Assembly (NCBI GenBank): GCA_020523885.1 | Contig: JAJAPY010000006.1 | Coordinates: 62,001 to 126,000 of the forward strand | Source of the DNA: Candidatus Liberimonas magnetica | GTDB lineage: Bacteria; Elusimicrobiota; Endomicrobiia; Endomicrobiales; JAFGIL01 | Length of the DNA: 64,000 bases | Direction of reading: 5' to 3' | Shown here: positions 1-64,000 of the stretch, piece after piece | Numbering within the stretch: the first letter of the stretch is position 1 | How the letters are laid out: each line of letters begins with the position of its first letter | Notes under the pieces: model-generated | Told to the model about the DNA's origin: nothing | What the model saw: the letters and a program-made list of their open reading frames with translations, nothing else | The model's database searches: none | Position numbers and translations under genes: made by a program

Positions 1-271
1 TAAGCTCATAACTACCGCTATCTTTGGACCAGGGATCAGACAAGTCCGTAGTTTTAAAATCCAAGGACGGATTTGGATAGGCTCTTGTCTGAACCAGCTT
101 TGATTTGGCTATTTCCACGTTTTTTCTCGCATTAACCGTTTTAGTGTTATTGCCGCTTGTAATGGCTAATGCTTTTTTTAGAGTAATATAATCTTCAGCT
201 CCACATAAGTTGTGGGACACAGTAAGGAACATAATTAAAAGAGCGCTTACTCGTAAGAATTTAGTAATCAT
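1..271 (-). CDS. Outer membrane efflux protein, TolC/CusC type (N-terminal part, cut by window start)
   Basis: The reading frame begins with ATG at 271 and runs off the left edge after 90 codons. The first 22 or so residues are a hydrophobic signal peptide (ending NLCGAED), followed by a helix with the line ITLKKALAITSGNN and then the RAYPNPSLDF stretch. The small 'A-x-P-N-P-x-L' motif after the first long helix is a hallmark of CzcC/CusC-type members of the TolC family, which form the outer membrane channel of heavy-metal RND pumps. It follows a small exported Cys/His protein (383-637) by 111 bases, in the same direction. The adaptor and pump genes would lie outside the window. Substrate cannot be told. 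Family assignment is fairly sure, metal specificity is inference. Confidence 0.75.
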   Translation of the reverse strand, partial: MITKFLRVSALLIMFLTVSHNLCGAEDYITLKKALAITSGNNTKTVNARKNVEIAKSKLVQTRAYPNPSLDFKTTDLSDPWSKDSGSYEL

Positions 272-382
272 AAAATACCTCTGGCGATATCTATAGCCAA
301 GGTAGAACACCTTAGCTAAACAACCTACTTAGTAATTATAAACTTTGATTTATAACGATTTTACAGGTACTACAAGGAATAC

Positions 383-637
383 TTAGATGTTCTGTGGAGG
401 ATGTTCGATACTAAGAACAATTAGGGTTTTATAGAAATCGTCTTGAATAATGATGGCTTTTGAAACTGACAGATTCGGGCTGGGAATAGCCCCGTCAGTC
501 GAGATAGTAATAATGTGCCCGGCCGAACAGCAGGCCATGCAATGATGAGAAAGGTCTTTGACAATGCAGTCATCACCACAGAATCCCAATGAAACAAATA
601 TAAAAAAAGATAAGACAATTAAATATATTATTTTCAT
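383..637 (-). CDS. Small exported Cys/His-rich protein upstream of efflux gene
   Basis: An 84-residue protein. I start it at the internal ATG at 637, because from there it opens with a clean signal peptide (MKIIYLIVLSFFIFVSLGFC), whereas the longer frame from 715 adds 26 charged residues. The mature part carries a compact C-x11-C-x2-CC-like cluster (DCIVKDLSHHCMACCSAGH) and ends near IEHPPQNI. Small periplasmic proteins with a His/Cys cluster and a Pro-rich end are commonly found just upstream of cus/czc-type efflux operons, and here the next gene is such an outer membrane component. A metal-sensing or metal-carrying role is therefore likely but is inference; I know no precise family name. 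Confidence 0.6.
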   Translation of the reverse strand: MKIIYLIVLSFFIFVSLGFCGDDCIVKDLSHHCMACCSAGHIITISTDGAIPSPNLSVSKAIIIQDDFYKTLIVLSIEHPPQNI

Positions 638-670
638 AAAGTTATTTTGCCGGCATCTGCTCCCGCTTAT

Positions 671-710
671 ATTATACCATAAAATATCAAAATATTTACT
701 GTCTTTATTC
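671..710 (-). promoter_or_regulatory. Candidate promoter with a single regulon half-site
   Basis: A perfect TATAAT at 676-671 lies about 34 bases upstream of the ATG at 637. Reading upstream on the minus strand, GAATAAAGACAG (710-699) differs by one base from the upstream half-site of the shared promoter motif and sits where the downstream GAA of that motif would be (34 bases before the -10). The partner half-site 21 bases further upstream is poor, so this is only a weak member. Confidence 0.35.
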
Positions 711-734
711 CCCAATCCAGCCGAGTGCCTTTAT

Positions 735-773
735 CGGGTATCCATAATTTACGTCAAAATATCTGGATACCCG
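735..773. repeat. Inverted repeat, 10-bp perfect arms
   Basis: CGGGTATCCA at 735-744 is matched by TGGATACCCG at 764-773, and the sequence continues into another short CCCG/CGGG stem up to about 785. It resembles the scattered GGATTCC...GGAATGAC type hairpins at 6635 and 42166 and is probably one of this genome's small intergenic repeats. Confidence 0.5.
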
Positions 774-834
774 CTTACACAATTCGGGCATGACAGTCCC
801 CAACGTGAGGATTAAGGTGCTTGCACGTAGAGCT

Positions 835-1200
835 TCATTTCCTGCGAATGCATACCTTAGAAAGCACAGCATCCCTGAGATAATCTACATTAAAAGGCTT
901 AAGCAGGCAGTCTATTGCCCCTAAATGAAACGCTTCCATGGCTTTTTCCGCATCCTTATATGCAGTAATCATAACTACAGCTGTTTTTGCGTCAATTTCT
1001 TTTATTTCCTTAAGAAGCATTAACCCGTCTTTTCCCGGCAGGACTATGTCAAGCATGATAAGGTCAGGCTCATTAAGCACGAATAACCTCAGGACATCGT
1101 TTGAATTGTCTGTTACCGTAACCTCATGACCAAGACCTTCAAGCACAAACTTCAGGTACTCCAAAACAGTGATGTCGTCGTCTGCTACTAATATTTTCAT
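835..1200 (-). CDS. Stand-alone response regulator receiver (CheY-like)
   Basis: A 121-residue single receiver domain with no output domain. The acidic pocket DDD is at residues 7-9, the phosphoacceptor Asp is D51 in the line MLDIVLPGKDG, the switch Thr is T79 in MITAYKD, and the conserved Lys is K101 in LLKPF. All key residues are present, so it should be phosphorylated normally. It lies 22 bases downstream of the polyprenyl synthase gene and is probably co-transcribed with it. No partner kinase is adjacent; signalling must be by protein contact or a phosphorelay. Family certain, target unknown. Confidence 0.9.
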   Translation of the reverse strand: MKILVADDDITVLEYLKFVLEGLGHEVTVTDNSNDVLRLFVLNEPDLIMLDIVLPGKDGLMLLKEIKEIDAKTAVVMITAYKDAEKAMEAFHLGAIDCLLKPFNVDYLRDAVLSKVCIRRK

Positions 1201-1222
1201 TTTTTACCCCGCATATCCCGGG

Positions 1223-2035
1223 TTAAACCTGAACTTGCCTTGTCTTATATTGTAAAATATAATCGAGAAATTCCACCATTTTTAACTTATATATAGAAGG
1301 CGGAAGCGTTTTAACTTCGTTAACTGCCATTTGTTTTACACTTGCCAGGTCTGTTATTGTTAGGTTCAAATCCTTGTCTATGCTGTCATCAACCATCTGA
1401 TAAAACATTCCTGAATAAACCCCAAAGTTAAAGATATTGTCAATAACCGCTTTATTTATATTTTCTGTGGCTGCATAGACAACCCCGGTGCAGCTAAACC
1501 CCATAAGCAGCCCTGTTTTCAGCCTTATCATCTTCAGGTAGCCCCTTTTATCCATGTTATTTTCCAGCTTCTCCATAAACTGGCCGTAACACATTTTGTT
1601 AATGACTTCCAAAAGGTTCCATGAAACTGACGGGTTAAAGGATTTACAAAGGATCTGCAGCGCCCTGCTATAAAGCATGTCCCCAAGCAAGACCGCCTCC
1701 CCCGGGCCATACTTTATATTTAAGGATACTTCGCCGCGCCTTTTTAGCTCTCCGTCAATAATATCGTCATGGACAAGGCTTGCAGTGTGTATAAGCTCAA
1801 CAGCCACTGCAAAATCAAACAACCTGTTCATAGCGGAATTAGCGATTTTTTCTTTTAAGAGTATCTTTGCGGAGCTAAGAGCAAGAAACGGCCTCATGTA
1901 TTTTGCCTTAGCGTTGAAGTAAGGCTCGATATACTGCCTTACCTCCTGCATGGCAATAACATGGCCTTTAACCAGGCTTTTTACCGCTTCAAGTTCTTCG
2001 TGTACAGGCTGATATATTGCGCTTAATCCGTCCAT
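1223..2035 (-). CDS. Polyprenyl diphosphate synthase (short form)
   Basis: A trans-prenyltransferase that extends allylic diphosphates with isopentenyl diphosphate, probably for a quinone side chain or lipid carrier. Both Asp-rich motifs are present: DDIID inside LVHDDIIDGELKRRG and DDSID inside YQMVDDSIDKD. The usual GGKRxRP segment is replaced by AKAKYMRP. At 270 residues it is shorter than the usual 300-330. In Gram-positive electron-transfer loci a heptaprenyl diphosphate synthase (DmkB) accompanies EetA/EetB; those two families occur at 43.9-45.5 kb here, so a link to a demethylmenaquinone pool is tempting but inferred. Product chain length cannot be read from the sequence. Confidence 0.88.
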   Translation of the reverse strand: MDGLSAIYQPVHEELEAVKSLVKGHVIAMQEVRQYIEPYFNAKAKYMRPFLALSSAKILLKEKIANSAMNRLFDFAVAVELIHTASLVHDDIIDGELKRRGEVSLNIKYGPGEAVLLGDMLYSRALQILCKSFNPSVSWNLLEVINKMCYGQFMEKLENNMDKRGYLKMIRLKTGLLMGFSCTGVVYAATENINKAVIDNIFNFGVYSGMFYQMVDDSIDKDLNLTITDLASVKQMAVNEVKTLPPSIYKLKMVEFLDYILQYKTRQVQV

Positions 2036-2060
2036 AAAACCTCAATAAACAAAAACTTAC

Positions 2061-2280
2061 GGCTGAAGCCGGAGGCTTCTTTAATAACGCAGCCTACTGT
2101 GACTTCATTAATTTGATTTGACGGAATCCCTTTAGTGACTACATCATTTTGCCTTCATGAGCCTTCGCACAAGGCTTCGGCTCACACGTCCCCAGATTTC
2201 TGTATTGGGGCTTGTCCTCCGTAGTCCGCCATTGAATCTGTGGCGGACGAAGGATGGGTTTTCATGTCGCCTGTAATAAT
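2061..2280. repeat. Structured intergenic repeat, copy 1
   Basis: This gene-free stretch shares ordered blocks with 17143-17300: a CTTTAATAACGC-like block followed by CCTACTGTGAC, a stem flanked by CCGTAG and CGAAGG, TCCCCAGAT, and TTTCATGTCG. The central stem is GTCCGCC/GGCGGAC here and GTAGCC/GGCTAC in the other copy, so both arms changed together. A further stem GAGCC...GGCTC is seen at about 2159-2194. Both copies lie just 3' of a minus-strand gene. It may be an RNA element or a mobile repeat. Confidence 0.5.
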
Positions 2281-2307
2281 ATTTTTCGCTCTAAACATGC
2301 CCTGTTC

Positions 2308-3573
2308 TCAAGGGGTAAATTTAGAGAGTTCATTGATACCCAGAGATTTTTCTATTTCTTCAACTTGACTGGCTACCTTTTTAAACCCGCCTTTTCCAAA
2401 AACTATTTCTTCTTCTTTCTCAAATTGTTCTGCCAATCCTGCATACTCATCAGGCGGAACGATGTTACGAAACGCCGGGAATAAAACAGTGTCTTCCTGG
2501 GCTTTATGCGGCCGGTACATATTAATAAAGGCACGCAGAGAACTTGCCAATCTGTTTTTATCCGGCGCATTTTGTTGAGCCTTTATAGCATAGGTTATTT
2601 TACGCCCTGCTTTATGCTGTTCTTCAAGGGCAGCTATCATATAAGCAAGATTGTTTGTTTTACGGAACCTGTCAAAAATATATTTTTCCTCAAGAACTTC
2701 ATGGTAACCCTGGATAAAACTGCTGACAATATCGGTTGATTGGGAAAGAGGTTCAGCAGGAAACACCTCATTATTATTTATGCGCTTTATTATCTCTTCA
2801 TAAATGAGCAGCAGCCGGCTGATAACGCCATGTTCACGCATGAGGTCCTCATTGGCTGAAATCAAAGTTCCTGTTTCCTCATTCGCTTTATCGAATCTTT
2901 TTTTGACTATAGCCCAATTCAGTTTCTTAAAGAAGCTCGCAATATATTTACCCCGGTCTATCTGGTAATCTGTCATATAAGCGTGTTCAAAGACATCCAG
3001 CACCGCCAGCGGCTTTGCAGCTGCGATTTGCCCTGTATCGTGTTCAGTGACCCATACATTTATAAGTTTCCCTGTACGCGGCTCCAGGCAGAGTATGGCC
3101 CAGCCTATCCCGCGCATTGCTGCAGTTGAAGTAAAATCCTTTTTCCAAAGCTCAAAACTTCCAAAACTCTCAGTTATATTCTCATACAAAGCGCTGCCTT
3201 CTTCCGGGCCGCCCGTCCCGCCCAGGTTTTCAAAATAATATTCATGCAGCAGCGCTCCGTTAAGTTCCCATCCCAGCCTGCGTTTTAATTCTGCGTATTC
3301 CGGAGTGTTATCCTTATTATTGGCAGCTAGAATGCCAAGCTTTTCTAAAATGGAATTAGTGTTTTTTACATACCCCTGGTAAAGCTTAAAGTGATTGTTC
3401 AACAGGGTATCGCTGAAACCTTCCATACCGAGTAAGACGGAAAAATCTTTCGCCTGAATAGAAGCCGCCGAATCAGCAGGCACTGTTTTAATACGGGGAG
3501 GCACTACTGCCAGCGCGCCCGTCCCTAAGAAAATGATTAGCAAAGCAGGTATAATTTTCCTATATTCTTTCAT
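2308..3573 (-). CDS. Secreted Fe/Mn superoxide dismutase fused to a hemerythrin domain
   Basis: A 421-residue two-domain protein. Residues 1-22 form a signal peptide, so it acts outside the cytoplasm. Residues about 43-225 are an iron/manganese superoxide dismutase with all four metal ligands: H61, H110 (LLHEYYFENL), D193 and H197 (DVFEHAYMTDY). Residues about 243-370 form a four-helix hemerythrin with a full diiron set: H248, H291/E295 (HxxxE), H320 and H356/D361 (HxxxxD). The dismutase would turn superoxide to peroxide and oxygen, and the hemerythrin could bind or sense the oxygen, or shield the metal. It ends an operon PRTase-glutaredoxin-TrxB-this gene, 24 bases after trxB. Each domain call is firm; how they cooperate is inference. 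Confidence 0.88.
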   Translation of the reverse strand: MKEYRKIIPALLIIFLGTGALAVVPPRIKTVPADSAASIQAKDFSVLLGMEGFSDTLLNNHFKLYQGYVKNTNSILEKLGILAANNKDNTPEYAELKRRLGWELNGALLHEYYFENLGGTGGPEEGSALYENITESFGSFELWKKDFTSTAAMRGIGWAILCLEPRTGKLINVWVTEHDTGQIAAAKPLAVLDVFEHAYMTDYQIDRGKYIASFFKKLNWAIVKKRFDKANEETGTLISANEDLMREHGVISRLLLIYEEIIKRINNNEVFPAEPLSQSTDIVSSFIQGYHEVLEEKYIFDRFRKTNNLAYMIAALEEQHKAGRKITYAIKAQQNAPDKNRLASSLRAFINMYRPHKAQEDTVLFPAFRNIVPPDEYAGLAEQFEKEEEIVFGKGGFKKVASQVEEIEKSLGINELSKFTP

Positions 3574-3596
3574 CCTAATCCTCCAGCCAGATTTTT

Positions 3597-4502
3597 TTAG
3601 TTGGCGCTGTTTATATAAGAAAAAGCTGCCAGGCTTGCTTTTGCGCCTTCCCCGCAGGCGACGATTATCTGTTTTGCCGGCACATCGGTTACATCCCCGG
3701 CGGCAAAAATACCCGGCACACTTGTCCTTGACCTGCAGTCAACTAATATCTCGTTTTTGTCATTCTTATTCACTATCTTAATAAAATCAGAGGAAGGCTC
3801 CGCCCCGACTTCAACAAAGACTCCTGCGACGCTTATATCCAGCCGGCTGCCGCCATGTTTTATTTTAACGCCCTTTACGAACCTGTCGCCGTATATTTCT
3901 TCCATAGTTGAACCTCTGTAAACCTCTACCCTGGAATTATTTATAACTTTATCCATTATGCCGGGGTCAGCTTTAAACGAGTCTTCTTTTTCAATTACGT
4001 AAACCTTGTTTGCTACATTTGAAAGCTGGACAACGGCGTCAAGCCCTGAATTTCCGCCTCCGACAACCGCGACATCCTTGCCCGCAAACAATGGAGCGTC
4101 ACAGGTTGCGCAGTAGGCAACCCCTTTATTCCTGAATTCGTCTTCACCGGGTATGCCGAGTTTTTTGTGCGCCCTGCCAGTTGCTATGATTACTGTTTTT
4201 GTTTTATAATTAGCCTTGCCGGTTTTAATAGAGAAATGCCCCTCGTTGCCTTTTACGGCAGATTCTACTATTTCATTTTCTTGAATCTTTATTCTGTTCA
4301 GGTTTAACTGTTCTGTAAATTTATCTACAAGCTGCCGGCCCGTTACAAGCATATAGCCGGTATAATTTTCAATATTATTGGTCCAGAGAGTCTGGCCTCC
4401 AAGATCTTTTGAAATGACGATAAAATTCATTCGTTTCCTTGCCGCATATATGCCTGCGGTTATCCCGGCAGGGCCTGCTCCTAGAATGATAAGATCATAC
4501 AT
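3597..4502 (-). CDS. trxB: Thioredoxin reductase
   Basis: A 301-residue low-molecular-weight thioredoxin reductase that passes electrons from NADPH through FAD to a thioredoxin or glutaredoxin. The FAD-binding GAGPAG is at residues 8-13, the NAD(P)-site GGGNSG at 148-153, and the redox-active CATC at C131/C134, with the FAD-contacting GIFAAGDVTD near residue 270. The length is normal for the family. It follows the glutaredoxin gene by 11 bases and precedes the secreted dismutase-hemerythrin gene by 23, so the three form one oxidative-stress transcription unit. The adjacent CxxC glutaredoxin is its likely partner. Confidence 0.95.
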   Translation of the reverse strand: MYDLIILGAGPAGITAGIYAARKRMNFIVISKDLGGQTLWTNNIENYTGYMLVTGRQLVDKFTEQLNLNRIKIQENEIVESAVKGNEGHFSIKTGKANYKTKTVIIATGRAHKKLGIPGEDEFRNKGVAYCATCDAPLFAGKDVAVVGGGNSGLDAVVQLSNVANKVYVIEKEDSFKADPGIMDKVINNSRVEVYRGSTMEEIYGDRFVKGVKIKHGGSRLDISVAGVFVEVGAEPSSDFIKIVNKNDKNEILVDCRSRTSVPGIFAAGDVTDVPAKQIIVACGEGAKASLAAFSYINSAN

Positions 4503-4513
4503 TTATTTATCCT

Positions 4514-4750
4514 CTATTTAATATTTAATTCTTTCCAAAGTTCGGTTTCATTGAAACCAACAATAATCCTGCCGTCTATATCAATAACAGGCACAGCCAT
4601 CTCCCCCGATTTTTCAATCATTTCCCGGGCTTTCTGGCTGTCTTTGCTTACATCTATATTTTCATATTCAATTTTATTTTCTGTTAAAAACTTCTTTAAC
4701 GAATTACATGCCGGGCAACTGGGAGTTGAATAAATTTTTATATTAGGCAT
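4514..4750 (-). CDS. Glutaredoxin-like redoxin (NrdH/CPAC type)
   Basis: A 78-residue cytosolic redoxin with the active site CPAC at C12/C15 (STPSCPACNS) and the cis-Pro region AVPVIDIDG of the glutaredoxin fold, ending in the GFNETEL segment typical of small glutaredoxin-like proteins. With thioredoxin reductase directly downstream and no glutathione genes in view, it probably behaves like NrdH: reduced by TrxB rather than by glutathione. The family is certain; the reductant is inferred from gene order. Confidence 0.9.
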   Translation of the reverse strand: MPNIKIYSTPSCPACNSLKKFLTENKIEYENIDVSKDSQKAREMIEKSGEMAVPVIDIDGRIIVGFNETELWKELNIK

Positions 4751-4806
4751 ATTTTGTCCTTATCCTTTGCTGGAGGCGTTTCCCCGATACTCTGGCATAC
4801 GGCCCT

Positions 4807-5460
4807 TTATTTTTTTATCAGCCTGGCGTCCTGCAGTGTCTCAACGACCTGCGCATCAGTCAGATCGTAAAACTCTTCATAAAACGCTGCGACTGCAAAC
4901 GGAAGGGCGCTGCTGACCTGGACTGAGATAACCTTATCAACTTCTTCGGATATCACGGACAGTGAGTCCCTGTGTGCCACAGGCGTTGCCGCTATTATTT
5001 CTCCCGCGCCGCGTTTCCTGGCAAAACGCACAGCCCCAAGCATTGTATAACCAGTGGCCAGCCCGTCGTCCGTTATAACGACCGTGCGCTTTTCAAGGCC
5101 GGGGAACGGGCGTTTTCCCCTGTAAATCCTGTCTCTTCTAAGCACTTCCCTGTAAACCTCATTAACTATTCCGTCTATTTCTTCCCTGTTCACATACCCC
5201 TGATCAAGAAAATAGTCATTCAATATTACTTCTTTATCAAGGTTCACTACGCCAAAACCCGTCTGATCATTTGAGGGAATAGGAAGCTTCCTTACAGTTA
5301 TAGGTTCAAGCGGACATTTGAGATAATCTGCGACAGGGTAACCAACTCCTATCCCGCCTCTTGGTATGCCTAAGACTAAGGGATCGGTTAGCTTAGCGCC
5401 TGATTTCCCGATTTTATCGGCTAATTTCCTGCCTGCATCTATCCTGTTTTTGAATAACAT
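4807..5460 (-). CDS. Phosphoribosyltransferase-fold protein
   Basis: A PRTase-domain protein of about 217 residues, starting at the ATG at 5460, which has a GAGGGG ribosome site about 5 bases upstream; a longer frame from a TTG at 5478 would swallow that site. The PRPP-binding signature ITDDGLATGYTM lies near residues 129-140, and the beginning LGIPRGGIGVG is typical of the stand-alone PRTases found in stress and dienelactone-hydrolase operons of bacteria. The substrate base is unknown. It is the first gene of the unit that continues with glutaredoxin, trxB and the dismutase-hemerythrin fusion (56-base gap to the next gene). Confidence 0.82.
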   Translation of the reverse strand: MLFKNRIDAGRKLADKIGKSGAKLTDPLVLGIPRGGIGVGYPVADYLKCPLEPITVRKLPIPSNDQTGFGVVNLDKEVILNDYFLDQGYVNREEIDGIVNEVYREVLRRDRIYRGKRPFPGLEKRTVVITDDGLATGYTMLGAVRFARKRGAGEIIAATPVAHRDSLSVISEEVDKVISVQVSSALPFAVAAFYEEFYDLTDAQVVETLQDARLIKK

Positions 5461-5645
5461 TTTTAGCCCCTCGATCAACCTTCGCGGCTGCAGCCCCCGC
5501 CCTTAACAAGTCACAAAATACCGCGTATGTTCTTGCCCAATCCCGGCAAAACCCAAAGCACCGTACGTTATTCCGCAAAAATGAGAATAGTGACGGCGCT
5601 TTACAGTTTCTCCCCCCAAGCCACAGAAAAACATAGTTTTTTGCA

Positions 5646-6047
5646 TTATTTCGCAGATACAGGTTTTTCTGATTCCATAAGGCATTCTTTCCATTCTTTC
5701 GGGTTATTCATTTTCCATTCGTTGATTTGCCTCATAATTGATTCTTTTGTATCCATCATTTCAGGCATATTCTTCATTCCCTTCATCCCGCCCCTATCCA
5801 TGGAACCATGCATTTTTCCCAGAGGCCCCATCTGGCACATACCGGCCATCGAGCCCATTTTACCATGATGCCCGCATGAGAGGCCGAACACTAAAACAAG
5901 CACGGCAAAAACATAAAGTATAATAGCCATAACTTTCCCAAAACCTGAAAGGCCTTTCGATGTATTTTCGTGCATTGAAGTCCAGGAACAAATATATCCC
6001 AAAGCTACCAGTACAACACTCAACAAAACTGCATGAAATATAAACAT
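5646..6047 (-). CDS. Small membrane protein with Met/His-rich tail
   Basis: A 133-residue protein. The start at 6047 is chosen because GGAGG lies 7 bases upstream (GGAGGAATTACA-ATG); the upstream in-frame codon at 6071 would begin before that site. Two hydrophobic segments (about residues 3-20 and 38-56) are followed by a tail with CGHHGKMGSMAGMCQMG and further Gly-Met repeats, then a charged amphipathic end. Met- and His-rich segments of this kind usually bind copper or silver ions. I recognise no family. It sits between the stress operon and the ferritin-like gene, which fits a metal-handling role, but this is inference. Confidence 0.6.
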   Translation of the reverse strand: MFIFHAVLLSVVLVALGYICSWTSMHENTSKGLSGFGKVMAIILYVFAVLVLVFGLSCGHHGKMGSMAGMCQMGPLGKMHGSMDRGGMKGMKNMPEMMDTKESIMRQINEWKMNNPKEWKECLMESEKPVSAK

Positions 6048-6147
6048 TGTAATTCCTCCATTATAGCCCAAAGTCTAACGTTCTAAGTCTTGGGCCGTAC
6101 CTCGGCCTGTTGACTTAGCACATGGGACTTAGGACTGATTTACTTAG

Positions 6148-6588
6148 TTATATCCCTAGTAAAACAGAAAGCTCAGCAACATGTTCCTGCTCATCAACTA
6201 TCACATGGCGGATATCGTGTTCCAGGGTCTCAAACTCATACTGCAGTTCTTTTTTACCGTCAACCACCTTCTGGTAGATCTGTTTATAGAAGTCAATGGC
6301 ATCCTTTTCCCCTTTCAGGTTAACTTTAAGTATGTCTTTAAGTTCCCTGGCTAAGTGAGTTTCGGCAAGGCCCATCGAAGGTTCTCCTCCGAGGTAGTTG
6401 CCTATAAGGTTCCTGAATTTTTCTTCGTGGCTTTTTTCATCAGAGGCTATTTCATTCAACCTTTCAATTAATTTCTCTGCGTTCTCTCCTTTGATTAACT
6501 CAGCATGGGACAGGTACTGTATCCTTGCAGCATGCTCCAGTTCCAGGGCTTTGTTCAACATTTTAATCAACTCTTCTTTAATGTTCAT
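6148..6588 (-). CDS. Ferritin-like diiron protein (bacterioferritin/rubrerythrin-like)
   Basis: A 146-residue four-helix protein. The ATG at 6588 is chosen for its GGAGGT site 7 bases upstream. Diiron ligand patterns appear in all helices: E in LNKALELEHAARIQY, ExxH-like in ASDEKSHEEKF, E in LKGEKDAIDFYKQ and ExxH in DEQEHVAEL. Such proteins store iron or use peroxide to oxidise iron. There is no rubredoxin-like extension, so it is not a full rubrerythrin. It lies between a metal-binding membrane protein and a superoxide reductase, consistent with iron and oxygen defence. Exact subfamily uncertain. Confidence 0.85.
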   Translation of the reverse strand: MNIKEELIKMLNKALELEHAARIQYLSHAELIKGENAEKLIERLNEIASDEKSHEEKFRNLIGNYLGGEPSMGLAETHLARELKDILKVNLKGEKDAIDFYKQIYQKVVDGKKELQYEFETLEHDIRHVIVDEQEHVAELSVLLGI

Positions 6589-6634
6589 TTTTTTACCTCC
6601 GTTATTTATCACTTTTTTGTTTTGTTTTTTATGG

Positions 6635-6659
6635 ATTCCGGCTTACTACTTGCCGGAAT
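6635..6659. repeat. Small palindromic repeat (GGATTCCGGC...GCCGGAATGAC type)
   Basis: ATTCCGGC (6635-6642) and GCCGGAAT (6652-6659) are perfect arms around a 9-base loop, flanked by ATGG and GACA. The same frame (ATGGATTCC ... GGAATGACA) returns at 42166-42247, so this is a dispersed intergenic repeat. Confidence 0.55.
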
Positions 6660-6724
6660 GACATCACTTTTTGCTTTCATCTTTTTTCATTGATCTTTGG
6701 ACATTATTGTTTAATTTATACTGC

Positions 6725-7168
6725 TTATAAATCCACTTCGCTCATCCATGCTCCGTGGATATTGCATTTCTCGATCGTCGTAAACTTGCCGTTGTCTACC
6801 TTTAAATGAAGCCCTATAGCGGGGTTCATCTTTTCAGGCGACAAGTAGGTCCTCGAAATATATTTTTTGTCTATATAGCAGTCGATATACATTATGAAAT
6901 GCTCCGGCAGCATCGGGTGAGTTATTTCGCCTACCTTTATATTGACATCCGTGCAGCCGTCAGGTATTAGTTTACACTGCTTCTTAACGATTATCTGCGG
7001 TATATGCTTCCTGTTTGTTTCGAGTTTCTCCGTTTTATCGCTCGGCTCTACTATGGCATCTGCTTTTTCATCGAATGATTTCTTAGGAGCGCTGCAAACA
7101 GGGCATTTCTCCGGAGCACTCCCGTCAATAGCTATAAACCCGCATACTGAACACACAATTCCTTTCAT
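6725..7168 (-). CDS. Superoxide reductase with N-terminal rubredoxin-like domain (desulfoferrodoxin-like)
   Basis: A 147-residue cytosolic enzyme that reduces superoxide to peroxide without making oxygen. The N-terminal 30 residues carry a rubredoxin-like knuckle with C6/C9 (CSVC) and C22/C25 (CPVC). The C-terminal domain holds the five ligands of the catalytic iron: H55 (RKHIPQI), H84 and H90 (THPMLPEHF), C135 and H138 (CNIHGAW), preceded by the usual Lys before the first His. The N-terminal module resembles rubredoxin or rubrerythrin zinc ribbons rather than the desulforedoxin CxxCG knuckle. Electrons could come from the rubredoxin at 12194-12364. The assignment is firm. Confidence 0.9.
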   Translation of the reverse strand: MKGIVCSVCGFIAIDGSAPEKCPVCSAPKKSFDEKADAIVEPSDKTEKLETNRKHIPQIIVKKQCKLIPDGCTDVNIKVGEITHPMLPEHFIMYIDCYIDKKYISRTYLSPEKMNPAIGLHLKVDNGKFTTIEKCNIHGAWMSEVDL

Positions 7169-7207
7169 ATTAATGCCTCCTTGTTAATGAATTGAGCTGA
7201 ATTTATC

Positions 7208-7378
7208 TTAACATATCCTCATCTCTTCATCGCAGCACATGACAGGGCTGCAAGGGTCGCAGGCGCACATTTCGTCAACAGCTAATTCCAACCCGCACAC
7301 ATCGCACACCAGCCTGCTGTTCTTTGACAGTTTTGCACTTTTTTTTGCGGATTTTACTTTCTTTTTAGCCTTTTTCAT
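7208..7378 (-). CDS. Tiny Lys/Cys-rich protein (putative metal-binding ribbon)
   Basis: A 56-residue protein with a strong ribosome site (GGAGGT, 7 bases before the ATG at 7378). The first 18 residues are almost all Lys, Ala and Ser. The rest holds eight Cys in 33 residues, arranged as CDVCG, CAC, CSP, MCC and a C-terminal Cys. This looks like a small zinc- or iron-binding ribbon with a nucleic-acid-binding basic arm, but no family is recognised. Its ATG overlaps the stop of the response regulator gene as ATGA, so the two are translationally coupled and belong to one operon. Confidence 0.7.
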   Translation of the reverse strand: MKKAKKKVKSAKKSAKLSKNSRLVCDVCGLELAVDEMCACDPCSPVMCCDEEMRIC

Positions 7379-7785
7379 TTTAAATCACCTCCTGCCTCAA
7401 ACAATTTTGATTTAGTGTTTTTTATTGTTTCAGAGATTTCCTGCATCAGCTTACCTGGATCAAAAGGCTTTAATTTACAGTTTTTAAGGCCGCATATTTT
7501 CATTATCAGCCCATACTCATCCTGGGTATAATACCCTGTCATGGGAATTACAGGTATATCACGCGCCTTCTGAATATTTCTAAGCTTATAGGCAACCTGA
7601 AAACCGCTTACTTTGTCCATTTTAAGGTCCAAAAGAATAATGTCGGGCATAACCCGGGGTATCTCACGAAGGGCATCGCTTCCGTTTGAATACGCATATA
7701 CGTCATATCCATTGCCTGAAAGCAGGCTTGAGAGTTCCTCCAAAAAATTATTATCATCGTCAACTATCGCTATTTTTTTCTTCAT
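7375..7785 (-). CDS. Response regulator receiver, paralogue of the one at 13052-13429
   Basis: A 136-residue single receiver. I start it at ATG 7785 (MKKKIAIVDDD); the longer frame from 7815 would run deeper into the preceding small gene. Acidic residues D9-D11, phosphoacceptor D53 (LLDLKMD), switch T83 (MTGYYT) and K106 (KLKPF) are all present. The stretch DLKMD-x3-SGFQVA and the MTGY(Y/F)T line are shared with the receiver at 13052, so the two arose by duplication. It overlaps the upstream tiny membrane-protein gene by 26 bases and the downstream Cys-rich gene by 4. No output domain, so it likely acts by protein contact. Confidence 0.9.
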   Translation of the reverse strand: MKKKIAIVDDDNNFLEELSSLLSGNGYDVYAYSNGSDALREIPRVMPDIILLDLKMDKVSGFQVAYKLRNIQKARDIPVIPMTGYYTQDEYGLIMKICGLKNCKLKPFDPGKLMQEISETIKNTKSKLFEAGGDLK

Positions 7786-7918
7786 AACCAGGGTCATCCA
7801 GCGCTTCTGTTTCATTCAACAGCTTATTTAATTCGATAAAAGAAAGTATGCCAAAAACCAGGTAAAAGGAAACTATCGCCATAATAAATCCGAAAAATAC
7901 ATTCATTGTTATTCCCAT
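7760..7918 (-). CDS. Tiny single-span membrane protein
   Basis: A 52-residue protein with ATG at 7918 and an AGGAG site 8 bases upstream. One hydrophobic segment (about residues 5-27, FFGFIMAIVSFYLVFGILSF) is followed by an acidic tail ending in PGYEEKNSDS. The 3' end overlaps the response regulator by 26 bases in another frame, so expression is coupled. It is the first gene after the shared-motif promoter at 7949-8009, with a predicted 5' leader of only about 24 bases. Possibly a membrane anchor or signal partner for the receiver; no family recognised. Confidence 0.6.
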   Translation of the reverse strand: MGITMNVFFGFIMAIVSFYLVFGILSFIELNKLLNETEALDDPGYEEKNSDS

Positions 7919-7948
7919 ATTATCATCTCCTTATTTCAATGCCATTTC

Positions 7949-8009
7949 ATATTAGCTGATTAGGTACCAGCTAACAATCGTTTGGTTCTTTTTTTTACTG
8001 ACTTTGTTC
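7949..8009 (-). promoter_or_regulatory. Shared-motif promoter A (tiny protein/RR/Cys-rich operon)
   Basis: Minus strand, reading down: upstream half-site GAACAAAGTCAG at 8009-7998, then 9 bases, GAA at 7988-7986, ATTG, -35 TTGTTA (7977-7972), 17-base spacer, -10 TAATAT (7954-7949). The upstream half overlaps the last codons of the gene at 7995-8468. Predicted start of transcription is about 24 bases before the ATG at 7918. Confidence 0.7.
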
Positions 8010-8468
8010 TATGGGGATGCCCGCGGGCGGCATATATCCTGTCTGGGCATCACCGCCGTTTATGTGCGAGAAATAGTGATCCCGCACTCTTTTCAATATC
8101 CCGCTGTAAGGTAACTTATCCGCGTTCTCTATCTTTACATTGCGGGTCATGGATTTATTAGATTCAATTTTTTTTCTTAACCCTATTTTTATCTGGCCCG
8201 GGCCAAAAATAAATACAGGGTCGGCATTATGAATAAGAGATATAATTTTGTCATAAAATTTCTGAATATGCATTTCCATATCCCTTTTTACAATATCATA
8301 AGCTGGGAAATCCTTCCTGCCGAAGTCATTGTTATAAAAATTTCCATTAGAAGGTTGAAAATATTTTTCCATGTTCGAGTTAACAACCTTTATTTCTTCC
8401 CCTTTATCAGAAATTGAAATAATCACTGCTTTCTTTTTGTCGATCCACAAACCCACTTTTGTTTTCAT
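7995..8468 (-). CDS. Release-factor-1-like (baeRF-type) / 'translational machinery' family protein
   Basis: A 157-residue cytosolic protein. It opens with a short beta strand VGLWIDKKKAVIISI, has the FIFGPGQIKIGL segment in the middle and NADKLPYSGILKRVRDHY near the end. This pattern matches the small bacterial proteins annotated as eRF1-domain or translational-machinery proteins (LWIDhrkA ... IFGPGeAK ... ADkmt). They resemble the middle domain of eukaryotic release factor 1; their function in bacteria is unclear. An ATG at 8468 with GGAGG 5 bases upstream sets the start. It follows the dienelactone hydrolase by 42 bases and likely shares its promoter at 9376. Confidence 0.6.
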   Translation of the reverse strand: MKTKVGLWIDKKKAVIISISDKGEEIKVVNSNMEKYFQPSNGNFYNNDFGRKDFPAYDIVKRDMEMHIQKFYDKIISLIHNADPVFIFGPGQIKIGLRKKIESNKSMTRNVKIENADKLPYSGILKRVRDHYFSHINGGDAQTGYMPPAGIPIEQSQ

Positions 8469-8510
8469 AATGCCTCCAATATTTTCAGGATTAAAATCTA
8501 TTCTTCTTCA

Positions 8511-9305
8511 TTATTTAAATATCTCGTTAAAAAAGGATTTCATGGCATCCCACGAACGCTCATCTGCCTGTTTGTTGTAAGCAGCACCCGTTGAAGGGTC
8601 GTCACCTGCCTCAGAGTTTGTAAACCTGTGTACCGCGTTGGCATATATATTCAGCTCCCAGTCTACACCGGCGTCCTTCATTTCTTTCATAAAAGATAGA
8701 AGCTGCTCATTTGACACATAGGGGTCATTTGCTCCGTGAAGAACAAGCACCTTTCCTTTGATTGCTTTTGCATTTAAGGGGTCGGGAGTGTCTAAATTAC
8801 CGTGAAAACTTACAACCCCGTTAACCTCCGCCCCGCTGCGCGCAAGTTCAAGCGCCACCCCTCCTCCGAAACAATAACCTAGCGCAGCTGTTTTTGTTAT
8901 ATCAGTAATCTTTTGTTTTTTCAGTTCTTCAAGCCCAGCCAGGGCCCGCTCCCTCATTAGTTTCCTGTCTGAGCGGTAAATTCCAGCCTGTTTTGCCGAT
9001 TCCTCATTAGTTTTCGGCCTTATGCCTTTACCGTAAATATCCGCGCAGAACGCCACGTACCCAAGTTCAGCCAGCTGCACAGCTCTTTTCTGAACATAGG
9101 AACCTTGGCCGTTCCATTCATGAACTATAAGCACACCCGGCTGCTTGCCCTTAAGATTATCATCATAAGCCAAAAAACCCTCAAGAGGCACCTTCCCGCT
9201 TTTATAATCGATGTTACGTGTTATGATTTTTGCCAAAACATCTGTTTGTAATGCAAAGGCCAAAACAAGCAAAACGAAAACTGAACTTATGAAATCTTTA
9301 ACCAT
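8511..9305 (-). CDS. Secreted dienelactone hydrolase-family protein
   Basis: A 264-residue alpha/beta hydrolase with the Cys-Asp-His triad of dienelactone hydrolases: nucleophile in GYCFGGG, Asp in GANDPYVS and His in AVHRFT. The oxyanion-side motif VHEWNG is also present. The ATG at 9305 is chosen because GGAGG lies just upstream; the frame extends to 9380 without a ribosome site. The new N-terminus is a signal peptide of 25 residues ending in DVLA, so the enzyme is periplasmic. Natural substrate unknown; periplasmic homologues are frequent in metal and oxygen stress loci. Its promoter at 9376-9436 carries the shared motif. Confidence 0.88.
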   Translation of the reverse strand: MVKDFISSVFVLLVLAFALQTDVLAKIITRNIDYKSGKVPLEGFLAYDDNLKGKQPGVLIVHEWNGQGSYVQKRAVQLAELGYVAFCADIYGKGIRPKTNEESAKQAGIYRSDRKLMRERALAGLEELKKQKITDITKTAALGYCFGGGVALELARSGAEVNGVVSFHGNLDTPDPLNAKAIKGKVLVLHGANDPYVSNEQLLSFMKEMKDAGVDWELNIYANAVHRFTNSEAGDDPSTGAAYNKQADERSWDAMKSFFNEIFK

Positions 9306-9375
9306 AGCGCCTCCAAAACATAAATTTATTTCCACGGTTTTCCGTAGATTTTGGAATTTTACTATTTCCAGAATA

Positions 9376-9436
9376 ATCATACAAAATGCGTTCAGGCATT
9401 TGAATGCCTTGGTTCCGTATTTTACTGACTTATTTT
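9376..9436 (-). promoter_or_regulatory. Shared-motif promoter B (dienelactone hydrolase)
   Basis: AAAATAAGTCAG at 9436-9425 (a G lies one base before), 9 bases, GAA at 9415-9413, CATTC, -35 TTCAAA (9404-9399), 17 bases, -10 TATGAT (9381-9376). The predicted leader is about 64 bases to the ATG at 9305. Divergent from promoter K, so this 280-base gap holds two motif promoters back to back. Confidence 0.68.
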
Positions 9437-9498
9437 CTGTTTAAAATAAATCAGGTTATAATTCCAAAAAGATAGTATATTTTGGCAAAAACTAAGTG

Positions 9499-9559
9499 GA
9501 AAAACATCAGCAAATAACGGAACTATCCGATTCCTTAGCACAAGCTTAAGTAGTAAAAT
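9499..9559 (+). promoter_or_regulatory. Shared-motif promoter K (radical SAM/type III PKS operon)
   Basis: GAAAAACATCAG at 9499-9510, 9 bases, GAA at 9520-9522, ATTC, -35 TTCCTT (9531-9536), 17 bases, -10 TAAAAT (9554-9559). Start of transcription would fall near 9566, 20 bases before the ATG at 9586, leaving room for the GAGAGG ribosome site. Confidence 0.65.
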
Positions 9560-9585
9560 AAGTTATGAGAGGACAACCTTAATTA

Positions 9586-11013
9586 ATGAATATACTTATT
9601 ATAAACTCTAATAATACCCGAAAGCCAGTGCCTGTAATGCCTATCGGAGCATGTAGAGTGGCTGAAGCTGCCGAACAGGCAGGGCATACGGTCAGGTTCC
9701 TTGACCTTATGTTTGAAAAGGATATAGCCTCCGCCGTTCGAAATGAGGTAAAGAAGCACCTTCCTGGTTTAATAGGGATTTCCGTAAGGAACATAGACAA
9801 TAACTCTATGCCCAACCCCGTTTCCTGCTATAAGCAGGTTCAAGAAATAACAGAAGCGATCCGCTCGGTTTCCTGCGCACCTGTAATACTTGGCGGAACA
9901 GCTGTAGGGATAATGCCGGAAGCCTATCTTAAGCTTACAGAAGCGGAAGGCGCAGTTTCCGGCCCTGGTGAATTTGTTTTTCCTGAAATAATTCAGAGCT
10001 TTGAAGACAACGTGCCAATAGATGAAATCAAAGGGCTTATCACGCTAAAGCATACCTCTGCAGAAGAAAAATATGATAATAAGAATATCTCTGCCTCAGT
10101 TTATAGAACACCGGATTTCAAGAAATGGCTGAATATGAACACCTACACATCCCATCTTGCAAGCATTCCGGTACAAACAAAACAGGGATGCCCGTTCAAA
10201 TGTATATATTGTACCTATGGGATGTGCGAAGGAAACCGTTTCGATGCAGCTCCGGTTGAAAAGGTAATTGAACGTATAAAACTCCTATCTTTGTCAGGTT
10301 TAAAAGATATAGAATTCACTGATGCAGTTTTTAATTACCCGTACGAACATGCCTTTGAGCTCTGCGAGGGCCTTATCAAAGCACATACCGGTGCGCGGTT
10401 TCAAACTTACAACCTTAACCCGGGGTTCATGGATAAAACCCTTCTTGACGTTATGGAAAAAGCAGGGTTTTATGGAATAGGAATATCTGCAGAAAGCGGT
10501 TCAAACAGAGTCCTTAGAGGTTTGCAAAAAAATTACACTTTAGAGGATCTAACCAATGCCGCAGAAGCGCTTCAAGAAAGCAAGCTGCCGTGTTTCTGGA
10601 TGTTTATTCTGGGAGGGCCGAAAGAAACAGAAGAAAGCATTGATGAAACATTAGAGTTTGCACAAAAATATGTAAAATCTAAAGACGTGGCGTTACTAAG
10701 CCTGGGATTGCGCATCTATCCTGGCACAGGCCTTGAAGCTTTGGCGCGCGAAGAAGGGCTTTTAACAGCAAAACCGGAAGAAATGCTTGAACCACTCACA
10801 TATATCTCTCCTCTTATTGAACAGAAGATTTTGGCTAACAGAATAGAAAGAGCTATACATACTCACCTGAACTATATAGATTCAGGTTTCCTGCAGTCCC
10901 CTTTGCTAAATACCCTGTTGCCTTTAGTTCATTTAACCGGTTTAAGCAGGCCTCTATGGAAACACACTAATTTATTAAGGCGTTCTTTACGCATGATAGG
11001 AACTCGCTTATGA
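9586..11013 (+). CDS. B12-binding-domain radical SAM enzyme coupled to a type III PKS
   Basis: A 475-residue radical SAM protein. Residues 1-140 have the Rossmann-like cobalamin-binding fold seen in B12-dependent radical SAM enzymes (MNILIINSNN, LIGISVRN, VILGGTAVG). No clear DxHxxG cobalamin motif is visible. The [4Fe-4S] motif CxxxCxxC is C202, C206, C209 (GCPFKCIYC), and GISAESGS with FILGGP are further family motifs. Typical reactions are methylation or rearrangement at unreactive carbons. Its stop overlaps the start of the polyketide synthase gene (ATGA), so the two are made together and this enzyme probably modifies the polyketide or its starter. The exact reaction is unknown. Confidence 0.85.
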   Translation: MNILIINSNNTRKPVPVMPIGACRVAEAAEQAGHTVRFLDLMFEKDIASAVRNEVKKHLPGLIGISVRNIDNNSMPNPVSCYKQVQEITEAIRSVSCAPVILGGTAVGIMPEAYLKLTEAEGAVSGPGEFVFPEIIQSFEDNVPIDEIKGLITLKHTSAEEKYDNKNISASVYRTPDFKKWLNMNTYTSHLASIPVQTKQGCPFKCIYCTYGMCEGNRFDAAPVEKVIERIKLLSLSGLKDIEFTDAVFNYPYEHAFELCEGLIKAHTGARFQTYNLNPGFMDKTLLDVMEKAGFYGIGISAESGSNRVLRGLQKNYTLEDLTNAAEALQESKLPCFWMFILGGPKETEESIDETLEFAQKYVKSKDVALLSLGLRIYPGTGLEALAREEGLLTAKPEEMLEPLTYISPLIEQKILANRIERAIHTHLNYIDSGFLQSPLLNTLLPLVHLTGLSRPLWKHTNLLRRSLRMIGTRL

Positions 11014-12068
11014 ATACAGCCGGTATGCGCGTAGCATCTATCGCCTTGGCAACACCCCAGCTAATGATCCAGCAGGAAGAAGCTGCCGAGTTTATCCTTT
11101 CAAATTACTCTAACAGGCTTAAGAAAAAAAGCGTAGAGATAGCGCGTAAGGTATTCGGCCACCCAAGCATTAAGCAAAGAAGTTTCGCCTTTAACGACCC
11201 ATCCTGTCTTATAGATGAAAAACCGGATTCAAAAATCGAACGCTTTACACGTTATTCAGTAGAACTCTCAGCCGAAGCGGCAAATAAAGCCCTAAAAGAA
11301 GCCGGGCTAAAACCGGAAGAACTTTCTGCAGTTGTGGTTAATACCTGTACAGGCTATATATGCCCGGGTATTTCAACGTATCTAATAGAAAAGCTCGGTT
11401 TGCGCCAAGATATTAAAGCCTACGACCTTGTAGGAAGCGGATGCGGCAGGGCTATACCGAACCTGCAATTATGCGGCGCAATCCTAAAGGAAGATAACGA
11501 TGGTATTATTTTAAGTATTTCAACTGAAATTTGCAGCAGCACGTTTCAAATGGGAAATGACCTAAGTTTGATAGTTTCTAATGCGCTGTTTGCTGACGGC
11601 GCTGCAGCTATGGTTTTCTGGAACAGGCCAAAAGGCCTTGCTGTAAAAGGCTCTGCAAGTTATTTTGAACCTCGCTACCGCGAAAATATAAGATTTATAC
11701 ACCAGGATGGGCAATTGCATAATCATCTTTCCAAAAACCTTCCTCAAATAGCCGCCCCCATCATAAGGCAGGCCATTGATAACCTTTTGAAAAAACATGG
11801 CTTAGGCCGGGATAACATTTCGGGCTGGGCTCTGCACCCGGGTGGAGAGAATGTCATAAATGCGCTAAAAACAGAATTAGGCCTATCGGAAGAGCGCCTT
11901 GAACCGACTCGTTATGTCCTTAAAAACTTCGGCAACCTGTCATCTCCGACTGTCTGGTTCGTTATGAAAAACATAGTTGAAAAAGGCCTTAGAAAAGGGG
12001 AATGGTATCTTGCGGCGGCTTTTGGCGCGGGGTTTTCAGTGCATACCTGCCTTTTTCAGGCAGAATAA
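11010..12068 (+). CDS. Type III polyketide synthase (chalcone synthase-like)
   Basis: A 352-residue homodimeric ketosynthase that condenses malonyl-CoA units onto an acyl-CoA starter and cyclises the product. The catalytic triad is complete: C145 (VGSGCGRAIPN), H276 (WALHPGG) and N309 (LKNFGNLSSP). The C-terminal GFGPG loop of plant enzymes appears as AFGAGFSVHT. Length is typical of bacterial members making alkylpyrones, alkylresorcinols or phloroglucinols. Its ATG overlaps the radical SAM stop. A possible terminator follows at 12072. Class is sure; the starter and ring-closure type cannot be read from the sequence. Confidence 0.9.
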   Translation: MNTAGMRVASIALATPQLMIQQEEAAEFILSNYSNRLKKKSVEIARKVFGHPSIKQRSFAFNDPSCLIDEKPDSKIERFTRYSVELSAEAANKALKEAGLKPEELSAVVVNTCTGYICPGISTYLIEKLGLRQDIKAYDLVGSGCGRAIPNLQLCGAILKEDNDGIILSISTEICSSTFQMGNDLSLIVSNALFADGAAAMVFWNRPKGLAVKGSASYFEPRYRENIRFIHQDGQLHNHLSKNLPQIAAPIIRQAIDNLLKKHGLGRDNISGWALHPGGENVINALKTELGLSEERLEPTRYVLKNFGNLSSPTVWFVMKNIVEKGLRKGEWYLAAAFGAGFSVHTCLFQAE

Positions 12069-12071
12069 ATA

Positions 12072-12097
12072 GGGTCTGCTGAAAAATCCAGCAGCCC
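12072..12097 (+). terminator. Hairpin after the type III PKS gene
   Basis: GGG(T)CTGCTG at 12072-12081 pairs with CAGCAGCCC at 12089-12097 around a short A-rich loop, 4 bases after the stop codon. Only TTG follows, so it is a weak intrinsic terminator or an mRNA 3' protector. Confidence 0.5.
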
Positions 12098-12103
12098 TTG
12101 ATT

Positions 12104-12141
12104 ACGGTGATTAATTCAAGATTACAATGATTAATCACCGT
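12104..12141. repeat. Perfect 12-bp inverted repeat in a multi-arm palindrome cluster
   Basis: ACGGTGATTAAT (12104-12115) is mirrored by ATTAATCACCGT (12130-12141). Related arms follow: GATTACAATGAT, ATCACTGTAATC and CTCTGTAATCAT up to about 12182, so four GATTACnGTGAT-like arms in two orientations lie between the convergent PKS and rubredoxin genes. It could act as a bidirectional terminator or be a degenerate small mobile repeat. Confidence 0.55.
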
Positions 12142-12193
12142 TGAAGTATCACTGTAATCGCAGTTACTAATCTCTGTAATCATGGCCAGATTT

Positions 12194-12364
12194 TTATTTT
12201 TCTTCGGACAATCTTTTATAATATTCTTTGTTTACCCCGCACACAGGGCATGACCAGTCATCAGGCAAGTCATTAAACCTGGTTCCTCTCCTTACAGCGT
12301 TCTTGGGGTCGCCTTTTTCTTCATCGTAAACATGGTTGCAGGCAAGGCACTTCCGCTTCTTCAT
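12194..12364 (-). CDS. Rubredoxin
   Basis: A 56-residue small electron carrier with a single Fe(SCys)4 site: CLAC at C6/C9 and CPVC at C39/C42. The intervening YDEEKGDP and GTRFNDLPDDWSCP lines are the classic rubredoxin core. The start ATG at 12364 has an AGGA site 9 bases upstream, and the gene lies 13 bases after the DUF4912 gene. It is a plausible electron donor to the superoxide reductase at 6725-7168 and belongs to the response regulator-DUF4912-rubredoxin operon driven from 13454-13514. Identity is certain, partner inferred. Confidence 0.95.
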   Translation of the reverse strand: MKKRKCLACNHVYDEEKGDPKNAVRRGTRFNDLPDDWSCPVCGVNKEYYKRLSEEK

Positions 12365-12377
12365 TTGATTTTTTTCC

Positions 12378-13016
12378 TTATGAACTCCTTTTATCTTTAC
12401 TGGGCCATCTTCTAAAACTGCTTATTCCTTGTGCAACAGGGTTTGGGTAACTTGCATTTTTTAAATGGACCATTATGACTCTTTTAATGTTTGCGATGCT
12501 GGATACTGCATTGAGCGCTCCTGAAACTTCAAACAGCCTTTCTAATTCTTTCTGAAACTCCGCCCAATTTTCATCGGTTATTGGAGAAAATCCAGCGCGC
12601 GGCATACTGATAACGTTTGAACTGGCAAATGGCATAAATATGCCTTCTCTGCTTATAATTCCTATTGCCGCGGAATATGAACGGTTGGCTGTTTTAACGG
12701 TTACATAATAATTATCCCAATCCCTGCTGACAGGAATGTCATAGTAATTATTTGCACTGTTCCCTTCTATATCTATGCCTGTTAAATCGTAAACCCTTAA
12801 TACCCATTTACTGGTTTCATATTTTTCATTGCTAAGCTTTTTACGCATACGTTCAATGTCCGGGCCGGAGACTTCCCAGTATGCATAAAAACAAAACGGG
12901 TCTCTCGGCATTATCTTAATAAGCGTATCGCCATATTTTGCCGGAAGGCCGGGCTGTGCGGTATTCTGCCTTACTGTTTCATTCGAATCGCTGGCCTGCT
13001 GGTATTGGGAATACAT
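12378..13016 (-). CDS. DUF4912 domain protein
   Basis: A 212-residue protein with the DUF4912 signature: LPAKYGDTLIKIMPRDPFCFYAYWEVS near residues 24-51 and the following RVYDLTG and WDNYYVTV strands. Proteins of this family (often with Rho-like N-termini in Gram-positive bacteria) have an unknown role; the fold looks like a beta-rich, probably carbohydrate- or ligand-binding module. No signal peptide is visible, so it is likely cytosolic. The start at 13016 has GGGGGAGG about 6 bases upstream, and a GC-rich hairpin sits directly before that site. Family call good, function unknown. Confidence 0.8.
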   Translation of the reverse strand: MYSQYQQASDSNETVRQNTAQPGLPAKYGDTLIKIMPRDPFCFYAYWEVSGPDIERMRKKLSNEKYETSKWVLRVYDLTGIDIEGNSANNYYDIPVSRDWDNYYVTVKTANRSYSAAIGIISREGIFMPFASSNVISMPRAGFSPITDENWAEFQKELERLFEVSGALNAVSSIANIKRVIMVHLKNASYPNPVAQGISSFRRWPSKDKRSS

Positions 13017-13051
13017 CTCTTTCCTCCCCCGCCTCTTCGGCGGTGTTTTTT

Positions 13052-13429
13052 TTATGTTTTTAACAGGTTTTGTTCTATCTTTGTGATAATATCTAAAGGG
13101 TTAAACGGTTTTATTATGCAGTCATTTATACCGATCCTCTGCATGAATAACTTGTGTGTTTTATCCGTAAAATACCCGGTCATGGCAACTATGGGTATTC
13201 TTGCTGTAGCCGGAAAATGCTTCAGGTCGTCCGCAACCTGGAACCCGCTTTTGCCATCCATTTTGAGGTCAAGAAGAATTACATCGGGTTTTATTTTTTC
13301 AGCTGTCCTTACTACAATCGCCGAATCCGAAACACCCTCTGCGCTATACCCGCTTAGAACAAGCATTTCTTTAAGCTCATCAAGAAATATTGTATCGTCA
13401 TCAACCACCAGCACTTTATTTTCTTTCAT
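13052..13429 (-). CDS. Response regulator receiver, first gene of DUF4912/rubredoxin operon
   Basis: A 125-residue single receiver with D9-D11 pocket, phosphoacceptor D54 (LLDLKMDGK), the MTGYF switch line and IIKPF Lys. It is the paralogue of the receiver at 7375-7785, sharing the DLKMD/SGFQVA block and the MTGY line. In both cases the operon also encodes a small Cys-rich metal protein (rubredoxin here). Promoter C lies about 18 bases upstream of the ATG by predicted transcription start. No output domain; presumably a protein-contact regulator within the same network. Confidence 0.9.
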   Translation of the reverse strand: MKENKVLVVDDDTIFLDELKEMLVLSGYSAEGVSDSAIVVRTAEKIKPDVILLDLKMDGKSGFQVADDLKHFPATARIPIVAMTGYFTDKTHKLFMQRIGINDCIIKPFNPLDIITKIEQNLLKT

Positions 13430-13453
13430 GTTATCAGGGCCTCTTTTATGATA

Positions 13454-13514
13454 ATTATATTGAAATACACTTTACTTTCCAATTGTCTGGTTCTACTTAT
13501 TTCTGACTTTATTC
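13454..13514 (-). promoter_or_regulatory. Shared-motif promoter C (RR/DUF4912/rubredoxin)
   Basis: GAATAAAGTCAG at 13514-13503, 9 bases, GAA at 13493-13491, CAATTG, -35 TTGGAA (13482-13477), 17 bases, perfect -10 TATAAT (13459-13454). One of the best matches to the consensus. The two half-sites are both GAAYMAA-like and 21 bases apart. Confidence 0.75.
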
Positions 13515-13550
13515 CAAGAGCGGTTTATCATCTGTAAAACTCCCCCCACC

Positions 13551-13585
13551 AAAAAAAACACCTCTTCTTGTAATTTAAGAAGAGG
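13551..13585 (-). terminator. Intrinsic terminator of the AraC-RR/kinase/receiver operon
   Basis: Perfect 9-bp stem CCTCTTCTT/AAGAAGAGG (13561-13585) with a 7-base loop, followed on the minus strand by TG and eight T residues (13558-13551). It lies 35 bases after the stop of the receiver gene at 13620. Confidence 0.9.
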
Positions 13586-13619
13586 CATTATCAACAAAAT
13601 TAATGTTTAAATTAACAAA

Positions 13620-14009
13620 TTATTCAACTAATTTTTTTATTTTCTCAAGGACCGCTGTAATGTCAAAAGGCTTGTTTATTACAGCATCTGCCAGGCTTAA
13701 GGTATTTTCTTCTTCTTCATTGTAATTTCCGACATATTTTTTTAAATCCTTTATCATTGGCCTGCCTGAAAGCACTATTACCTTTGCTTTAACCTTACTC
13801 TTTCTTATAGCTTTCAATATATCAAATCCGGTTATACCTGGGATCTTCAGGTCCAGTAAAATAAGGCTGTAACCGCCTTTTATGGCAGTTTCTTTGCCTT
13901 GCTTTCCTTCATTTACACTATCCACATCATAACCCTCGCTTTTAAGAATCTCGGAAAGTTCAGAGCACATCTCTTCATCATCATCAATAACAAGGATCTT
14001 TGTTTTCAC
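13620..14009 (-). CDS. Response regulator receiver, last gene of kinase operon
   Basis: A 129-residue single receiver with acidic pocket D9-D11, phosphoacceptor D53 (LLDLKIPG), a Ser in place of the usual Thr in the switch (VIVLSGRP) and Lys in VINKPF. It directly follows the MEDS-PAS histidine kinase gene (44-base gap) and is followed by a strong terminator, so it is the last gene of the AraC-RR/kinase/receiver unit. It may be a second phosphate acceptor that competes with the AraC-type regulator for the same kinase. An acidic insert (YNEEEENTL) before the last helix is unusual. Confidence 0.9.
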   Translation of the reverse strand: MKTKILVIDDDEEMCSELSEILKSEGYDVDSVNEGKQGKETAIKGGYSLILLDLKIPGITGFDILKAIRKSKVKAKVIVLSGRPMIKDLKKYVGNYNEEEENTLSLADAVINKPFDITAVLEKIKKLVE

Positions 14010-14053
14010 ATTAACACCTCACTAAAGTTATTTATTATACCTTAAAAACTTCA

Positions 14054-16192
14054 TCATGCCATTTCTTTTTTAAGCGGGATACTGACCGTTACTTTTGTCC
14101 CTTTGTTCTCTACGCTGTCTATCTTCAGTTTCCCGCCGTGCAGGTCTACCAGTTCTTTGCAAATAGTAAGCCCAAGGCCCGTGCCTTTGGATTTTCTTGT
14201 AAAAAACGGCTCAAATATCTTATTCAGGTCTTCTTTACTTATCCCTGTGCCGTTATCCTTAAAACTTATATCCAGACGCCCGTCTCTTGAAAGGCTGGCA
14301 GAGACAGTTATCCTGCCTTTTACAGGCTCAACTGCATGGCAGGCATTGTCCACAATATTGTTAAAGACTTCACGCATCTGAAATGGGTCAATATCCACGC
14401 TGATTTCCCGTATAGGCTCGATCTCTTTAAGGAAGGAAATATTTTTATTTTCAAACCTTTCTTTTGCAAAGGTAATGCATTCATCGATAAGATAATAAAT
14501 CTTTACTTTTTCGTAATGAGGCATCTTAATTCTAGAATAACTAAGCAGGTTGTTAATTATCTGGTCGCTTTCTGAAATCTTTTTTTCTATGTTGTTTATA
14601 TGGCTCTCAAGAGGCAGGCCCTGGCTTTTTCTTTTTATATTATACACAGCTGTTCTTATTACCCCAAGAGGGTTGCGCAGTTCGTGAGCTACGGTCGCAG
14701 CCAGGGTTCCTATGTCAGAAAGCCTTTTTGATTTTGAAAGCTCAAGCTGGGCATTAATAAGCTCGTTGGTCCTGTCATTGACAAGTTTTTCAAAAGTTTC
14801 CTTGTCGCGCTTTAGCACCTCTTCCGCCATTCTTTGTTCAGTTATATCCTGCACAGCGCCAATTGATTTGACCGGTTTGCCCAAATCGTCATATTTTGTT
14901 TCGCAGATCTCGCGGACAAATTTTATTCTGCCGTTAAGCAGTTTTAACCTGTGCACAATATCATAAGATGTTTTGTTTTTTAAGGAATCGCTGTATGCTT
15001 TATTTACCTTATCCCTGTCGTCCGGATGGATAAAAGAAAGAAAAGTTTCATACGACGCGCCAAAATCCGCTTTATCTATCTCAAATATCCTGTACACCTC
15101 ATCTGACCAGAGTAATTTATTTGTGGCAATGTCGAGATTCCAGCTTCCCATCTGAGACACACGCTGGGCGGTCTTTAATTCTATTTCGTTCTCTTTAAGA
15201 GCATCTTCGGCTCTTTTGCGTTCCGTAATATCCTGAAATAATGTTACAAAATATTCTTTTTCAGGGCTATAAGCCGAAATGGAATACCATTTATCGAGGT
15301 TTTTTGCGTAACTCTCAAACTTTGCTTTTTCTCCTGTCAAGGAAACCCTTCCGTACCTGCCTATCCAGTCTGCAGGGTCGTTTTCTATCCCGGGAAGCAC
15401 GTCTGTAACTTTTTTTCCGATTATGTCCTCCTTTTTTAATCCTGTAAGCTTTTCAAACGCTGAATTAATTTCAAGAAAAACGTAATCTACAGGCTTGTTA
15501 TCTTTATCAAGGATTATTTTATGGAACGCAAAACCGTCAAGCATTCTGGCAAAAAGCAACCGGTATTTCTCTTCACTTTCCTGAACTGCTTTTTCAAGGT
15601 GCCGGCTCGTAGAGTTTTCTATGACCGACCACTTGCTTTCCCTTCTTATAAGAGCAAACTGATGGTTGCTCATAACATCTATTATCTCGTTAGGCCCGCA
15701 CTTATCTATAGAGTACGTGCACATTGCAAGCATTTTATAATTGCCTATTACATTATTTACTTTCTCTTCATAGGAAGTAAAACCGGACCAATCCTCTTTT
15801 TCAAGAAAAAAGGTGTTGCCGGTAAGCCTTAACCCTTCATAGCCATTTTTTAGAGCTTTTTCAAGCCTCTGTACCCAGCCGGCCAGAACCCTGTCTGCAT
15901 CAAAAACCCCGTCTATTTTGTACCATTCTTCATAAGAAAGAAACTCAATCTGCCCATTATTTATTTTTTCATCCAAAGAAGGGTAGGACTTTCTTAATGC
16001 GCTAATGGCGTCTTCTTTATCAAGAGGTTGGGCTGTGACCCACATGCAGAACTCGTTATTTTCAAGCCCCGCCTTGAAATAGGGCACGAGGATATCGGTA
16101 AGGTCATTTTTTGTTTTATAAAACTGGCAAAAATGTGTCCCCCAGGGAACATCGCCAACGATTTCCAACCCTGTCTTCCTTGAATTATCCAT
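14054..16192 (-). CDS. Histidine kinase with MEDS (DcmR-type) sensor and two PAS domains
   Basis: A 712-residue soluble kinase. Residues 1-190 match the MEDS/DcmR sensory domain (GTHFCQFY, then the LVPYFKAGLENNEFCMWVTA line), first named in methanogens and dichloromethane regulation. Two PAS domains follow (about 200-330 and 340-460), then a coiled linker, a dimerisation helix with phospho-acceptor H503 (TVAHELRNPLG), and an ATPase domain with N, G1 (DNGTGIS) and G2 (GTGLGLTICKEL) boxes. There is no membrane span. It lies between the AraC-type regulator (40-base gap) and a receiver gene, and is their likely partner. Its catalytic core closely resembles that of the kinase at 36407. Confidence 0.9.
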   Translation of the reverse strand: MDNSRKTGLEIVGDVPWGTHFCQFYKTKNDLTDILVPYFKAGLENNEFCMWVTAQPLDKEDAISALRKSYPSLDEKINNGQIEFLSYEEWYKIDGVFDADRVLAGWVQRLEKALKNGYEGLRLTGNTFFLEKEDWSGFTSYEEKVNNVIGNYKMLAMCTYSIDKCGPNEIIDVMSNHQFALIRRESKWSVIENSTSRHLEKAVQESEEKYRLLFARMLDGFAFHKIILDKDNKPVDYVFLEINSAFEKLTGLKKEDIIGKKVTDVLPGIENDPADWIGRYGRVSLTGEKAKFESYAKNLDKWYSISAYSPEKEYFVTLFQDITERKRAEDALKENEIELKTAQRVSQMGSWNLDIATNKLLWSDEVYRIFEIDKADFGASYETFLSFIHPDDRDKVNKAYSDSLKNKTSYDIVHRLKLLNGRIKFVREICETKYDDLGKPVKSIGAVQDITEQRMAEEVLKRDKETFEKLVNDRTNELINAQLELSKSKRLSDIGTLAATVAHELRNPLGVIRTAVYNIKRKSQGLPLESHINNIEKKISESDQIINNLLSYSRIKMPHYEKVKIYYLIDECITFAKERFENKNISFLKEIEPIREISVDIDPFQMREVFNNIVDNACHAVEPVKGRITVSASLSRDGRLDISFKDNGTGISKEDLNKIFEPFFTRKSKGTGLGLTICKELVDLHGGKLKIDSVENKGTKVTVSIPLKKEMA

Positions 16193-16232
16193 ATATTTTT
16201 TATTTACTTCAGAGGAGTAAGCAGGTTCTTCA

Positions 16233-16994
16233 TTATCTTTTCGATTTTTTTGTTTTTTTTGTTTTTTTCGCCGCTTTTTCAGCTTTTATTGCTTTCTTCC
16301 TGTACTTTGTAGGGGTTAGCCCTGTCACCTTTTTAAATATCCGCATAAAAGATTCAGGATTCATAAACCCGAGCTTGTCGGAGAGCTGATTAATCGTGCA
16401 GCCGGTAGATACCAGTATCTCTTTTGCTCTGTCTATTTTAACCTTTAATTTATAATCCATGAACCCGAGGCCTGCGACATTGTTAAAGACTCTGCTCAAA
16501 TATTTCGGGCTTAAGCCTACTGTTTTTGCAGCGTCTTCAAGCGAGACCTTTTTAAAGCAGTTCCTTTCTATGTACCGTTTTATTCTTTCTATCTTCTCTT
16601 TAACATCCGGGATATCCAGTTTGTTTGCATTCTTTTTTGCTTCAAGCAGGTTTTCTATGGAATATTTTAGTTTATCGATATCAACAGGTTTTTCAAGATA
16701 ATCATTCGCCTGCCCGCGCAGGGAATCTACGGCTATGTCTTTGGAACTGTAAGCTGTAAGCATTATGACTTTGATTCCGGATTCTCTTTTCTTTATAATC
16801 TTAAGTATCTCTGTCCCGGAAAGGCCGGGCATTCTTACGTCAAGTATTACAAGGTCAACCTCATTTGGCCGGCTCAATATTTTTAAGGCTTCCTGCCCGT
16901 CAGGGGCTTCAAGCACATTGTATTCTTCAAGGCTGCACTTCAGCTCTTCCCTGAACTCCTTTTCGTCGTCAACTATCAGTATCGTTTCAGGCAT
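16233..16994 (-). CDS. AraC-type response regulator (receiver + AraC HTH)
   Basis: A 253-residue DNA-binding regulator. Receiver residues 1-120: pocket DDE at 9-11, phosphoacceptor D52 (ILDVRMPGLSG), MLTAYS switch and EKPVD Lys. Residues about 135-235 form an AraC double helix-turn-helix (VSLEDAAKTVGLSPKYLSRVF, then INQLSDKLGFMNPESFMRIFKKVTG split across two HTHs). The last 20 residues are a Lys/Ala tail. It heads the kinase operon and its own promoter carries the 21-bp direct repeat adjoining -35, which is the classical site layout of AraC-type activators. It is the best candidate in the window for the regulator of the shared-motif promoters; that is inference. Confidence 0.9.
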   Translation of the reverse strand: MPETILIVDDEKEFREELKCSLEEYNVLEAPDGQEALKILSRPNEVDLVILDVRMPGLSGTEILKIIKKRESGIKVIMLTAYSSKDIAVDSLRGQANDYLEKPVDIDKLKYSIENLLEAKKNANKLDIPDVKEKIERIKRYIERNCFKKVSLEDAAKTVGLSPKYLSRVFNNVAGLGFMDYKLKVKIDRAKEILVSTGCTINQLSDKLGFMNPESFMRIFKKVTGLTPTKYRKKAIKAEKAAKKTKKTKKSKR

Positions 16995-17070
16995 TTCGAA
17001 CTCCTTAGTGTTAGATTTAATATGTACTATCCCGTATTGCGAGCAGCGCTCTTTTGTACCAATTTATTAA

Positions 17071-17131
17071 ATTATATATTATATTTTACAAACTGACAAT
17101 ATCCGAATTCTTAATATTGCTGACTTTATTC
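17071..17131 (-). promoter_or_regulatory. Shared-motif promoter D (AraC-RR/kinase operon)
   Basis: GAATAAAGTCAG at 17131-17120, 9 bases, GAA at 17110-17108, ATATTG, -35 TTGTCA (17099-17094), 17 bases, perfect -10 TATAAT (17076-17071). Suggests that the AraC-type response regulator gene is itself a member of the regulon. Leader about 70 bases. Confidence 0.72.
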
Positions 17132-17142
17132 TACCTGTTTAC

Positions 17143-17300
17143 AAGCCCCTCCGGCAGGAGCCTGAGGCTCTTTAAATAACGCTACCTACTGCGACATCAT
17201 CTGAATTGCCTACTCCGCCGTAGTAGCCTTTATGGCTACGAAGGCCGGGCATCCCCAGATCCCGCTTTGCGGGAGGAGATTTCATGTCGTATGTATTAAA
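17143..17300. repeat. Structured intergenic repeat, copy 2
   Basis: Shares blocks with 2061-2280 in the same order and orientation: CTTTAAATAACGC, CCTACTGCGAC, CCGTAGTAGCC-loop-GGCTACGAAGG, TCCCCAGAT and TTTCATGTCG. The stem arms differ from copy 1 in a compensating way, which points to selection on an RNA or single-strand structure. It sits 10 bases after the small secreted-protein gene at 17311. Confidence 0.5.
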
Positions 17301-17310
17301 ATTTCTTTTA

Positions 17311-17532
17311 TTACTTAACAGGCGCTTCCATGGGTAAAACGCTTTCTTTTTTCTTTTGTGCCTTTTTAGGTTTCTTTGACTTTTTCTTTACCGGCTCTTG
17401 TTTTAAGCTTGCTGGTTCGCTGCATTTAATTGGGCAAGTTCCGTCCTTTATTATACCGCAGGTGTTGCAGTTCGCAAAACCTGCGCCTGTTATAAATAAT
17501 ACAGTTAAAACAAAAACAATGCAAAGTTTCAT
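17311..17532 (-). CDS. Small secreted Cys- and Lys-rich protein
   Basis: A 73-residue protein with a signal peptide (about residues 1-20, MKLCIVFVLTVLFITGAGFA). The mature part starts with four Cys in two pairs (NCNTCGIIKDGTCPIKC), followed by a long Lys/Pro-rich tail of the kind KKKSKKPKKAQKKK. It may bind a metal through the Cys cluster and the envelope through the basic tail. No family recognised. It lies 36 bases downstream of msrAB and is probably the last gene of the VOC-DUF1499-MsrAB unit driven from 19555-19615. Confidence 0.6.
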   Translation of the reverse strand: MKLCIVFVLTVLFITGAGFANCNTCGIIKDGTCPIKCSEPASLKQEPVKKKSKKPKKAQKKKESVLPMEAPVK

Positions 17533-17568
17533 GATCAGCTCCTTTTCATTCGGATTTTGTGTTTTTAT

Positions 17569-18600
17569 TTATTTAAATAATTTATCATATTGCCCGAAGC
17601 CTTCTTTTCCAAGGTCTTCCTTTGCTATGAACCTGAGCGATGCGGAGTTTATACAGTATCTTAAACCTCCGGGCTTAGGGCCGTCGTCAAAAACAAAACC
17701 AAGATGAGAACCCGCCTGCCTGCTCTGCACTTCAATCCTTTTTGCCCCAAGAGCCGATACCCTGTTTTCTACTATATTTAACGGTTCAAGAGGTTTTGAA
17801 AAACTCGGCCAGCCTGTCTTTGCATCAAATTTATCTAAAGAACTGAAAAGAGGCTCACCTGAGACTATATCAACATATAGGCCGTCTTTGTAGTTGTCCC
17901 AGTATTCATTATCAAAAGCCGGCTCAGTTTCACATTCCTGGGTAACCTTATATTGAAGGGGAGTCAGAAACTTTTTTAACTCCGGGGTTGGAAAGGTCTT
18001 ACAGTTCTTGCCTCTTCCCCAGGACTTTTTTATAAAACTTTCCCTTCCTGAGCTAAACCTGTAATATCTGTACCTGAGCGGGTTTTTTCTGCAATAACCC
18101 TGCTGCTTTTCTTCTGCTTTAAAAAACTTGCCTGCAGGCACTATCTGTGTTACTATCGGTTTGTAAAATATTCTTGTTATCTCAATGTCTTTTTTTGTTT
18201 TTTCAGCAGCTTTCTTTTGTTCATCGTTATGATAATAGATAGCTGAAGTGTAGTGCTGGCCCCTGTCATAGAACTGTCCGCCGGCATCAGTAGGGTCTAT
18301 CTCCATCCAAAACTCCCGAAGCAGGGTTTTGTAGTTCGTTTTTTCGCCATCAAATATCACCTCTATACCTTCCCTGTAACCTTCTTTGCCGGATTTCACT
18401 TCGGTATAAGTAAGGTTTTTGTCATTGTCAACTATATATCCTGATTTAACTTCAACTACACCTGGCAGTTTGCTGAAAGTGCATTCTAAACACCAGAAGC
18501 CGCCGCCGGCAAAAGTGGCTTTTTGCAGGTTTTGTTTAGGCTTGCCTGCCTTGAAAGCGAATACCGGCATAAAGACAAAAAAAATACCGCTAAGGGACAT
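17569..18600 (-). CDS. msrAB: Bifunctional methionine sulfoxide reductase MsrAB, exported
   Basis: A 343-residue fusion that repairs both sulfoxide stereoisomers of oxidised methionine. An N-terminal hydrophobic stretch (residues 1-17) suggests export or membrane anchoring. MsrA (about 25-190) has the catalytic C37 in GGFWCLE and the HYTSAIYYH line. MsrB (about 205-335) has GWPSF, the [18 protein letters not shown] line and catalytic C316 in RYCINSASL. The MsrB part lacks the CxxC zinc pairs (SGEPLF instead of CgxPLF), as in many fused enzymes. Thiol reductant could come from the periplasmic TlpA/CcdA relays at 42-52 kb. Part of an oxidative-stress unit with VOC and DUF1499 genes. Confidence 0.93.
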
Positions 18601-18609
18601 AACTCCAAT

Positions 18610-19101
18610 TCATCCTTTCTTATTGAACAGCAGGCGCAGCTTCTCTATGCGTTTTCTGTTAGCGCCAAGGTCTCCTTTCCCGATTCTTGAAGCTGACCTG
18701 ACGTGTATCGCTTTGCCTTTTGCATCAAGGCGGAACTCTACATCATCGGTGAAACGAAACACTCTTGTTTTAAATATACTCCAGATATAAGCATCCTCTT
18801 CAACTAATATGCGCCCACCTGAACCTATTATATTCCTCTTTATCCTATCCCACTCCTTTTCCGCAGGCCCTTCAAAATAAAAAGCCTTTATAAAACCAGG
18901 GTTGTTCTCATATTCGCTACACACGCAATTCGGAGTATGCGGGCAAGGTTTCAACCTTTTCGATACAAGGCCGGGCTGTTTGTTTTTCAAAGAAAGAAAG
19001 GACAGATAGGCAAAAAAAACTATGTACAGCAAAAAAACACCTATAAAAGAGTATAAAAATATCTTCAATTTTCCTCTCTTATTTATCTTCCCATAATTCA
19101 A
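18610..19101 (-). CDS. DUF1499 family protein, membrane-anchored
   Basis: A protein of up to 163 residues with one N-terminal membrane span (FLYSFIGVFLLYIVFFAYLSF) and the DUF1499 signature LKPCPHTPNCVCSEY followed by the WDRIKRNI and FRFTDDVEFRLD lines. The family is widespread and of unknown function, often near lipid or stress genes. The annotated start at 19101 overlaps the VOC gene by 23 bases. A TTG at 19068 preceded by GAGAGG is an equally good start and would avoid the overlap while keeping the membrane span. It is followed within 10 bases by msrAB. Confidence 0.75.
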   Translation of the reverse strand: MNYGKINKRGKLKIFLYSFIGVFLLYIVFFAYLSFLSLKNKQPGLVSKRLKPCPHTPNCVCSEYENNPGFIKAFYFEGPAEKEWDRIKRNIIGSGGRILVEEDAYIWSIFKTRVFRFTDDVEFRLDAKGKAIHVRSASRIGKGDLGANRKRIEKLRLLFNKKG

Positions 19102-19450
19102 GCAGGTTGCTTTCCGTATCTTTTATTACTGCCCAGTATCCCCATTCGCCGGCTCCGGTCTTCTTTACTATGATTTTTCCTTTTGCTTTTTTAACCTTAT
19201 CAAAGGTTTTATCTATTGATGCTACACTGATAACCACTAACGGGCCTTTGTCTTTCGAGGTTTTTTTATACAGGCTTCCGTTTACAGCCCCTTTTTCTTT
19301 CGGCATCCATTCGTTGTCCGTTGGAACGGTTTCAACGTGAGTGTACTCATCCTCCACTTCTTTTATTTTCCAGTCAAAAACGTTTTTAAAGAACTTCACC
19401 GCTCTCTTCAAATTCGCAGCCGGGATTTCAAAACCTGTTACTCTGTCCAT
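19079..19450 (-). CDS. VOC-superfamily (glyoxalase/bleomycin resistance-like) protein
   Basis: A 123-residue protein with the paired beta-alpha-beta-beta-beta modules of the vicinal-oxygen-chelate fold: FEIPAANLKRAVKFFKNVFDWKI at the start and WGYWAVIKDTESNLLELWED at the end. Metal ligand positions are only partly kept (E in the last strand). Substrate unknown; proteins of this type (VOC with the 'EIPA' start) are common and uncharacterised. It is the first gene of the unit running through DUF1499 and msrAB and is preceded by promoter E. Confidence 0.8.
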   Translation of the reverse strand: MDRVTGFEIPAANLKRAVKFFKNVFDWKIKEVEDEYTHVETVPTDNEWMPKEKGAVNGSLYKKTSKDKGPLVVISVASIDKTFDKVKKAKGKIIVKKTGAGEWGYWAVIKDTESNLLELWEDK

Positions 19451-19554
19451 AAATTGCCTCCTGGTTAGGATTAAGAATAAGCCGCTTTGCTCTAAGTGTT
19501 ATTAAAAAGGTTCTTCTTAATACTTCTTGCTTATCGCTTAATTCTGACTTTCTT

Positions 19555-19615
19555 ATTATTGCTTTTTTATACCCGCAAGTAAATCGTTTGTTTCTTCCTT
19601 TTTCTGACTTTTTTC
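19555..19615 (-). promoter_or_regulatory. Shared-motif promoter E (VOC/DUF1499/msrAB)
   Basis: GAAAAAAGTCAG at 19615-19604, 9 bases, GAA at 19594-19592, CGATTT, -35 TTTACT (19583-19578), 17 bases, -10 AATAAT (19560-19555). The 304-base gap between 19451 and 19754 holds only this and the divergent promoter F. Confidence 0.62.
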
Positions 19616-19656
19616 ACTGTATGCAGGAGTTCTGGCCTGTCACCCTCTGGTTTTGG

Positions 19657-19717
19657 GAAATAAGTCAGCCTTATAACGAATGAACCAATTGTAGACAGCC
19701 TCAAGGAACCGTATAAT
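19657..19717 (+). promoter_or_regulatory. Shared-motif promoter F (diguanylate cyclase, head of efflux/T2SS block)
   Basis: GAAATAAGTCAG at 19657-19668, 9 bases, GAA at 19678-19680, CAATTG, -35 TTGTAG (19689-19694), 17 bases, perfect -10 TATAAT (19712-19717). An AAAGGAG ribosome site precedes the ATG at 19755. This plus-strand case has exactly the same spacing as the minus-strand ones. Confidence 0.75.
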
Positions 19718-19754
19718 ATAGCAGCAAAACATTGCCAGGAAAGGAGTCTTTTAC

Positions 19755-20684
19755 ATGGATACGCTTACGAATAATTTAGAACTCATTAAAGTCTTAGATG
19801 AATTCAAACACCTGCAGCAAACAATGATTGATACCCGGATAGTTGAGATTATAGCTGGAGACAGGGTCGCAGGCAGCGAAGACGAGCAAAGGATAAGTGA
19901 AATAAAGGATAGGTTAAAAAATAAATTTTATACTTTTCTACTTTACACCATAACGCATGAGATCGCAGGAGACGAAAAGAAAGCCCAGATGACAATAGAA
20001 AAAATCATAGAACACAAATGGAACCTTTCAATCGCCCTTAAGCGAAACATAGGGATTCATGTAGCTGCACTGGATTTTCTTAAGAATATTTCCACGCAGT
20101 TACGCACTCCTACAATAGTGTCTGAAGACAAATTTCTAACCCTGGCAAAAGCAGCCACCCAGGATAAAATGACACATACTTTTGACAGGATACTGCTTTT
20201 AAATGACCTGCAAAAGGAGATAGAAAGGTCTAAGAGGTACAACTCGTTCTTTTCTACCCTCATGGTAGACATTGACGATTTTAAGTCCTTTAACGATAAA
20301 TACGGCCACCAATTCGGGGATGTAGTAATTATGGCGGTAAGCGAGCTTCTTAATAAATCAGTAAGGATATCTGACAGCGTATACCGTTTTGGAGGCGATG
20401 AATTCATAGTCCTTCTTTTAAACACCTCGCGGGAAGACGGCATCCCTATAGCTAACAAGATAATGACAGAATTCGACAAATTAGCCATTCATAACGATCA
20501 AACGGTTTCTGATATTTCTATCAGTGTTTCCATGAGTTTTGCAAGTTACGATAACACAAAACTTACAACCGCAGAATCTATGGTCTCCTTGTTAGACGCG
20601 GCGTTGCTAAAAGCCAAAAGCTCTGGCAAAAGAACGATATTCGAATGCAGCGATAAAGATACATGCCGCATCGTACGGTTTTAG
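19755..20684 (+). CDS. Diguanylate cyclase (GGDEF)
   Basis: A 309-residue soluble enzyme making cyclic di-GMP from two GTP. Residues 1-140 are a helical region with no recognised domain, probably a sensor or dimer module. The GGDEF domain (about 145-300) has the intact signature GGDEF at 213-217, and an inhibitory I-site RISD at 204-207, five residues ahead as required. The gene starts a plus-strand block: TolC follows after 28 bases, then the RND pump and the type II secretion genes, so c-di-GMP may be tied to secretion or surface change. No EAL domain occurs in the window. Confidence 0.92.
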   Translation: MDTLTNNLELIKVLDEFKHLQQTMIDTRIVEIIAGDRVAGSEDEQRISEIKDRLKNKFYTFLLYTITHEIAGDEKKAQMTIEKIIEHKWNLSIALKRNIGIHVAALDFLKNISTQLRTPTIVSEDKFLTLAKAATQDKMTHTFDRILLLNDLQKEIERSKRYNSFFSTLMVDIDDFKSFNDKYGHQFGDVVIMAVSELLNKSVRISDSVYRFGGDEFIVLLLNTSREDGIPIANKIMTEFDKLAIHNDQTVSDISISVSMSFASYDNTKLTTAESMVSLLDAALLKAKSSGKRTIFECSDKDTCRIVRF

Positions 20685-20712
20685 TTGGCCAACAGACAGG
20701 AATTTTCACTAA

Positions 20713-22017
20713 ATGAAACATATATTTTTTCATAAAATTATATCCTTTAGTTTTTTGCTCGAAGTTATATTGCTTATATGCCCATTGAAGGTTTTTTGCG
20801 CTGATGTGCCTGTTGACCAAAAAGGGCTTTCGCTGGAAAATTGTTACCTGTATTCTCTTAATAACAGCCTCGATATAGCTATAAAAAAAGAATCTGGAAA
20901 CGAAACAAAAGGCCGGTATAAACAGGCAGTAGGCGCTGTGCTCCCAAAGGTTTCTTTTTCTGCTCTTTATTTGAAACAGGGAGTAGATCAGGATTCTTCC
21001 CTGCCCCAGTCCTTCGGGTCACAGGATAATACTCAAAATAAACTGAGTTTTAGCCAGCCTGTTTTCAACGGGTTTAAGGAATTCTCAGCTTTGTCTATTC
21101 TAAAAGACGAGCAAATCGAGCGCTCTCTTGAAGAGCTTCGCGCAAGGCAGACGCTTCTTGTCGAAGTCTCAGAATCTTTTTACAATCTCATTGAATATTC
21201 AGAAGCAATAAAGACCTATGAAGAAATAAAAACCATTATTGAACAAAGGATAAAAGACCTTGAAGAAAGGGTCAAACTGGGGCGTTCCAGAGAAAGCGAG
21301 ATAGCAAGCACAAAGGTCTTGTACTACCATAATCAGGTGGAGCTCCAAACCCTGAAAAACCAGAAGGCAAATGAAGAAAAGAAGATGAAATACCTGACCG
21401 GGCTTGATAAGCTTGACGTCTTAAATGACAGTGCTTTCTACCCTGATTTGCCCTCAAGCGAAGAAACCTACACAAAGGAGGCAGAGTCAAGGCCTGATGT
21501 AGCCGGAGCAAAACAGTCTTATTTGATAGCTCACAGAAGGGTATCCATAGCTAAATCCGGATTTATGCCTTCTATTAACTTAAACGCAGGCTATTACATG
21601 ACAGGGACTGGAAGGTATGCAGGCATAAGCTGGGATGCCCTGGTAAATGCAGAACTACCTCTTATTCCTTTCACTAACACAGCCGGCAACGTTGATGAAG
21701 CTGTAGCTGTAGAAAGGCAAGCAGGGCTTTCATTTGAATCAGCCAAAAGAAAGGCTGTGCTTGAGATATCAACTTTTTATGAAGATTTTCGTTATGCTCT
21801 TGAAAATAAGGAAGCTTATGATAACGCCTTAAAGGCAAACGAAGAAAATTACAACTTCCAGTTAAAAGATTATAAGTTAAACCTTATAAACACCCTTGAA
21901 CTTCTGACAACCATACATGAACTACAGGACGCCAGACGATTCAATGTCCACGCTGTCAATGAGGTTAAAAGAGCGTATTTCCGCCTTTTAGTTTCATCCG
22001 GACAAGTCAAGTATTAA
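20713..22017 (+). CDS. TolC-family outer membrane efflux protein
   Basis: A 434-residue outer membrane channel with a signal peptide (ending near KVFCA, residue 30) and two TolC repeats of long helices (ESFYNLIEYSEAIKTYEEIK, then the second half around AKSGFMPSINLNAGYY). It would form the exit duct of the tripartite pump whose inner membrane RND subunit follows after 39 bases. No membrane-fusion (adaptor) gene lies between or next to them, which is unusual. Spacing suggests co-transcription with the diguanylate cyclase. Confidence 0.88.
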   Translation: MKHIFFHKIISFSFLLEVILLICPLKVFCADVPVDQKGLSLENCYLYSLNNSLDIAIKKESGNETKGRYKQAVGAVLPKVSFSALYLKQGVDQDSSLPQSFGSQDNTQNKLSFSQPVFNGFKEFSALSILKDEQIERSLEELRARQTLLVEVSESFYNLIEYSEAIKTYEEIKTIIEQRIKDLEERVKLGRSRESEIASTKVLYYHNQVELQTLKNQKANEEKKMKYLTGLDKLDVLNDSAFYPDLPSSEETYTKEAESRPDVAGAKQSYLIAHRRVSIAKSGFMPSINLNAGYYMTGTGRYAGISWDALVNAELPLIPFTNTAGNVDEAVAVERQAGLSFESAKRKAVLEISTFYEDFRYALENKEAYDNALKANEENYNFQLKDYKLNLINTLELLTTIHELQDARRFNVHAVNEVKRAYFRLLVSSGQVKY

Positions 22018-22056
22018 GACAAACAATCTCAAAATTAATAAATAAAGGATAAATAT

Positions 22057-25000
22057 ATGACTCTGTCAGATATCTCAATAAAAAATCCTGTATTTGCCTG
22101 GATGCTAATGGCAGCCTTAATGATTTTCGGCTTTATAGGCTACTTCAGAATGGGGGTGAGCGCGCTTCCGGACGTGGATTTTCCTGTAGCTTCCATTATT
22201 TTGTCCTGGCGCGGGGCAGCGCCCGAGGTTATGGAGACCGATATAGTCGACCCTGTTGAAGATTCATTGATGGGCATACAGGGGATACGCAATGTTTCAT
22301 CCAACATTCTTCAAGGCAGCGCTTCGATAACCATTGAATTTGAACTGAACAAAGATATAGATGTAGCTGTGCAGGAGATACAGCAAAAGCTCGCTCTTGC
22401 CCAAAGGCTGCTTCCAAGGGAAATGGACCCGCCCATAATAAATAAGGTTAACCCGGAAGACCAGCCTATACTCTGGCTTTCGGTTTACGGCGATGCTCCG
22501 CTCAGGGAGATGATGGGTTATGTCCAGGACTATTTGAAAGACCAGTTCACGACCGTTGAGGGAGTCGGCGAAGTATTTCTGGGCGGGTATGTTGACAAAA
22601 ACCTGCGCGTGTGGGTAGACGATGAAAAACTTATAAAAAACCAGATAACTGTAAACGATGTGGTAAACAGCATTCAGCAGCAGCACATCGAACTTCCAGC
22701 CGGCAGGATAGAAACACCTGTTATCCAGAAAAACGTGCGCATGATGGGCGAAGCCCCTAACCCGGACGATTTTGGAAACATAGTCATCGGAAAACGCGCA
22801 GGGGTACCTGTATATAAACCTATTTATTTAAAACAGGTTGCAACTATAGAAAAAGGACTTGATGATATCCGCAGGGTATCGCGCACTAACGGCAAAACAT
22901 CGGTTGGGCTTGGCATAAGAAAACAGCGCGGCTCTAACCAGGTCGCGGTATCCTTGAAAGTATTAAAGAAATATGAAGCATTGAAAAAGAATATGCCAAA
23001 AGGCATGGCTCTTGGCATAGTATTTAACCAGACAAGTTTTATCAGGGATTCCATAAGAGAGCTTACCATCACGCTGCTGCTTTCCGCTCTTGCCACATCC
23101 ATTGTATGCTGGATATTTTTAGGGTCCTTTACTGCTACGGTTAATATACTTCTTGCTATACCAACTTCAATACTTGGCACTTTTCTTATTATCTATTTTC
23201 TGGGTTTTACGCTGAACACCTTCACTGTGCTGGGCCTTTCACTTGCAGTCGGCATAGTGGTGGATGACGCTATAATGGTCCTTGAGAATATCGTACGCTA
23301 CAGGGAACAGGGCATTGAGAAAGTCGAAGCCGCGCGCACCGGAGCAAGGCAGATTACCTTTGCTGCCTTTGCCGCGACACTGGCTCTTATAGCGATATTT
23401 CTTCCTGTAGCTTTTATGACGGGAATTGTCGGCAAATTCTTTTTCCAGTACGGCATAACTATCTCCGTAGCTGTTGCTCTTTCACTGCTTGAGGCCCTGA
23501 CGCTTACACCCATGAGGTCTTCTCAGTTCTTGCGGGTAGGCGAACGGACTACCTGGTTCGGAAAAATGGTGGATTCTTCGTTCAAGCTGACTGCAAAAAA
23601 ATATAAGAACCTGCTTGGCTGGGCGCTTGACAGGCGCGGGAAAGTAATTGTGATTACAACTATCTTATTTCTTGCTTCTTTATATTTTTTCAAAACCCTG
23701 AGGAAGGAATTTGTTCCCCCCCAGGACCAGAGCCTGTTACTGTTGAGGTTCCAGACGCCTCCTGATTCTTCCATTGACTATACAAGCCTGAGAGCTAAAG
23801 CTATAGAAGCTTATTGTTTAAAAAAGCCGGAAGTGGACCATTTCTTTTCTATTATTGGAGGATTTAGTGGCGGAGATGTTAATTCAGGCATAGTATTTGT
23901 TACCCTTAAAACCCCTGGCAAAAGGCCGGTATCCCCGGAACACAAACACCGCCTTTCGCAAAAAGAGCTGATGGCGGTTTTTAGAAAAGAGTTGAACACC
24001 GACCCTAAACTAAGGGTTATTGTCCAGGACCTGTCCCTTGCAGGGTTTACCGCTCAGAGGGGGTTTCCCGTGGAGTTCGCCGTTGAAGGCCCTGATTGGG
24101 ACATCCTTACCGATACCTCCGAGAAGCTCAGGCGCGAGCTTTCAAAAAGCAGTTTGATGACTGATGTTGACACAAACTTTTTGCCTAAAGTAACCGAGAT
24201 ACACGTTTACCCTGACCGGAAGAAAGCCGCCCAGCGCGGGGTTGATGTTCAGACTTTAGGACAGACTATAGATTACCTCGTAGGCGGGGAACCGATAGCA
24301 AAATACACTGAAAGCGGCAGGCGTTATGACGTGCGTATAAGGCTCGTTCCATCCTCTCGCTTAAAAACAAACGATATAAACAGGCTTCAGCTCTGGAATA
24401 ACCGCGGTGAATTGGTAAATTTAAAAGATATCGTAAATTTAGTGGAAGAACCGGCTTCACTTACAATTACAAGAAGAAACAGGGAGCGCGCTGTATCGAT
24501 ATTCGCCAATGTTGCTCCCGGCAAATCACAGACGGCTGCATTAAAAGAAGTAACGCGTCTTGCAAAACAAATACTTCCGCCAGGTTATCATATTGAATTT
24601 ACAGGCAGCGCCCAGACTTTTAAGGAATCATTTTCAAGCCTTGCTTTTGTGCTTCTAATGGGCATACTCATTTCATATATGGTACTTGCATCCCAGTTCA
24701 ACAGTTACCTTCACCCGGTCATAGTGCTTCTTGCCCTTCCTTTCAGCATATCCGGCGCGCTGCTTGCGCTTTGGATCGGCAACCAGTCGCTAAATATTTA
24801 CAGCTTCATCGGGATTATCCTTTTAATGGGCATAGTAAAAAAGAACTCTATCCTTCTTGTAGATTTTACGAACCAGTACAGGGCGCAGGGTATGCCGGTA
24901 CGCCAGGCGCTTATAGAAGCCTGCCCTGTCAGGCTTAGGCCTATACTTATGACCTCTATAGCTACGATTACAGCAGCCATTCCTCCTGCGCTTGCTCTTG

Positions 25001-25122
25001 GCCCGGGCGCTGAAATACGCGTCCCCATGGCTATCGCTGTCATAGGCGGAGTAATCTTTTCAACGCTGTTAACGCTTCTTGTAGTCCCGTCCGCATACAG
25101 CCTGAGTAATAAAGATAAATAG
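22057..25122 (+). CDS. RND-family efflux pump inner membrane subunit (AcrB/HAE1-like)
   Basis: A 1021-residue proton-driven transporter of normal family length. The first helix begins right after ISIKNPVFAWMLM, and TM4 holds the proton-relay Asp pair in VGIVVDDAIMVLENI. Two large periplasmic loops follow TM1 and TM7, and the C-terminal repeat shows GIILLMGIVKKNSILLVDF. It belongs to the hydrophobe/multidrug group rather than heavy-metal pumps. The TolC partner is directly upstream; the periplasmic adaptor is missing from the neighbourhood. A possible role in envelope lipid or hopanoid export cannot be excluded. Confidence 0.93.
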   Translation: MTLSDISIKNPVFAWMLMAALMIFGFIGYFRMGVSALPDVDFPVASIILSWRGAAPEVMETDIVDPVEDSLMGIQGIRNVSSNILQGSASITIEFELNKDIDVAVQEIQQKLALAQRLLPREMDPPIINKVNPEDQPILWLSVYGDAPLREMMGYVQDYLKDQFTTVEGVGEVFLGGYVDKNLRVWVDDEKLIKNQITVNDVVNSIQQQHIELPAGRIETPVIQKNVRMMGEAPNPDDFGNIVIGKRAGVPVYKPIYLKQVATIEKGLDDIRRVSRTNGKTSVGLGIRKQRGSNQVAVSLKVLKKYEALKKNMPKGMALGIVFNQTSFIRDSIRELTITLLLSALATSIVCWIFLGSFTATVNILLAIPTSILGTFLIIYFLGFTLNTFTVLGLSLAVGIVVDDAIMVLENIVRYREQGIEKVEAARTGARQITFAAFAATLALIAIFLPVAFMTGIVGKFFFQYGITISVAVALSLLEALTLTPMRSSQFLRVGERTTWFGKMVDSSFKLTAKKYKNLLGWALDRRGKVIVITTILFLASLYFFKTLRKEFVPPQDQSLLLLRFQTPPDSSIDYTSLRAKAIEAYCLKKPEVDHFFSIIGGFSGGDVNSGIVFVTLKTPGKRPVSPEHKHRLSQKELMAVFRKELNTDPKLRVIVQDLSLAGFTAQRGFPVEFAVEGPDWDILTDTSEKLRRELSKSSLMTDVDTNFLPKVTEIHVYPDRKKAAQRGVDVQTLGQTIDYLVGGEPIAKYTESGRRYDVRIRLVPSSRLKTNDINRLQLWNNRGELVNLKDIVNLVEEPASLTITRRNRERAVSIFANVAPGKSQTAALKEVTRLAKQILPPGYHIEFTGSAQTFKESFSSLAFVLLMGILISYMVLASQFNSYLHPVIVLLALPFSISGALLALWIGNQSLNIYSFIGIILLMGIVKKNSILLVDFTNQYRAQGMPVRQALIEACPVRLRPILMTSIATITAAIPPALALGPGAEIRVPMAIAVIGGVIFSTLLTLLVVPSAYSLSNKDK

Positions 25123-25220
25123 CACAGTGGAAATAAGATAGTTAAATAAGGAAAACACCGATTGCTGAAATCCTGTAGTTGATGTAAAATCATTATAAAG
25201 AAATAGAAAGGCAGCAATTA

Positions 25221-25706
25221 ATGATAATTTACTTTAAATATAGCAACCATTTAGTGATGCTGGTTTTTTTCATGCTTTTTTCTGTTCAGCCTTTAAGGCC
25301 CCAGGAGGAGAACACTCTGTCGCCTTACTCCATAATTTTAAAACGTAATGTTTTTAACCCTTTATGGGCTGTTTCTTTGCAAGGAAATGACACCAGGGCA
25401 AGGAAAGAGGAACTTGAAGCATTAAAAAAGGCCGAAGAAGAAAGAAAGGCTAAAGAAAGAACAGACCAGGAACAGAACCTTATTGCCAGCAAAAAGAAAG
25501 AAATTGAAGCTAATTACAGCTTAAACGGGATCGTATTTGAAAAGGGCAGGAAACAGGCGGTAATCTCCGATAAAAGAGATATGGAGCATTTCTTGTATGA
25601 AAATGACATGCTGGGCGAATCAAAGATTATTTCAATAGACCCGGAAAAAAGCGAAGTGACCCTGGATTACCAGGGAAAATTCACAGTAACGCTTGGAATG
25701 CAGTGA
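25221..25706 (+). CDS. gspC: Type II secretion GspC-like (HR domain) protein
   Basis: A 161-residue bitopic protein: one N-terminal membrane span (residues about 9-26), a region with RNVFNP (seen in GspC and PilP-like proteins), a charged helix rich in Glu/Lys, and a small beta domain (NYSLNGIVFEKGRKQAVI ... GKFTVTLG) like the HR domain that docks the inner membrane platform to the secretin. No PDZ domain. It stands first in a cluster whose next gene is the secretin. Sequence match is modest, so the name rests partly on position. Confidence 0.68.
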   Translation: MIIYFKYSNHLVMLVFFMLFSVQPLRPQEENTLSPYSIILKRNVFNPLWAVSLQGNDTRARKEELEALKKAEEERKAKERTDQEQNLIASKKKEIEANYSLNGIVFEKGRKQAVISDKRDMEHFLYENDMLGESKIISIDPEKSEVTLDYQGKFTVTLGMQ

Positions 25707-25766
25707 AACTATAGTAAAACCCATCTTGGCTAAAGCTTATATAGCCTCCGGGTAAAAGGATAAAAA

Positions 25767-27752
25767 ATGAAAAAACTATTTTTATTTGTTCTTGCTGTAC
25801 TGCTGCCTGTTATTTCAGTTTTTGCTTCGATGAAAGAGATGTCAGCGGGTGAATGGAAAATCGCATTAGAAGAAATCGGCGGTAAAACCGACAAAAAATT
25901 CATTAACAGCATAACCCGCTCAAGCGAAACCCTGGATAAGATAAACCTGGAAACAAAAGGCGTTTTGACAACAGAGGAATGGATAAACATCTTCAAGAAA
26001 CTGGACCTTGAGCCTAAAGCTGACATGCAGACAAAAGAATGGGAGCTGTTTTTTGGCAGGATAGGCCTGAATAAGGAGTTCGATGCTGCTACAGAGGCTC
26101 CGGCTATTTCTACAGGTACCACGAACCAGGAGGTTCGGACAAAGCCCGAAAACATGAAGCCCGACACATCTTTTGACAAATCTTCAACAATCGCCACTTC
26201 TTCAAAAGCATCATCTGTTACTCCTGATATTTATGCGACGGCCCAGGTTAAAACAGAGGCGCTTCCCAGTAAACCAAGCCTGGCAGAAACCCCTAAAACC
26301 CCGGCTTTTGAACCCGCAAAGCCGCAGGAGCACGCAAGGTCATCAAGGATCTCATTTGACTTGAAAGGAATGGATATTTTATCCGTGCTTAAAATGATAT
26401 CCCAGAAAAGCGACCTTAACATAATCGCAGGCAATAATGTCAAAGGAAGCGTTACAATTTACCTTAAGGACGTGGATGCAAGGGATGCCCTTAAAATGAT
26501 ACTTGAAATGAATGACCTGGCCTATGTGTATGAAGACAAGGTAATAAAGGTAATGACCGCGACTGATTATGAAAAGGTTTACGGAAAAAAGTTTTATGAC
26601 AGGACCGCCGTTGAGATAGTTAAGCTGAATTTTGGGAAAGCTGACAACGTCTTAAAGACCCTTACTAATGTCAAAAGCAAGATAGGCCAAATCATAGCCG
26701 ACAGCGCTTCAAACTCGCTAATAATAATAGACACACGGGACAATATAAATGACATTAAAAAAATGATAAAAACACTGGATGTTAAAATAGACACAAAAGC
26801 GTTTCCCTTAAGCTACGCCAGGGCTAAAGACATAGCTGACAAATTTAAGAACGTAATTAGCCCTAATATAGGCGATATCCAGATAGACGAAAGAAGCAAC
26901 CAGCTTATAATTACTGATAGTGAAAACAAACTGGCAGATATAGCGGTATTGGTAGCATCGCTTGATAAACGGCACAAGGAAGTATTGATAGAAGCAAGGA
27001 TCGTTCAACTCCAGCACGGCAATCAAAACAAGATAGGCATAAACTGGGAGAGCGTGTTCAGCAAAATAAACGACCAGGCCATAGCAGGCCGCGTAGTTGC
27101 AAACCTCGGCAATATAAAGAACATACCTATTAAAGTCGGCGGCGATAACGGCATACAGTTGAATGTAGGGACTCTTAATACGAACAATTTTTCAGCCATA
27201 ATCGATGTGCTTCAAACAGTGGGAAAGACGGACCTCGTAGCATCGCCCCGTATAGCTGCTATTGAAAACAAGGAAGCAAGAATCCTTGTCGGCACAAAGG
27301 AAGCTTATGTAACTACGCAGATTATAAATGCCGGCACCTCAACAGTAAGCCCTGTAGTTGCGGAATCCGTTAATTTTGTTGATGTAGGAATGAAATTATT
27401 CGTTACCCCTAATATAGGCGATGACGGCTATATAACGATGAAGATCAGGCCTGAATTGAGCTCAGTTGACCGGCTTTTAACAACTTCCCAAAACAACGAA
27501 ATCCCTATCTTACGCACATCCGAATCAGAAACAACGGTCATGGTGCAGGACGGAGTAACTATAGTAATCGCAGGCCTTACTGAAGAAACAGAAATAAAGA
27601 AAGTCGAGGGTATCCCTCTTCTTTGCCGTATCCCTCTAATAGGCTCTCTTTTTGGCAGGACATCAACCGAAAAATCTAAGAGCGAGCTTATAGTTTTCCT
27701 TACACCGCGCCTTATGAGCGGAAATCTATCAAGCGAAGAAGCCAAAAAATAA
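25767..27752 (+). CDS. gspD: Type II secretion secretin GspD
   Basis: A 661-residue outer membrane secretin. After the signal peptide (to about residue 20) there is an extra N-terminal region with two WEKA-like helical motifs (SAGEWKIALEEIG, TTEEWINIFKKL) and a Ser/Thr/Pro-rich linker, not part of the standard family. Then come the STN/N0 domain (about 190-270), N1 and N2 modules and the C-terminal secretin core with VPLLCRIPLIGSLFG-like end (here EGIPLLCRIPLIG). It forms the exit pore for folded substrates. The extra N-terminal helices may serve species-specific docking. Following gspF starts 15 bases later. Confidence 0.93.
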   Translation: MKKLFLFVLAVLLPVISVFASMKEMSAGEWKIALEEIGGKTDKKFINSITRSSETLDKINLETKGVLTTEEWINIFKKLDLEPKADMQTKEWELFFGRIGLNKEFDAATEAPAISTGTTNQEVRTKPENMKPDTSFDKSSTIATSSKASSVTPDIYATAQVKTEALPSKPSLAETPKTPAFEPAKPQEHARSSRISFDLKGMDILSVLKMISQKSDLNIIAGNNVKGSVTIYLKDVDARDALKMILEMNDLAYVYEDKVIKVMTATDYEKVYGKKFYDRTAVEIVKLNFGKADNVLKTLTNVKSKIGQIIADSASNSLIIIDTRDNINDIKKMIKTLDVKIDTKAFPLSYARAKDIADKFKNVISPNIGDIQIDERSNQLIITDSENKLADIAVLVASLDKRHKEVLIEARIVQLQHGNQNKIGINWESVFSKINDQAIAGRVVANLGNIKNIPIKVGGDNGIQLNVGTLNTNNFSAIIDVLQTVGKTDLVASPRIAAIENKEARILVGTKEAYVTTQIINAGTSTVSPVVAESVNFVDVGMKLFVTPNIGDDGYITMKIRPELSSVDRLLTTSQNNEIPILRTSESETTVMVQDGVTIVIAGLTEETEIKKVEGIPLLCRIPLIGSLFGRTSTEKSKSELIVFLTPRLMSGNLSSEEAKK

Positions 27753-27767
27753 AGGTAAGGAGTTATT

Positions 27768-28976
27768 GTGCCCTTGTTCTTATATACAGCAAAAAACACT
27801 TCTGGCCAACAGGTTTCAGATACTATTTCAGCTGAAAATGAAAAAGCAGCTGTAAGCGCGCTTCAGTCCTCTAACCTTTTTCCGGTCTGGCTAAAGCCTG
27901 CCAAAAAACCCTTTAACTTACCGGGGCTTTTTAAGTACAACAAAATAGGGCATAAAGACAAAACTCTTTTTACAAGAAGGCTCGCAGACTCCATAAAGGG
28001 AGGGCTTACTCTTACAAGAGCCCTGTCAGTCATTGAAAGAGCTACTGAAAATGAGGAGCTTAAAAAAATAACAAAGGAAATCCTTGTTATGGTCCAGGAA
28101 GGTTTCAGCCTGTCGCAGGCGCTCAAAAAATACCCTGAAGTATTCCCCAACATTTACCTAGGCATGGTACAAGCCGGCGAATCAGCAGGCCTTTTGGATT
28201 CAGTTTTGTTGAAACTGGCGGAATTTAATGAAAAAGAGACCGAGTTAAGGTACCGCATAAACGCGGCTCTTGCCTACCCTGCGATAATGATGGGTGTAGG
28301 CCTGTTAAGCGTGTTTTTCCTTCTCGGTTTTGTGATACCAAGATTTGAGGTTATGTTTCAGGATTTGGGGCAGTCCATACCTCTTCCTACAAAGATACTT
28401 ATAAGCATAAGTAATTCTCTAAGGCAGGGCTGGTGGCTGTACTTGCTTATAGCCGCAGCTTTATCTGTATTCGCGGTAAAATTTTCACGGTCTGACAAAA
28501 GCAGGGAAGTCTTTTCAAAAATAAAATTAAACCTGCCTTTATTCGGCGCTTTCTTTAGGAAAGACCTGATATCCCGTTTTATAAGGATGCTGAGCGTTTT
28601 GCTGGGCAACGGCGTTCCTGTTCTTGAGGCGCTTGCCCTGGCCAAAAACTCCATAGGCAACCGGGTCTTTGAACAGGAAATCGAAAAAATATACAAAAGC
28701 GTAAAAGACGGGCACGGACTTGTTGAGCCTATAACTAAAAGCCGTTTCTTTCCTCCCATGGTTTCTGAAATGATATCTATAGGCGATGAGACCGGCAGGC
28801 TTGAAGAGTCTTTGGCTAAAACAGCCGACACTTATGACCGCGAAGTCGAATACTCAGTGAAAACCCTGACTACGCTTCTTGAACCTGTAATAATTCTTTT
28901 TGCAGGCATAGTAGTTTGTTTTATAGCTATTTCCATGCTGCTGCCCGTTTTTCAAATGAGCACTGGAATACGATAA
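27768..28976 (+). CDS. gspF: Type II secretion inner membrane platform GspF
   Basis: A 402-residue polytopic protein with two T2SF repeats (about 65-190 and 270-392), each with a cytoplasmic helical bundle and membrane spans (YPAIMMGVGLLSVFFLLGF; LEPVIILFAGIVVCFIAISM). The start is GTG at 27768 with AAGGAG 6 bases upstream. It recruits the GspE ATPase and drives pseudopilus assembly. Length and repeat layout are typical. A 142-base gap with an inverted repeat separates it from gspG. Confidence 0.93.
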   Translation: MPLFLYTAKNTSGQQVSDTISAENEKAAVSALQSSNLFPVWLKPAKKPFNLPGLFKYNKIGHKDKTLFTRRLADSIKGGLTLTRALSVIERATENEELKKITKEILVMVQEGFSLSQALKKYPEVFPNIYLGMVQAGESAGLLDSVLLKLAEFNEKETELRYRINAALAYPAIMMGVGLLSVFFLLGFVIPRFEVMFQDLGQSIPLPTKILISISNSLRQGWWLYLLIAAALSVFAVKFSRSDKSREVFSKIKLNLPLFGAFFRKDLISRFIRMLSVLLGNGVPVLEALALAKNSIGNRVFEQEIEKIYKSVKDGHGLVEPITKSRFFPPMVSEMISIGDETGRLEESLAKTADTYDREVEYSVKTLTTLLEPVIILFAGIVVCFIAISMLLPVFQMSTGIR

Positions 28977-28997
28977 AACAACAGAACCGAGTAATGA

Positions 28998-29089
28998 GTC
29001 ATGGGTCTTGGGTCTTGACACACTACCCATGGCTCAATACTCATGACGGGTTTTGAGAGTTTTTTGACTCAAGACACACGACCCATGAC
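28998..29089. repeat. Imperfect inverted repeat inside the T2SS cluster
   Basis: The arm at 28998-29018 (GTCATGGGTCTTGGGTCTTGA) is nearly the reverse complement of 29069-29089, with about two mismatches in 21. Further ATGGGT/ACCCAT pairs lie inside. It sits between gspF and gspG and could fold into a long hairpin in the mRNA; it looks like an inserted small repeat. Confidence 0.5.
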
Positions 29090-29118
29090 AAGACAACTAT
29101 AATTTATAGGAGTCATCA

Positions 29119-29586
29119 ATGAACAACAAAAGAAACAGAGGCTTCACCCTTCCATTGCGGGATGTCACGAATTTTAGAAAAATTAGCACGGGTTTCACCT
29201 TAATCGAAATAATGCTTGTAGTAACCATAATCGGCATACTTGCCGCTGTGGTACTGCCAAGGCTTGTCGGGAAAAGCGAGGAAGCGCGCACGAGCGCGGC
29301 AAAACTTCAGATAGAGAACCTTTCGCTTGCTCTTGACACGTTTGAACTTGACAACGGCAGGTATCCTGCCACGGACGAAGGGCTTAACGCTTTAAGGAAC
29401 GCGCCTGTAACTCTTAAAAACTGGAAAGGCCCGTATATGAAGAAGGATGTCACAAAAGACCCCTGGGGTAAGCCCTATAGCTACAAATGCCCGGGCGTTC
29501 ATAACAAGGATTTTGACCTTTATTCCTGCGGAGCTGACGGCCTTGAAGGAACAAATGACGATGTTACTAATTGGGAAAATAAATAA
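29119..29586 (+). CDS. gspG: Major pseudopilin GspG
   Basis: A 155-residue pseudopilin, the main subunit of the type II secretion pseudopilus. The prepilin peptidase site is G25-F26 (STGFTLIE) with Glu at +5, followed by the hydrophobic helix MLVVTIIGILAAVVLP. The C-terminal domain has the GspG features NGRYPATDEGLNAL and DPWGKPY. The leader is 25 residues, unusually long, and contains a second GFTL at residues 8-11 in a non-hydrophobic context, as if a short segment had been duplicated or inserted. Processing at residue 25 is expected. Confidence 0.93.
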   Translation: MNNKRNRGFTLPLRDVTNFRKISTGFTLIEIMLVVTIIGILAAVVLPRLVGKSEEARTSAAKLQIENLSLALDTFELDNGRYPATDEGLNALRNAPVTLKNWKGPYMKKDVTKDPWGKPYSYKCPGVHNKDFDLYSCGADGLEGTNDDVTNWENK

Positions 29587-30046
29587 TAACGGTTTTACAC
29601 TGGTAGAAGTTTGCCTGGTCGGCCTTATACTTTCAGTTATGTTCGCGATAGCCTGGCCCAAAATGGGCAGCTTCGCACGCCGCACGCAATTGCACTCAGC
29701 GGCTGACGGGATAGCAGCCACCTTGCGTTATGCAAGGGATCTGTCCCTTACCCGGAACAGCTATTACAGGCTCAGCTTTGATAACAGCCTTAAAGGCTAC
29801 CAACTGTTTTTTAAAAGCGGTTTTGGCGGTTTAAAGGAAGATTATAAACCTTTTGAAGATTCTTTGCATAGAAAACGGCTGCTTTCACAGAACATTACTA
29901 TTGAAGACATCAGCCAACAGGAAGTTGTTTTTAACCCGGACGGTACAAGCGAGGACTTCAGTCTTTCCATGAACGACGCACAAGGAAACAAGCTTGCTCT
30001 GAAATATCAGGGAAGCACCGGTAGAACAATGATCGCAGAACAATAA
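29555..30046 (+). CDS. gspH: Minor pseudopilin GspH
   Basis: About 163 residues from the ATG at 29555 (an ATG at 29561 is also possible). Both overlap the end of gspG in another frame; AAGGA lies 5-6 bases upstream of 29555. The frame is open back to 29447, but those residues are just gspG read out of frame. The peptidase site is NNNGFTLVE with Glu at +5, then a hydrophobic helix and a GspH-type beta domain (ADGIAATLRYARDLSL). It caps or stabilises the pseudopilus. Assignment rests on order G-H-I-J-K and helix pattern. Confidence 0.82.
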   Translation: MTMLLIGKINNNGFTLVEVCLVGLILSVMFAIAWPKMGSFARRTQLHSAADGIAATLRYARDLSLTRNSYYRLSFDNSLKGYQLFFKSGFGGLKEDYKPFEDSLHRKRLLSQNITIEDISQQEVVFNPDGTSEDFSLSMNDAQGNKLALKYQGSTGRTMIAEQ

Positions 30047-30085
30047 GCAGCGGCTGAAAGAAAGAATTTAGAGGGAATAAACTCT

Positions 30086-30442
30086 ATGTTAAGAGACTAT
30101 AAGGGTTTTATGCTGTTAGAGATAATGTTATCGCTTTTAATACTGGGTGTTGTCCTTGTTATGTGCACACAGGTTATAGCAGGCTTTATCCGCTCTGGCG
30201 CTTCTTCACTTAACACTACACAGGCCTCGGCCTTAGCAGCCCGTCTCCTGGGAGAGATAGAAGCGAATAAGTATGTTTTGGGAAGTCGTACCGGTAATTT
30301 TGAGGACTCACCGGGTTTTAGCTACGAAGTAAATAAATCAAAAGTTGACTATAATTTTAGCCAGTATAAATACAGCATAAAATGGATAGAACATGGAACT
30401 GAAAAAAATGCCCAATTCACATTGCAGAAATTTGAACCCTAA
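30086..30442 (+). CDS. gspI: Minor pseudopilin GspI
   Basis: A 118-residue pseudopilin with a short leader and cleavage site KGFMLLE (Glu at +5), helix IMLSLLILGVVLVMC and a small beta domain typical in length for GspI. It forms the pseudopilus tip with GspJ and GspK. The 3' end overlaps the start of gspJ by 50 bases, a tight translational linkage. Family call is good from the N-terminal motif and gene order. Confidence 0.82.
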   Translation: MLRDYKGFMLLEIMLSLLILGVVLVMCTQVIAGFIRSGASSLNTTQASALAARLLGEIEANKYVLGSRTGNFEDSPGFSYEVNKSKVDYNFSQYKYSIKWIEHGTEKNAQFTLQKFEP

Positions 30443-31031
30443 GGGCTTTACCCTATTGGAACTTCTTATAAGCATCACTATTCTGGTGATGGTTATAACT
30501 ACTGTTTATGCGGCTTTTTCAACCGGGCTTAAGGCTCAGAAGAAACAGGAAGAGGCAAACTATCGAAATCAGAGCCTGCGGCAAGCCTGGCGTATGATGG
30601 CAAGAGATCTAAGGTGCGCTTACGTTTCCGATACGAACAAAAATGCGATATTTATCGGAGAACACAATACAGGCGCCGGAAATTCCGATAAAATAACTTT
30701 TGTTACTGCCCTTCCTGGCACGGGTTCAAAGTACGGCGGGCTGGCGGTTGTATCTTATTATGTTTCTCCTGGAAAGGGTTTAATAAAAGAAAACAAGGGG
30801 TTTCCTTCCTATGCCCCTGAAGAAACAGAAGGCAGGCTCTTTGAAGCTGCGCCATTGGTAAAAAGCCTGGACATTACATATTTTGATGGAAAAAACTGGA
30901 GCGAAGAATGGGGTACGGAAAACTCTAAAATATCTTCTTTTTCCCTCCCGCTCCAGGTCCAGATAAAGTTTGTTTTTGAAAACGATAAAAAACCGGTAAC
31001 GGAGCTAATACCTGTATATGTTAAGAAATGA
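30393..31031 (+). CDS. gspJ: Minor pseudopilin GspJ
   Basis: A 212-residue pseudopilin. Cleavage site NPKGFTLLE with Glu at +5; the helix LLISITILVMVITTVYAAF is followed by the GspJ-type stretch QSLRQAWRMMARDLRCAYV and a beta-rich domain. The first 18 residues overlap gspI; a later start is not available before the cleavage site except the Met at residue 6. The gene overlaps gspK by 14 bases. Part of the tip complex. Confidence 0.85.
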   Translation: MELKKMPNSHCRNLNPKGFTLLELLISITILVMVITTVYAAFSTGLKAQKKQEEANYRNQSLRQAWRMMARDLRCAYVSDTNKNAIFIGEHNTGAGNSDKITFVTALPGTGSKYGGLAVVSYYVSPGKGLIKENKGFPSYAPEETEGRLFEAAPLVKSLDITYFDGKNWSEEWGTENSKISSFSLPLQVQIKFVFENDKKPVTELIPVYVKK

Positions 31032-31929
31032 AAGAGGCCTGGCTTTAATAATAGTACTCTGGGTAGCTGCTGCGCTCAGCTCAATAGCTGTAGCGGGTTC
31101 CTATACCGCAAGGCTTGAAAGGAAACAGGCCTCCTATCCTTTAAAAGACTTTCAGTTATTGAACTCCGCGTTGTCTGCGATAGAAAAGGTGAAGCTTGAA
31201 GCCTCTTTAGATACAAATGATTACGATTCGCTTAAGGAAAACTGGAAAACATCTTTTGAAAAAAACTACGAAACAGAAGATGCAAGCGTGTATGTCCGGG
31301 TTGATGACGGTGAAAGCGCGATAAACTTAAATACAGCTCCGCGCCAGGTTCTTTTGAAGATACCTGCTATTGACAGGGTTTCAAATAAAAACGAACTGGT
31401 GGACTCTCTCCTGGATTGGAAGGATGCGGATTTTGAGTACTTGCCGGATGGAGCAGAAGAACCGTACTACAGGTCCTTAAAATCTCCCCTGCACTGTAAG
31501 AACGGGCCTCTTGATTGTATGGATGAATTGAATTTAGTAAAAGGGTTTAACGAAAATATAGTTAATGAACTGAAAAAGTGTGCCACAGTTCATTCAAGCG
31601 GAAAGGTCAATATAAATACAGCTTCCCTGGAAGCTTTAATGTCTTTGCCCGGCATGGATTACAGCCTGGCGCAGGCTGTGATAGCGAACAGGAACGGCTC
31701 TGACCTTAAAGAAGGGACAGGCGATGACCTGCCGTATGACAACATACAAAAACTTAGCGACATAGTAGGGGCCGAAACCTATGCTCAGATAAAGGATTTG
31801 ATTACAGTCAGGTCATATTTTCTAAAAGTTTATGTTAAAGCCGGGAAAGGCGGTTATTTAAAAGAACTCGAAACTGTGCTTAAACGAAACGGTAAAGATA
31901 TAAAGACTATTTATTTAAGAGAGCTTTAA
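31018..31929 (+). CDS. gspK: Minor pseudopilin GspK
   Basis: A 303-residue large pseudopilin. Cleavage site ERGLALIIVLW lacks the Glu at +5, as is normal for GspK, which sits at the very tip. The body has the helix-hairpin-helix-like lines INLNTAPRQVLLKIP and NINTASLEALMSLPGM typical of GspK (SAM-like domains). Overlap with gspJ and a 3-base gap to the next gene show one operon. Confidence 0.88.
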   Translation: MLRNERGLALIIVLWVAAALSSIAVAGSYTARLERKQASYPLKDFQLLNSALSAIEKVKLEASLDTNDYDSLKENWKTSFEKNYETEDASVYVRVDDGESAINLNTAPRQVLLKIPAIDRVSNKNELVDSLLDWKDADFEYLPDGAEEPYYRSLKSPLHCKNGPLDCMDELNLVKGFNENIVNELKKCATVHSSGKVNINTASLEALMSLPGMDYSLAQAVIANRNGSDLKEGTGDDLPYDNIQKLSDIVGAETYAQIKDLITVRSYFLKVYVKAGKGGYLKELETVLKRNGKDIKTIYLREL

Positions 31930-31932
31930 TTT

Positions 31933-33420
31933 ATGGCGCCCTTAACAACTTCAATCGAAATTAACCCTGAAAAGATAAATCTTGTGCAGGCAAGAATAAA
32001 TTCAAAGGCTGTGCTGTTAACCGCCTGTGAGGAAGCTTCGTTTGAAATACCCGGGGGCCTGGTTCCTTCTTTAAAAAAGCTTAGCGAAAAATATAATATC
32101 TGCAAATCGCAGCTTGTAACTTTTATCCCCCGCCACCAGGTTTTTTTAAAGAAAATAACTATTCCACCAGGGAGTCCTCGTGAAATTAAAAGTATGCTAA
32201 GGTTCGAAGCAGAAAAACACCTGCCGTTCCCGGCAGAAGACGCTGTTATAGATTTTTTTTCTGTTTTACAGGATAAAGCAGGCTCTTTGCCCTTAAGCGA
32301 AACATCGAACAATATTATTTTCCTTGCTGCGGTAAAGAAATCAACGGTGGAAACACTGCTTGCTGTATTTGCAGCCGCAGGCCTTATGCCGGATGAAATA
32401 AGTATCAGCACCTTTGCAGTAAATAACCTTGTTGCGTCTTTGAAACTTCCGGGTAAAGAGCCTTTCGCTGTTTTTAAACCCGGGAAAGAATATTTTGAGT
32501 TTGACATTTTTTTAAACAATACCCTTCTTATGAGCAGGGGGTTGCAGTTTTCAAATGGAATGCTTTCAAAAGAAATCGAAAACACCATCACTATATTCTC
32601 TTCCGAAAACTCAGGCTTAAAGATAGACAGGGTTTTATCCCTTAACTACCTGGCTGGTTTTGATATAGAAAAACCCGGTTCTGAGCTTAAACTTGAAACC
32701 TTTAATTCTACTGTATTAAAGGAAATTGAAGGATTATCTATAGCGCCTGAAATCTTGCCTGAAGAACTGAATAAATGCCTGCTGCCGGTTGGCCTTATCA
32801 TTGAGCCGCTTATTTATAGGCAAAGCTCAAAGCACGAGCCTTCTCTTGAGCAAACCCCGGCTCTTACCCGCAGGCCTGCCGAACCCCATAAACCAAACTT
32901 TCTTCCTGAAGAAATTAAAGATGGCATAATTAAGAAAAGAAAAAATAAAGCCTATTCCGCCTTTGCAGCTATCGCGGCAGGAGTTGCTGTAATTTTTTCC
33001 CTTGTTTATGGATTAACAGTTTACAGGAATGCTTCATCTGAAAGACAAATGGCAAAGATGATAGAACAACACAAGCCTGAACTGCAAAACCTTAAGAAAA
33101 TAAATGATACCCTGGCTTTGATAACCAGGTTCAAAGGCAAAAACCCGGGAGCGCTGGCGGTTTTAAAAGAAATAAGCGCTGGCCTTCCTTCAGGCATTTA
33201 TATTCGAAATTTCCAGTATGACTTGAGCCAGAACACTGTAACGCTTGATGCCAGGGCAGGGTCGTATGCTGCCAGCTCTAAAGCTATAACTGAGCTTTCT
33301 AAACTAAAATGCTTTTCTCAGGTTTCAAACAAGGGAGCCCACGCAGTGAAAATAGGAGAAACCGGCCTTGTGGATTTTGAAGTAACCTGTGTTATGAACG
33401 ATACTGAGAGCTTGAATTAA
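31933..33420 (+). CDS. gspL: Type II secretion GspL-like protein (actin-like PilM/GspL fold)
   Basis: A 495-residue bitopic protein. The N-terminal 280 residues resemble the actin-like cytoplasmic domain of PilM/GspL (KKITIPPGSPREIKSMLRFEAEKHLPF is the conserved PilM-like line, in shorter form here: LRFEAEKHLPFP). A membrane span (about 341-360, AYSAFAAIAAGVAVIFSLVYG) is followed by a PilN/GspL-like periplasmic domain. It links the GspE ATPase to the platform. Name based on fold and order between GspK and GspM. Confidence 0.8.
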   Translation: MAPLTTSIEINPEKINLVQARINSKAVLLTACEEASFEIPGGLVPSLKKLSEKYNICKSQLVTFIPRHQVFLKKITIPPGSPREIKSMLRFEAEKHLPFPAEDAVIDFFSVLQDKAGSLPLSETSNNIIFLAAVKKSTVETLLAVFAAAGLMPDEISISTFAVNNLVASLKLPGKEPFAVFKPGKEYFEFDIFLNNTLLMSRGLQFSNGMLSKEIENTITIFSSENSGLKIDRVLSLNYLAGFDIEKPGSELKLETFNSTVLKEIEGLSIAPEILPEELNKCLLPVGLIIEPLIYRQSSKHEPSLEQTPALTRRPAEPHKPNFLPEEIKDGIIKKRKNKAYSAFAAIAAGVAVIFSLVYGLTVYRNASSERQMAKMIEQHKPELQNLKKINDTLALITRFKGKNPGALAVLKEISAGLPSGIYIRNFQYDLSQNTVTLDARAGSYAASSKAITELSKLKCFSQVSNKGAHAVKIGETGLVDFEVTCVMNDTESLN

Positions 33421-33429
33421 AAGGTTAAA

Positions 33430-33960
33430 ATGAAGAACAGCGAATTGATACTTCTATTTATAGCGGTTTTTGCAGGGCTTGGCTCTGTTGGCTATATCTA
33501 TATCTTAGAACCTGTGTTTAACACCGCAGCCTTGACAGGTGACGTTGCTTCAAGATACAAGGAATACGCTGCGCTCCTTGAAAAAAAGAATGAGCTTGAG
33601 GCAAAAGCAAAACAGGTTTTATCTTCTGGTTACTTTAAGCCTGACAGCCAGGAACAGCTCACAGCTTTAAGCTCTCTTGCGGGCAAGATAGCGCAAAATT
33701 CAGGGATAAGGCAGATAGCAAGCATATATCCTTTGACAGCGCTTAAGAAAGGCCGGTATGAAGAAATCGCTGTGCAGATAGAAATGGACTGCACGCTTGG
33801 CTCTCTTACTAAGATGGTGCATGAAATAGAAACTTCAGAGCTGCCCTTGAAGGTAAGAAAACTGCAAATTACCGGAGAAACAGAAGATCCTAAAATAATA
33901 AGAGTCCAAATTGAGGTAGCAAGCCTTTGGATTCAAACTGAAGAGGTACAGAATCGGTAA
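33430..33960 (+). CDS. gspM: Type II secretion GspM/PilO-like protein
   Basis: A 176-residue bitopic inner membrane protein with one N-terminal span (LILLFIAVFAGLGSVGYIYIL), a coiled segment rich in Lys/Glu (KEYAALLEKKNELEAKAK) and a small ferredoxin-like periplasmic domain like PilO/GspM. It pairs with GspL in the assembly platform. Sequence is divergent; position directly after gspL is the main support. Confidence 0.75.
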   Translation: MKNSELILLFIAVFAGLGSVGYIYILEPVFNTAALTGDVASRYKEYAALLEKKNELEAKAKQVLSSGYFKPDSQEQLTALSSLAGKIAQNSGIRQIASIYPLTALKKGRYEEIAVQIEMDCTLGSLTKMVHEIETSELPLKVRKLQITGETEDPKIIRVQIEVASLWIQTEEVQNR

Positions 33961-34002
33961 ACGGTAAGCCTTAAACCGTTTAATTATCATTGGTCTTATA
34001 CT

Positions 34003-35709
34003 ATGAAAACTGAACAGATAGGGCAAATATTGCTTAAAGACAAGAAAATAACGGAAAAAGAGCTTTCTTCAGTTTTATCAGAACAGAAAAAAAGCGGTGA
34101 ACGGCTCGGGAAACTGCTGATAAAACACGGGCATGCGAAGGAAAAAGATATACTTGAAGCTCTTTCCCGCCAGTTCAACATCCCTGTTGAAGATATCTCA
34201 AGGCTTAAGATTGATGTTACTTTGGCAGAGAAAGTGCCTGCAAAGTTCGCTTACAGGCACAAAATAGCTCCTGTAAACCAGGAAAACGGCGTATTAACGG
34301 TAGCTGTCACTGACCCGCTTAACCTGCATGCTCTTGACGATTTAAGGCTTATTCTTGAATGCGGCATAAGGCCCGTTTTATGCCCGGAAGCGGATATCCT
34401 TAAATCCTTAAAAACTATTTATGGTGTCGGGGGCCAAACTATAGAAGAACTGGCAGATAAAGAAACAAAAACAATAAGCGGGGGCCCGCTGCATTTAGAG
34501 GAAGTAAAAACGCTGGCAGAAACAAACACAGGAGATGCTTCCATAATAAATTTTGTGAACCAATTAATATGCGAAGCGCACCAGGACAGGGCTACGGACA
34601 TACACCTGGAACCTTTTGAGGATGACCTTATAGTCCGCTACAGGATAGACGGCATCCTGCATGAAATACCAACGCCTGCTTCCTTAAAAACTTTCCAGTC
34701 ATCAATAACCTCAAGAATAAAGATAATGGCGGATATGAACATCGCAGAAAAACGGCTCCCGCAGGACGGCAGGATACAATTCAACATAAACGGGGAAACC
34801 GTTGATATACGCGTTTCAACCCTTCCTATACTGCACGGTGAAAGCATAGATTTAAGGATACTGCCGAGAGGCCAGATGTTCATCGGGCTTGGAGAGCTGG
34901 GCCTTTCAAAAGAATATTTGACAGCGATAGAAAAACTCATTAAAAAACCGCACGGCATAATACTTGCCACAGGCCCTACAGGCCATGGTAAGACCACGAC
35001 ACTTTATGCGTGCTTAAGCAAGATAAACTTCCCTGACAAAAAAATAATTACGGTGGAAGACCCTATCGAATACCAGCTTAAGGGAGTAAACCAGGTGCCT
35101 GTAAACTCAAAAATAGGATTATCATTCGCAAACGGCCTGCGCTCGATCTTAAGGCAGGACCCGGACGTTATAATGGTAGGCGAAATAAGGGACCAGGAAA
35201 CAGCCGAGATAGCCATAAGGGCCTCTTTGACCGGGCATCTTGTTTTCAGCACCCTTCATACGAATGACTCGGCAGGGGCTGTAACACGCCTTGTGGATAT
35301 GGGCATAGAGCCTTACCTTGTCTCATCTTCTGTTGAAGCTGTACTCGCGCAAAGGCTTATACGGCTTGTCTGCCCGAAATGCAAGGTGCAGGACACCTCA
35401 GATAAAGACTTCCTTACAAAGCTGGGGTTCAGGGATATTGAAAGAAACACTATAATCTATAAGGCAAGCAAAGGCTGTGATGAATGCAGGCATACCGGAT
35501 ACAAAGGCCGCACAGGCATCTATGAGTTAATGCTCCTTGATGACGATCTGCGCCGCTTAGTCTTAGAGAAAACCTCAGCCGGAAATATAAGAAAAGAAGC
35601 CTTGAAAAAGAATATGAAGACACTGAGGGATGACGGTTTCAGAAAAATCCTGGCAGGCCTTACCACTATAGAAGAAGTCTTAAGAGTAACGCAGGAAGAA
35701 AATTTTTAA
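34003..35709 (+). CDS. gspE: Type II secretion ATPase GspE
   Basis: A 568-residue hexameric ATPase that powers pseudopilus growth. N-terminal MshEN/N1E domain (residues 1-150), then the ATPase core with Walker A GPTGHGKTT at 324-332 (His where Ser is usual), the Asp box VEDPIEY, Walker B region DPDVIMVGEIRD and His box STLHTND. A four-Cys zinc site (CPKC and CDEC) lies in the C-terminal domain. It is unusual in being last rather than near gspD/F. No prepilin peptidase gene is in the window. Confidence 0.95.
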   Translation: MKTEQIGQILLKDKKITEKELSSVLSEQKKSGERLGKLLIKHGHAKEKDILEALSRQFNIPVEDISRLKIDVTLAEKVPAKFAYRHKIAPVNQENGVLTVAVTDPLNLHALDDLRLILECGIRPVLCPEADILKSLKTIYGVGGQTIEELADKETKTISGGPLHLEEVKTLAETNTGDASIINFVNQLICEAHQDRATDIHLEPFEDDLIVRYRIDGILHEIPTPASLKTFQSSITSRIKIMADMNIAEKRLPQDGRIQFNINGETVDIRVSTLPILHGESIDLRILPRGQMFIGLGELGLSKEYLTAIEKLIKKPHGIILATGPTGHGKTTTLYACLSKINFPDKKIITVEDPIEYQLKGVNQVPVNSKIGLSFANGLRSILRQDPDVIMVGEIRDQETAEIAIRASLTGHLVFSTLHTNDSAGAVTRLVDMGIEPYLVSSSVEAVLAQRLIRLVCPKCKVQDTSDKDFLTKLGFRDIERNTIIYKASKGCDECRHTGYKGRTGIYELMLLDDDLRRLVLEKTSAGNIRKEALKKNMKTLRDDGFRKILAGLTTIEEVLRVTQEENF

Positions 35710-35805
35710 AAAGACAATGTATTGGCATTTAGCTGGTAGTATTGATTGTAAAAATATTATTTGAAAACCTTATCGGAAGTGGGCTAAGGACAACCATGAT
35801 AGCTT

Positions 35806-36081
35806 TTATATATTACTAAGAAAATTACTTATATCATCATGGTCGCCAACTAGAATAAATTCGACCAAATCATTTGATAAACGAAAAATTATTCTGTCTT
35901 TAAGATTCACTCTTATTTCCCAAAAATCCTTTCTAAGATGTTTTAAACCAAGCCCTTGAGGATTTTGTTTACATTCTAAAGCAAAAACCAGCTGTTTTAT
36001 TGCATCTTTAATTCTTGTTTTTTTTTCAGGCGTTAATTTCTTTATTGACTTGATAAATAATGATTTTTGTTCTTAGCGCAT
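35806..36081 (-). pseudogene. RelE/ParE-like toxin with early in-frame stop
   Basis: The ATG at 36081 opens one base after the antitoxin stop, but codon 3 is TAA (36075-36073). In the same frame, about 89 more codons encode a compact RelE-like toxin: SLFIKSIKKLTPEKKTRIKDA, then GLGLKHLRKDFWEIRVN, DRIIFRLSND and FILVGDHDDISNF, the usual strand order of this family. There is no other ATG, GTG or TTG before the conserved part. Either the toxin was inactivated by a nonsense mutation or it uses an unusual start. One base error in the assembly would also explain it. Confidence 0.65.
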
Positions 36082-36082
36082 T

Positions 36083-36295
36083 TTACAATTTAGCTAAAGC
36101 TTTTAAAAATGAATCAGAATCCTTATAGACTCTACTCTTTTTATCAGCGAGCTTTTCAATCTTAAACCATTCTTCTTTACTAAAATCCTTTTCCATATCA
36201 GTAATAAGCTCTTCCAGAATTATCTTTTTTTCTTGTTTAGGAAGCGTCCTAATTGCAGAAACAAGAGCTTCTGCCCGAACAATATGAACATTCAT
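36083..36295 (-). CDS. Antitoxin-like small protein of a RelE-type module
   Basis: A 70-residue protein with a GGAGG site 5 bases before ATG 36295. It has an N-terminal helix-rich part (VSAIRTLPKQEKKIILEELITDM) and a charged C-terminus (KKSRVYKDSDSFLKALAKL) like small antitoxins of the type that pair with RelE toxins ('addiction module component' family). The toxin frame starts one base after its stop. A TTGACT and TATGAT pair lies upstream near 36340-36385. The role is inferred from pairing. Confidence 0.65.
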   Translation of the reverse strand: MNVHIVRAEALVSAIRTLPKQEKKIILEELITDMEKDFSKEEWFKIEKLADKKSRVYKDSDSFLKALAKL

Positions 36296-36406
36296 TTAAC
36301 CTCCGTAAGTCCGTAAGTGTATTTTATTTTTATAAATTTCTTGATATATCATACTATTATATCTTTATCTAAGTCAATATTCCCGGCATCTGCGAATTTA
36401 CGTCCC

Positions 36407-38599
36407 CTAATTGGGAAGGGTAATACAGACGCTGGTTCCTTCGCCTTCTTTGCTGTTTATTTTGATCTCGCCGTGATGAAGCTCCACTATCTGCTTTGAG
36501 ATAGAAAGCCCGATACCAGTTCCACGGGCTTTGGTGGAAAAAAACGGGTCAAAAACTTTATCGAGCGCATCTTTTGCAATACCTACCCCATTATCTTTAA
36601 TAACAACAAAAACCGAGTTATCTTCGACTTTCAAAGACAGGCCTACCTCGCCTTTGTTATTTAAAACCGCGTCAAAAGCATTGTTCAGTATATTGCCGAA
36701 TAGTTCTTTCATCTGGAACTCGTCCGCTTTAATTACCGCCTCTTTTAGAGGACCGTATTCCTTATTCACCCTGACAGATTTGTTTGTATGCCTTGCATAA
36801 GCGCTTTCTATGCATTCATTAAGAACATTTATCAAATTTACCTTTTCATACTGGGGCTGTTTTATCCTTGAATAGAATAAAAGGTTGTTTATAATCTGGT
36901 TGGAATCTATCACCTTTTTTTGTATCGTTGCAAGGTGGCTCTCAAGAGCAGGGTCCTGAGCTTTTCTTTTTATATTATACGCTGCCATGTTTATAGCGGC
37001 AAGAGGATTCCTCAGTTCATGGGCTACTGTGGTGGCCAATGTGCCTATATCAGACAGGCGCCTTGCTTTTTCAAGTTCAAAGCGCGCGTTTAATAACGCC
37101 AGGGTTCTTTCTTTTACCAGGTTTTCAATAGTTTCTTTATCACGCTTAAGCACATCTTCTGCCTGCTTGCGCCGCATAGCTACAGCTACAAGGTCTGAAA
37201 CAGCCTTCATAACGAATATCTCATCCTGCCTGAATGCTTTGCGGGCGCTGGTTCCGAAAGAGATCGTTCCTATAAGTTTATCTTCTACCAAAAGCGGATG
37301 GCAGCAGTAAGCAAGCACTCCGTAACTCTCCACAAGCTTTGTCCGCGGGTCTTTAGTTGTTGGTATATCCTGCACTATAATTCGTTTGCGGTCGCGGGCA
37401 ACACAACCGCAGACAGCCACCCCAAAATCTAGCCATTCGATTTTTTTTGCCTCTTCTTTTGCTATACCGTAATAAGAATTAAGTTTTAACCTGTTTTTAC
37501 CCTCGTCAAAAAGAAAATTAAAAAAGAACTGGCAGTCAAGGAGCTCCATGGCATTCCGGCATATCTCCTGAATTAATTTCTGAGGTTCCACAGCTTCAAG
37601 CAGTTTAGAAGCTGATTCCGACAACAAAGTTTGATACCTCCCGGACCATTGCAGGAATTTTTCCGCTTTATTCTTGGCTTCTTTATCGCGAAGAACCATT
37701 ATGCCGTAAGAAAGGACGCTGGCAAGCTCAGAAAGAAGGTTTATCTCGTTTTCAGAGAAATCATCCTCATTTTTTGAATATATGGAAACCGCCCCAAAAA
37801 CTTTTTTGCCCGCTTTTAAAGGAAAAACTATAGAAGAGGAATACCCCCTCTTCAGGGCTTCATCGCGCCAGGGCTTAAAATTTGGGTTCTGGTCCATATT
37901 TGCGCATTTAATTATTTCTCCCGTGCGGATAGCCGTGCCTGTGGGCCCCCGGCCATGCTCGGTGTCTGACCACGTAATACCCGCTTTTTCAAGGTACCCA
38001 TCTTCAAAACCAGCGAAGGCCACGGGCCGGACGGTTTTAGCTTCATCTTCTTCAGCAAACCCTATCCAGGTCATTGTATGGCCGCAATCCTCAACTATTA
38101 TCTTACAAACCTCTTTTAAATAGGAATCTTCGTCCTTTGCCTTGACTATAGCCTGGCTTGAATGGCTTAACGCAAGAAGAGTGCGGTTCAGCCTGCGAAA
38201 ATCCTCTTCCTTTTTTTTACGTTCTATTGAATACCTGATACTGCGCAGCAGTAAATCGGCATTTAGATGATTCTTAGATAGATAATCCGCGGCATTATTC
38301 TTTAGAGCCAGTGTGCCTGTGCTCTCATCTTCCTGGCTGGTTAACATAATAATGGGTAAATCAGGATAAAGCGCGGTGAGTTTATTAAGCCCTTCAAACC
38401 CGTGGCTGTCAGGCAAATTAAGGTCAAGAAGGATAGCATTGAACTTTACTTCTTTAAGAAGTTTTAAACCTTCTGCTATACTGCCGGCAGACGGTATTTT
38501 AATGATTTGGGCAGAGCTTTCCTTAAGCATCTCAGAGACAAGCCTGACATCTCCCGAGTTATCATCTATAATAAGAATATTCATATGGTTCTTGTGCAT
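36407..38599 (-). CDS. Hybrid histidine kinase: receiver, two GAF domains, kinase core
   Basis: A 730-residue soluble sensor kinase. Residues 1-125 are a receiver (phosphoacceptor D59 in LLDLNLPDS). Two GAF domains follow (about 140-310, with the HGRGPTGTAIRTGE line, and about 330-500, with CGCVARDRK). The dimerisation helix has H527 (TVAHELRNPLA), and the ATPase domain ends with GTGIGLSISKQIV. The H-box region is nearly identical in wording to the kinase at 14054 (SDIGTLATTVAHELRNPL), pointing to a recent duplication of the core. It is 20 bases downstream of a receiver gene and ends the sensor operon started at promoter G. Confidence 0.92.
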   Translation of the reverse strand: MHKNHMNILIIDDNSGDVRLVSEMLKESSAQIIKIPSAGSIAEGLKLLKEVKFNAILLDLNLPDSHGFEGLNKLTALYPDLPIIMLTSQEDESTGTLALKNNAADYLSKNHLNADLLLRSIRYSIERKKKEEDFRRLNRTLLALSHSSQAIVKAKDEDSYLKEVCKIIVEDCGHTMTWIGFAEEDEAKTVRPVAFAGFEDGYLEKAGITWSDTEHGRGPTGTAIRTGEIIKCANMDQNPNFKPWRDEALKRGYSSSIVFPLKAGKKVFGAVSIYSKNEDDFSENEINLLSELASVLSYGIMVLRDKEAKNKAEKFLQWSGRYQTLLSESASKLLEAVEPQKLIQEICRNAMELLDCQFFFNFLFDEGKNRLKLNSYYGIAKEEAKKIEWLDFGVAVCGCVARDRKRIIVQDIPTTKDPRTKLVESYGVLAYCCHPLLVEDKLIGTISFGTSARKAFRQDEIFVMKAVSDLVAVAMRRKQAEDVLKRDKETIENLVKERTLALLNARFELEKARRLSDIGTLATTVAHELRNPLAAINMAAYNIKRKAQDPALESHLATIQKKVIDSNQIINNLLFYSRIKQPQYEKVNLINVLNECIESAYARHTNKSVRVNKEYGPLKEAVIKADEFQMKELFGNILNNAFDAVLNNKGEVGLSLKVEDNSVFVVIKDNGVGIAKDALDKVFDPFFSTKARGTGIGLSISKQIVELHHGEIKINSKEGEGTSVCITLPN

Positions 38600-38619
38600 A
38601 AATCACCTTAATTAACTAT

Positions 38620-39066
38620 CTATAGTTTCGGTGGCAGTTTAACCATGGTAAACCAGAACTCCTGGACCGATTTAGCCACTTTCATGAACTGGGTAAGGTC
38701 TACCGGCTTTGAAATATAACAGTTGGCGTGCAGGTTATAGGACTTTAGTATGTCCTCTTCAGATTTTGAAACCGTTAATACAACTACAGGTATAGACTTT
38801 AAAGAGTCATCGGTCTTTATCTCTTTTAGAACTTCGCGGCCGTCTTTTTTGGGAAGGTTAAGGTCTAATAAAATGAGGTCAGGCCTCGGCACTTTTGAGT
38901 ATTTGCCTTCCTTCTTAAGAAAAGCTATTGCTTCAACTCCGTCTGTTACCACATGCAGGTTATTATACAGTTTCTGTTCTTTAAGCGCTTCGGTAGTCAG
39001 CCGTATATCCCCAGGATTGTCTTCCACCAGCAGGATCTCAATAGGCATAACATGATTTCCGTTCAT
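38620..39066 (-). CDS. Rcp1-type response regulator receiver
   Basis: A 148-residue single receiver of the phytochrome-associated Rcp1 kind ([19 protein letters not shown] start, phosphoacceptor D68 in [31 protein letters not shown]). GGAGG lies 5 bases before ATG 39066. Such receivers usually pair with a kinase whose H-box is of the HDLQEPL type; the kinase at 39465 has exactly that (SHDLQEPLRM). The DUF559 cassette now separates the two, which suggests they were once adjacent. Confidence 0.92.
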
Positions 39067-39086
39067 TTTTCCTCCGTTTAATTATT

Positions 39087-39504
39087 CCTCTCCCCTACGG
39101 GGAGAGGTTAGGTGAGGGGGTGTTTACTTGATATTTTCTATTATCACCTTGCATACCCCGTCAATATTATTCAAAATATCCGTATTGCTAAATCTCAATA
39201 CTCTTATCCCAATTTGATCTAACTCTTTACCCCTTCTCTCATCGCGTTTCTTATTTATCTCATCGTAATGTTGGCCGCCATCAGCCTCTATCGCTAATTT
39301 GTATTCAGGAGAATAAAAGTCCAAGATATATCTACCAACCGAAAATTGCCTTCTGAACTTAGCGCCTTCCAGGGACCTATTTCTCAAAACCGACCATAAT
39401 TTCATTTCCCCTTCAGTTTGATTCTTCCGTAAATGGCGGCTCCTTTCAATATTATTTCTTTTCATTACCCCCTCACCCCTGCCCTCTCCCCCAAAGGTAG
39501 AGGG
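39087..39504. mobile_element. DUF559 cassette bounded by inverted palindromic repeats
   Basis: The left border (39087-39120) is the hairpin CCTCTCCCC-TAC-GGGGAGAGG followed by TTAGGTGAGGGGG. The right border (39468-39504) reads ACCCCCTCACCCCTGCC then CTCTCCCCCAAAGGTAGAGGG, its inverse with a few changes. Between them lies only the DUF559 gene. The right border now supplies the last codons of the sensor kinase gene. The unit is 418 bases and lies inside an operon, so it looks like a small hitchhiking nuclease cassette. Confidence 0.6.
39124..39465 (-). CDS. DUF559 (Vsr-like) endonuclease-fold protein
   Basis: A 113-residue protein of the DUF559 family, a restriction-endonuclease-like fold related to the very short patch repair nuclease. 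Family motifs are visible: LRKNQTEGEMKLWSVLRNR, the GAKFRRQ segment, DFYSPEYKLAIEADGGQH (catalytic Asp/Glu) and RVLRFSNTDIL. Such genes are found scattered in genomes inside short palindromic repeats, as here. Its ATG shares one base with the TAA stop of the upstream kinase gene. Function in the cell is unknown; a role in copying the flanking repeats is a common guess. Confidence 0.88.
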   Translation of the reverse strand: MKRNNIERSRHLRKNQTEGEMKLWSVLRNRSLEGAKFRRQFSVGRYILDFYSPEYKLAIEADGGQHYDEINKKRDERRGKELDQIGIRVLRFSNTDILNNIDGVCKVIIENIK

Positions 39505-41384
39505 AATTTTGATGATATTGGCACTGTGAAGTAAAAGGTTGTGCCTTTGCCCTGTTCTGAATCAAGCCATATCCTTCCGCCTTCTGTCTCAACTATTTTT
39601 TTGCAGATTGAAAGGCCTATACCTGTCCCGGGGTATTTATCCCTGCCGTGCAGGCGTTGAAAAATAAGGAAAATACGGTCTTTGTACTGGGGCTCAATAC
39701 CTATACCGTTATCTTTTACCGAGAACAACCATTCACCTGGCTCTTTTTTCGCGGCCACATGAATCTGCGGAGAATCTTCACCCCTGAACTTTATGGCATT
39801 TCCTATCAGGTTCTGGAAAAGCTGGATAAAATTGCTTTCGTTTCCGAATACAACAGGAAGTTTATCGTGTGTTATGACAGCTTTGCTTTCCTGTATGGTT
39901 TTGGCCATGATCTCTAAAACCCTTTCCAACACAGATTCAGTGTCAATTTCCACGTAAGTTTTTTCCCCGCGGCCTATCCGCGAGTAGGCAAGAAGGTCGT
40001 TTATCAGTTTCTGCATGCGTTTTGCGCCGTTGACTATGTACGCTATAAATTCATCTGCATCCGCATCCAGCTTATTTTTGTACCGCCTTTCCAAGAGCTC
40101 GGAATAGCTTGCCATCATCCTTAAAGGCTCCTGTAAGTCATGCGATGCGACGTAAGCAAATTGTTCCAGGTTCTCGTTAGAACGCTTTAAGTCGAGTTCC
40201 GTTTGCTTGCGCATTTCTATTTCAGCGTTCAATTCATTGCGCGAAGCCAGAGTATTTTTTAGGTCTGAAGTCATTTTATCAAACGTCCTTGAAAGCTGAC
40301 CTATCTCATCTTTAAGGCTGGTTCCTACGCGGTAATCCAGGTTCCCGTTTCCAACTATTTCAGCTCCTTTTGACAAACTATTTATCGGCCTTGAAATAGA
40401 TTGAGCTATGGAAAACGCCATAATCCCGCTAAGGACTGCGATTATAACAGCGATTATAACAACTAACAGCTTCAAATGTGTTACGTCTGAAAACGCTTCT
40501 TCAGCATCTATCTTTGCCACCATTCCCCAGTCAAGCGCCGGTATAGGCCTCCAGGCAGCTATAACTTTTTTCCCGCGGTAATCTATTAACTGCCCGCTTC
40601 CATCCCTGCCCTGTACCGCTTCCTGGATAGGGCCGCCGGCTTCCCCTCCAAGAGGAATGTGTTTCTTAAGCGCAGCTTCAGGTTCATGTCTTATAGGATT
40701 TAAGTATATCACGTCATTGTCTATTCTTTTGCCTATCAGGGTCTCCCCGGTTATACCGAGGCCGGTCCTGTCATCAATAAGTTTATAAATATCTGACATA
40801 TCCACTTCAAAAGCTATAACGCCGATAAAAACATTTTTGAAATCAAAAGCCGGGGCCGTTACGAGCATCGCAAACTTGTTTCCTTCAGCCTTATCGAGAA
40901 ATACGTCGGAAAAAAAGACTCCTTTTTTCCCTTCATCAAAGGCCTTTTGGCTGTCACCGACAAGTGGGTTTAGGACATCCTTCGTGTAATGTTCCGGGTT
41001 ACTTGAATAAACGACTTTCCCTTCAGGGTTTACAAGCATAATATCTATTAGCCCTAAAACTGAAGTCATCTGACGCAGCTGTCCGTCCAGCATTGTTTTT
41101 GAAGCCACATATTCTTTGTTTTTGACTAGGCCTGATAACCTGCTTAGAACCGGAAGGTTTACTTTAATGTTATAAAAACCGTGGGATATTTCTATGTTGG
41201 ATTTCAGGGATTTAAAGTAAGAATCTATTTTGTCTGCCTTAAACGCAGCCACATCCTGCAGCTGAGCCAGGCGCACACGTTCGATGGAATCTTTGTAATT
41301 ATGAAAAGTCAAGGCGCTTATAAAGAATATAGGAATCAAGGTGACAGCAAGAAATAGAATGATAAGTTTTGACCTTATAAGCAT
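39465..41384 (-). CDS. Membrane histidine kinase (Cache-HAMP-kinase), C-terminus rewritten by a repeat
   Basis: A 639-residue sensor kinase. Two membrane spans (about 8-25 and 305-325) flank a periplasmic double-Cache domain; a HAMP (AQSISRPINSLSKGAEIVGNGNLDY) leads into a phytochrome-type dimerisation helix with ASHDLQEPLRM and an ATPase domain ending GIGLSICKKIVE. The natural end of the domain is near FYFTVPI; the last 13-16 residues (KFPLPLGERAGVRG) are translated from the palindromic border of the DUF559 cassette. The start overlaps the upstream membrane-protein gene by 10 bases. Activity is probably kept, since the added tail lies after the last strand. Confidence 0.9.
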   Translation of the reverse strand: MLIRSKLIILFLAVTLIPIFFISALTFHNYKDSIERVRLAQLQDVAAFKADKIDSYFKSLKSNIEISHGFYNIKVNLPVLSRLSGLVKNKEYVASKTMLDGQLRQMTSVLGLIDIMLVNPEGKVVYSSNPEHYTKDVLNPLVGDSQKAFDEGKKGVFFSDVFLDKAEGNKFAMLVTAPAFDFKNVFIGVIAFEVDMSDIYKLIDDRTGLGITGETLIGKRIDNDVIYLNPIRHEPEAALKKHIPLGGEAGGPIQEAVQGRDGSGQLIDYRGKKVIAAWRPIPALDWGMVAKIDAEEAFSDVTHLKLLVVIIAVIIAVLSGIMAFSIAQSISRPINSLSKGAEIVGNGNLDYRVGTSLKDEIGQLSRTFDKMTSDLKNTLASRNELNAEIEMRKQTELDLKRSNENLEQFAYVASHDLQEPLRMMASYSELLERRYKNKLDADADEFIAYIVNGAKRMQKLINDLLAYSRIGRGEKTYVEIDTESVLERVLEIMAKTIQESKAVITHDKLPVVFGNESNFIQLFQNLIGNAIKFRGEDSPQIHVAAKKEPGEWLFSVKDNGIGIEPQYKDRIFLIFQRLHGRDKYPGTGIGLSICKKIVETEGGRIWLDSEQGKGTTFYFTVPISSKFPLPLGERAGVRG

Positions 41385-41998
41385 AAAAAACCTATTCCCA
41401 ATAAAACAAAGATTATGGCTGTATGTACTGCGATAGCTGAATTGACCCCGCTTATGTAGTAATAAAAAAAAGGCTGGTTAATTGCATAACCAGCTATCGC
41501 TATCAATCCGATTGAACCAATTATTACGCCTATAGTATTTAATATCGCCTTAAGCTTTTCAGGTTTAAAAGTTGTTATAATTCCCGCCGCAGCGATAAAG
41601 ATAAAGCAGGCCATAGTGGGGACAGACGGGCGGCCCGGGACAACAGATTTGACCAGGTTTCCTGTGTCTTTAATGAATAAATCTTCTTCACCGGTATGGA
41701 CCCCCAGGAGGGTCGAAAAAAACATCGTTCCCATTATAAGAATGACAAGCAAAGAAGCTATTGAAATAACAATGTAAGAGTTGTCTAATTCGCCTTCCTC
41801 CGCCTTTGCGATAAAATAAAGTATGACACCGCTTAAAAAAAATGTAAATGCCGTAGAAAACTTCATGGATATCCAGGCAGGTGAAATGCTTTTTAAGGCG
41901 CTGATATCAAATACCCAGCCAAGCATAACAGCGATGCCGGCACCGGCTGTGATTATTGATATTAATTTTGCTGTCTTTCTTTTGCTTTCAGGTTGCAT
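41375..41998 (-). CDS. Multi-span membrane protein, likely sensory partner of the kinase
   Basis: About 207 residues with six or seven membrane spans (for example ISIITAGAGIAVMLGWVF and VLIMGTMFFSTLLGV). The short loop MKFSTAFTFFLSG resembles the N-terminal membrane sensor region of some PAS kinases, where it is fused rather than separate. I start it at ATG 41998; a TTG at 42019 lies at the predicted transcription start and inside a palindrome, so is unlikely. It overlaps the kinase gene by 10 bases, indicating a coupled sensory pair. No family name recognised. Confidence 0.65.
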   Translation of the reverse strand: MQPESKRKTAKLISIITAGAGIAVMLGWVFDISALKSISPAWISMKFSTAFTFFLSGVILYFIAKAEEGELDNSYIVISIASLLVILIMGTMFFSTLLGVHTGEEDLFIKDTGNLVKSVVPGRPSVPTMACFIFIAAAGIITTFKPEKLKAILNTIGVIIGSIGLIAIAGYAINQPFFYYYISGVNSAIAVHTAIIFVLLGIGFLCL

Positions 41999-42000
41999 GT

Positions 42001-42021
42001 TATTGTATTTAAAATACAATA
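42001..42021. promoter_or_regulatory. 21-bp palindrome over the start of promoter G (candidate operator)
   Basis: TATTGTATTT and AAATACAATA are perfect 10-base arms around one central base. The palindrome lies just downstream of the -10 box of promoter G, over the predicted transcription start and up to 3 bases before the ATG at 41998. A repressor bound here would block both transcription and ribosome loading. Confidence 0.5.
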
Positions 42022-42022
42022 A

Positions 42023-42083
42023 ATTTTATAATTTTGAAAGGCTTTCAACAATAGCCAAATTCCACTTTTTGCTGACTTTTATC
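42023..42083 (-). promoter_or_regulatory. Shared-motif promoter G (sensor operon 42.0-36.4 kb)
   Basis: GATAAAAGTCAG at 42083-42072, 9 bases, GAA at 42062-42060, CTATTG, -35 TTGTTG (42051-42046), 17 bases, -10 TAAAAT (42028-42023). Drives the membrane protein, kinase, DUF559, receiver and hybrid kinase genes. Confidence 0.7.
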
Positions 42084-42165
42084 TGCTTTGCCCAAAAAAA
42101 GAACCATCCATTTCAACAACGGACGGTGCAATTTTGACTTAGTCCTTCTAAAAATTCTGAATATT

Positions 42166-42247
42166 GTCATTCCTGCGAAAGCAGGAATCCAGTTCTTCAC
42201 CTGACACTCTAATCTAATTCATGGATTCCCATTTTCATGGGAATGAC
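42166..42247. repeat. Paired palindromic repeats (GTCATTCC...GGAATGAC)
   Basis: Hairpin ATTCCTGC-GAAA-GCAGGAAT (42169-42188) and hairpin ATTCCCAT-TTTC-ATGGGAAT (42225-42244) are arranged as mirror images, bounded by TGTC and GACA. This is the common two-hairpin intergenic repeat design; a related single hairpin is at 6635-6659. Confidence 0.65.
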
Positions 42248-42274
42248 ACCTTTTTTTGGCCCTGCTCATATTTT

Positions 42275-42955
42275 TTAATACAGTTGCCCGGCTTTAAAAA
42301 TAAAATATATGCCTCCTGCTATCAGAAGCAAAGCCAGAGCTTTTTTTATTTTCACCATCCAATTGCCTGATTTAGGCAAAAAGGCTAAAAAGCTGCACGA
42401 AAAACCCAATACCAATAGAAGGGTGCTCATGCCAAGAGAAAACATAAACAACAGCAGGCCTCCGCTGATTATCGCTTTTTTTGTCGCCACCAGGAGCAGC
42501 AACCCTCCAAGAACCGGCGCAGTGCACGGCGATGCTACAAGCCCTGAGCTTACACCCATAAAAAAAGGAGTAAAAAAAGAAGGTTTGTCATTTACAGCCG
42601 TACTACCGCCTAAGCCGGGCAGGGGGATATAATACCAATCCATCATGTTCCCGCCCAGGGCCAGAACCATAATGCCAAAACCAAGGTACACATAGGGGTT
42701 TGTCGTCAGGCTGCCAAACATCTTTCCGGTAAGGGCTGCTATCATGCCTAAAGCGGTGTAGACTAAAGCCAGCCCAACTACATAAAATACCGCCCCTCGT
42801 ATGCGCGCTCCTACACTTCCCGAAAAAGAACCCATGCACCCTATTACGATAGGGATAATAGGATAAACACAGGGCGTAAGAGACGTAATCACCCCTGCGA
42901 AATATACCGCTATGAATGTCCCCACTGATAAATTGCCAAGATCTATATTTAGCAT
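42275..42955 (-). CDS. CcdA/DsbD-type thiol transporter, copy 1
   Basis: A 226-residue six-span membrane protein that moves electrons from cytosolic thioredoxin to the periplasm. Redox Cys are C29 in TSLTPCVYPIIP and C144 in VASPCTAPVLGG, at the matching positions of the two inverted halves. It lacks the periplasmic domains of DsbD, like CcdA. It follows apbE by 32 bases and likely reduces the TlpA protein at 46620. The second copy (51531) has the same Cys positions, so the two loci carry parallel thiol relays. Confidence 0.92.
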   Translation of the reverse strand: MLNIDLGNLSVGTFIAVYFAGVITSLTPCVYPIIPIVIGCMGSFSGSVGARIRGAVFYVVGLALVYTALGMIAALTGKMFGSLTTNPYVYLGFGIMVLALGGNMMDWYYIPLPGLGGSTAVNDKPSFFTPFFMGVSSGLVASPCTAPVLGGLLLLVATKKAIISGGLLLFMFSLGMSTLLLVLGFSCSFLAFLPKSGNWMVKIKKALALLLIAGGIYFIFKAGQLY

Positions 42956-42987
42956 ACAATCTCACCTTGCCCACCCCGAGGGGGAGG

Positions 42988-43971
42988 CTATTTAATCTTC
43001 TCTTTACTAAATTGCTTCTCGCCTTCAGGGGATATATAAAACTTGCCGTTATTGTCTATCACTATAGTCTTATAACCCCTTTTTACCGATGCCTCATCAA
43101 AACCCTTTTCTATACCGAGCACAAAAACCGCTGTGTCCCAGGCATCGGCTTCTAAGGCGGTCGGGCTTATTACGGTGACGCTTCGGATTCCTTCCGCAGG
43201 GTAGCCTGTCTTTGGGTCTAATATATGGTGGTAACGTTTAGAACCTGTTTCTATATATTTTTCATAATCCCCGGCCGTAGAAACAGCTTCGTTTTCCGCT
43301 TCAATGATACCTACGATACCATCGCCCCGCGGGTTTTTAAGCCCTATCTTCCATTTTCTTTTTCCGTTCCTTCCAAGAGCGTAAAGCTCTCCTCCTGTAT
43401 CTACAAGAGCATTCTTGATACCGTTGTTTTTTAAAACTTTTACAGCTTCATCAGCAGCATAACCGGGTATAAGGGCTCCAAAATCCAAACCTGCGCCTTT
43501 TTTCCCTGCGCTTATTTCATCGCCGTTTATTTTTATGCCGGCATCTTTTACTAAAGAAAGCAGCTTTTTTACGTCTTCCGGTTTAGGCACGACAGGGGCA
43601 TCTCCGTAAAAGTTCCATAACTGCACCAGAGGATAAATAAGCGGGTCGAAAGCTCCGGAGCTCTCATCCTTAACCTTAAACGCATATCGTGCAACCTCGG
43701 CTATTTCTTTGTCATTTATAGGAACGCCATTTCGGTTAAATGAATAGAGCGGGCTTGAGGAGTTAAGGACATTAAACTTGGCGTCTATTTCTTCAAGGCG
43801 CCTAAAAGCATCATCAAGGGCTTTAGCTGTATTTTTTTCAGAAGCAGGTATTACTACTGAGCATTTAGTGTTGAAATAAAAACCCGTACGGGTTACAGGT
43901 TCTTTTGAACAGCCGAAAGAAAATACCGCAAAGGTAAATACAAAAAACAGCTTAACGGCCTGGCGAAACAT
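42988..43971 (-). CDS. apbE: FAD:protein FMN transferase (ApbE), lipoprotein
   Basis: A 327-residue enzyme that attaches FMN to a Thr or Ser of target proteins outside the cytoplasm. A lipoprotein signal ends at C21 (FSFGC). Family motifs: the FNTKCSVVI strand, GFAA-like GYAADEAVKVL, LVDTGGELYALG, HHILDPKTGYPA and the Mg-binding Thr/Asp line SPTALEADAWDTAVFVLG. AGGAGG lies 7 bases upstream of ATG 43971, inside the end of the preceding gene (20-base overlap). In the Listeria electron-transfer locus the same family (FmnB) flavinylates an extracellular carrier. No obvious FMN-binding domain acceptor is in this cluster. Confidence 0.93.
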   Translation of the reverse strand: MFRQAVKLFFVFTFAVFSFGCSKEPVTRTGFYFNTKCSVVIPASEKNTAKALDDAFRRLEEIDAKFNVLNSSSPLYSFNRNGVPINDKEIAEVARYAFKVKDESSGAFDPLIYPLVQLWNFYGDAPVVPKPEDVKKLLSLVKDAGIKINGDEISAGKKGAGLDFGALIPGYAADEAVKVLKNNGIKNALVDTGGELYALGRNGKRKWKIGLKNPRGDGIVGIIEAENEAVSTAGDYEKYIETGSKRYHHILDPKTGYPAEGIRSVTVISPTALEADAWDTAVFVLGIEKGFDEASVKRGYKTIVIDNNGKFYISPEGEKQFSKEKIK

Positions 43972-45118
43972 CCGGCTGCCTCCTCATAAGGTTGACAAAA
44001 ACCGCTGTAGTATAAGCTGCTGCGGTTTTAAACGTTCTTTTTCTGGCCCTGCTGCCTTTGGAAAAGAAGCTGAAGCGGGCTTTCAATTCCTTTAAATAAA
44101 ATGGGACAGCCTTAAATGTATATAAAACCTGGCTAAGGAAGCTCTTAGTGTCTATGCCGAAAACCTCAAGAGGCAGTATAAGTTTTGAAAGAAAATAAAT
44201 TAACTCTTTCTCCGGTATGGTTTTCCCGGCAACAAATGAAAGTATGAGTAGAACAACCAGTTTCGAACAGGCTGTTATTCCCTTTAAAGAACCGCTGAGA
44301 AAATCCGAGGCGCCGCCAAGGTTAACTAAAAATATAAATAACAAATAAGGAAAAGCCTTTCTTAAACTTACTGGTAAAGCTGTAAAATCTGCTCTTAATA
44401 ATAAGGCTCCTATTGATGTAAAAGCAATCAGAAGGAGTTGAACCTCTAAATTACTTATAAAAAGCCCTGCAAAAAATATAAAAGTTATAGCGATAAATTT
44501 AACTACTGAGAATATAGAATAAGAAGGAGCCGATGCCCTTATTTGAGGAACTAATTCATTGTATGCTAAGTCGCCGCTCCCGTCCCCGGGACGGAGTTTT
44601 CGGCAGATCCTTTGCGCTAAAAACCCGGTTATGTAGCCTGTTATTATGGCTGCAAACAAAAGGTATGGCACTAACCCTTTTATTAAACTAACCTGGGCAA
44701 ATAAATAATAAACCGCCGATACCTGGGCAAGGTTGTTGACTACCGCTCCTACGATGCTTATACCTATCAAACTGAACAGGTTTATACGTTTGTTTAAGTT
44801 GAACATAACTCCCATCGCTGCCGCACTTGCCAGGGCTCCTGAAAAACTTAATACAAAACCTGAAGACAGGAAAGTTCCAATGATGAGAGAGCTAACTATA
44901 GATCTGATAGCCGCGACATACATCCCGCTTTCGGCCCCAAACCTTACAATGGCTATTATTGTGACAAGGTTGGCAAACCCGACTTTCATTCCGGGCAAGG
45001 GCATGGGTATAAATGACTCTGTCAGCTGCAAAACGCTTGCAATCGCAGCTAAAAATCCTATTTGCAGAACACTGGAATTATAAGGTTTATTATCGAGCTC
45101 TTTAGTATGTGACAGCAT
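43952..45118 (-). CDS. Gx transporter (EetB-like) fused to an EcfT-like transmembrane module (FmnA-like)
   Basis: A 388-residue polytopic membrane protein. The N-terminal half (about residues 15-170) matches the Gx transporter/'heptaprenyl diphosphate synthase component I' family (LTESFIPMPLPGMKVGFANLVTIIAI, shown here in shortened form: PLPGMKVGFANLV), the family of Listeria EetB. The C-terminal half (about 205-388) looks like an EcfT/CbiQ transporter subunit (LLILSFVAGKTIPEKELI, LPLEVFGID), as in FmnA. In Listeria these are separate genes. ATG 45118 has an AAGGAAGG site close upstream, overlapping the NusG-II gene by 17 bases; a start at 45151 lacks one. Probably moves flavin or its precursor across the inner membrane; inferred. 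Confidence 0.75.
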   Translation of the reverse strand: MLSHTKELDNKPYNSSVLQIGFLAAIASVLQLTESFIPMPLPGMKVGFANLVTIIAIVRFGAESGMYVAAIRSIVSSLIIGTFLSSGFVLSFSGALASAAAMGVMFNLNKRINLFSLIGISIVGAVVNNLAQVSAVYYLFAQVSLIKGLVPYLLFAAIITGYITGFLAQRICRKLRPGDGSGDLAYNELVPQIRASAPSYSIFSVVKFIAITFIFFAGLFISNLEVQLLLIAFTSIGALLLRADFTALPVSLRKAFPYLLFIFLVNLGGASDFLSGSLKGITACSKLVVLLILSFVAGKTIPEKELIYFLSKLILPLEVFGIDTKSFLSQVLYTFKAVPFYLKELKARFSFFSKGSRARKRTFKTAAAYTTAVFVNLMRRQPDVSPGR

Positions 45119-45503
45119 CAAACCTTCCTTCATGCCCGTTTTTAATTTCAATCGTCAACTTATTAGGCACGCATACGATAGCTTCCCCAGGGCCATTGAT
45201 CCACCCCCAATGCCTGCATAACCCTTTAGGGCAAGCTGAATCAGCCACATGAATACTTCCGTTAAGGACTTCAAGCTTAATAGCTCCTTTTAATCCGTTT
45301 ATTTCCGTAATGCCGTTTCTAGCAAGCTGTATTTCGCTGTACAAAGAACCGTTTTGCTTTACAACCGCTGTTTGCCCGGCATAAGCGCCATTCCCTGCCA
45401 AAACCAGGAACAAGGCAGCAGAAAACACAAGCAAGATAACAAGCATATCCGCAATACGTAAACTACCGCTGTATGATGTTGGAACGCCTTCGGAAACACG
45501 CAT
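45102..45503 (-). CDS. NusG domain II protein (EetA-like), membrane-anchored
   Basis: A 133-residue protein with an N-terminal membrane span (about 20-38) and an exported beta domain. The NusG-II signature is clear: ADSACPKGLC (C91, C96) then HWGWINGPGEAIVCVPNKLTI (split here as GWINGPGEAIVC, C111, and VPNKLTIEI). In Listeria monocytogenes this family (EetA) sits next to EetB and is needed for extracellular electron transfer. Here too it precedes the EetB-like gene, with an overlap. The three conserved Cys suggest a metal or disulfide role and could be clients of the TlpA/CcdA relay nearby. Confidence 0.85.
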   Translation of the reverse strand: MRVSEGVPTSYSGSLRIADMLVILLVFSAALFLVLAGNGAYAGQTAVVKQNGSLYSEIQLARNGITEINGLKGAIKLEVLNGSIHVADSACPKGLCRHWGWINGPGEAIVCVPNKLTIEIKNGHEGRFDAVTY

Positions 45504-45510
45504 ATTATGC

Positions 45511-46620
45511 CTATTTGAATTTTATAGTCGTGCTTATGTATAATATCTGCGCAACGAGGTCTTTCTTCGATACAGATTGATAGATTTTTGCATGGTCCAG
45601 GTTTGAAACATGAAAATACCGCTCATACATTATATCTACAAACACACCGCTTACCGCCTGTATCTGCAGACCGGTTCCATAGAGGTACGAGGAAAAATCT
45701 GAAAGTTTCGGGTCTGCGCTGATGAAACGCTCTTCTTCGGTGTATGAGTTCTTAAAAAAAGACGCTCCCATCTGCCTGCAATACCTGCCCCTGAGCGAAC
45801 CCATTATAGCCTTTGAAAGGTACCTGGTGTATTTTGCTCCGAACGTATTTGAATGAACATCCCAGTTGTCATAATAGTACCTGTAGTCAAATTGCACGGA
45901 AGATATCCTGGGTTCTTCCCGTCCTAGTATGTAAAATAATCCCAGAGCAGCCCTGTCCCGCACCGAGGGATGCCTCTCCGTAAAATAATATTCATTTATC
46001 AATACCCTGTGGTACGGGTTGCTAAGATAACCGTCATCCCGTTCATAGGTCCCCACAACTCTCATCTGAGAGCGGGGAGTAAGCACGCTTGTGAATGCCA
46101 GGTCATATATTTTCGATATCTTTTTATCAGTCCAGGCAACTCCGAAAGGGAACAATTTATCGCTGTAATCAGAATAAGCAAATGTTATGGCTTTATTCCT
46201 TGAATCAAACTCGCTGGTCCAGGAAACAAAAAAGGAATCCGAGGCATAATCGTCTTCGCCGCTGGTGTCGCCGGAAACAGTCAACGTATTGTTCTTTATT
46301 TTCTGCGTTAATCCCAGAGAGACTTCTCTGCGGTATTCCCTGGTAACATTGCCTATGTGCGGAGTGGCGCTTGTCAGGCCGTCAAGGAGCGGTATTTTGC
46401 GGGAGGCCGCGCTTATGCCATCTATTATCCTTGAAGCCGTCAGGGTTGTCTTTGGCCCCACATCAACAGCTGCGTCAATACCCTCGGTAATAACATCAAC
46501 CTGGTCATCATCAGTGTACGTGACATATTTTATTCCGACCTTCCGCTCAGCTTCTGCATAGGATATATAAAATAGGAGCGTTAATGTCAATAGTAAAAGG
46601 GTTTTTTGTCCGTTCAACAC
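45511..46620 (-). CDS. DUF3570 outer membrane beta-barrel protein
   Basis: A 369-residue outer membrane protein with signal peptide (to about residue 24) and alternating beta strands with Tyr/Phe girdles to the last residue (LYISTTIKFK). The DUF3570 features are visible: a GISAASRKIPLLDGLTSATP region and repeated YYD/YRYY turns. The start is GTG at 46620, sharing one base with the TlpA stop (TAGTG). DUF3570 genes are regularly found with DUF4266, TlpA-like and ApbE genes, as here, and may form the outer membrane part of that module. Function unknown. Confidence 0.82.
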   Translation of the reverse strand: MLNGQKTLLLLTLTLLFYISYAEAERKVGIKYVTYTDDDQVDVITEGIDAAVDVGPKTTLTASRIIDGISAASRKIPLLDGLTSATPHIGNVTREYRREVSLGLTQKIKNNTLTVSGDTSGEDDYASDSFFVSWTSEFDSRNKAITFAYSDYSDKLFPFGVAWTDKKISKIYDLAFTSVLTPRSQMRVVGTYERDDGYLSNPYHRVLINEYYFTERHPSVRDRAALGLFYILGREEPRISSVQFDYRYYYDNWDVHSNTFGAKYTRYLSKAIMGSLRGRYCRQMGASFFKNSYTEEERFISADPKLSDFSSYLYGTGLQIQAVSGVFVDIMYERYFHVSNLDHAKIYQSVSKKDLVAQILYISTTIKFK

Positions 46621-47156
46621 TATTTTTTACCTGCTTTTTTATCAATTTTTTTAGCCGGCTTTATAGTATCTTTCATGGCTGCGAAAACCTCTTCGAAATT
46701 TGCCGGAGGCCGGGAATCCATAAACCTGATTTTGCCCTCGCCATCTACGATTATATTGGAAGGAAAACCTACAAGCCCGTAGTCTTTCGCTACCGAAGCG
46801 CTGGAATCAAGCAGGACAGGAAACGGCAGCTGATTCTTTTCGATGAATTTCTTTACTTTTGCAGGGTTTTCCTGGACATTAATACTGACAACATCTAACC
46901 CTTTGCTTTTATAATTTTGATATAGCTCTTTTAATTGGGCCATCTCTTCAATGCAGTTCTCGCACCAGGTAGCAAAAAAGTTTAAAAAAATAATATTCTT
47001 ACCTTTATGTTTTTCAAGAGAGTAAGTATTCCCCTTCAAATCTTTCAGCGAAAAATCAGGAGCGTTATCGCCCACTTTTATATCTGCAAAAACTAAACCA
47101 ACCGTAATCAGTAAAGATAGAATTATTGCTGCCGCTCTTAATAATTTATTGCTCAT
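46620..47156 (-). CDS. TlpA-like periplasmic thioredoxin, copy 1
   Basis: A 178-residue exported thioredoxin-fold protein with signal peptide (to about residue 24) and active site WCENC (C65/C68) in FFATWCENCIEE, then the VGFPSNIIVDGEG cis-Pro region. It ends in a Lys-rich tail. It would receive electrons from the CcdA at 42275 and reduce Cys of proteins such as the NusG-II protein or DUF4266 product. Between this gene and the DUF4266 gene lies a 193-base gap with palindromic ATTCGAAATT repeats. Confidence 0.9.
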   Translation of the reverse strand: MSNKLLRAAAIILSLLITVGLVFADIKVGDNAPDFSLKDLKGNTYSLEKHKGKNIIFLNFFATWCENCIEEMAQLKELYQNYKSKGLDVVSINVQENPAKVKKFIEKNQLPFPVLLDSSASVAKDYGLVGFPSNIIVDGEGKIRFMDSRPPANFEEVFAAMKDTIKPAKKIDKKAGKK

Positions 47157-47178
47157 TTTACCTCCCTTATTTTAACTT

Positions 47179-47220
47179 AATTTCGAAACTGCAATTTCGA
47201 ATATCGAAAAAAACTGCAAT
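47179..47220 (-). repeat. 42-bp intergenic repeat, copy 1 (minus strand)
   Basis: Reads on the minus strand as ATTGCAGTTTTTTTCGAT followed by ATTCGAAATTGCAG and TTTCGAAATT, directly upstream of the ribosome site of the TlpA gene. The same element lies just upstream of the genes at 58824 and 59864. Confidence 0.6.
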
Positions 47221-47349
47221 ATTCAATATTCAAACAGACAAACCTGCTTCAAATCAATTTTTTTAAAGTGTTCTTTTATACAGTTTCTTTTTGCCGTTTT
47301 GCCTTATTGGTTATTTTTTCGAAATTCTATATTCGGAATTCGAAATTCT

Positions 47350-47583
47350 TTATTTGCAGCCGCAGCCGCCTCCGGCTCCGCCGTAGCCGCCGCTCGAGGC
47401 TTCACGGGAACTAAGCATATGCTGCTCGTAGGTATTTCCTTCATTTTCCGTAATAAACTGCATAGCGGGGTCAGCCAAAAGCCCCTTCTGCCACGGGGAA
47501 ACGCTTGAACAACCTGAAAAAAATAGCGCAAGAAATATTATTCCAGCTAATAATATGAATCCGGATTTAGTAAGAATTTTCAT
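47350..47583 (-). CDS. DUF4266 small lipoprotein
   Basis: A 77-residue lipoprotein (lipobox Cys C25, FFSGCSS) with the DUF4266 core VSPWQKGLLADPAMQF and EQHMLSSREASSGG, ending in a Gly-rich GGAGGGCGCK with two more Cys. The family is always small and is found with DUF3570, TlpA and ApbE genes. It may be a periplasmic or outer membrane anchored cofactor carrier. It is the first gene of the 47.6-42.3 kb cluster. Its C-terminal Cys pair could be a TlpA substrate. Confidence 0.88.
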   Translation of the reverse strand: MKILTKSGFILLAGIIFLALFFSGCSSVSPWQKGLLADPAMQFITENEGNTYEQHMLSSREASSGGYGGAGGGCGCK

Positions 47584-47634
47584 TTGTTTCCCTTCGTTTT
47601 ATTTATTCTTTTATTTTATTGCCTTTTTGCCGGT

Positions 47635-47667
47635 CACTGGTAACTGGTAACTGATTACTGTTCACTG
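47635..47667. repeat. Short simple repeat (GGTAACT / GTTCACTGT type)
   Basis: CACTGGTAACTGGTAACTG followed by ATTACTGTTCACTG lies between the lipoprotein stop at 47670 and the DUF4266 start. Looks like replication slippage; no function seen. Confidence 0.4.
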
Positions 47668-47669
47668 TT

Positions 47670-50600
47670 TCAAGGTGTATAATCCGCTGAAAACGATGTT
47701 ACAAACCCGCCGCCGGTAGCTGTAGAGTTTGCTGCGGAGTTGCCAAGAGTAATATTTCCGGTAAAAGTTGATTCCCCGCCTCCCTCCCGCCGGATAGCTA
47801 TCCTGTAGCGGTAAGTCCCGGGAGCTACTACTGTGCCGGCTGAATTTCTGGGCGGCGTCCAGTTTACGTTAAAACTGCCGGACGGTTTAGATGCCCCTGT
47901 AGTCCCGTTAGTTACTCCGCCTGATTTTGAAAACCAAGTAGGCAAGTCGCTGGAATTGCTCGATGCATGGCTGGAAATAAACAATGTGCGCACAAATGCG
48001 CCGACAGAATCTTCTATCCAGACAGCTTCCTGAGGCTGGTTGCCTGTGAAACTCAGGGTGCAGTGCACAATTGCAGCGCTAAGCGAATCCGGTTTAACTG
48101 CGGCCGCTGTTATGGTAAGGGTAGTAGTCACTGCGCTTCCCCAGTTATTTAAAGCGTCACGGCCGTGCACATAGATAGTGTGCGCCGCCACGCTCAAGGC
48201 TGAAACGTTTATTGAGCCTGTTACAGCTTCCGAGGCAGAATTAAAGGCCCCATCTTGAGCGCTGAGCGCTGTTCCTGCCCCGTTAGCGCCCTGGGTATCC
48301 ACAAAATATTCCGCAGCCGTTATATTAGACCCTCCGGCGGCTGCATCCGAGACCGTAGCGGTAAGGGCTGCGCTTGTGGCGCCTGCAGTAGGATTAGGGG
48401 TTATATTTAAACTAGATGAGACAGGCCCTGTAGTATCCGGGGCAGCAGATACAGTTAAAGATATACTCTGAGCAGCGCCCCAGTTGTTTAAAGCGTCCTG
48501 TCCGTGTACAAATACCGTGTGAGCGCCGGCGCTTAACAATGAAACATTTATAGAACCTGTAACGGTTTCCGCTGTTGAGTTGAATGCCCCGTCCTGGGCT
48601 GAAAGGGCTGTTCCTGCGCCATTTGCCCCCTGGGTATCTATAAAATATTCCGCAGCCGCGATATTAGATGCTCCTGTAGACACCTCTGAAATGCTTGCGG
48701 TGAGAGTGACAGTTAGAGCTCCTGCTGTGGGATTGGGCGTTATATTCAAAGCGGAGGCCGCAGGCCCTGTTGTGTCTGCCGCGGATTTAGTCAAGGATAC
48801 GCTCTGTGCTGTGCCCCAATTTCCAAAGGCATCCCGGCCGTGTACAAAAACCGTATGAGCCCCCAGGCTTAAGGACGCAACACTAATAGAGGCTGTGACC
48901 GCTTCATTCGGAGAATTAAATACACCGTCCTGGGATGACAGGGCTGTGCCTGTTCCGTTTGCACCCTGGGTATCTATAAAATATTCCGCCGCCGCGATAT
49001 TAGCCCCGCCTGTAGTTACGTCTGAAACCGTGGCGGTAAGAGTAACGCTCGCTGCTCCTGCTGTCGGGTTTGGAGTTATATTTTGGCCGGAAGTTATGGG
49101 CCCCGCGGTATCTGCCGCGGATACGGTCAATGTTACGCTTTGAGACGCGCCCCAGTTATTTAAAGCATCGCGGCCGTGCACGAACACGGTATGAGAACCT
49201 GCGCTTAATAACGAAATATTAACAGTACCCGTAACCGCTTCAGTAACCGCGCTAAAGGTTCCGTCCTGGGCAGCCAGGGCTGTGCCGGTCCCGCCCGCGC
49301 CCTGGGTATCTATAAAATATTCCGCAGCGGCGATATTAGAATTGCCCGTATTTGCATCTGAAATCGTAGTTGTAAGAACGGCGCTTGCGGCTCCCAGGGT
49401 CGGGTTTGGAGTTATACTTGAGCCGGAGGTAAGGGGGCCAAGGGTATCGCTGCCGCCGCCCGCGGAAACCGTAAATGTAACTGAGACAAACGGCCCCCAG
49501 TTATTTGACGAATCTTTCCCGTGCACATAAACCGTGTGCAGGCCCGCGCTCAAACCGGAAACCGAGACTATACCGTTAACGCTTTCTGTAACGTTGTTAA
49601 AGAGCCCGTCCTGGGCAGTAAGAACCGTTCCTGTCCCGCTTGTGCCCTGAGTATCAAAAAAACATTCAGCAGCCGAGATATTAGAACTGCCTGCAGTCAT
49701 GTCCGAAACCGTGGCTGTTATATTCACAGCAGTTGCGCCGGCAGTAGGATCAGGCGAAACTGTTAAAGCAGTTGTAACCGGGCCGGACGTGTCTCCCGCG
49801 GATGTTACATTAAAAGAAATGGATAGTACAGCGCCCCAATTGTTCGCCGCATCCCGGCCATGCACTATAAGAGTATGATTGCCCATAGTCAGGCCGGATA
49901 CTGAAGCAGAACCTGTCACATTTTCAGTAACTGAATTAAAAGAACCATCCTGGGCAGAAAGAGCCGTTCCTGCTCCGTTTGCGCCCTGGGTATCAAAAAA
50001 ATATTCCGCTGCGATGATGTTGGAACCTCCGGCGCTTATGTCCGAGACAGCAGCCGTTATAGTTACAATTGCGGCTCCTGCGGTAGGGTTAGGGGTAAGG
50101 CTTAACCCCGAGGTAACAGGGCCGGTTGTATCTCCGGCGCTTGCGGATATAGTTAGAGAAATAGATTGTATAGGCCCCCAGTTGTTCGCAGCATCACGGC
50201 CGTGTACTAACAGTGTGTGATTTCCCAGGGACAGGCCTGTGACCAAAATAGAACCCGATACATTTTCTGTAACCGAATCAAAACCGCCGTCAAGAGCGGA
50301 AAGAGCGGCGCCGGTACCGTTTGCTCCCTGGTTATCAAAAAAACATTCAGCGGCTGTAACGTTTGAATTCCCTGTAGCCGCGTCAGAGACAACGGCTGAA
50401 ACCGTTATCGAAGACGCTCCGGCGTTAGGATTAGGCGAGGCAGAAAGGCCAGACACCTGCGGGCCTATACTATCTATGCCAAGGCTTTCCGTAATAAAAG
50501 TTTGCACGGACGAAACTACGCTGTTGCCCAGGGGATCAAAACTGGCGGCTTTATAATAATATGTAGTTCCAGGGTTAAGGCTGCTTAAACTTACGTTGTG

Positions 50601-50903
50601 AACAACTGTCTGGGTTGTTATAATAACCTCGCTTCCCAGGTTCACCGATGTCCCGTAGTTTACTTTAGAACCCGCAGGTTTTTGAGTCCGCCAGGAAATT
50701 ATAGCCGTGTTATTTGTTATAGCGGATGCGAAAAGTTCGGTTATGACAGGTTTCTGAACCGCATTATTAGGCCGGTCCGGCACAGGAAGAAGCTGGCGGA
50801 AAACTTCGCAGCCTGTGAAATTTAAAAGCATATAACATAAAATTAACGCAAAAGCCGCAGGGCCTAACTTTAGCGTGATGAAAAAGAGTTTTAATAATTT
50901 CAT
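47670..50903 (-). CDS. Large repetitive lipoprotein: FN3, seven Ig-like repeats, DUF2271-like C-terminus
   Basis: A 1077-residue lipoprotein (lipobox Cys C32, NFTGC). A fibronectin type III-like domain follows (about 45-140, with NPGTTYYYKA), then seven repeats of roughly 105-110 residues, each with TPNPTAGA, AEYFxDTQGANGxGTAL, SAQDGxFNS and VHGRDAxNNWG. The last 140 residues (AVWIEDSVGAFVRTLF ... GTYRYRIAIRREGG) match DUF2271, a periplasmic family that accompanies ApbE genes. So the product is an adhesin-like surface rod with a redox-locus-type end. The repeats are highly alike at DNA level, so copy number may vary. No ribosome site is visible; promoter H predicts a nearly leaderless mRNA. 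Confidence 0.8.
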   Translation of the reverse strand: MKLLKLFFITLKLGPAAFALILCYMLLNFTGCEVFRQLLPVPDRPNNAVQKPVITELFASAITNNTAIISWRTQKPAGSKVNYGTSVNLGSEVIITTQTVVHNVSLSSLNPGTTYYYKAASFDPLGNSVVSSVQTFITESLGIDSIGPQVSGLSASPNPNAGASSITVSAVVSDAATGNSNVTAAECFFDNQGANGTGAALSALDGGFDSVTENVSGSILVTGLSLGNHTLLVHGRDAANNWGPIQSISLTISASAGDTTGPVTSGLSLTPNPTAGAAIVTITAAVSDISAGGSNIIAAEYFFDTQGANGAGTALSAQDGSFNSVTENVTGSASVSGLTMGNHTLIVHGRDAANNWGAVLSISFNVTSAGDTSGPVTTALTVSPDPTAGATAVNITATVSDMTAGSSNISAAECFFDTQGTSGTGTVLTAQDGLFNNVTESVNGIVSVSGLSAGLHTVYVHGKDSSNNWGPFVSVTFTVSAGGGSDTLGPLTSGSSITPNPTLGAASAVLTTTISDANTGNSNIAAAEYFIDTQGAGGTGTALAAQDGTFSAVTEAVTGTVNISLLSAGSHTVFVHGRDALNNWGASQSVTLTVSAADTAGPITSGQNITPNPTAGAASVTLTATVSDVTTGGANIAAAEYFIDTQGANGTGTALSSQDGVFNSPNEAVTASISVASLSLGAHTVFVHGRDAFGNWGTAQSVSLTKSAADTTGPAASALNITPNPTAGALTVTLTASISEVSTGASNIAAAEYFIDTQGANGAGTALSAQDGAFNSTAETVTGSINVSLLSAGAHTVFVHGQDALNNWGAAQSISLTVSAAPDTTGPVSSSLNITPNPTAGATSAALTATVSDAAAGGSNITAAEYFVDTQGANGAGTALSAQDGAFNSASEAVTGSINVSALSVAAHTIYVHGRDALNNWGSAVTTTLTITAAAVKPDSLSAAIVHCTLSFTGNQPQEAVWIEDSVGAFVRTLFISSHASSNSSDLPTWFSKSGGVTNGTTGASKPSGSFNVNWTPPRNSAGTVVAPGTYRYRIAIRREGGGESTFTGNITLGNSAANSTATGGGFVTSFSADYTP

Positions 50904-50910
50904 ATTTTAT

Positions 50911-50971
50911 ATTATGTCATTTTCATTAAAGGTGGATAAGTGTCACTTTCTTTAATTAACTGACTTATTTC
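50911..50971 (-). promoter_or_regulatory. Shared-motif promoter H (DUF2271 lipoprotein)
   Basis: GAAATAAGTCAG at 50971-50960, 9 bases, GAA at 50950-50948, ACACTTA, -35 TTATCC (50939-50934), 17 bases, -10 CATAAT (50916-50911). Transcription would begin about base 50904, one base before the ATG at 50903. Confidence 0.62.
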
Positions 50972-51013
50972 TACATCATCTTTGCGCCTCCCCCGTCCCC
51001 GGGACGGGAAGGG

Positions 51014-51463
51014 CTATTTAAATGTATAATTTTTAGGCGGCCTTGCGCCCTTATAAACTATATCGCCGCTTCTACCTATAATTATGGTGGCCGGCAACCC
51101 GTCCAGGTTGAAGAGCTTTGCTGTTTTATTACCGGCGTCCTTTAACACTAAATACGGATAATTGTTTTTGTTTACAAAATACTTGATTTTACTTTCACTT
51201 TCCCCCAGGTTAATGCCTATAAAAACAGCGTTCTCCGAGCCCGGGCTTGTCTTCAGGGCATCCAGTTCAGGTATCTCCTCTCTGCAGGACGAACACCAGG
51301 AGGCCCAGAAGTTTATAACAATTGTTTTTTTGCCGATAAGCTTTCCTGCGTCGAATATTTTGCCGTTCAGCTTTTCAAGCGAAAACGCAGGCGCCTTTTC
51401 CGCATAAGCAGGCACGGTAAATAATAAAATTGACAAAACAAGGATTAAAATAATATTCTTCAT
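51014..51463 (-). CDS. TlpA-like periplasmic thioredoxin, copy 2
   Basis: A 149-residue exported thioredoxin-fold protein; signal peptide to about residue 21 (VPAYA), active site WCSSC at C57/C60 (FWASWCSSCREE), and GLPATIIIGRSG cis-Pro region. It follows the second CcdA gene (67-base gap with a simple repeat), so the pair is a self-contained thiol relay. Its client may be the exported Cys proteins of the cluster or the neighbouring lipoprotein. Paralogue of 46620-47156 but clearly diverged. Confidence 0.9.
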   Translation of the reverse strand: MKNIILILVLSILLFTVPAYAEKAPAFSLEKLNGKIFDAGKLIGKKTIVINFWASWCSSCREEIPELDALKTSPGSENAVFIGINLGESESKIKYFVNKNNYPYLVLKDAGNKTAKLFNLDGLPATIIIGRSGDIVYKGARPPKNYTFK

Positions 51464-51487
51464 ATAAATTTCCCTTCACAGCCAATC

Positions 51488-51532
51488 GTTCATTGTTCAT
51501 TGTTCATTGTTTATTGTTAATTGTTAATTGTT
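51488..51532. repeat. Simple tandem repeat, 7-base unit
   Basis: About six imperfect copies of TTCATTG/TTAATTG (GTTCATTGTTCATTG and so on) between the TlpA and CcdA genes. A slippage-prone tract in the spacer of a two-gene unit, just before the start of the TlpA gene. Confidence 0.55.
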
Positions 51533-52211
51533 ATGACAAATGCCCTGCCATAAAAATATAGTATACACCTGAACTTACAAGAGCAAAACCAAGAAGCCTT
51601 TTTAAACGCAGTATCCATATGTAGGTTTTAGGCAGGCCTTCAAGAAACGCCGCAAGAGCGCCTATAAAAAAAAGGATGGTAGCCATTCCCATAGAGTATG
51701 CCAGCATTAGTAACCAGCCTGCAACAGTTGCTTTATTCCCGGCCATAAAGGACAAAAGAGAGCTTAAGCCCGGCGTGGCACAGGGCGAAGCCACAAGGCC
51801 TGTGCAGGCTCCAACAATAAACGGGCCCCAGAAGTGCAGTTCGCTTCCGAAAAGCTTTACCTCATCTAATTCAGTAACATTGATATCATAACAACCTATT
51901 ATGTTGCCGCCCAGAGCTAAAATTAAGATACCGAATGCCAGGTACACATATTGGTTAGTTGTAAGGGAGCCGAAAATCCTGCCGGTATAAACAGTAGCCA
52001 TAGCAATAAAAGTGTAGCAAAGCGCAAGCCCAAGGACATAAAACAGCGCTGCCCTTATACGGTCCGCGGTATTTCCCGAGCGAGAACCTATAAAACCGGC
52101 CGTAACAGGTATAACAGGGTAGATGCAGGGGCCAAAGGACGAAGCTATCCCTGTAATATAAATTGAAATAAACGTCATTAAGGATAAATTGTTAAAATCC
52201 AGATTCTGCAT
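51531..52211 (-). CDS. CcdA/DsbD-type thiol transporter, copy 2
   Basis: A 226-residue six-span protein with the same size and Cys layout as the copy at 42275: C29 in SSFGPCIYPVIP and C144 in VASPCATPGLS. The shared lines GSLTTNxYVYLxFGI and LALGGNxx show common descent. It transfers reducing power to the TlpA protein encoded next. Upstream (52261-52314) lies a perfect 19-bp inverted repeat element rather than a recognisable promoter. Confidence 0.92.
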   Translation of the reverse strand: MQNLDFNNLSLMTFISIYITGIASSFGPCIYPVIPVTAGFIGSRSGNTADRIRAALFYVLGLALCYTFIAMATVYTGRIFGSLTTNQYVYLAFGILILALGGNIIGCYDINVTELDEVKLFGSELHFWGPFIVGACTGLVASPCATPGLSSLLSFMAGNKATVAGWLLMLAYSMGMATILFFIGALAAFLEGLPKTYIWILRLKRLLGFALVSSGVYYIFMAGHLS

Positions 52212-52260
52212 GTTATTTCCCCCTCATACACCCTTCAAGGCTATTCATCTTTGGAAATCG

Positions 52261-52314
52261 GGGGACACAATACTTAATTCACTTTTTGAAACAACAATTA
52301 AGTATTGTGTCCCC
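52261..52314. mobile_element. Inverted-repeat element (GGGGACACAATACTTAATT), copy 1
   Basis: Perfect 19-bp arms at 52261-52279 and 52296-52314 around a 16-base centre, with no gene inside. The same arms recur at 61946-62021. Such GGGGACACAATACTTAATT arms are known to me from the vicinity of REP-associated (Y1, IS200-like) transposase genes, so this is probably a non-autonomous relic. It lies 21 bases after the stop of a truncated sensor gene. Confidence 0.65.
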
Positions 52315-52335
52315 AGAATTACCCAGAATTACGAA

Positions 52336-53751
52336 TTATCTCCTTTCGCTTATATCTCTGATTATAGCCTGATAAAATTCGTTCCAGCTTATGACAAAAT
52401 GCTGCATGCTGATTTCTACAGGGAATGTAGACCCATCTTTTCGTTTATGTATGGTTTTAAATATATGGCTTCCCTTATTTTCAATTACTTTAAGATCTTC
52501 AGCAAGCACGGGCAAAGCTTCAAGCGCCACGATGTCTTTCAGGTTCTTCTGCACTATCTCTAACTGAGAAAACTTGTAGCTGGCAAGGGCTTTTTCGTTA
52601 GCTTCCATAATCCGCAGGTCTTTATTGAAAATAAGTATTATATCGTTAGCGTATTTTATAAAGTAATCGTATTTTTTTTCAAGCGACCTGCGCTCTACTT
52701 CGGCTATGTATTGTTTCCTGTAAAACCTGACTATCTGCCTGTACCAGATAAAGCCGAGGAAGGCGCCTATCCCGCCAACAATAATTAAGGCAAAAAGCGT
52801 TATAAGAACCGCCCGGTTTTTAACCGGAGCGTTCACCTCATCTTTGTCTATCTTTACAATAAGTATCCAGGAGGACTCCGGTATTTTTTTTATAGCCGCT
52901 ATTACAGGGGTCTGGCGGTAATCAACCCCCTCCACTATTCCGGTTACCCCTCTTACAGCCATTGATGCAGGGTATCCTTTCCCTGCCATAGGAAGCGTAT
53001 AAGTAAGCGGGCTGTCTTTCCGGTACTTCAGTTCATTTAAAAAAAGAGCTTTATCCCCTTCTTTTCTTACTATAAAGGTTTCTAGAGTTTGCCCCGGGCC
53101 GGGATTGGATTGCATGAAAGGATAGAGGAACTTATACGGCGATATTTTCATCACTATTAAACCGTAAACATCTGTGCCCTTTAGGTCCGTTTCAAATACG
53201 GGCACATAAACATCAAGGTCTACGGTTTTATCTGCCTCGTGTTTGTAAAGGTCTGAAAATATAATCTTTTTATCTTTGAGCGCCTGCTGAGCCAGCCCTT
53301 TTTCATACTCGCCGAGCGTTACTTTTTCATTTGAAGAGCATCCGTAAGTTATCAGTTTCAGCGACAGGTCATACAAATAGATGCCTTCATACTCCGGGTT
53401 TTTATGGATTTCATTTGTCAATTTACAGAATAGTTTCTGCCTTTTTATCCTGTCACCGGTCCTGGCAAGTATGTTTATCTTTGCAGCATCTATATAAAAC
53501 GGGGCAAGGATGAAAGCATCGTCAAGGCGTTCCTGCCTCCAATTCAATATCTGGCTGACTTTAAGTTCGGCTATTATAGAAAGGTCCCTTTCTCCCTCCC
53601 TTATTAAAATCTTTTTTACATTTTTAAAATATATTTGGCTAAAGAGAAAAACAAGGACTATAAGCAAAATATAAAAGAGCAATAGGCGTATTACAGCTTT
53701 TCTTAAATTTGAGTCATTAGCTATGAGATGGAACGTGCTGTTTTTTAGCAT
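52336..53751 (-). CDS. Membrane sensor protein ending after a PAS domain (truncated output)
   Basis: A 471-residue sensor. Two membrane spans (about 22-42 and 315-337) enclose a Cache-type periplasmic domain (with GIYLYDLSLKLITYG), followed by a PAS domain (about 365-470). The protein stops at AIIRDISERR, the exact point where a PAS domain normally passes into a kinase or GGDEF domain. An inverted-repeat element lies 21 bases beyond. I infer loss of the output domain by insertion or deletion; alternatively it works through another protein. Promoter I is intact, so it may still be made. Confidence 0.8.
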   Translation of the reverse strand: MLKNSTFHLIANDSNLRKAVIRLLLFYILLIVLVFLFSQIYFKNVKKILIREGERDLSIIAELKVSQILNWRQERLDDAFILAPFYIDAAKINILARTGDRIKRQKLFCKLTNEIHKNPEYEGIYLYDLSLKLITYGCSSNEKVTLGEYEKGLAQQALKDKKIIFSDLYKHEADKTVDLDVYVPVFETDLKGTDVYGLIVMKISPYKFLYPFMQSNPGPGQTLETFIVRKEGDKALFLNELKYRKDSPLTYTLPMAGKGYPASMAVRGVTGIVEGVDYRQTPVIAAIKKIPESSWILIVKIDKDEVNAPVKNRAVLITLFALIIVGGIGAFLGFIWYRQIVRFYRKQYIAEVERRSLEKKYDYFIKYANDIILIFNKDLRIMEANEKALASYKFSQLEIVQKNLKDIVALEALPVLAEDLKVIENKGSHIFKTIHKRKDGSTFPVEISMQHFVISWNEFYQAIIRDISERR

Positions 53752-53817
53752 TTTATATTTTCTCCTCTGCCGCCTTTCCGCCAGCCTGTCTGCGGGACAG
53801 CCTGCTTTCTTACCTTA

Positions 53818-53878
53818 AGCATACAACAAATTCCATAAAATTAGAATGATGCATTTCCGGCAATGATTGACTTTTTTC
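53818..53878 (-). promoter_or_regulatory. Shared-motif promoter I (PAS sensor)
   Basis: GAAAAAAGTCAA at 53878-53867, 9 bases, GAA at 53857-53855, CATTC, -35 TTCTAA (53846-53841), 17 bases, -10 TATGCT (53823-53818). The 315-base gap 53752-54066 holds this promoter, a CTGTC/GACAG hairpin in its leader (about 53786-53802) and the divergent promoter L. Confidence 0.62.
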
Positions 53879-53946
53879 CACTATTAGGAAGTTGGGGTTT
53901 TGGATTTATTTTATTAAATTTGTTTCCTCGTCTGTGTTTAGAAAGC

Positions 53947-54013
53947 AAGGTGGAAACAGGCGCATAAAAGGTGGAAACAGACAATGTTCTAAAATGTGTG
54001 ATTCTACTAAAAT
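53947..54013 (+). promoter_or_regulatory. Shared-geometry promoter L (multicopper oxidase), exact 21-bp direct repeat
   Basis: AAGGTGGAAACAG occurs twice, at 53947-53959 and 53968-53980, exactly 21 bases apart. The second GAA (53974-53976) is at the standard distance from -35 TGTTCT (53985-53990), 17-base spacer, -10 TAAAAT (54008-54013). The GTCAG half is not kept, but the repeat period and placement equal those of the other eleven sites. Confidence 0.62.
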
Positions 54014-54066
54014 TAGGGCATCAAGGAAACTATACGTCTTAAAAAGTTTCCAGAGGAGGCAGTAAA

Positions 54067-57000
54067 ATGAAGAGTAAAATGTTGTTGAAAGCAGTTGTCG
54101 CAGCGTTGTTGTTTTTTGTAGGGCTGTCAAACATCAGCCCGGTGGCGTTAGAAGCATTCACTAGCACGCCTACACAAGACCCGACTTTAATACCAAAATA
54201 TGTGGACCCGTTAGTTGTACCGCCTGCTATGCCAAAGACCTCTACAACGGCCGCAGAAGACTATTATGAAATATCAACAAAACAGTTTTCCCAGCAGGTG
54301 CTTCCCACAGGCATGCCCCAAACCACTGTCTGGGGTTACGGTTCAGTCCAGAACCCTGGAACTTTTAATTATCCGGCATTTACCATTGAAGCAACTGTCA
54401 ATAAACCAGTCCGCGTTAAATGGGTAAACGGACTTGTGGATGCAACCGGGAATTATCTTCCCCATCTTTTGCCTGTTGACCAGACGATAGATTGGGCAAA
54501 CCCTCCCGGGGGTACCATGGGCAGAGATATGGTAGGCACTGACCCTACATCTTATACAGGCCCAGTTCCTTTAGTAGTTCATGCGCACGGGGTACACACA
54601 AATCAGGAAAGCGACGGCTACGCTGAAGCCTGGTACCTGCCGGCAGCTAACAACATCCCAGCCGGTTACGCGACAGAAGGTACTTATTTTAACCCAAATA
54701 AAACTAAATCGAAGTTCGGATACCAGTGGGGTGCTGGAGCCGCTGTTTTTGATTACCCGAATGATCAGAACGCGGCAACAGCATGGTACCACGACCACGC
54801 AATGGGCATGGATAGATTAAATGTATATGCAGGACTTGCTGGGTTTTACCTTATAAGAGGCGGTGCGGGCGATGTCGTGACCACAAAAACAGGAGCAGCG
54901 GCAGTGCTTCCAGGCCCAGCGCCTACAACGACCAATACAGGCTGTTTTGAGATACCTTTAGCTATTCAGGACAAGTCTTTCAACTCGGATGGCTCCTTAT
55001 TTTATCCGGACAGCCGGCTTTATTTTGACGCTTTCGCTGGGCCTTACGCCCCCACTTCGGATATAGCGCCGATATGGAACCCGGAGTTTTTTGGCAATAC
55101 GATGCTGGTTAACGGCAAGACCTGGCCGTACCTTACGGTTGAAGCGAAACGTTACCGTTTCCGCATTGTAAACGGCTGCAACTCCCGTATGCTTCTTCTA
55201 CAATTCGACAATAACATGCCTTTCTGGCAAATAGGAGCTGAAGGCGGTTTCTTAAGCCTTAACCCGGTCCAGCGCACACAGATGCATATGGGCAACGGTG
55301 AAAGGGCTGATGTTATAGTAGATTTTACGAACGTACCAGTCGGCACTAACGTAATTATGCAGAACATCGGAGCTGACGCGCCTTTCACAGGCGTCCCCGG
55401 AGTTGATTTTGTAAGCGCAGACCCGGCCACGACCGGACAGGTCATGCAGTTTCGGGTAGTGGCAGCAACAAGCCCGGACCTGAGCACCCCTCCGGATCAA
55501 CTCGTGCTTCCGGCAAGGACCGATCTAGGAGCTGTTAATAATACCAGGCAGATATCCCTTAATGAAATGAGTTCAAACGTCCTGCCCGGCATAGGCCCCA
55601 GGATGGCTTTAATGGGAACAGTAGACCTTTCAATTTCGACATCACCGGTTGGAGTTCCCAAATTATGGAGCGACGCAGTTACAGAAAACCCGGCTTTAAA
55701 CGCCACAGAGATCTGGGAAATGTATAATTTTACAGTAGACGCTCACCCTGTGCATATTCATCAGGTTCAATTTGAAGTGGTGAACAGGGAGATATTTGAC
55801 CCTGCCGCAGGAGTAGTGGGAACGATAAATCCCCCAGAACTCTGGGAAAGCGGCACAAAAGATACGGTCGTTTCTTACCCGGGCCAGATAACTCGTGTCA
55901 AGGCAAAGTTTGATGTCCCGGGCCTTTTTGTATGGCATTGCCACATATTAGAACACGAAGAGAACGAGATGATGAGGCCGATGTTCATAGGAGCTATGCC
56001 CAGCACATCCACTGTTGCCAGCGCAAGCGTAATCCCTGTTGCCAATGACGCGGCAACGATACCTAAATATGTAGACCCCCTGGTTGTGCCGCCGGCTATG
56101 CCGACAACAACAACCAGCGCAACTGAAGACTATTACGAAATATCCACGAAGCAGTTTAGCCAGCAGGTTTTGCCTACAGGCATGCCAAAAACCACTGTCT
56201 GGGGATATGGCTCCGTACAGAATCCGGGAACATTCAACTACCCGGCATTCACTATTGAAGCGAAAGCCAACAAACCGGTCCGCGTTAAGTGGATAAACGG
56301 CCTTGTGGACGCCAGCGGAAACTACCTCCCCCATCTTTTGCCCGTTGACCAGACTATACACTGGGCAAACCCTGCAGCAGGGCTGACAGGCAGAGATTCA
56401 CCGGGAACTGACCCGGCCTCTTATACAGGGCCTGTTCCTTTAGTCGTTCACGCGCACGGCGTGCACACAAACCAGGAAAGCGACGGTTACGCTGAAGCGT
56501 GGTATCTGCCGGTTGCAAATAACATACCTACTGGTTATGCAACTGTAGGAACCTGGTACGACCTCAATAAGAGTTTATCAAAATTCGGTTCGCAGTGGGC
56601 TGGAGGAGCCGCTGTTTTTGATTATCCAAATGACCAGGCAGCAGGTACGGCCTGGTACCACGATCATGCTATGGGTATGGATAGATTGAATGTCTATGCG
56701 GGCCTTGCGGGGTTCTACCTCATAAGAGGCGGAGCAAGCGACATAGTGACAACAAAAGCCGGAGGAGCTGCTGTTCTTCCCGGTCCGGCTCCGACAACAA
56801 CAAATACGGGCTGTTTTGAAATACCTTTGGCTATACAGGATAAATCTTTCAACGCCGACGGTTCTTTGTTCTATCCGAACACCAGGGCTTTCTTTGATGG
56901 TTTCACCGGCCCTTATGCTCCTCAATCCGATATAGCTCCGATATGGAACCCTGAATTTTTCGGCAATACGATGCTGGTTAACGGCAAGACCTGGCCGTAC

Positions 57001-58647
57001 CTTACGGTTGAACAAAAACGTTACCGTTTCCGTATCGTGAACGGCTGCAACTCCCGTTTACTATTGTTAAAGCTTGACAACAACCTGCCTTTCTGGCAGA
57101 TAGGAGCAGAAGGCGGCTTCTTAAGCTCTCCTGTTTCCCTTACCCAGTTGCTTATAGGTAATGGAGAGCGTGCAGATGTCATAGTGGATTTCACGAACGT
57201 CCCGGCAGGAACCAACGTCATGATGCAGAACATAGGAGCTGATTCCCCGTTCGTTCCGGGAACTACTTTTACACCTGCTGATCCCAACACAACCGGACAG
57301 GTCATGCAGTTTCGGGTAGTAGCAAAAACAAGCCCGGACTTAAGCACGCCTGCTGACCAGCTGGTCTTGCCCGCGAGAACACCTCTTGGTGCTGTCAATA
57401 TGGCAAGGCAGATATCCCTAAACGAAATGGATTCTAACGTACTGACAGGCGTAGGCCCCAGGATGGCTCTGCTTGGTAAAGTAGACCTTACAGGCCCGAC
57501 ACCGGTTGGTGTGCCTAAGATGTGGAAAGATACTGTAACTGAAGACCCTGATCTGGGTTCAATAGAGCAATGGGAAATATATAACTTCACTGTGGACGCT
57601 CACCCTGTGCACATTCATCAGGTCCAGTTTGAAGTGGTCAACAGGGAAGTCTTTGATCCCGCGGCAGGAATAGTGGGAACGGTCAAGCCTCCTGAGGTCT
57701 GGGAAAGCGGCGGAAAAGATACCCTCATCGCTTATCCCGGAGAGATAACGCGCGTCAAAGCGAAATTCGATATACCGGGAATATTTGTCTGGCACTGCCA
57801 TATCCTGGAACACGAAGAAAACGAGATGATGAGGCCGTTTTTCGTAGGTGAAATTACCAGCACGACCACGATAGCCAATATAACCATGTACCCTGAACCC
57901 GACGAGGTAGAATTACCCTCTGAGTTCGGGCCTGTACAGCTCCAGATATCCTCGGGCACATTTGCGCAGCATGTCACTCTTACAATAGCTACCGTTACTG
58001 TGACTACAGCCGTGGTTCCGCCTACTACGCCTACAACTACGACTACGACTACGTCTACGGCTACGGTTACGACTACCGTTACGCCTGTGACTACGGTCAT
58101 ACCCACTCCTAAGCAGAAGAACCTAAAAGTCAGCAAAGTAGTTGTAAATATAAACAACAAGCAGAATTTACAGCCGGTAAAACCTATCACTGTTACTATG
58201 ACTTACAAGCCCGCTAATGTCACAGGTATGAATACAAAGAAGCTGTCCCTCGCGGCCTACAATCCTGCAACGGCCACCTTTGTTCCGATACCGTCAAAGG
58301 TAAATACTACAACGGGTAAGGTTACGGGAAAGATAAAACATTTCTCGATCTATGCGATAGTTGAGCTTGTGCCTGAGGTAGACCTCGGTAAAGTCAAAGT
58401 ATATCCTAACCCGTTCGACCCTAACATTACGGATGTCACTATAGGCAACCTGACAAGTGCAGCGGACATAAGGATCTATACTATAACCGGTGAGCTGGTT
58501 AGAAGACTTGACTACAATTCGGCTGACGGTCTGGTTACATGGGACGGAACTAATGACTCAGGCAGTAAGGTCGCAAGCGGTATATATCTTGCGCTTATAA
58601 ACGGTTCTGAAGGCAAAAAGGTAGTAAAAATAGCAGTAGAAAAGTAA
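54067..58647 (+). CDS. Giant tandem multicopper oxidase with C-terminal sorting-type domain
   Basis: A 1526-residue exported protein made of two full multicopper oxidases in a row (about residues 42-648 and 665-1268), offset about 1870 bases and very alike even at DNA level. Each copy has all four copper motifs: HAHGVH, WYHDHAMG, HPVHIHQV and VWHCHILEHEENEMM; in copy 1 the first ligands are H172/H174 and H242/H244. A Thr/Pro linker follows, then a domain ending with YPNPFDP (1446-1452) and an FlgD-like Ig fold, the kind of C-terminus used for PorV/type IX-like export. It probably oxidises metals (Mn, Cu, Fe) or phenols at the cell surface. GGAGG precedes the ATG. Confidence 0.92.
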   Translation: MKSKMLLKAVVAALLFFVGLSNISPVALEAFTSTPTQDPTLIPKYVDPLVVPPAMPKTSTTAAEDYYEISTKQFSQQVLPTGMPQTTVWGYGSVQNPGTFNYPAFTIEATVNKPVRVKWVNGLVDATGNYLPHLLPVDQTIDWANPPGGTMGRDMVGTDPTSYTGPVPLVVHAHGVHTNQESDGYAEAWYLPAANNIPAGYATEGTYFNPNKTKSKFGYQWGAGAAVFDYPNDQNAATAWYHDHAMGMDRLNVYAGLAGFYLIRGGAGDVVTTKTGAAAVLPGPAPTTTNTGCFEIPLAIQDKSFNSDGSLFYPDSRLYFDAFAGPYAPTSDIAPIWNPEFFGNTMLVNGKTWPYLTVEAKRYRFRIVNGCNSRMLLLQFDNNMPFWQIGAEGGFLSLNPVQRTQMHMGNGERADVIVDFTNVPVGTNVIMQNIGADAPFTGVPGVDFVSADPATTGQVMQFRVVAATSPDLSTPPDQLVLPARTDLGAVNNTRQISLNEMSSNVLPGIGPRMALMGTVDLSISTSPVGVPKLWSDAVTENPALNATEIWEMYNFTVDAHPVHIHQVQFEVVNREIFDPAAGVVGTINPPELWESGTKDTVVSYPGQITRVKAKFDVPGLFVWHCHILEHEENEMMRPMFIGAMPSTSTVASASVIPVANDAATIPKYVDPLVVPPAMPTTTTSATEDYYEISTKQFSQQVLPTGMPKTTVWGYGSVQNPGTFNYPAFTIEAKANKPVRVKWINGLVDASGNYLPHLLPVDQTIHWANPAAGLTGRDSPGTDPASYTGPVPLVVHAHGVHTNQESDGYAEAWYLPVANNIPTGYATVGTWYDLNKSLSKFGSQWAGGAAVFDYPNDQAAGTAWYHDHAMGMDRLNVYAGLAGFYLIRGGASDIVTTKAGGAAVLPGPAPTTTNTGCFEIPLAIQDKSFNADGSLFYPNTRAFFDGFTGPYAPQSDIAPIWNPEFFGNTMLVNGKTWPYLTVEQKRYRFRIVNGCNSRLLLLKLDNNLPFWQIGAEGGFLSSPVSLTQLLIGNGERADVIVDFTNVPAGTNVMMQNIGADSPFVPGTTFTPADPNTTGQVMQFRVVAKTSPDLSTPADQLVLPARTPLGAVNMARQISLNEMDSNVLTGVGPRMALLGKVDLTGPTPVGVPKMWKDTVTEDPDLGSIEQWEIYNFTVDAHPVHIHQVQFEVVNREVFDPAAGIVGTVKPPEVWESGGKDTLIAYPGEITRVKAKFDIPGIFVWHCHILEHEENEMMRPFFVGEITSTTTIANITMYPEPDEVELPSEFGPVQLQISSGTFAQHVTLTIATVTVTTAVVPPTTPTTTTTTTSTATVTTTVTPVTTVIPTPKQKNLKVSKVVVNINNKQNLQPVKPITVTMTYKPANVTGMNTKKLSLAAYNPATATFVPIPSKVNTTTGKVTGKIKHFSIYAIVELVPEVDLGKVKVYPNPFDPNITDVTIGNLTSAADIRIYTITGELVRRLDYNSADGLVTWDGTNDSGSKVASGIYLALINGSEGKKVVKIAVEK

Positions 58648-58763
58648 CAAAACGGCAATTTCGAATATCGAAATCCGAAAAAATAGGCAAAGAAACAAAA
58701 AGAAATAAGGCAAAAGTAAATATAAGAAAAGAAGCTGAAGTTTTTGCAGTTTAGAGATTTGAT

Positions 58764-58805
58764 ATTGCAGTTTTTTTCGAGATTCGAAATTGAAGTTTCG
58801 AAATT
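58764..58805 (+). repeat. 42-bp intergenic repeat, copy 2
   Basis: ATTGCAGTTTTTTTCGAG then ATTCGAAATTGAAG and TTTCGAAATT, immediately upstream of the AGGGAGGAG ribosome site of the PorV-like gene. Same element as 47179-47220 (other strand) and 59801-59842. Confidence 0.6.
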
Positions 58806-58823
58806 TCTAAAGGGAGGAGTAAA

Positions 58824-59738
58824 ATGAAAAAGGTATTAGCGGTCATGGTAAGCTTGGTCATCTTAGCAGGTCAAAGCTCGGTATTTGCAGCAGGTTCAAA
58901 CGCAGGCAAATCAACAGCGCAGTTTTTGCAGCTTGGTGTAGGAGCGCGCGCTGAAGGTATGGGCGAGGCATACACAGCCTCGGCTGTCGGCGCTGATGCG
59001 GTGTACTGGAACCCGGCAGGGATCGCGGGCATTGAAAAAAACGAGGCATCTTTTACCCAGGCCATGTGGATACAGGATATCTCATACCAGGCTGCTGTTG
59101 GAGCCTTTCCCACCAAGCATGGCGCCTTCGCGATAGGGCTTAAGTACCTTTCCTACGGAAGCATAAAGAAAACTGACGACACGGGCCTTGAGACCGGCGA
59201 TTTTTCGCCTAATGACTTGATGGCTGGCGTGTCTTACGGCAGAGAATTCGGAAAGTTAAAAGCAGGCATAACCGTAAAATATATATCTTCAAAGATAACG
59301 AATACAGCCACAGCAGTGGCAGGCGATATCGGTTTCAAATACCCGTTCATGGATGACAAACTTATCATAGGGCTTGCAGGCATGAACATGGGCACCAAGA
59401 TGAAGTTCGTTAACGAGGAAGACCCTCTTCCCTCAACTGGTAAATTCGGCGTAAGCTACATGCCCGGAGGTCTGTGGCTCATCGCTCTTGACGCAAACAT
59501 GCCAAACGACGATGACGCCTACGCAAATGCCGGAATAGAGAAGAAATTCCAGCTGGGTGATATCTCGCGCCTTGCCCTGCGCGCAGGCTACAACACCCGG
59601 ACCAAGGACATAACCGGTACACAGGGCGTTACCGCCGGAGTAGGTTTCGGCTATAAACAGCTCGATCTTGACGTCGCCTTCGCTCCTTACGGTGACCTGG
59701 GCAATATAACTCTTGTCAGCCTGGGCGTTAAGTTCTAG
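58824..59738 (+). CDS. PorV/PorQ-family outer membrane protein
   Basis: A 304-residue beta-barrel with signal peptide (to about residue 22). The family start is clear: STAQFLQLGVGARAEGMGEAY (here given as LGVGARAEGMGEAY), then AVYWNPAGIAGI, and it ends in a terminal Phe. PorV shuttles type IX substrates with C-terminal sorting domains to the surface. It lies 176 bases after the multicopper oxidase, whose C-terminus is of that kind, so the two probably work together. No other type IX component is visible in the window. Confidence 0.88.
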   Translation: MKKVLAVMVSLVILAGQSSVFAAGSNAGKSTAQFLQLGVGARAEGMGEAYTASAVGADAVYWNPAGIAGIEKNEASFTQAMWIQDISYQAAVGAFPTKHGAFAIGLKYLSYGSIKKTDDTGLETGDFSPNDLMAGVSYGREFGKLKAGITVKYISSKITNTATAVAGDIGFKYPFMDDKLIIGLAGMNMGTKMKFVNEEDPLPSTGKFGVSYMPGGLWLIALDANMPNDDDAYANAGIEKKFQLGDISRLALRAGYNTRTKDITGTQGVTAGVGFGYKQLDLDVAFAPYGDLGNITLVSLGVKF

Positions 59739-59800
59739 TTTTTATTAAATTAAGTTTTTTCAAGATTCGAGATTGGTTATTCGAAGTTGACTCATTAGAT

Positions 59801-59842
59801 TTTGCAGTTTTTTTCGGATTTCGAGATTGAAGATTTGAAATT
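59801..59842 (+). repeat. 42-bp intergenic repeat, copy 3
   Basis: TTTGCAGTTTTTTTCGGA followed by TTTCGAGATTGAAG and ATTTGAAATT, just upstream of the ribosome site of the YtxH gene. A second partial copy (TTCAAGATTCGAGATTGG) lies at about 59759-59776. Confidence 0.55.
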
Positions 59843-59863
59843 AATTAAAGAAAGGGAGGTTTT

Positions 59864-60160
59864 ATGTCAGACAGAAATTTAGCAGGTGTTGCCTTAGCGT
59901 TCATTTTTGGAGCATTAGCTGGAGCTGCTGCAGGTGTGCTGTTCGCGCCAGCAGCCGGCAAAGAAACAAGAAAAAAGATAAAGGATTTTGCTGTAGACGG
60001 TGAAGAAAGGTTTGAGCACATGGGTGCGGAAGCAAAGCAAAAAGCCATTAACCTCATAATTGAAGGCAAGGAAAGGTTAAGCAGTCAAAAAGACCGCCTG
60101 GAAGCCGCCTTTGAAGCAGGGAAAAAAGCTTACGAAAAGAAACAGCAAGTCCAGGCTTAG
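59864..60160 (+). CDS. YtxH-domain small membrane protein
   Basis: A 98-residue protein with one N-terminal membrane span of small residues (ALAFIFGALAGAAAGVLFAP) directly followed by AGKETRKKIKD, the YtxH signature, and a long amphipathic helix. YtxH-like proteins are envelope stress proteins of unclear function. GGGAGG precedes the ATG at 59864, and a strong terminator lies 31 bases after the stop. It may share the transcription unit with the PorV-like gene. Confidence 0.85.
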   Translation: MSDRNLAGVALAFIFGALAGAAAGVLFAPAAGKETRKKIKDFAVDGEERFEHMGAEAKQKAINLIIEGKERLSSQKDRLEAAFEAGKKAYEKKQQVQA

Positions 60161-60190
60161 TTTTGTTACCGGCTTTATCAATATAACAAT

Positions 60191-60227
60191 AAAAAAGTGT
60201 CCCGCCGTGAACCGGGGCACTTTTTTT
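60191..60227 (+). terminator. Intrinsic terminator after the YtxH gene
   Basis: A-tract, then GTGTCCCG paired with CGGGGCAC (one G-U pair) around a short loop, followed by seven T residues (60221-60227). Confidence 0.88.
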
Positions 60228-60308
60228 AATCGGGGGACATCCATGAAAAATCGGGCAATTTATGCCAAAGATTATTTTTGCGGTAGAAAAAGGATTTTTC
60301 AGTGAACC

Positions 60309-60944
60309 CTACATGAGGTTATATGTGATGGGCATGACGAACTCTGCGCGGACCGGCGGTTTGGGGTAGGGTGAGCAGGACTTTATGGCATTTACTCCAT
60401 TGCGGTCCAATATATCGAAACCTGAACTTGAAACTATTTTAATGTTAGTAACCGTTCCGTCTTCTTCCACAACAAAAGAAATAGTTACCTGTCCGCTCCA
60501 GCCCATCTTTCTTGCAATCTGAGGATAGGTCATTTTTCGGTGGATCATATCCCTGATATAAGTAAATTGCTCCTTCAAATAATGAGTGCGGGCTTGTTCG
60601 CGCACAACTCCGGAATCATCAGCCTGCGTAGTTGCCGCCTGCGGTTCTGCACCTTCTGTTTTCGGGTCATTTGTTGGCACCTGTCCTTCAGACGGCTGAG
60701 TATTTTTAGCTTCTGTCCGTTCCGGCAGAGGTTTGGGCGAAAGGGATTTAAGGCTCGGAGAAGCTGGTTGTCTCTGTTTTATAGCATCACTAATCCGGGG
60801 CGTTATTTGCTCATTTAAGATATTTAGATCCGTAACGGTTAATTTCCTGCCCATTTCGGATTCCATGAATATAACAAAAAACATCAGCCCGAAAAAAGCA
60901 TGAATAACTATGGAAAATTGAAAAGCCTTTACCTGTTCGTTCAC
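60309..60944 (-). CDS. tonB: TonB energy-transducing protein
   Basis: A 211-residue TonB: N-terminal membrane anchor (residues about 9-27, IVIHAFFGLMFFVIF), a Pro-rich periplasmic spacer (SLKSLSPKPLPERTEAK) and the C-terminal domain with YPQIARKMGWSGQVTISFVVEEDG (here YPQIARKMGWSG) and SSSGFDILDRNGVNAIKSC. It passes proton-motive energy from ExbB/ExbD to TonB-dependent receptors; the receptor at 62037 is a likely client. Overlaps exbD by 4 bases. Confidence 0.92.
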   Translation of the reverse strand: MNEQVKAFQFSIVIHAFFGLMFFVIFMESEMGRKLTVTDLNILNEQITPRISDAIKQRQPASPSLKSLSPKPLPERTEAKNTQPSEGQVPTNDPKTEGAEPQAATTQADDSGVVREQARTHYLKEQFTYIRDMIHRKMTYPQIARKMGWSGQVTISFVVEEDGTVTNIKIVSSSGFDILDRNGVNAIKSCSPYPKPPVRAEFVMPITYNLM

Positions 60945-61321
60945 GTTTTTTTCTCCGTTTGCAAAGCTATATTGCTGAACCCGTGGGTTTTAAGGGTATC
61001 CATAACATCTACAAATATCTGTAAAGGGATATCACGGTCAGCCCTGATAAGCAGAGGTGCTTTACGCTCTAACTTGCAGAGCCCGTTGCATAAATCTTCA
61101 ACATATACCGGACGCGTGTTAACATACAGATTGCCCTGTTTGTCTATTTCGATGATATGTGTCTTTAAAAGTTCCGTCTTATTGATAGTAGCTTTCGGCA
61201 AAGCAAGCGGGATAGAGCCGCTTGCTATGAACGTCGAAGTCGTAAGCACAATAGTTAAAAGCACAAGCATTATGTCTATAAAAGGAATAACGTTTATTAC
61301 GTCAAACTCTTTCTCATCCAT
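60941..61321 (-). CDS. exbD: ExbD biopolymer transport protein
   Basis: A 126-residue bitopic protein. One N-terminal span ([22 protein letters not shown]) contains the essential Asp of ExbD/TolR ([10 protein letters not shown]), followed by the periplasmic domain with [16 protein letters not shown] and [11 protein letters not shown]. It forms the proton channel with ExbB. Overlaps exbB by 8 bases and tonB by 4, so the three are translated together. Confidence 0.92.
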
Positions 61322-61736
61322 TTGCTATATCCCATTCCATAAGTATCTCTTTTGCCTTTCTTACAAGAAAATTATAAAGAGTTATGGCAGGAATCGCGAC
61401 TAACAGGCCCACAGCCGTTGTCTTTAAGGCAAGCGCAAGACCTATCATTATTTTCGATGTATCCATAAAACCTTCAAGGCCCATTGTATAGAAAGTCAGC
61501 ATTATCCCGAGCACAGTGCCCAATAGGCCTATATAAGGGGCGTTGCTTCCTATAGTGGCTATTAAATGAAGTTTTTTTGTCAGATGAAGCTCAAGCCTGC
61601 GCTTATCCTTAAAATCAGCCGGCGATATCTTCCTATAAAGACGATGCCGCTCAAACGCAACAGCAACAGCCACTATGCTCATAAAAACTAATAACCCGAT
61701 AACGCCGTATTCAATAGAAATCTTTAACCATTCCAT
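61314..61736 (-). CDS. exbB: ExbB proton channel protein
   Basis: A 140-residue MotA/TolQ/ExbB-family protein with three membrane spans, at the short end of the family. The conserved tail of the second half is visible: [18 protein letters not shown], then [20 protein letters not shown]. First gene of exbB-exbD-tonB, with the shared-motif promoter J about 60-120 bases upstream. Confidence 0.92.
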
Positions 61737-61799
61737 GATATCACTCCTGTGTTAAGATAATTTTAGGCCGCTAAAAATAGTTTTTTTGAGTACTATAAT

Positions 61800-61860
61800 A
61801 GTTTACAAAAACTCTCCTGGTTTTGTAATCGGCGGTTTCTACAAAATCCTAACTTTTCTC
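61800..61860 (-). promoter_or_regulatory. Shared-motif promoter J (exbB-exbD-tonB), divergent member
   Basis: GAGAAAAGTTAG at 61860-61849, 9 bases, GAA at 61839-61837, CGATTA, -35 TTACAA (61828-61823), 17 bases, -10 TAAACT (61805-61800). The upstream half has two changes from consensus but all spacings are kept. Confidence 0.52.
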
Positions 61861-61945
61861 TACCAAAGGCACCACACTACAAAAATTAATTCAGGGGACA
61901 AATAATTCAGGGGACACTAATTCAGGGTACTTTAGAAATAATTCA

Positions 61946-62021
61946 GGGGACACAATACTTAATTACAACGTTTTGTGTACCGTATTTTTCTTAAACCAAA
62001 GCAATTAAGTATTGTGTCCCC
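61946..62021. mobile_element. Inverted-repeat element (GGGGACACAATACTTAATT), copy 2
   Basis: Perfect 19-bp arms at 61946-61964 and 62003-62021 around a 38-base centre without a gene. To its left, AATTCAGGGGACA-like fragments repeat three times (about 61890-61935), as if older copies had decayed. The arms are identical to those at 52261-52314. Confidence 0.65.
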
Positions 62022-62036
62022 CGATTATCCCGATTA

Positions 62037-64000
62037 TCAAATCCTGTAAGATACTGTTATGTAGAAGTTTCTGCCGTTCTCGGGCACTTTTATGCCTGTC
62101 GAGTATATGTTTCTTGTATATGAAAGATAGGAGAAGTAGTATTTATCGAACAAGTTATTTACTCCCACATAGACTGACAGATCTTTATAGGCGCAACCGG
62201 CTTTGATATCCGTGGTCTCGTATCCGTCTGTGCTCTGTTCCTGAAGCACAGAGTCTACCTCGGTCTGCCGGGCTGCCATGTTCTGGTCAGCTTCTAAAAA
62301 ACAAGAGCCGTTGTCATACCTCAACGCCAGGGTCCCTTTAAGCGGGGGGATCTCGGAAAGAGGGCGGCCGCCGGTCTTGTTGTAACCCCGGGTATATGAA
62401 AAACCACCTTTTAAGAAAAGATCTAACGGCAAAGACCATTGCGACCCTAACTCTCCTCCCCACATGTAAGCTTCTATATTTTCGTAAGTCATTAGTTTCT
62501 GCGCAGGGGTAAGCTGCACTGAGGTAACATTAATGAAGTCGGTTAAGGAACTGTAGAACATCGTTGCGTTAATATAAAACCTGCCAAGCGCATACTTGGC
62601 GCCGAGGTCTGCTTCGTTGTTTGAGACGGGCCTCAGATCCGGATTGCCTTTCCACGGCTGCTGGCCCGGCATCATGCCCACAAGCGGCCGGTCCATAAAA
62701 AGCTCTTCCGGGTCAGGCGTTCTGTTGCCTTTTGCGACACCAGCAAAAATCTCTATCTCTTTTGAAGGTTTACATGTCAGCTGTAAATTGCCTCCTACAG
62801 TGCTGAAATTGGCAGGTGAAGGCAAGGCTGAAGCGGTGTGTGATTGGGTAGGGTTTGCCCGGGCGCTGTCCGCCCGCACTCCACCTTCAAAATTTATCTT
62901 TTCAGAGACAGGGACGGTGTAAACCGCAAAAATCCCTGAGTTATCTATGCTAACATCCGGTATCGGCTTTGCATCCCATTTTCTGTTGTAGTAATCAATC
63001 CCGCTTTTTAAAACTCCGGTTCCCATATTAAAGGAAGCATTGGCCTTCCCACCGTAGACCTGGGTTTTGGAAAGCCCTGACATAGCCATCGTAAAGGCTC
63101 GCAAACTATTATCCATCAGGTGGTCAACCTTGTCCCAGTAACCCTGAAATTTTATGTCTTCTAAAAAGGAAGAAAGCTTTTTTATTTCGTAGGCCCAGTT
63201 TACCTGGGTCGCGCGGTCATAGGTCGAGTCCATGGTAAGGCCGGGATAAAGGACGTGCTCTGTGTTCTGATACGAATAACTGATGTCAGTGTGTGAATTC
63301 GCAGTGGGATTGGCTCCAACCTTTGCCCAGCTGGTATTGGCTTCATAGGCCTTAGAATTTATAGTATCAGTGCGATAGCGGTTTGTGTTCGCAGGCCCAT
63401 AGAGGTCTGTTATAGTTTTTCCGTCTCCTGACACAGGCGGTTCTGAAGATTTGTAAGCATAGCCGGCCAGAGCGTCAAATTTTTCAGTTCCGTATGAAAC
63501 GACAGCTGAGTCATTTATGCTGTTATATGAACCGTGAGTCAGGTTCAAGTCAGCGCCAAGCCCCTGCCTGGGTTTTTTTGTAACTATATCTATCATACCC
63601 GCAAGGCTGCCTGGATTTGTCAGGTCATATGGCCCCTTAATGATTTTTATCTGTTCAATTTCCGCAAAGTCAAAATGAAATGCTGGCGTGTCCATCCTGT
63701 TCGGGCAGGCTCCATGAAGCCGCGCCCCGTCAGACAGGACATTTATGTTATCTCTTTGAAAACCGCGCAGCACAACATCATTGGCTATGGGACATTTGCG
63801 CACGATATTGATGCCTTCCACCTGTCTTAATGCCTCGCCCACATCACGCGCAGGGCTTTCCCTTACCTCTCGCATGTTCAGGCTCTCCTGGTTAAGAGCT
63901 TCTTTCTGGCCGCGAATAACTATCTCATCAAGCAGAAGATTTTCCGCATAAACCGGAATACTGGAACAAAGAAAAAACAATACCGCTGCTGCTGCATTTA
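62037..64000 (-). CDS. TonB-dependent outer membrane receptor (5' end beyond window)
   Basis: At least 654 residues; the frame stays open to base 64000, and the residues upstream of a TTG at 63980 (AAAAVLFFLCSSIPVYAEN) continue a signal peptide, so the true start lies outside. The plug domain is clear (RDVGEALRQVEGINIV, then VVLRGFQRDNINVLSDGARLHGACPNRMD, given here in parts: LSDGARLHGACPN, GSLAGMIDIVTKKP), followed by a beta-barrel ending in YITVSYRI. It imports a ligand (siderophore, metal complex or vitamin) using the TonB system upstream at 60.3-61.7 kb. The short ACPNRMD loop is typical of copper/OprC-like receptors, so a metal ligand is possible. Confidence 0.88.
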   Translation of the reverse strand, partial: NAAAAVLFFLCSSIPVYAENLLLDEIVIRGQKEALNQESLNMREVRESPARDVGEALRQVEGINIVRKCPIANDVVLRGFQRDNINVLSDGARLHGACPNRMDTPAFHFDFAEIEQIKIIKGPYDLTNPGSLAGMIDIVTKKPRQGLGADLNLTHGSYNSINDSAVVSYGTEKFDALAGYAYKSSEPPVSGDGKTITDLYGPANTNRYRTDTINSKAYEANTSWAKVGANPTANSHTDISYSYQNTEHVLYPGLTMDSTYDRATQVNWAYEIKKLSSFLEDIKFQGYWDKVDHLMDNSLRAFTMAMSGLSKTQVYGGKANASFNMGTGVLKSGIDYYNRKWDAKPIPDVSIDNSGIFAVYTVPVSEKINFEGGVRADSARANPTQSHTASALPSPANFSTVGGNLQLTCKPSKEIEIFAGVAKGNRTPDPEELFMDRPLVGMMPGQQPWKGNPDLRPVSNNEADLGAKYALGRFYINATMFYSSLTDFINVTSVQLTPAQKLMTYENIEAYMWGGELGSQWSLPLDLFLKGGFSYTRGYNKTGGRPLSEIPPLKGTLALRYDNGSCFLEADQNMAARQTEVDSVLQEQSTDGYETTDIKAGCAYKDLSVYVGVNNLFDKYYFSYLSYTRNIYSTGIKVPENGRNFYITVSYRI

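Follow-up and report, generated by a model that had tools for sequence, protein, structure and literature searches.

What might be gained by joining a superoxide dismutase (SOD) to a hemerythrin-like (HHE) domain in one polypeptide, and is the join real? These are the questions raised by a gene in the window, that is, in the whole 64,000-nucleotide stretch of DNA analysed here. The two families that it combines are each known already; their combination is new and was seen in one genome. The fusion links superoxide defence with a large and uncharacterised family of exported HHE proteins that occurs across several phyla of uncultured bacteria, and thereby offers a first clue, open to test, to what that family does.

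Domain structure of the fusion protein

The fusion gene (2308..3573, minus strand) is a single open frame of 421 amino acids in the window, which starts at an ATG behind a GGAGG ribosome site and has no internal stops. Pfam identifies Sod_Fe_N at residues 60–117 (E 5e-6), Sod_Fe_C at residues 128–226 (E 4e-26) and Hemerythrin at residues 241–367 (E 2e-13; score 51.4 bits, threshold 25.3), all three matches exceeding the Pfam gathering cut-offs. The Fe/Mn SOD domain, which is SodFM4-like, occupies residues 38–230 (2884..3462, minus strand) according to Pfam, alignment and modelling. It is followed by a linker that contains the fusion joint (residues 231–240; 2854..2883, minus strand), modelled with low confidence and likely to be flexible, and by the HHE domain (residues 241–411; 2341..2853, minus strand), which consists of a four-helix bundle plus two C-terminal helices.

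The N-terminus carries what looks like a Sec signal peptide (residues 1–22; 3508..3573, minus strand), MKEYRKIIPALLIIFLGTGALA followed by VV, with cleavage predicted between ALA and VV. Residues 1–31 have a pLDDT below 50 in the AlphaFold2 (AF2) model, and N-terminal signals are also found on the stand-alone SOD relatives of the fusion. The protein is probably exported, presumably to the periplasm. The first-pass annotation described one secreted chain; a SOD and a diiron-type domain do lie in one frame, while the export signal was read by eye from the sequence.

In the AF2 model of the whole protein the SOD and HHE domains each have a pLDDT of about 95, and residues 232–239 of the linker are of low confidence. 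The pTM is 0.56, so that the model places each domain confidently but fixes neither their mutual placement nor the interdomain face, to which the first-pass annotation had drawn attention. The fusion is thus predicted to comprise two separately well-folded domains on a short flexible linker.

The joint between the domains

The joint was read from alignment A5, the global alignments A1 and A4 having been set aside because the HHE proteins are misplaced in them. In fusion numbering, the stand-alone SODs stop at about residue 230, and the mature part of the stand-alone exported HHE proteins starts at about residues 232–240, with 47–58% identity from there to the end. Neither the sequence nor A5 reveals a stop, an intergenic remnant or a second signal peptide between the halves. 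Since the in-frame joint falls exactly between two complete domains, a joining error or misassembly at this point, the danger flagged earlier near residue 230, is very unlikely.

A broader artefact of assembly or binning, in which two genes were joined or an Omnitrophota contig was misplaced in this genome, would fit the facts that there is a single assembly and that the nearest relatives of both halves are in Omnitrophota. Besides the character of the joint, the Lon gene on the same 185 kb contig argues against it: this is 50–54% identical to Elusimicrobiota Lon, whereas in the Omnitrophota genomes compared Lon is absent or gives unrelated matches, which speaks against a foreign contig binned into the genome. 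We therefore regard such an artefact as extremely improbable.

The SOD domain

Membership of the Fe/Mn SOD family (PF00081/PF02777) is indicated by the domain match and by the presence of three His and one Asp ligands. All 123 aligned SODs have these ligands (H61, H110, D193 and H197), and the coordinates, the domains and all four SOD ligands given in the first-pass annotation are confirmed. The domain aligns with solved SODs over residues 39–232, with a fold Z of about 26. A second-sphere, water-coordinating C-terminal His (His178) is present in 121 of the 123 sequences; the HxxxHH motif has become HxxxLY in the fusion, Tyr65 being found in 119; and two positions ahead of the Asp ligand, where the fusion has V191, 61 sequences have V and 58 have I.

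A C-terminal water-coordinating His and an HxxxHH motif that lacks its final His are the marks of SodFM4 (PMC10172142). By these motif marks the fusion SOD is of the SodFM4 type, the homotetramer being a further criterion of that subfamily. SodFMs that combine a C-terminal His with Val or Thr two before the Asp are mostly iron-preferring, and iron-preferring SodFMs are inhibited by peroxide (PMC10172142). From these residue trends, the fusion SOD is predicted to be both iron-preferring and peroxide-sensitive. We infer from its sequence that this half is active in superoxide dismutation.

Its closest counterparts are stand-alone exported SodFM4 SODs, known from Omnitrophota, Elusimicrobiota, Desulfobacterota, Nitrospirota and Acidobacteriota, which are 57–60% identical to it and have the same four ligands and the same C-terminal His. 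Most of them carry an N-terminal signal, like the fusion. In every SOD relative found the chain stops after the SOD domain, with no HHE domain, whereas the fusion continues into one.

The hemerythrin-like domain

Both a profile match and the modelled four-helix bundle place this half in the Hemerythrin/HHE superfamily (PF01814). Its ligand residues are H248, H291xxxE295, H320 and H356xxxE360(D361), which are invariant in eight relatives. An O2-carrying hemerythrin requires the pattern H-HxxxE-HxxxH-HxxxxD, comprising five His, a Glu and an Asp (PMC9388753). The HHE domain of the fusion contains exactly four His, in the pattern H-HxxxE-H-HxxxE(D), and the HxxxH of the O2 carriers is found neither in its sequence nor in the alignment with the eight relatives. 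The domain therefore does not have the full O2-carrier ligand set, contrary to the full hemerythrin diiron set first reported for it; its ligand pattern, of four His and two carboxylates, puts it in the wider HHE group.

A structure search with the whole model matched SODs only, and the HHE domain was therefore folded alone, giving a pLDDT of 90.5 and a pTM of 0.87. This model matched 2p0n (Z 16.6), 3cax (Z 16.2), 6q09 (Z 13.4) and FBXL5 (Z 11–12). The structure 6q09 is that of the M. kansasii homolog of Rv2633c, and aligns with the model over 149 residues with an rmsd of 3.8 and 17% identity. Helical bundles readily score a high Z, and a merely common fold is possible, so that the structure match supports a relationship but does not prove it. 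No O2-carrying hemerythrin was among the best 50 structure matches, which in itself excludes nothing. A direct sequence match to the mycobacterial proteins was not found, the similarity being too low; by sequence profile, FBXL5 was the only solved hemerythrin-like protein reached (E 0.0014).

The M. kansasii hemerythrin-like protein (HLP) is described as a catalase and NO peroxidase that does not carry O2; the ligands in the mycobacterial protein are four His and two Glu, plus a Tyr that is also an iron ligand (PMC8913304). The four His and two Glu of the Rv2633c type are all present in the fusion (H248, H291, E295, H320, H356 and E360), which thus shares both fold and ligand set with these proteins. 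It differs from them in that they are cytosolic single-domain proteins without a SOD, and that the counterpart of their Tyr ligand was not identified in the fusion; alignment A3 of the HHE domains contains three conserved Tyr (Y26, Y121 and Y145, numbered by its first sequence). With the hemerythrin domain of FBXL5 (3v5x/3v5z) there is a shared fold and a recognisable profile similarity, but FBXL5 is a eukaryotic iron sensor within an F-box protein. The O2-carrying hemerythrins and bacteriohemerythrins share with the fusion the four-helix bundle and diiron-type ligands, but only they have HxxxH.

The nearest relatives are stand-alone exported HHE proteins of the EDLMREHG type, from Omnitrophota, Acidobacteriota, Desulfobacterota and Nitrospirota, which are 41–58% identical to the fusion domain, including the two C-terminal helices and the FTP end. 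In contrast to the fusion domain they have their own signal peptide, in some cases Tat-like, and no SOD domain. The Tat-like signals are twin-arginine signals on three Acidobacteriota proteins (L202, L203 and L205), and suggest that these proteins are exported folded and metal-loaded. At another locus (L207:2923-4634) the closest stand-alone hemerythrin-like gene begins 1 base after a DJ-1/PfpI-like gene, named by eye, and is followed by a membrane transporter-like gene.

Occurrence and origin of the fusion

A second fusion, recognised as a match spanning both halves, was found in none of the 1,496 genomes searched across five phyla (340 from Elusimicrobiota, 334 from Omnitrophota, 297 from the phylum of Geomonas, 198 from that of a Nitrospirae genome and 327 from that of an Aminicenantes genome), nor, among the matches listed, in the best 80 SOD loci from 84,980 species, nor in the plasmids searched. 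These searches are samples, and could miss rarer fusions. No paper describing a SOD-hemerythrin fusion was found in the literature. The first-pass annotation knew of no characterised protein of this arrangement, and we agree; homologues of the whole fusion, described or otherwise, did not emerge from these searches, while each half is common on its own as an exported protein. Both halves occur on separate contigs in G417, G959, G1061 and G1370. Two candidates were rejected: at L044 the match extends to residue 338 but the SOD ORF stops at 192 amino acids, and in G1439 the 529-residue frame with an HHE match is merely open upstream of a Tat-signal start.

A phylogenetic tree places the SOD half among Omnitrophota SODs with a support of about 0.9, and the best match found for the HHE half is also from Omnitrophota (L154, 58%). 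A lateral origin is therefore likely. An anaerobe-like bacterium has joined two proteins that its relatives export separately.

Gene neighbourhood

Directly upstream of the fusion gene, at a distance of 23 bp, is a gene for a thioredoxin-reductase (TrxR)/AhpF-like flavoprotein with a CATC motif (3597..4502, minus strand), and the two genes are probably on one transcript. It is the first of a row on the minus strand (3597-7168), continuing with a phosphoribosyltransferase gene, a ferritin-like gene (6148..6612) and a gene for a rubredoxin-like plus desulfoferrodoxin protein of the superoxide-reductase type (6725..7168), the last two identified by Pfam. A SOD and a superoxide-reductase-type protein therefore share one neighbourhood; an MsrA-MsrB fusion gene lies further off. 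Judged by its genes, this is an oxidative-stress neighbourhood. In the genome of the fusion, which is 97.8% complete, a search for heme catalase (PF00199) and COX1 found neither.

In five distinct Elusimicrobiota genomes a stand-alone SOD gene comes directly after a heme-catalase gene (loci L007, L008, L041=L108, L059=L114 and L119), which provides a precedent for pairing a SOD with peroxide removal. Most of L007, L008, L041, L059 and L119 also have an alpha/beta-hydrolase-like gene (query L007:2254-3165) after the SOD gene on the same strand. An HHE gene was not found in the examined flanks of about 170 stand-alone SOD loci, and the SOD-HHE pairing itself is thus not conserved.

Proposed function

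The likeliest role of the fusion, which we propose tentatively from sequence, models and analogy, is that of an exported two-step reactive-oxygen enzyme acting as a superoxide-to-peroxide relay. The SOD domain would bind iron and turn superoxide into H2O2 and O2. The HHE domain would bind two irons and, to judge from a distant structural relative, might consume the H2O2, either as a non-heme catalase or as a peroxidase with some donor. The relay would protect the periplasm, as well as the peroxide-sensitive Fe-SOD of the fusion, in a bacterium that has neither heme catalase nor heme-copper oxidase; the HHE domain would fill the place held by catalase beside related SODs. It is this catalase-SOD order in Elusimicrobiota that makes the relay the best-supported reading. 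It is consistent also with the complete and conserved ligand sets; with the position of the joint, at which an entire SOD ends and an entire mature HHE protein begins; with the match of the HHE model to 6q09, the structure of a protein with catalase and NO-peroxidase activity; and with the TrxR-like flavoprotein, desulfoferrodoxin, ferritin-like protein and MsrAB as neighbours. Against it, the pairing of SOD with HHE is not conserved at the stand-alone SOD loci, the sequence similarity to 6q09 is low, a Z of around 13 may reflect a common helical fold, and the Tyr ligand of the mycobacterial proteins is not identified in the fusion. More specifically, the protein could be an exported single-chain SOD and non-heme diiron catalase, converting superoxide to water and oxygen, in which HHE shields the Fe-SOD from its own product; this version, drawn by analogy, we consider doubtful. 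If HHE does consume peroxide, the fusion would be a self-contained natural SOD-catalase, a compact design of oxygen defence for anaerobes; if it does not, the fusion is still one construct in which coupling can be tested by removing either ligand set.

The HHE domain could instead respond to iron or redox state, buffer iron or supply metal, in the manner of FBXL5 or as a periplasmic iron store, keeping the Fe-SOD loaded with metal or restraining Fenton chemistry without turning over peroxide. FBXL5, reached by profile and also a structural match, points this way, as do the predicted iron preference of the SOD and the nearby ferritin-like gene; but a single diiron site per chain would be a poor store, and signalling HHE proteins usually have an output domain, which the stand-alone exported relatives do not. 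We consider this unlikely. Somewhat less probable again is a neutral or structural fusion, in which a deletion joined two independent exported stress proteins without functional coupling. Its occurrence in one genome only, the flexible linker with no fixed domain orientation in the model, and the unfused state of both halves within the same genomes of other phyla (e.g. G417, G959 and G1061) would all suit such an origin, whereas the intact ligand sets and domain cores imply that both halves appear to be under selection.

Two further readings concern other small molecules. Detoxification of nitric oxide by HHE, alone or as an NO peroxidase using SOD-made H2O2, so that the pair prevents peroxynitrite, takes its cue from the NO-peroxidase activity of the M. 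kansasii HLP (PMC8913304) and the structural match to 6q09; we judge it improbable, as the one protein known to have this activity is distant and has a Tyr as an additional ligand, and no nitrogen-oxide gene was seen beside the fusion among the window genes annotated. More improbable still is oxygen scavenging, the role originally suggested for this protein, in which O2 set free by the SOD would be reversibly bound, or passed on, by HHE. The hemerythrin fold and a cell without heme-copper oxidase are compatible with it, but the domain has four His only and no HxxxH, its closest characterised structural relatives, including a solved one, are not O2 carriers, and a stoichiometric binder saturates after one turnover per site.

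Other loci

The genome that contains the fusion encodes a second exported HHE protein, 36–39% identical to the HHE domain of the fusion. Just upstream of its gene lies that of an exported protein with six YHS domains (L023:363-1418 and 1468-2124, on G000 contig C6 at about 160.2–163.5 kb), and the two may form a metal-handling unit. Within the window, a gene for a B12-binding radical SAM protein is followed, with a 4-base overlap, by one for a type III polyketide synthase-like protein (9586-12068, plus strand), and a polyprenyl synthetase gene (1223-2035, minus strand) lies near this pair. These genes possibly constitute a small natural-product or lipid locus.

Follow-up and report, generated by a model that had tools for sequence, protein, structure and literature searches.

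An overlapping gene pair for a B12-binding radical SAM protein and a type III polyketide synthase is conserved across several bacterial phyla

In Candidatus Liberimonas magnetica, the gene of a B12-binding radical SAM protein (rSAM) runs with a stop/start overlap into that of a type III polyketide synthase (PKS). The same pair was found in several phyla, and its conservation together with the matching trees of both proteins argues for a self-contained, co-inherited module. We infer, with a confidence slightly short of even, that the two genes form a pathway to a C-methylated lipid of the long-chain alkylresorcinol (or pyrone) type, in which the B12 enzyme would displace a methyltransferase.

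Results

We analysed a 64,000-nucleotide stretch of the genome, referred to here as the window (Table 1). The first-pass annotation had described the overlap of the rSAM stop with the PKS start, an intact catalytic triad and the lack of a following tailoring gene, and all three descriptions hold: the next features downstream of the PKS lie on the minus strand and encode a 56-aa rubredoxin (12194-12364) and a DUF4912 protein. Upstream of the 205-bp gap lies a divergent dienelactone-hydrolase-family gene (8511-9380). This gene and a polyprenyl synthase gene (1223-2035) were considered as pathway partners and dropped, as both lie on the other strand and neither link is conserved.

Table 1. Features of the gene pair in the window and U32-like proteins at related loci
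Feature	Position	Strand	Basis
Divergent intergenic region, 205 bp; presumed site of the pair's promoter	9381..9585	.	no specific motif found
B12-binding radical SAM protein (rSAM), 475 aa	9586..11013	+	intact ORF; PF02310 (B12-binding) and PF04055 (Radical_SAM)
Arg68 codon, equivalent of TsrM Arg69	9787..9789	+	alignment; invariant 44/44; PMC8992657
CX3CX2C [4Fe-4S] motif, C202/C206/C209	10189..10212	+	sequence; invariant 44/44
ATGA stop/start overlap of the rSAM and PKS genes, 4 nt	11010..11013	+	sequence
Type III polyketide synthase (PKS), 352 aa	11010..12068	+	intact ORF; PF08392/PF00195/PF02797
Catalytic Cys145 codon of PKS	11442..11444	+	invariant 59/59
Catalytic His276 codon of PKS	11835..11837	+	invariant 59/59
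Catalytic Asn309 codon of PKS	11934..11936	+	invariant 59/59
U32-like proteins	L092:4752-5969, L097:4637-5953, L125:4729-5946, L127:397-1623, L130:2765-3982, L089:1-1104		

The pair had also been credited with a regulon promoter of its own, for which the promoter scan and the repeat and dyad searches gave nothing specific. Promoter-like sites were no more frequent in the window than in shuffled sequences, and the scan placed none on the plus strand within the divergent gap. A near-match search with 22-mers and counts of 8-mers and dyads revealed no motif common to the upstream region of the pair and the other upstream regions of the window. As a separate observation, oxidative-stress genes surround the pair on the minus strand (2308-7168, 12194-12364 and 17569-18600). 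They encode a Fe/Mn superoxide dismutase-hemerythrin fusion, a thioredoxin-reductase-like protein, a ferritin/rubrerythrin-like protein, a desulfoferrodoxin with a rubredoxin-like domain, a rubredoxin and an MsrA-MsrB fusion. This neighbourhood is not conserved and is at most a faint indication that the product might be a membrane phenol with a protective role.

Among 295 genomes of the phylum Elusimicrobiota, relatives of the PKS with 45-55% identity were detected in ten genomes besides that of the window. An rSAM (41-44% identity) lies directly upstream in nine of them, and in the tenth (G279) the contig end falls inside an open reading frame that clusters with the rSAM. Nine of the 10 complete Elusimicrobiota loci retain the ATGA overlap, while the remaining one reads TAATG. 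A wider scan of 84,980 species genomes returned 135 PKS relatives, the best 80 of which were kept; these loci were selected by two PKS motifs and stem mostly from metagenome bins. Within this set, 78 loci had usable flanks, and 56 of these carried the rSAM directly upstream on the same strand (33 with a gap of at most 60 bp), against one with the rSAM on the opposite strand. Twelve loci had the PKS without any rSAM. Hosts of the pair are anammox Planctomycetota (Brocadia, Jettenia, Loosdrechtia and Scalindua), Nitrospirota, Desulfuromonadales/Geobacteraceae, Nitrospinota and Elusimicrobiota, and the cultivated isolate Pelotalea chapellei has the pair. A conserved third gene was mostly missing from the pair loci, where other neighbours were common to close relatives only. 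The recurrence of the overlap and the frequency of the pair are thus beyond chance and no local accident. The search for the pair in other genomes had been proposed as a check, with lack of conservation as the refuting outcome; what it returned was a widely conserved two-gene module.

Comparison of rSAM and PKS distances over the 56 pairs gave a mirror-tree correlation of r = 0.87, which none of 2,000 permutations reached and part of which is due to shared host ancestry. Since the pair genomes are related, counts over pair loci are not independent of each other. All trees were quick searches with SH-aLRT support values. Among the open-access papers searched, we found none that describes a pair of this kind, with type III PKS, radical SAM and cobalamin together, and this scope makes the absence no proof of novelty.

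The AF2 model of the PKS has a pLDDT of 93.6, and its best fold matches are PKS11 (Z 49.2) followed by Ectocarpus PKS1, CylI and PKS18 (Z 46-47). The triad, Pfam domains above cut-off and the fold identify a type III PKS, while assignment to DpgA, the 3,5-dihydroxyphenylacetyl-CoA synthase (NF042429), was rejected (150.8 bits versus a cut-off of 425). The structures nearest by sequence or fold include the mycobacterial long-chain alkylpyrone synthases PKS18 and PKS11, which share the fold (Z 46-49), the triad and small tunnel residues with the pair PKS but only 23-28% identity; we know of no rSAM partner for either enzyme in mycobacteria. T114, C118 and C175 of the PKS align with T144, A148 and C205 of PKS18, which open its long acyl tunnel (1TEE being the C205F mutant). 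Among 59 relatives the first two are invariant and the third is kept in 58, and chalcone synthase has a methionine (Met137) at the position of C118. The open-tunnel residues of long-chain alkylresorcinol/alkylpyrone synthases are therefore present as judged by alignment. Because these residues are PKS18-like, a long-chain starter is likely, and we predict its use with moderate confidence. We hold with equally moderate confidence that the product is of the alkylresorcinol type, a class within which sequence does not separate resorcinol from pyrone.

The rSAM combines the CX3CX2C motif with an N-terminal B12-binding Rossmann domain, as expected for cobalamin-dependent radical SAM enzymes. Its best NCBIfam model was TIGR04072 (rSAM_ladder_B12, lipid biosynthesis) with 294.5 bits, below the cut-off of 360, and other pair rSAMs tested scored 249-334 bits. 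BzaD and TsrM ranked second and third, far above BchE (50 bits). PKS-linked rSAMs, including diverged ones from Geomonas, form one clade (support 99) apart from TIGR04072 proper; by phylogeny and model score, the pair rSAM belongs to a subfamily that is sister to the ladderane-cluster enzymes. Both share the B12-binding plus radical SAM layout and a lipid context, but TIGR04072 enzymes are partnered with type II fatty acid synthesis and the pair rSAM with a type III PKS. Jettenia and Pelotalea encode a TIGR04072-proper protein (417 and 384 bits) alongside the pair rSAM. In Jettenia its gene sits among those for ketosynthases, an ACP, an AMP-ligase and an amine-oxidase/desaturase-like oxidoreductase, whereas no fatty-acid genes were found near most pair loci. 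Ladderane synthesis by the pair was accordingly rejected as first choice, the Jettenia TIGR04072-proper gene being a different gene in a fatty-acid cluster. Anammox bacteria make ladderanes, and in Brocadia pituitae and Scalindua (G295 and G296), at E <= 1e-40, no TIGR04072 protein exceeded the cut-off and only the pair rSAM and weaker relatives matched. A Nitrospirota bin (G302, the genome of locus L071) holds several rSAMs of the family on contigs C9, C44 and C60, two of them (L147 and L153) about 44% identical to that of the window and one (L141) of a lineage apart; the family may thus include paralogues that work with other partners.

The AlphaFold model of the rSAM (pLDDT 90.2) is closest to TsrM among solved structures (Z 33.8 over 463 residues, 3.0 A, 23% identity), followed by AprD4 (Z 27.8) and then MgmA and OxsB. 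TsrM is a tryptophan C2-methylase, in which Arg69 lies under the cobalt, blocks its lower face and helps nucleophilic attack on methylcobalamin (PMC8992657, PMC13331322), while Glu273 keeps SAM off the cluster and makes the enzyme non-radical. The CX3CX2C motif is common to TsrM and the rSAM and the arginine is kept in all 44 relatives, but Glu273 corresponds to Val248 of the rSAM (42 of 44; Val or Ile in the alignment), and context and substrate differ from those of TsrM. With Arg68 conserved and Glu273 replaced, the enzyme appears to have a TsrM-like cobalt site and a SAM site open to ordinary radical chemistry. The modification may be radical, as suggested in the first-pass annotation, or polar: the nearest structure is a non-radical B12 methylase, though one whose Glu273 is not conserved here.

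A sister PKS clade in Elusimicrobiota (families f18 and f20, 37-39% identity) adjoins a class I UbiE-like methyltransferase, and no rSAM orthologue was found in its genomes. Genome-wide, none of the 10 Elusimicrobiota and none of the 6 anammox/Nitrospirota pair genomes tested encodes this methyltransferase family, whereas 5 of 5 Elusimicrobiota genomes that have the PKS without the rSAM do; in Pelotalea a member lies about 25 kb from the pair. In the window's genome, neither this PKS-linked family nor one FAD type of the clade had a relative, and the FAD-type gene had none in 10 of 11 pair genomes tested. Loci of the clade without rSAM contain a methyltransferase and an FAD hydroxylase in Methylococcus, a gammaproteobacterium and a Nitrospirota bin, or a methyltransferase and a U32-like Fe-S protein in Chitinivibrionales. 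Overall, a methyltransferase lies near the PKS in 2 of 57 pair loci versus 5 of 12 loci without rSAM (Fisher p = 0.001). Once Geomonas-type loci are counted as rSAM loci, strict exclusivity over all loci weakens and is not upheld (11/66 versus 5/12, p = 0.06).

The two enzymes are not strictly interchangeable, since all nine Geomonas clusters combine a diverged rSAM of the clade with the methyltransferase and L107 and L112 hold rSAM, methyltransferase and FAD hydroxylase together. As these loci keep both enzymes, the rSAM may perform a second or different step. In the PKS tree, loci with methyltransferase and FAD hydroxylase branch twice from within the rSAM-PKS loci, once as the Methylococcus type (support 97) and once as L084, which groups next to the anammox sequences (support 85), and the exchange thus probably happened more than once.

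Larger clusters around the same PKS were observed in Geomonas, Citrifermentans and Geobacter, some of them named strains (L092:394-8480; also L097, L108, L109, L118, L120, L121, L122 and L131). They encode the diverged B12 rSAM, a family-less 283-aa protein, a UbiE-like methyltransferase, a U32-like protein and, as a second B12 rSAM, a divergent BchE-like protein, and look like an oxygen-independent route to a hydroxylated or methylated phenol or quinone. The U32-like proteins share CX3C...CX3C in 6 of 6 sequences and an additional CX4CX2CX2C in all 5 complete ones, a hint that they may hold two Fe-S clusters. They are not catalogued UbiU/UbiV proteins, as no NCBIfam model matched the one tested (L092). 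In two planctomycete loci (L117 and L126), the PKS of this clade has no rSAM; the cluster there includes FabF-like ketosynthases and a 690-aa protein without a family assignment.

Discussion

The pair can be read as two translationally coupled genes that make up a lipid pathway. The PKS would load a long-chain fatty acyl starter (as CoA or ACP thioester) into a PKS18-like tunnel, extend it with malonyl-CoA and cyclise the chain to a 5-alkylresorcinol or alkylpyrone. The TsrM/BzaD-like rSAM would then move a methyl group from methylcobalamin to a ring carbon or to the nascent polyketide, replacing, without oxygen, the class I SAM methyltransferase of the sister clusters. Pairing, co-evolution, the TsrM-like structure, the tunnel residues and the complementary methyltransferase distribution count for this pathway; the best score, with TIGR04072, points instead to fatty-acid/ladderane-type clusters. 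Displacement is the simplest reading because the methyltransferase stands in for the rSAM, and we consider the chances of C-methylation by the rSAM about even.

Compact operons of similar make-up are known. In planctomycete methyltransferase-oxidoreductase-type III PKS operons, the PKS alone yields C15/C17 alkylresorcinols, and the products gain a C-methyl group when the methyltransferase and the oxidoreductase are co-expressed (PMC10896814). Like the hidABC genes for hierridin, these operons join a type III PKS with modifying genes and are spread among phyla (PMC10896814), a likeness to the pair in operon make-up. Both have a methyltransferase and an FAD oxidoreductase, whereas neither lies beside the PKS in the window, where the B12 rSAM is the sole partner. 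Of the earlier proposal of a two-gene pathway to an alkylresorcinol-like quinone or membrane lipid, the conserved module and the membrane lipid survive, the latter as the product class best supported by the PKS18-like tunnel and the resemblance to methyltransferase-FAD-PKS operons. The quinone does not: only relatives with additional hydroxylase genes, of the FAD or U32-like type, point to one.

Kinship to TIGR04072 would also fit chain chemistry by the rSAM. The enzyme would then act on the alkyl chain or acyl starter, by methylation at an unactivated carbon (branching), desaturation or ring formation, as proposed for paralogues in ladderane/polyunsaturated-hydrocarbon clusters, and the product would be a chain-modified alkylresorcinol or pyrone. 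The 'lipid biosynthesis' model as best match, the fatty-acid setting of the Jettenia paralogue and Val248 in place of the TsrM glutamate agree with this. Moreover, the nucleophilicity of a resorcinol ring suffices for an ordinary methyltransferase to act on it, and ring methylation thus needs neither B12 chemistry nor a radical. We nevertheless regard chain modification as unlikely, with the clade separate from TIGR04072 proper, fatty-acid genes missing near most pair loci and the complementary distribution of the UbiE-like methyltransferase fitting methylation better.

Less probable still, the rSAM could be an oxygen-independent, BchE-like oxidase or hydroxylase that converts the PKS phenol to a hydroquinone or quinone and replaces the FAD hydroxylase of aerobic relatives. 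Related loci do add FAD hydroxylases, U32-like Fe-S proteins (PF01136, 4-8 conserved Cys) or a BchE-like second B12 rSAM, and nearly all pair genomes tested lack the FAD-type gene. But the pair rSAM fits BzaD and TsrM far better than BchE, L107 and L112 keep it together with the FAD hydroxylase, Geomonas keeps its relative together with the U32-like gene, and those clusters encode their BchE-like protein in a gene of its own. That the two enzymes are co-inherited and co-regulated while the rSAM modifies another lipid or cofactor and the PKS makes an ordinary alkylresorcinol or pyrone is very unlikely: the pair's reaction is deduced from sequence and the PKS does occur without any rSAM, but coupling and co-evolution across several phyla speak against it, and so does the fact that a single PKS clade has recruited different neighbours (rSAM, methyltransferase or hydroxylase) as alternatives.

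The best-known type III PKS lipids, alkylresorcinols and the corresponding quinones, come from aerobes that use SAM methyltransferases and oxygen-dependent hydroxylases. Here, several phyla of mostly anaerobic or microaerophilic bacteria have retained a minimal B12-rSAM/PKS pair, which predicts an unreported lipid in ecologically important organisms, including several anammox genera. Because a B12 enzyme has been swapped in for a methyltransferase beside one PKS clade, an entire, so far uncharacterised rSAM subfamily can be tested directly for its function, and some hosts are cultivated (Pelotalea chapellei for the pair; Geomonas and Citrifermentans for the larger cluster). It is possible, though we doubt it, that the rSAM performs chemistry on the PKS product or starter unlike that of any known type III PKS pathway, such as chain cyclisation, chain branching or oxygen-independent oxidation of the ring. 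The outcome would be an anaerobic phenolic lipid of a new class, with a membrane or redox role. If true, this phenolic/redox lipid class would be common to anammox bacteria, Nitrospirota, Geobacter relatives and Elusimicrobiota.

Follow-up and report, generated by a model that had tools for sequence, protein, structure and literature searches.

A probable envelope flavin-and-thiol redox locus with a fused EetB–EcfT protein in an Elusimicrobiota genome

Does a diderm bacterium that carries relatives of the Listeria genes for flavin-based extracellular electron transfer (EET) use them to move electrons out of the cell, or to supply flavin to a redox system of its own envelope? This question is raised by a locus of Candidatus Liberimonas magnetica (Elusimicrobiota; genome of 3.39 Mb, 97.8% complete), found in a stretch of 64,000 nucleotides that we refer to as the window. 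A sequence-only reading had placed a set of EET-like genes at 42275-47583 and had taken them for a Gram-negative redesign of the Listeria route. We consider it probable that the locus encodes a redox system of the envelope that combines flavins with thiols and includes a cofactor supply of its own.

Gene content and extent of the locus

The families named in the sequence-only reading (CcdA, ApbE, EetB/Gx, NusG_II, DUF3570, TlpA and DUF4266) were all found at the positions given there, and their Pfam assignments were all above the curated cut-off. The limits had been set too narrowly: the cluster extends over 42275-52211, and its first three genes had been overlooked. All ten genes of interest are contiguous on the minus strand and are given here in order of transcription:

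51531-52211, minus: CcdA2 (DsbD_TM; Pfam 2e-25)
51014-51463, minus: TlpA2, thioredoxin-like, WCSSC (Pfam)
47670-50903, minus: lipoprotein of 1077 aa with an fn3-like domain, seven Ig-like repeats and a C-terminal DUF2271 (Pfam DUF2271 5e-13; TGAS at aa 1002-1005)
47350-47583, minus: DUF4266 small lipoprotein, C-terminal CGCK (Pfam 2e-18)
46620-47156, minus: TlpA1, thioredoxin-like, exported, WCENC (Pfam TlpA-like 3e-32)
45511-46620, minus: DUF3570, exported, flavin motifs altered to SAAS and TSAT (Pfam 1e-33; motif reading)
45102-45503, minus: EetA/NusG_II, membrane-anchored, three conserved Cys, CPxxxC...IVCVPN (Pfam 4e-24; Cys pattern)
43952-45118, minus: EetB (RibU-like S domain) joined to a diverged, truncated EcfT half that lacks the Ala-Arg-Gly signatures (Pfam EetB 2e-33; family profile against EcfT)
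42988-43971, minus: ApbE flavin transferase, lipobox FSFGC (Pfam 6e-74; the only ApbE of the genome)
42275-42955, minus: CcdA1 (DsbD_TM), membrane thiol relay, conserved paired Cys29 and Cys144 (Pfam 7e-36)
42103-42127, minus: intrinsic-terminator-like hairpin 3' of CcdA1, operon end (10-pair stem and T tract; fold z = -4.5)

Reading frames overlap at TlpA1/DUF3570, NusG_II/EetB and EetB/ApbE, and from TlpA1 to CcdA1 all neighbours overlap or almost touch. Because of these overlaps and the terminator-like hairpin after CcdA1, the cluster from CcdA2 to CcdA1 looks like one transcription unit. A search of the whole genome yielded one ApbE, one NusG_II, one DUF3570 and one DUF2271 above cut-off. 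Pfam and the EcfT profile described below bore out that this diderm has EetA, EetB, EcfT-like and ApbE parts, and that they are grouped with proteins of a thiol relay and of the envelope.

The polyprenyl synthase at 1223-2035 had also been counted in; at a distance of 40 kb it is ruled out as a member here, and linked demethylmenaquinone genes were absent from the locus. In relatives, a polyprenyl synthase does flank NusG_II-EetB (e.g. L042, L045, L081 and L087).

The fused EetB–EcfT protein and its energy coupling

The EetB half of the fused protein matched Hpre_diP_synt_I (EetB/Gx family) at 2e-33 over residues 34-181 of the frame 43952-45151. In an AlphaFold model of the protein (pLDDT 77), the S half resembled riboflavin S components, with a TM score of 0.71 to TmRibU. 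The PF07456 match together with this predicted RibU-like fold assigns it to the ECF S components of the EetB type.

The comparison of the C-terminal half with EcfT/CbiQ had been set beforehand as a check, and its outcome differed between the single sequence and the family. The C half of the window copy alone gave no CbiQ match in Pfam even at E = 10, and EcfT was absent among the best 50 Foldseek matches of its model. At the family level, full-length fused relatives matched CbiQ (down to 3e-21), in most of those tested over approximately positions 2-160 of 216. A profile of 18 fused proteins, including the window copy, matched the crystallised EcfT of 4HUQ at 1.2e-31 (positions 181-395), and hhalign against bona fide EcfTs gave a probability of 99. 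These matches rule out a non-EcfT origin at the family level. Since the window protein can be aligned end to end with fused relatives whose C halves and joint profile match CbiQ/EcfT, its C half is, judged at the level of the family, an EcfT homologue by descent. The proposal that EetB and EcfT are combined in one protein was thereby upheld. The EcfT half of the window copy is the most diverged of the fused set, and in the EetB tree the window copy sits on a long branch whose placement is not secure.

EetB-EcfT is encoded by single frames of ~345-450 aa in 17 of the 295 Elusimicrobiota genomes sampled and in several other phyla, which rules out an artefact of ORF calling or assembly. The fused form is the usual one among the diderms sampled and is no novelty, as EetB/ECF-T fusions have already been reported in the paper on the Listeria exporter (PMC9973259).

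T units are described as sharing, as their best-conserved trait, a pair of Ala-Arg-Gly-type signatures at which the ATPases dock (PMC3246461). Alignment with true EcfTs revealed that both signatures are missing from 18 of 18 fused proteins: the first is replaced, and the protein terminates ahead of the second. We found no second EcfT in the host genome and no ECF ATPase above the family cut-off; the best TIGR04520 match scored 163 bits (cut-off 315), and the best eight ATPase candidates belong to other ABC types (e.g. PstB, MlaF-, LolD-, MsbA- and UgpC-like). Two Omnitrophota and several other Elusimicrobiota genomes with the fusion also gave no ECF ATPase match below 1e-60. Some other fusion hosts do have such matches, and cobalt-type ECF ATPase candidates are present in some.

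The flavin pump of the locus therefore seems to lack the usual ATP motor, and we propose that the EcfT half holds the S domain as a fixed scaffold and does not work as a normal ATP-coupled T unit. More tentatively, and with some doubt, we suggest that the diderm EetB-EcfT fusions could form a distinct class of flavin exporters independent of ECF ATPases. Here, the T half would be a built-in membrane scaffold, and transport would be driven by consumption of the cofactor at external ApbE instead of by ATP. It is also conceivable, but in our judgement unlikely, that the fusion is not an active exporter but carries flavin slowly and without ATP, binds flavin as a chaperone of ApbE, or is decaying. 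The loss of the signatures from the 18 proteins, the assignment of the eight candidates to other ABC types and the divergence of the EcfT half on its long branch are all consistent with this. However, the fused form has been retained with ApbE in several phyla, so that the family as a whole is not decaying; cobalt-type candidates occur in some hosts, and a different ABC ATPase could substitute.

Flavin acceptors, thiol relay and a proposed route

DUF2271 and DUF3570 proteins have both been flavinylated by ApbE experimentally, at [S/T]GA[S/T] (PMC8238504). The DUF2271 domain of the window has an exact motif, TNGTTGAS, which is kept in the loci L044 and L061. In DUF3570, the acceptor Ser/Thr is retained and the consensus Gly is gone, so that neither site reads [S/T]GA[S/T]: SAAS and TSAT in the window, compared with SAAS and TGAT in L044 and SGAS and TGAT in L061. 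A structure prediction for DUF3570 from two sequences (pLDDT 27) did not resolve its fold. Because DUF3570 has lost the Gly of its flavin motifs and DUF2271 keeps TGAS, DUF2271 appears the likelier flavin carrier and the safest acceptor. RnfD of the host lacks Gly at its flavin site as well (VSTATP), and for this reason the single ApbE may tolerate such sites.

The seven Ig-like repeats of the DUF2271 lipoprotein are each ~112 aa long (a period-336 repeat) and suggest a stalk that gives the flavin domain reach. The DUF2271 protein of a genome from the sister order (G029, locus L061) is shorter (507 aa).

The sequence-only reading had treated EetA, EetB and FmnA as electron-transfer parts. According to Rivera-Lugo et al. 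(PMC9973259), EetB binds FAD and exports it for ApbE; in Listeria, the role of EetB and FmnA is FAD export and not the carrying of electrons, and deletion of eetA gave no EET phenotype. Given this export role and the dispensability of EetA in Listeria, we read the EetA-EetB-EcfT part as the cofactor supply, and thiols plus flavins as the wire.

The route that we propose begins with EetB-EcfT, which together with EetA would export FAD from the cytoplasm, by analogy with Listeria. This step is uncertain because the Ala-Arg-Gly signatures are missing and the genome has no ECF ATPase above cut-off. Lipoprotein ApbE would then take FMN from FAD and link it covalently to DUF2271 at TGAS, a reaction known for the family. 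It possibly also flavinylates DUF3570 (TSAT/SAAS) and, because it is the only ApbE of the genome, RnfG and RnfD. Electrons from cytosolic thioredoxin would enter at CcdA1/CcdA2, be handed on to TlpA1/TlpA2 and to the CXC motif of DUF4266, and from there reach the flavins, as the conserved Cys motifs imply (paired Cys in CcdA1, WCxxC in both TlpAs, CGC in DUF4266). Finally, the flavin at the tip of the seven-Ig stalk would pass the electrons to an acceptor that may lie in the periplasm or on the surface of the cell; DUF3570 is the likely partner in the outer membrane.

If the chain ended beyond the outer membrane and reduced minerals or an electrode, as the sequence-only reading had it, the locus would serve true extracellular electron transfer. 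A stalked flavin lipoprotein fits that reading, as does the position of related diderm loci next to OmcA/MtrC-type multihaem cytochromes. Yet no predicted ORF of the window contains a CXXCH haem motif, and RnfG, which belongs to the Rnf complex on another contig, is the only FMN_bind protein above cut-off in the genome, with no PplA-like lipoprotein besides it. A thiol donor fits periplasmic reduction equally well, and DUF3570 clusters have been suggested to act in iron assimilation in some genomes (PMC8238504). Altogether, we regard extracellular transfer as rather unlikely, if slightly less so than an inactive exporter.

Recurrence and comparison with known systems

In another Elusimicrobiota family, contig MGVS01000049 (G024) carries DUF2271-DUF4266-TlpA-DUF3570-ApbE-NusG_II-EetB. 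Its ApbE comes from a different clade than that of the window, and the gene order differs as well. G029 has DUF2271-DUF4266-TlpA-DUF3570-ApbE-second ApbE-CcdA, with DUF3570 and ApbE directly adjacent and no EetAB between them; EetAB copies are present in this genome, but outside the DUF3570 cluster. The window ApbE is nearest to the first ApbE of this cluster (58% identity). Because the ApbE clade and gene order of G024 differ from those of the window, EetAB was probably joined to the DUF3570 system more than once, two separate joinings being the simplest reading. Horizontal transfer and the poor placement of the window EetB leave doubt on this point.

ApbE is present in 15 of the 17 EetB-bearing (p = 2e-6) and in 12 of the 12 DUF3570-bearing Elusimicrobiota genomes (p = 1e-6), compared with 98 of 295 overall. 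The expectation that the families co-occur beyond chance thus held for EetB and DUF3570 each with ApbE; among the 295 genomes, the association of EetB with DUF3570 was not significant after allowing for ApbE (p = 0.27).

EetA-EetB-ApbE might instead serve the Rnf complex as a general kit for flavin maturation, its site among DUF3570/TlpA genes being incidental. A complete Rnf operon on contig 16 (L105; RnfG motif TGAT), the single ApbE and the frequent colocalization of eetB with Rnf in Clostridia (PMC9973259) agree with such a role. Nevertheless, the operon itself contains DUF3570 and a DUF2271 with a perfect motif, EetAB is joined to this module again in G024, which belongs to a different family, and the overlapping frames suggest co-translation. 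We therefore hold the Rnf kit to be the least likely of the alternatives, and favour the envelope flavin-and-thiol system.

By domain content and gene order, the locus is a DsbD/TlpA/DUF4266/DUF3570/ApbE system with a putative EetA-EetB-EcfT flavin exporter located between DUF3570 and ApbE. EetB-ECF-T fusions and the DsbD/DUF3570 system have been published separately. What is new is their pairing, which recurs in a second family of Elusimicrobiota, where the ApbE is of a different lineage; the loss of both Ala-Arg-Gly signatures from every fused protein, in a genome with no other EcfT or ECF ATPase above cut-off; and DUF3570 flavin motifs without glycine, which point to DUF2271 as the likelier carrier. 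The main texts of the papers searched describe neither the union of the two systems, nor the stalked DUF2271 carrier within it, nor the consistent signature loss among fused exporters. These observations bear on the delivery of FAD to periplasmic ApbE, a step that concerns many bacteria. The locus ties a putative dedicated flavin exporter, whose customary ATP coupling appears to be missing, to thiol-driven flavinylation with a stalked DUF2271 lipoprotein as the probable carrier, and it draws attention to diderm loci where this exporter has MtrC/OmcA cytochromes as neighbours.

With the Listeria EetB/FmnA exporter (Rivera-Lugo et al. 2023, PMC9973259), the locus shares the combination of EetA, EetB, an ECF-T-like part and ApbE. 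It differs in having neither PplA nor linked dmk genes, in its truncated EcfT half devoid of Ala-Arg-Gly signatures, and in a host genome with no ECF ATPase above cut-off. The partner systems named in the main text of that paper are Rnf, EET, MsrQ-like and NapH-like, and DsbD/DUF3570 is not among them. The locus is not a redesign of Listeria EET, since a PplA-like FMN_bind protein is absent and the backbone is a separate published system of DsbD, TlpA, DUF4266, DUF3570 and ApbE.

That backbone is the DsbD-type DUF3570 flavinylation system (Méheust et al. 2021, PMC8238504), in which ApbE, DUF3570, a thioredoxin-like protein, DUF4266 and DsbD/CcdA are likewise clustered. Beyond these parts, the window locus has EetA-EetB-EcfT, another pair of CcdA and TlpA, and the stalked DUF2271 lipoprotein, and the Gly of [S/T]GA[S/T] is missing from its DUF3570 motifs.

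Finally, NusG_II-EetB/EcfT-barrel-ApbE-FMN_bind loci of Omnitrophota, Desulfobacteraceae, KSB1 and others share with the window the fused exporter, NusG_II and ApbE, next to a protein of outer-membrane type. Their substrate is an FMN_bind protein, and some adjoin OmcA/MtrC-type multihaem cytochromes (L090, L096, L097 and L101, in Desulfobacteraceae and other proteobacterial MAGs), whereas the locus described here has DUF2271/DUF3570 and a thiol relay.

EetA cysteines, a second ApbE and the RnfD flavin site

Three cysteines are near-invariant in EetA/NusG_II (CPxxxC...IVCVPN), both in the window protein (45102-45503) and in its homologues from every phylum seen. These residues could be redox-active or bind metal, and in the window they may meet the TlpA/CcdA relay.

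The DUF3570 cluster of the sister-order Elusimicrobiota genome G029 contains a second ApbE (L061:6499-7500), placed between ApbE and CcdA and distant from the window ApbE (29%). RnfD, encoded in the Rnf operon on contig 16 of the window's own genome (L105:7448-8437), has VSTATP at its flavin site, where the usual motif has Gly.

Large multicopper-oxidase-like proteins

On either side of the region lies a very large multicopper-oxidase-like protein:

Window 54067-58647, very large multicopper-oxidase-like protein
L106:385-4437 (a locus outside the window), the second such protein
Window 58824-59738, PorV-like gene, after 54067-58647

The first protein ends in FlgD_ig/Por_Secre_tail, which, together with the PorV-like gene that follows, hints at type IX-like secretion.

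Diderm loci beside multihaem cytochromes

The polyprenyl synthase of the window (1223-2035) is short (270 aa) with both Asp-rich motifs present, and in several diderms its relatives lie directly upstream of NusG_II-EetB. Elsewhere in the window, 2308-3573 encodes a hemerythrin domain fused to Fe/Mn superoxide dismutase.

EetB/EcfT-barrel-ApbE-FMN_bind operons were found in Desulfobacteraceae and other proteobacterial MAGs (L090, L096, L097 and L101), immediately adjoined by OmcA/MtrC-type multihaem cytochromes. NusG_II was called in L090 and L096, and in the loci checked a cytochrome or cytochrome b561 lay upstream. For diderm extracellular electron transfer with EetA and EetB, these four loci are stronger candidates than the window.
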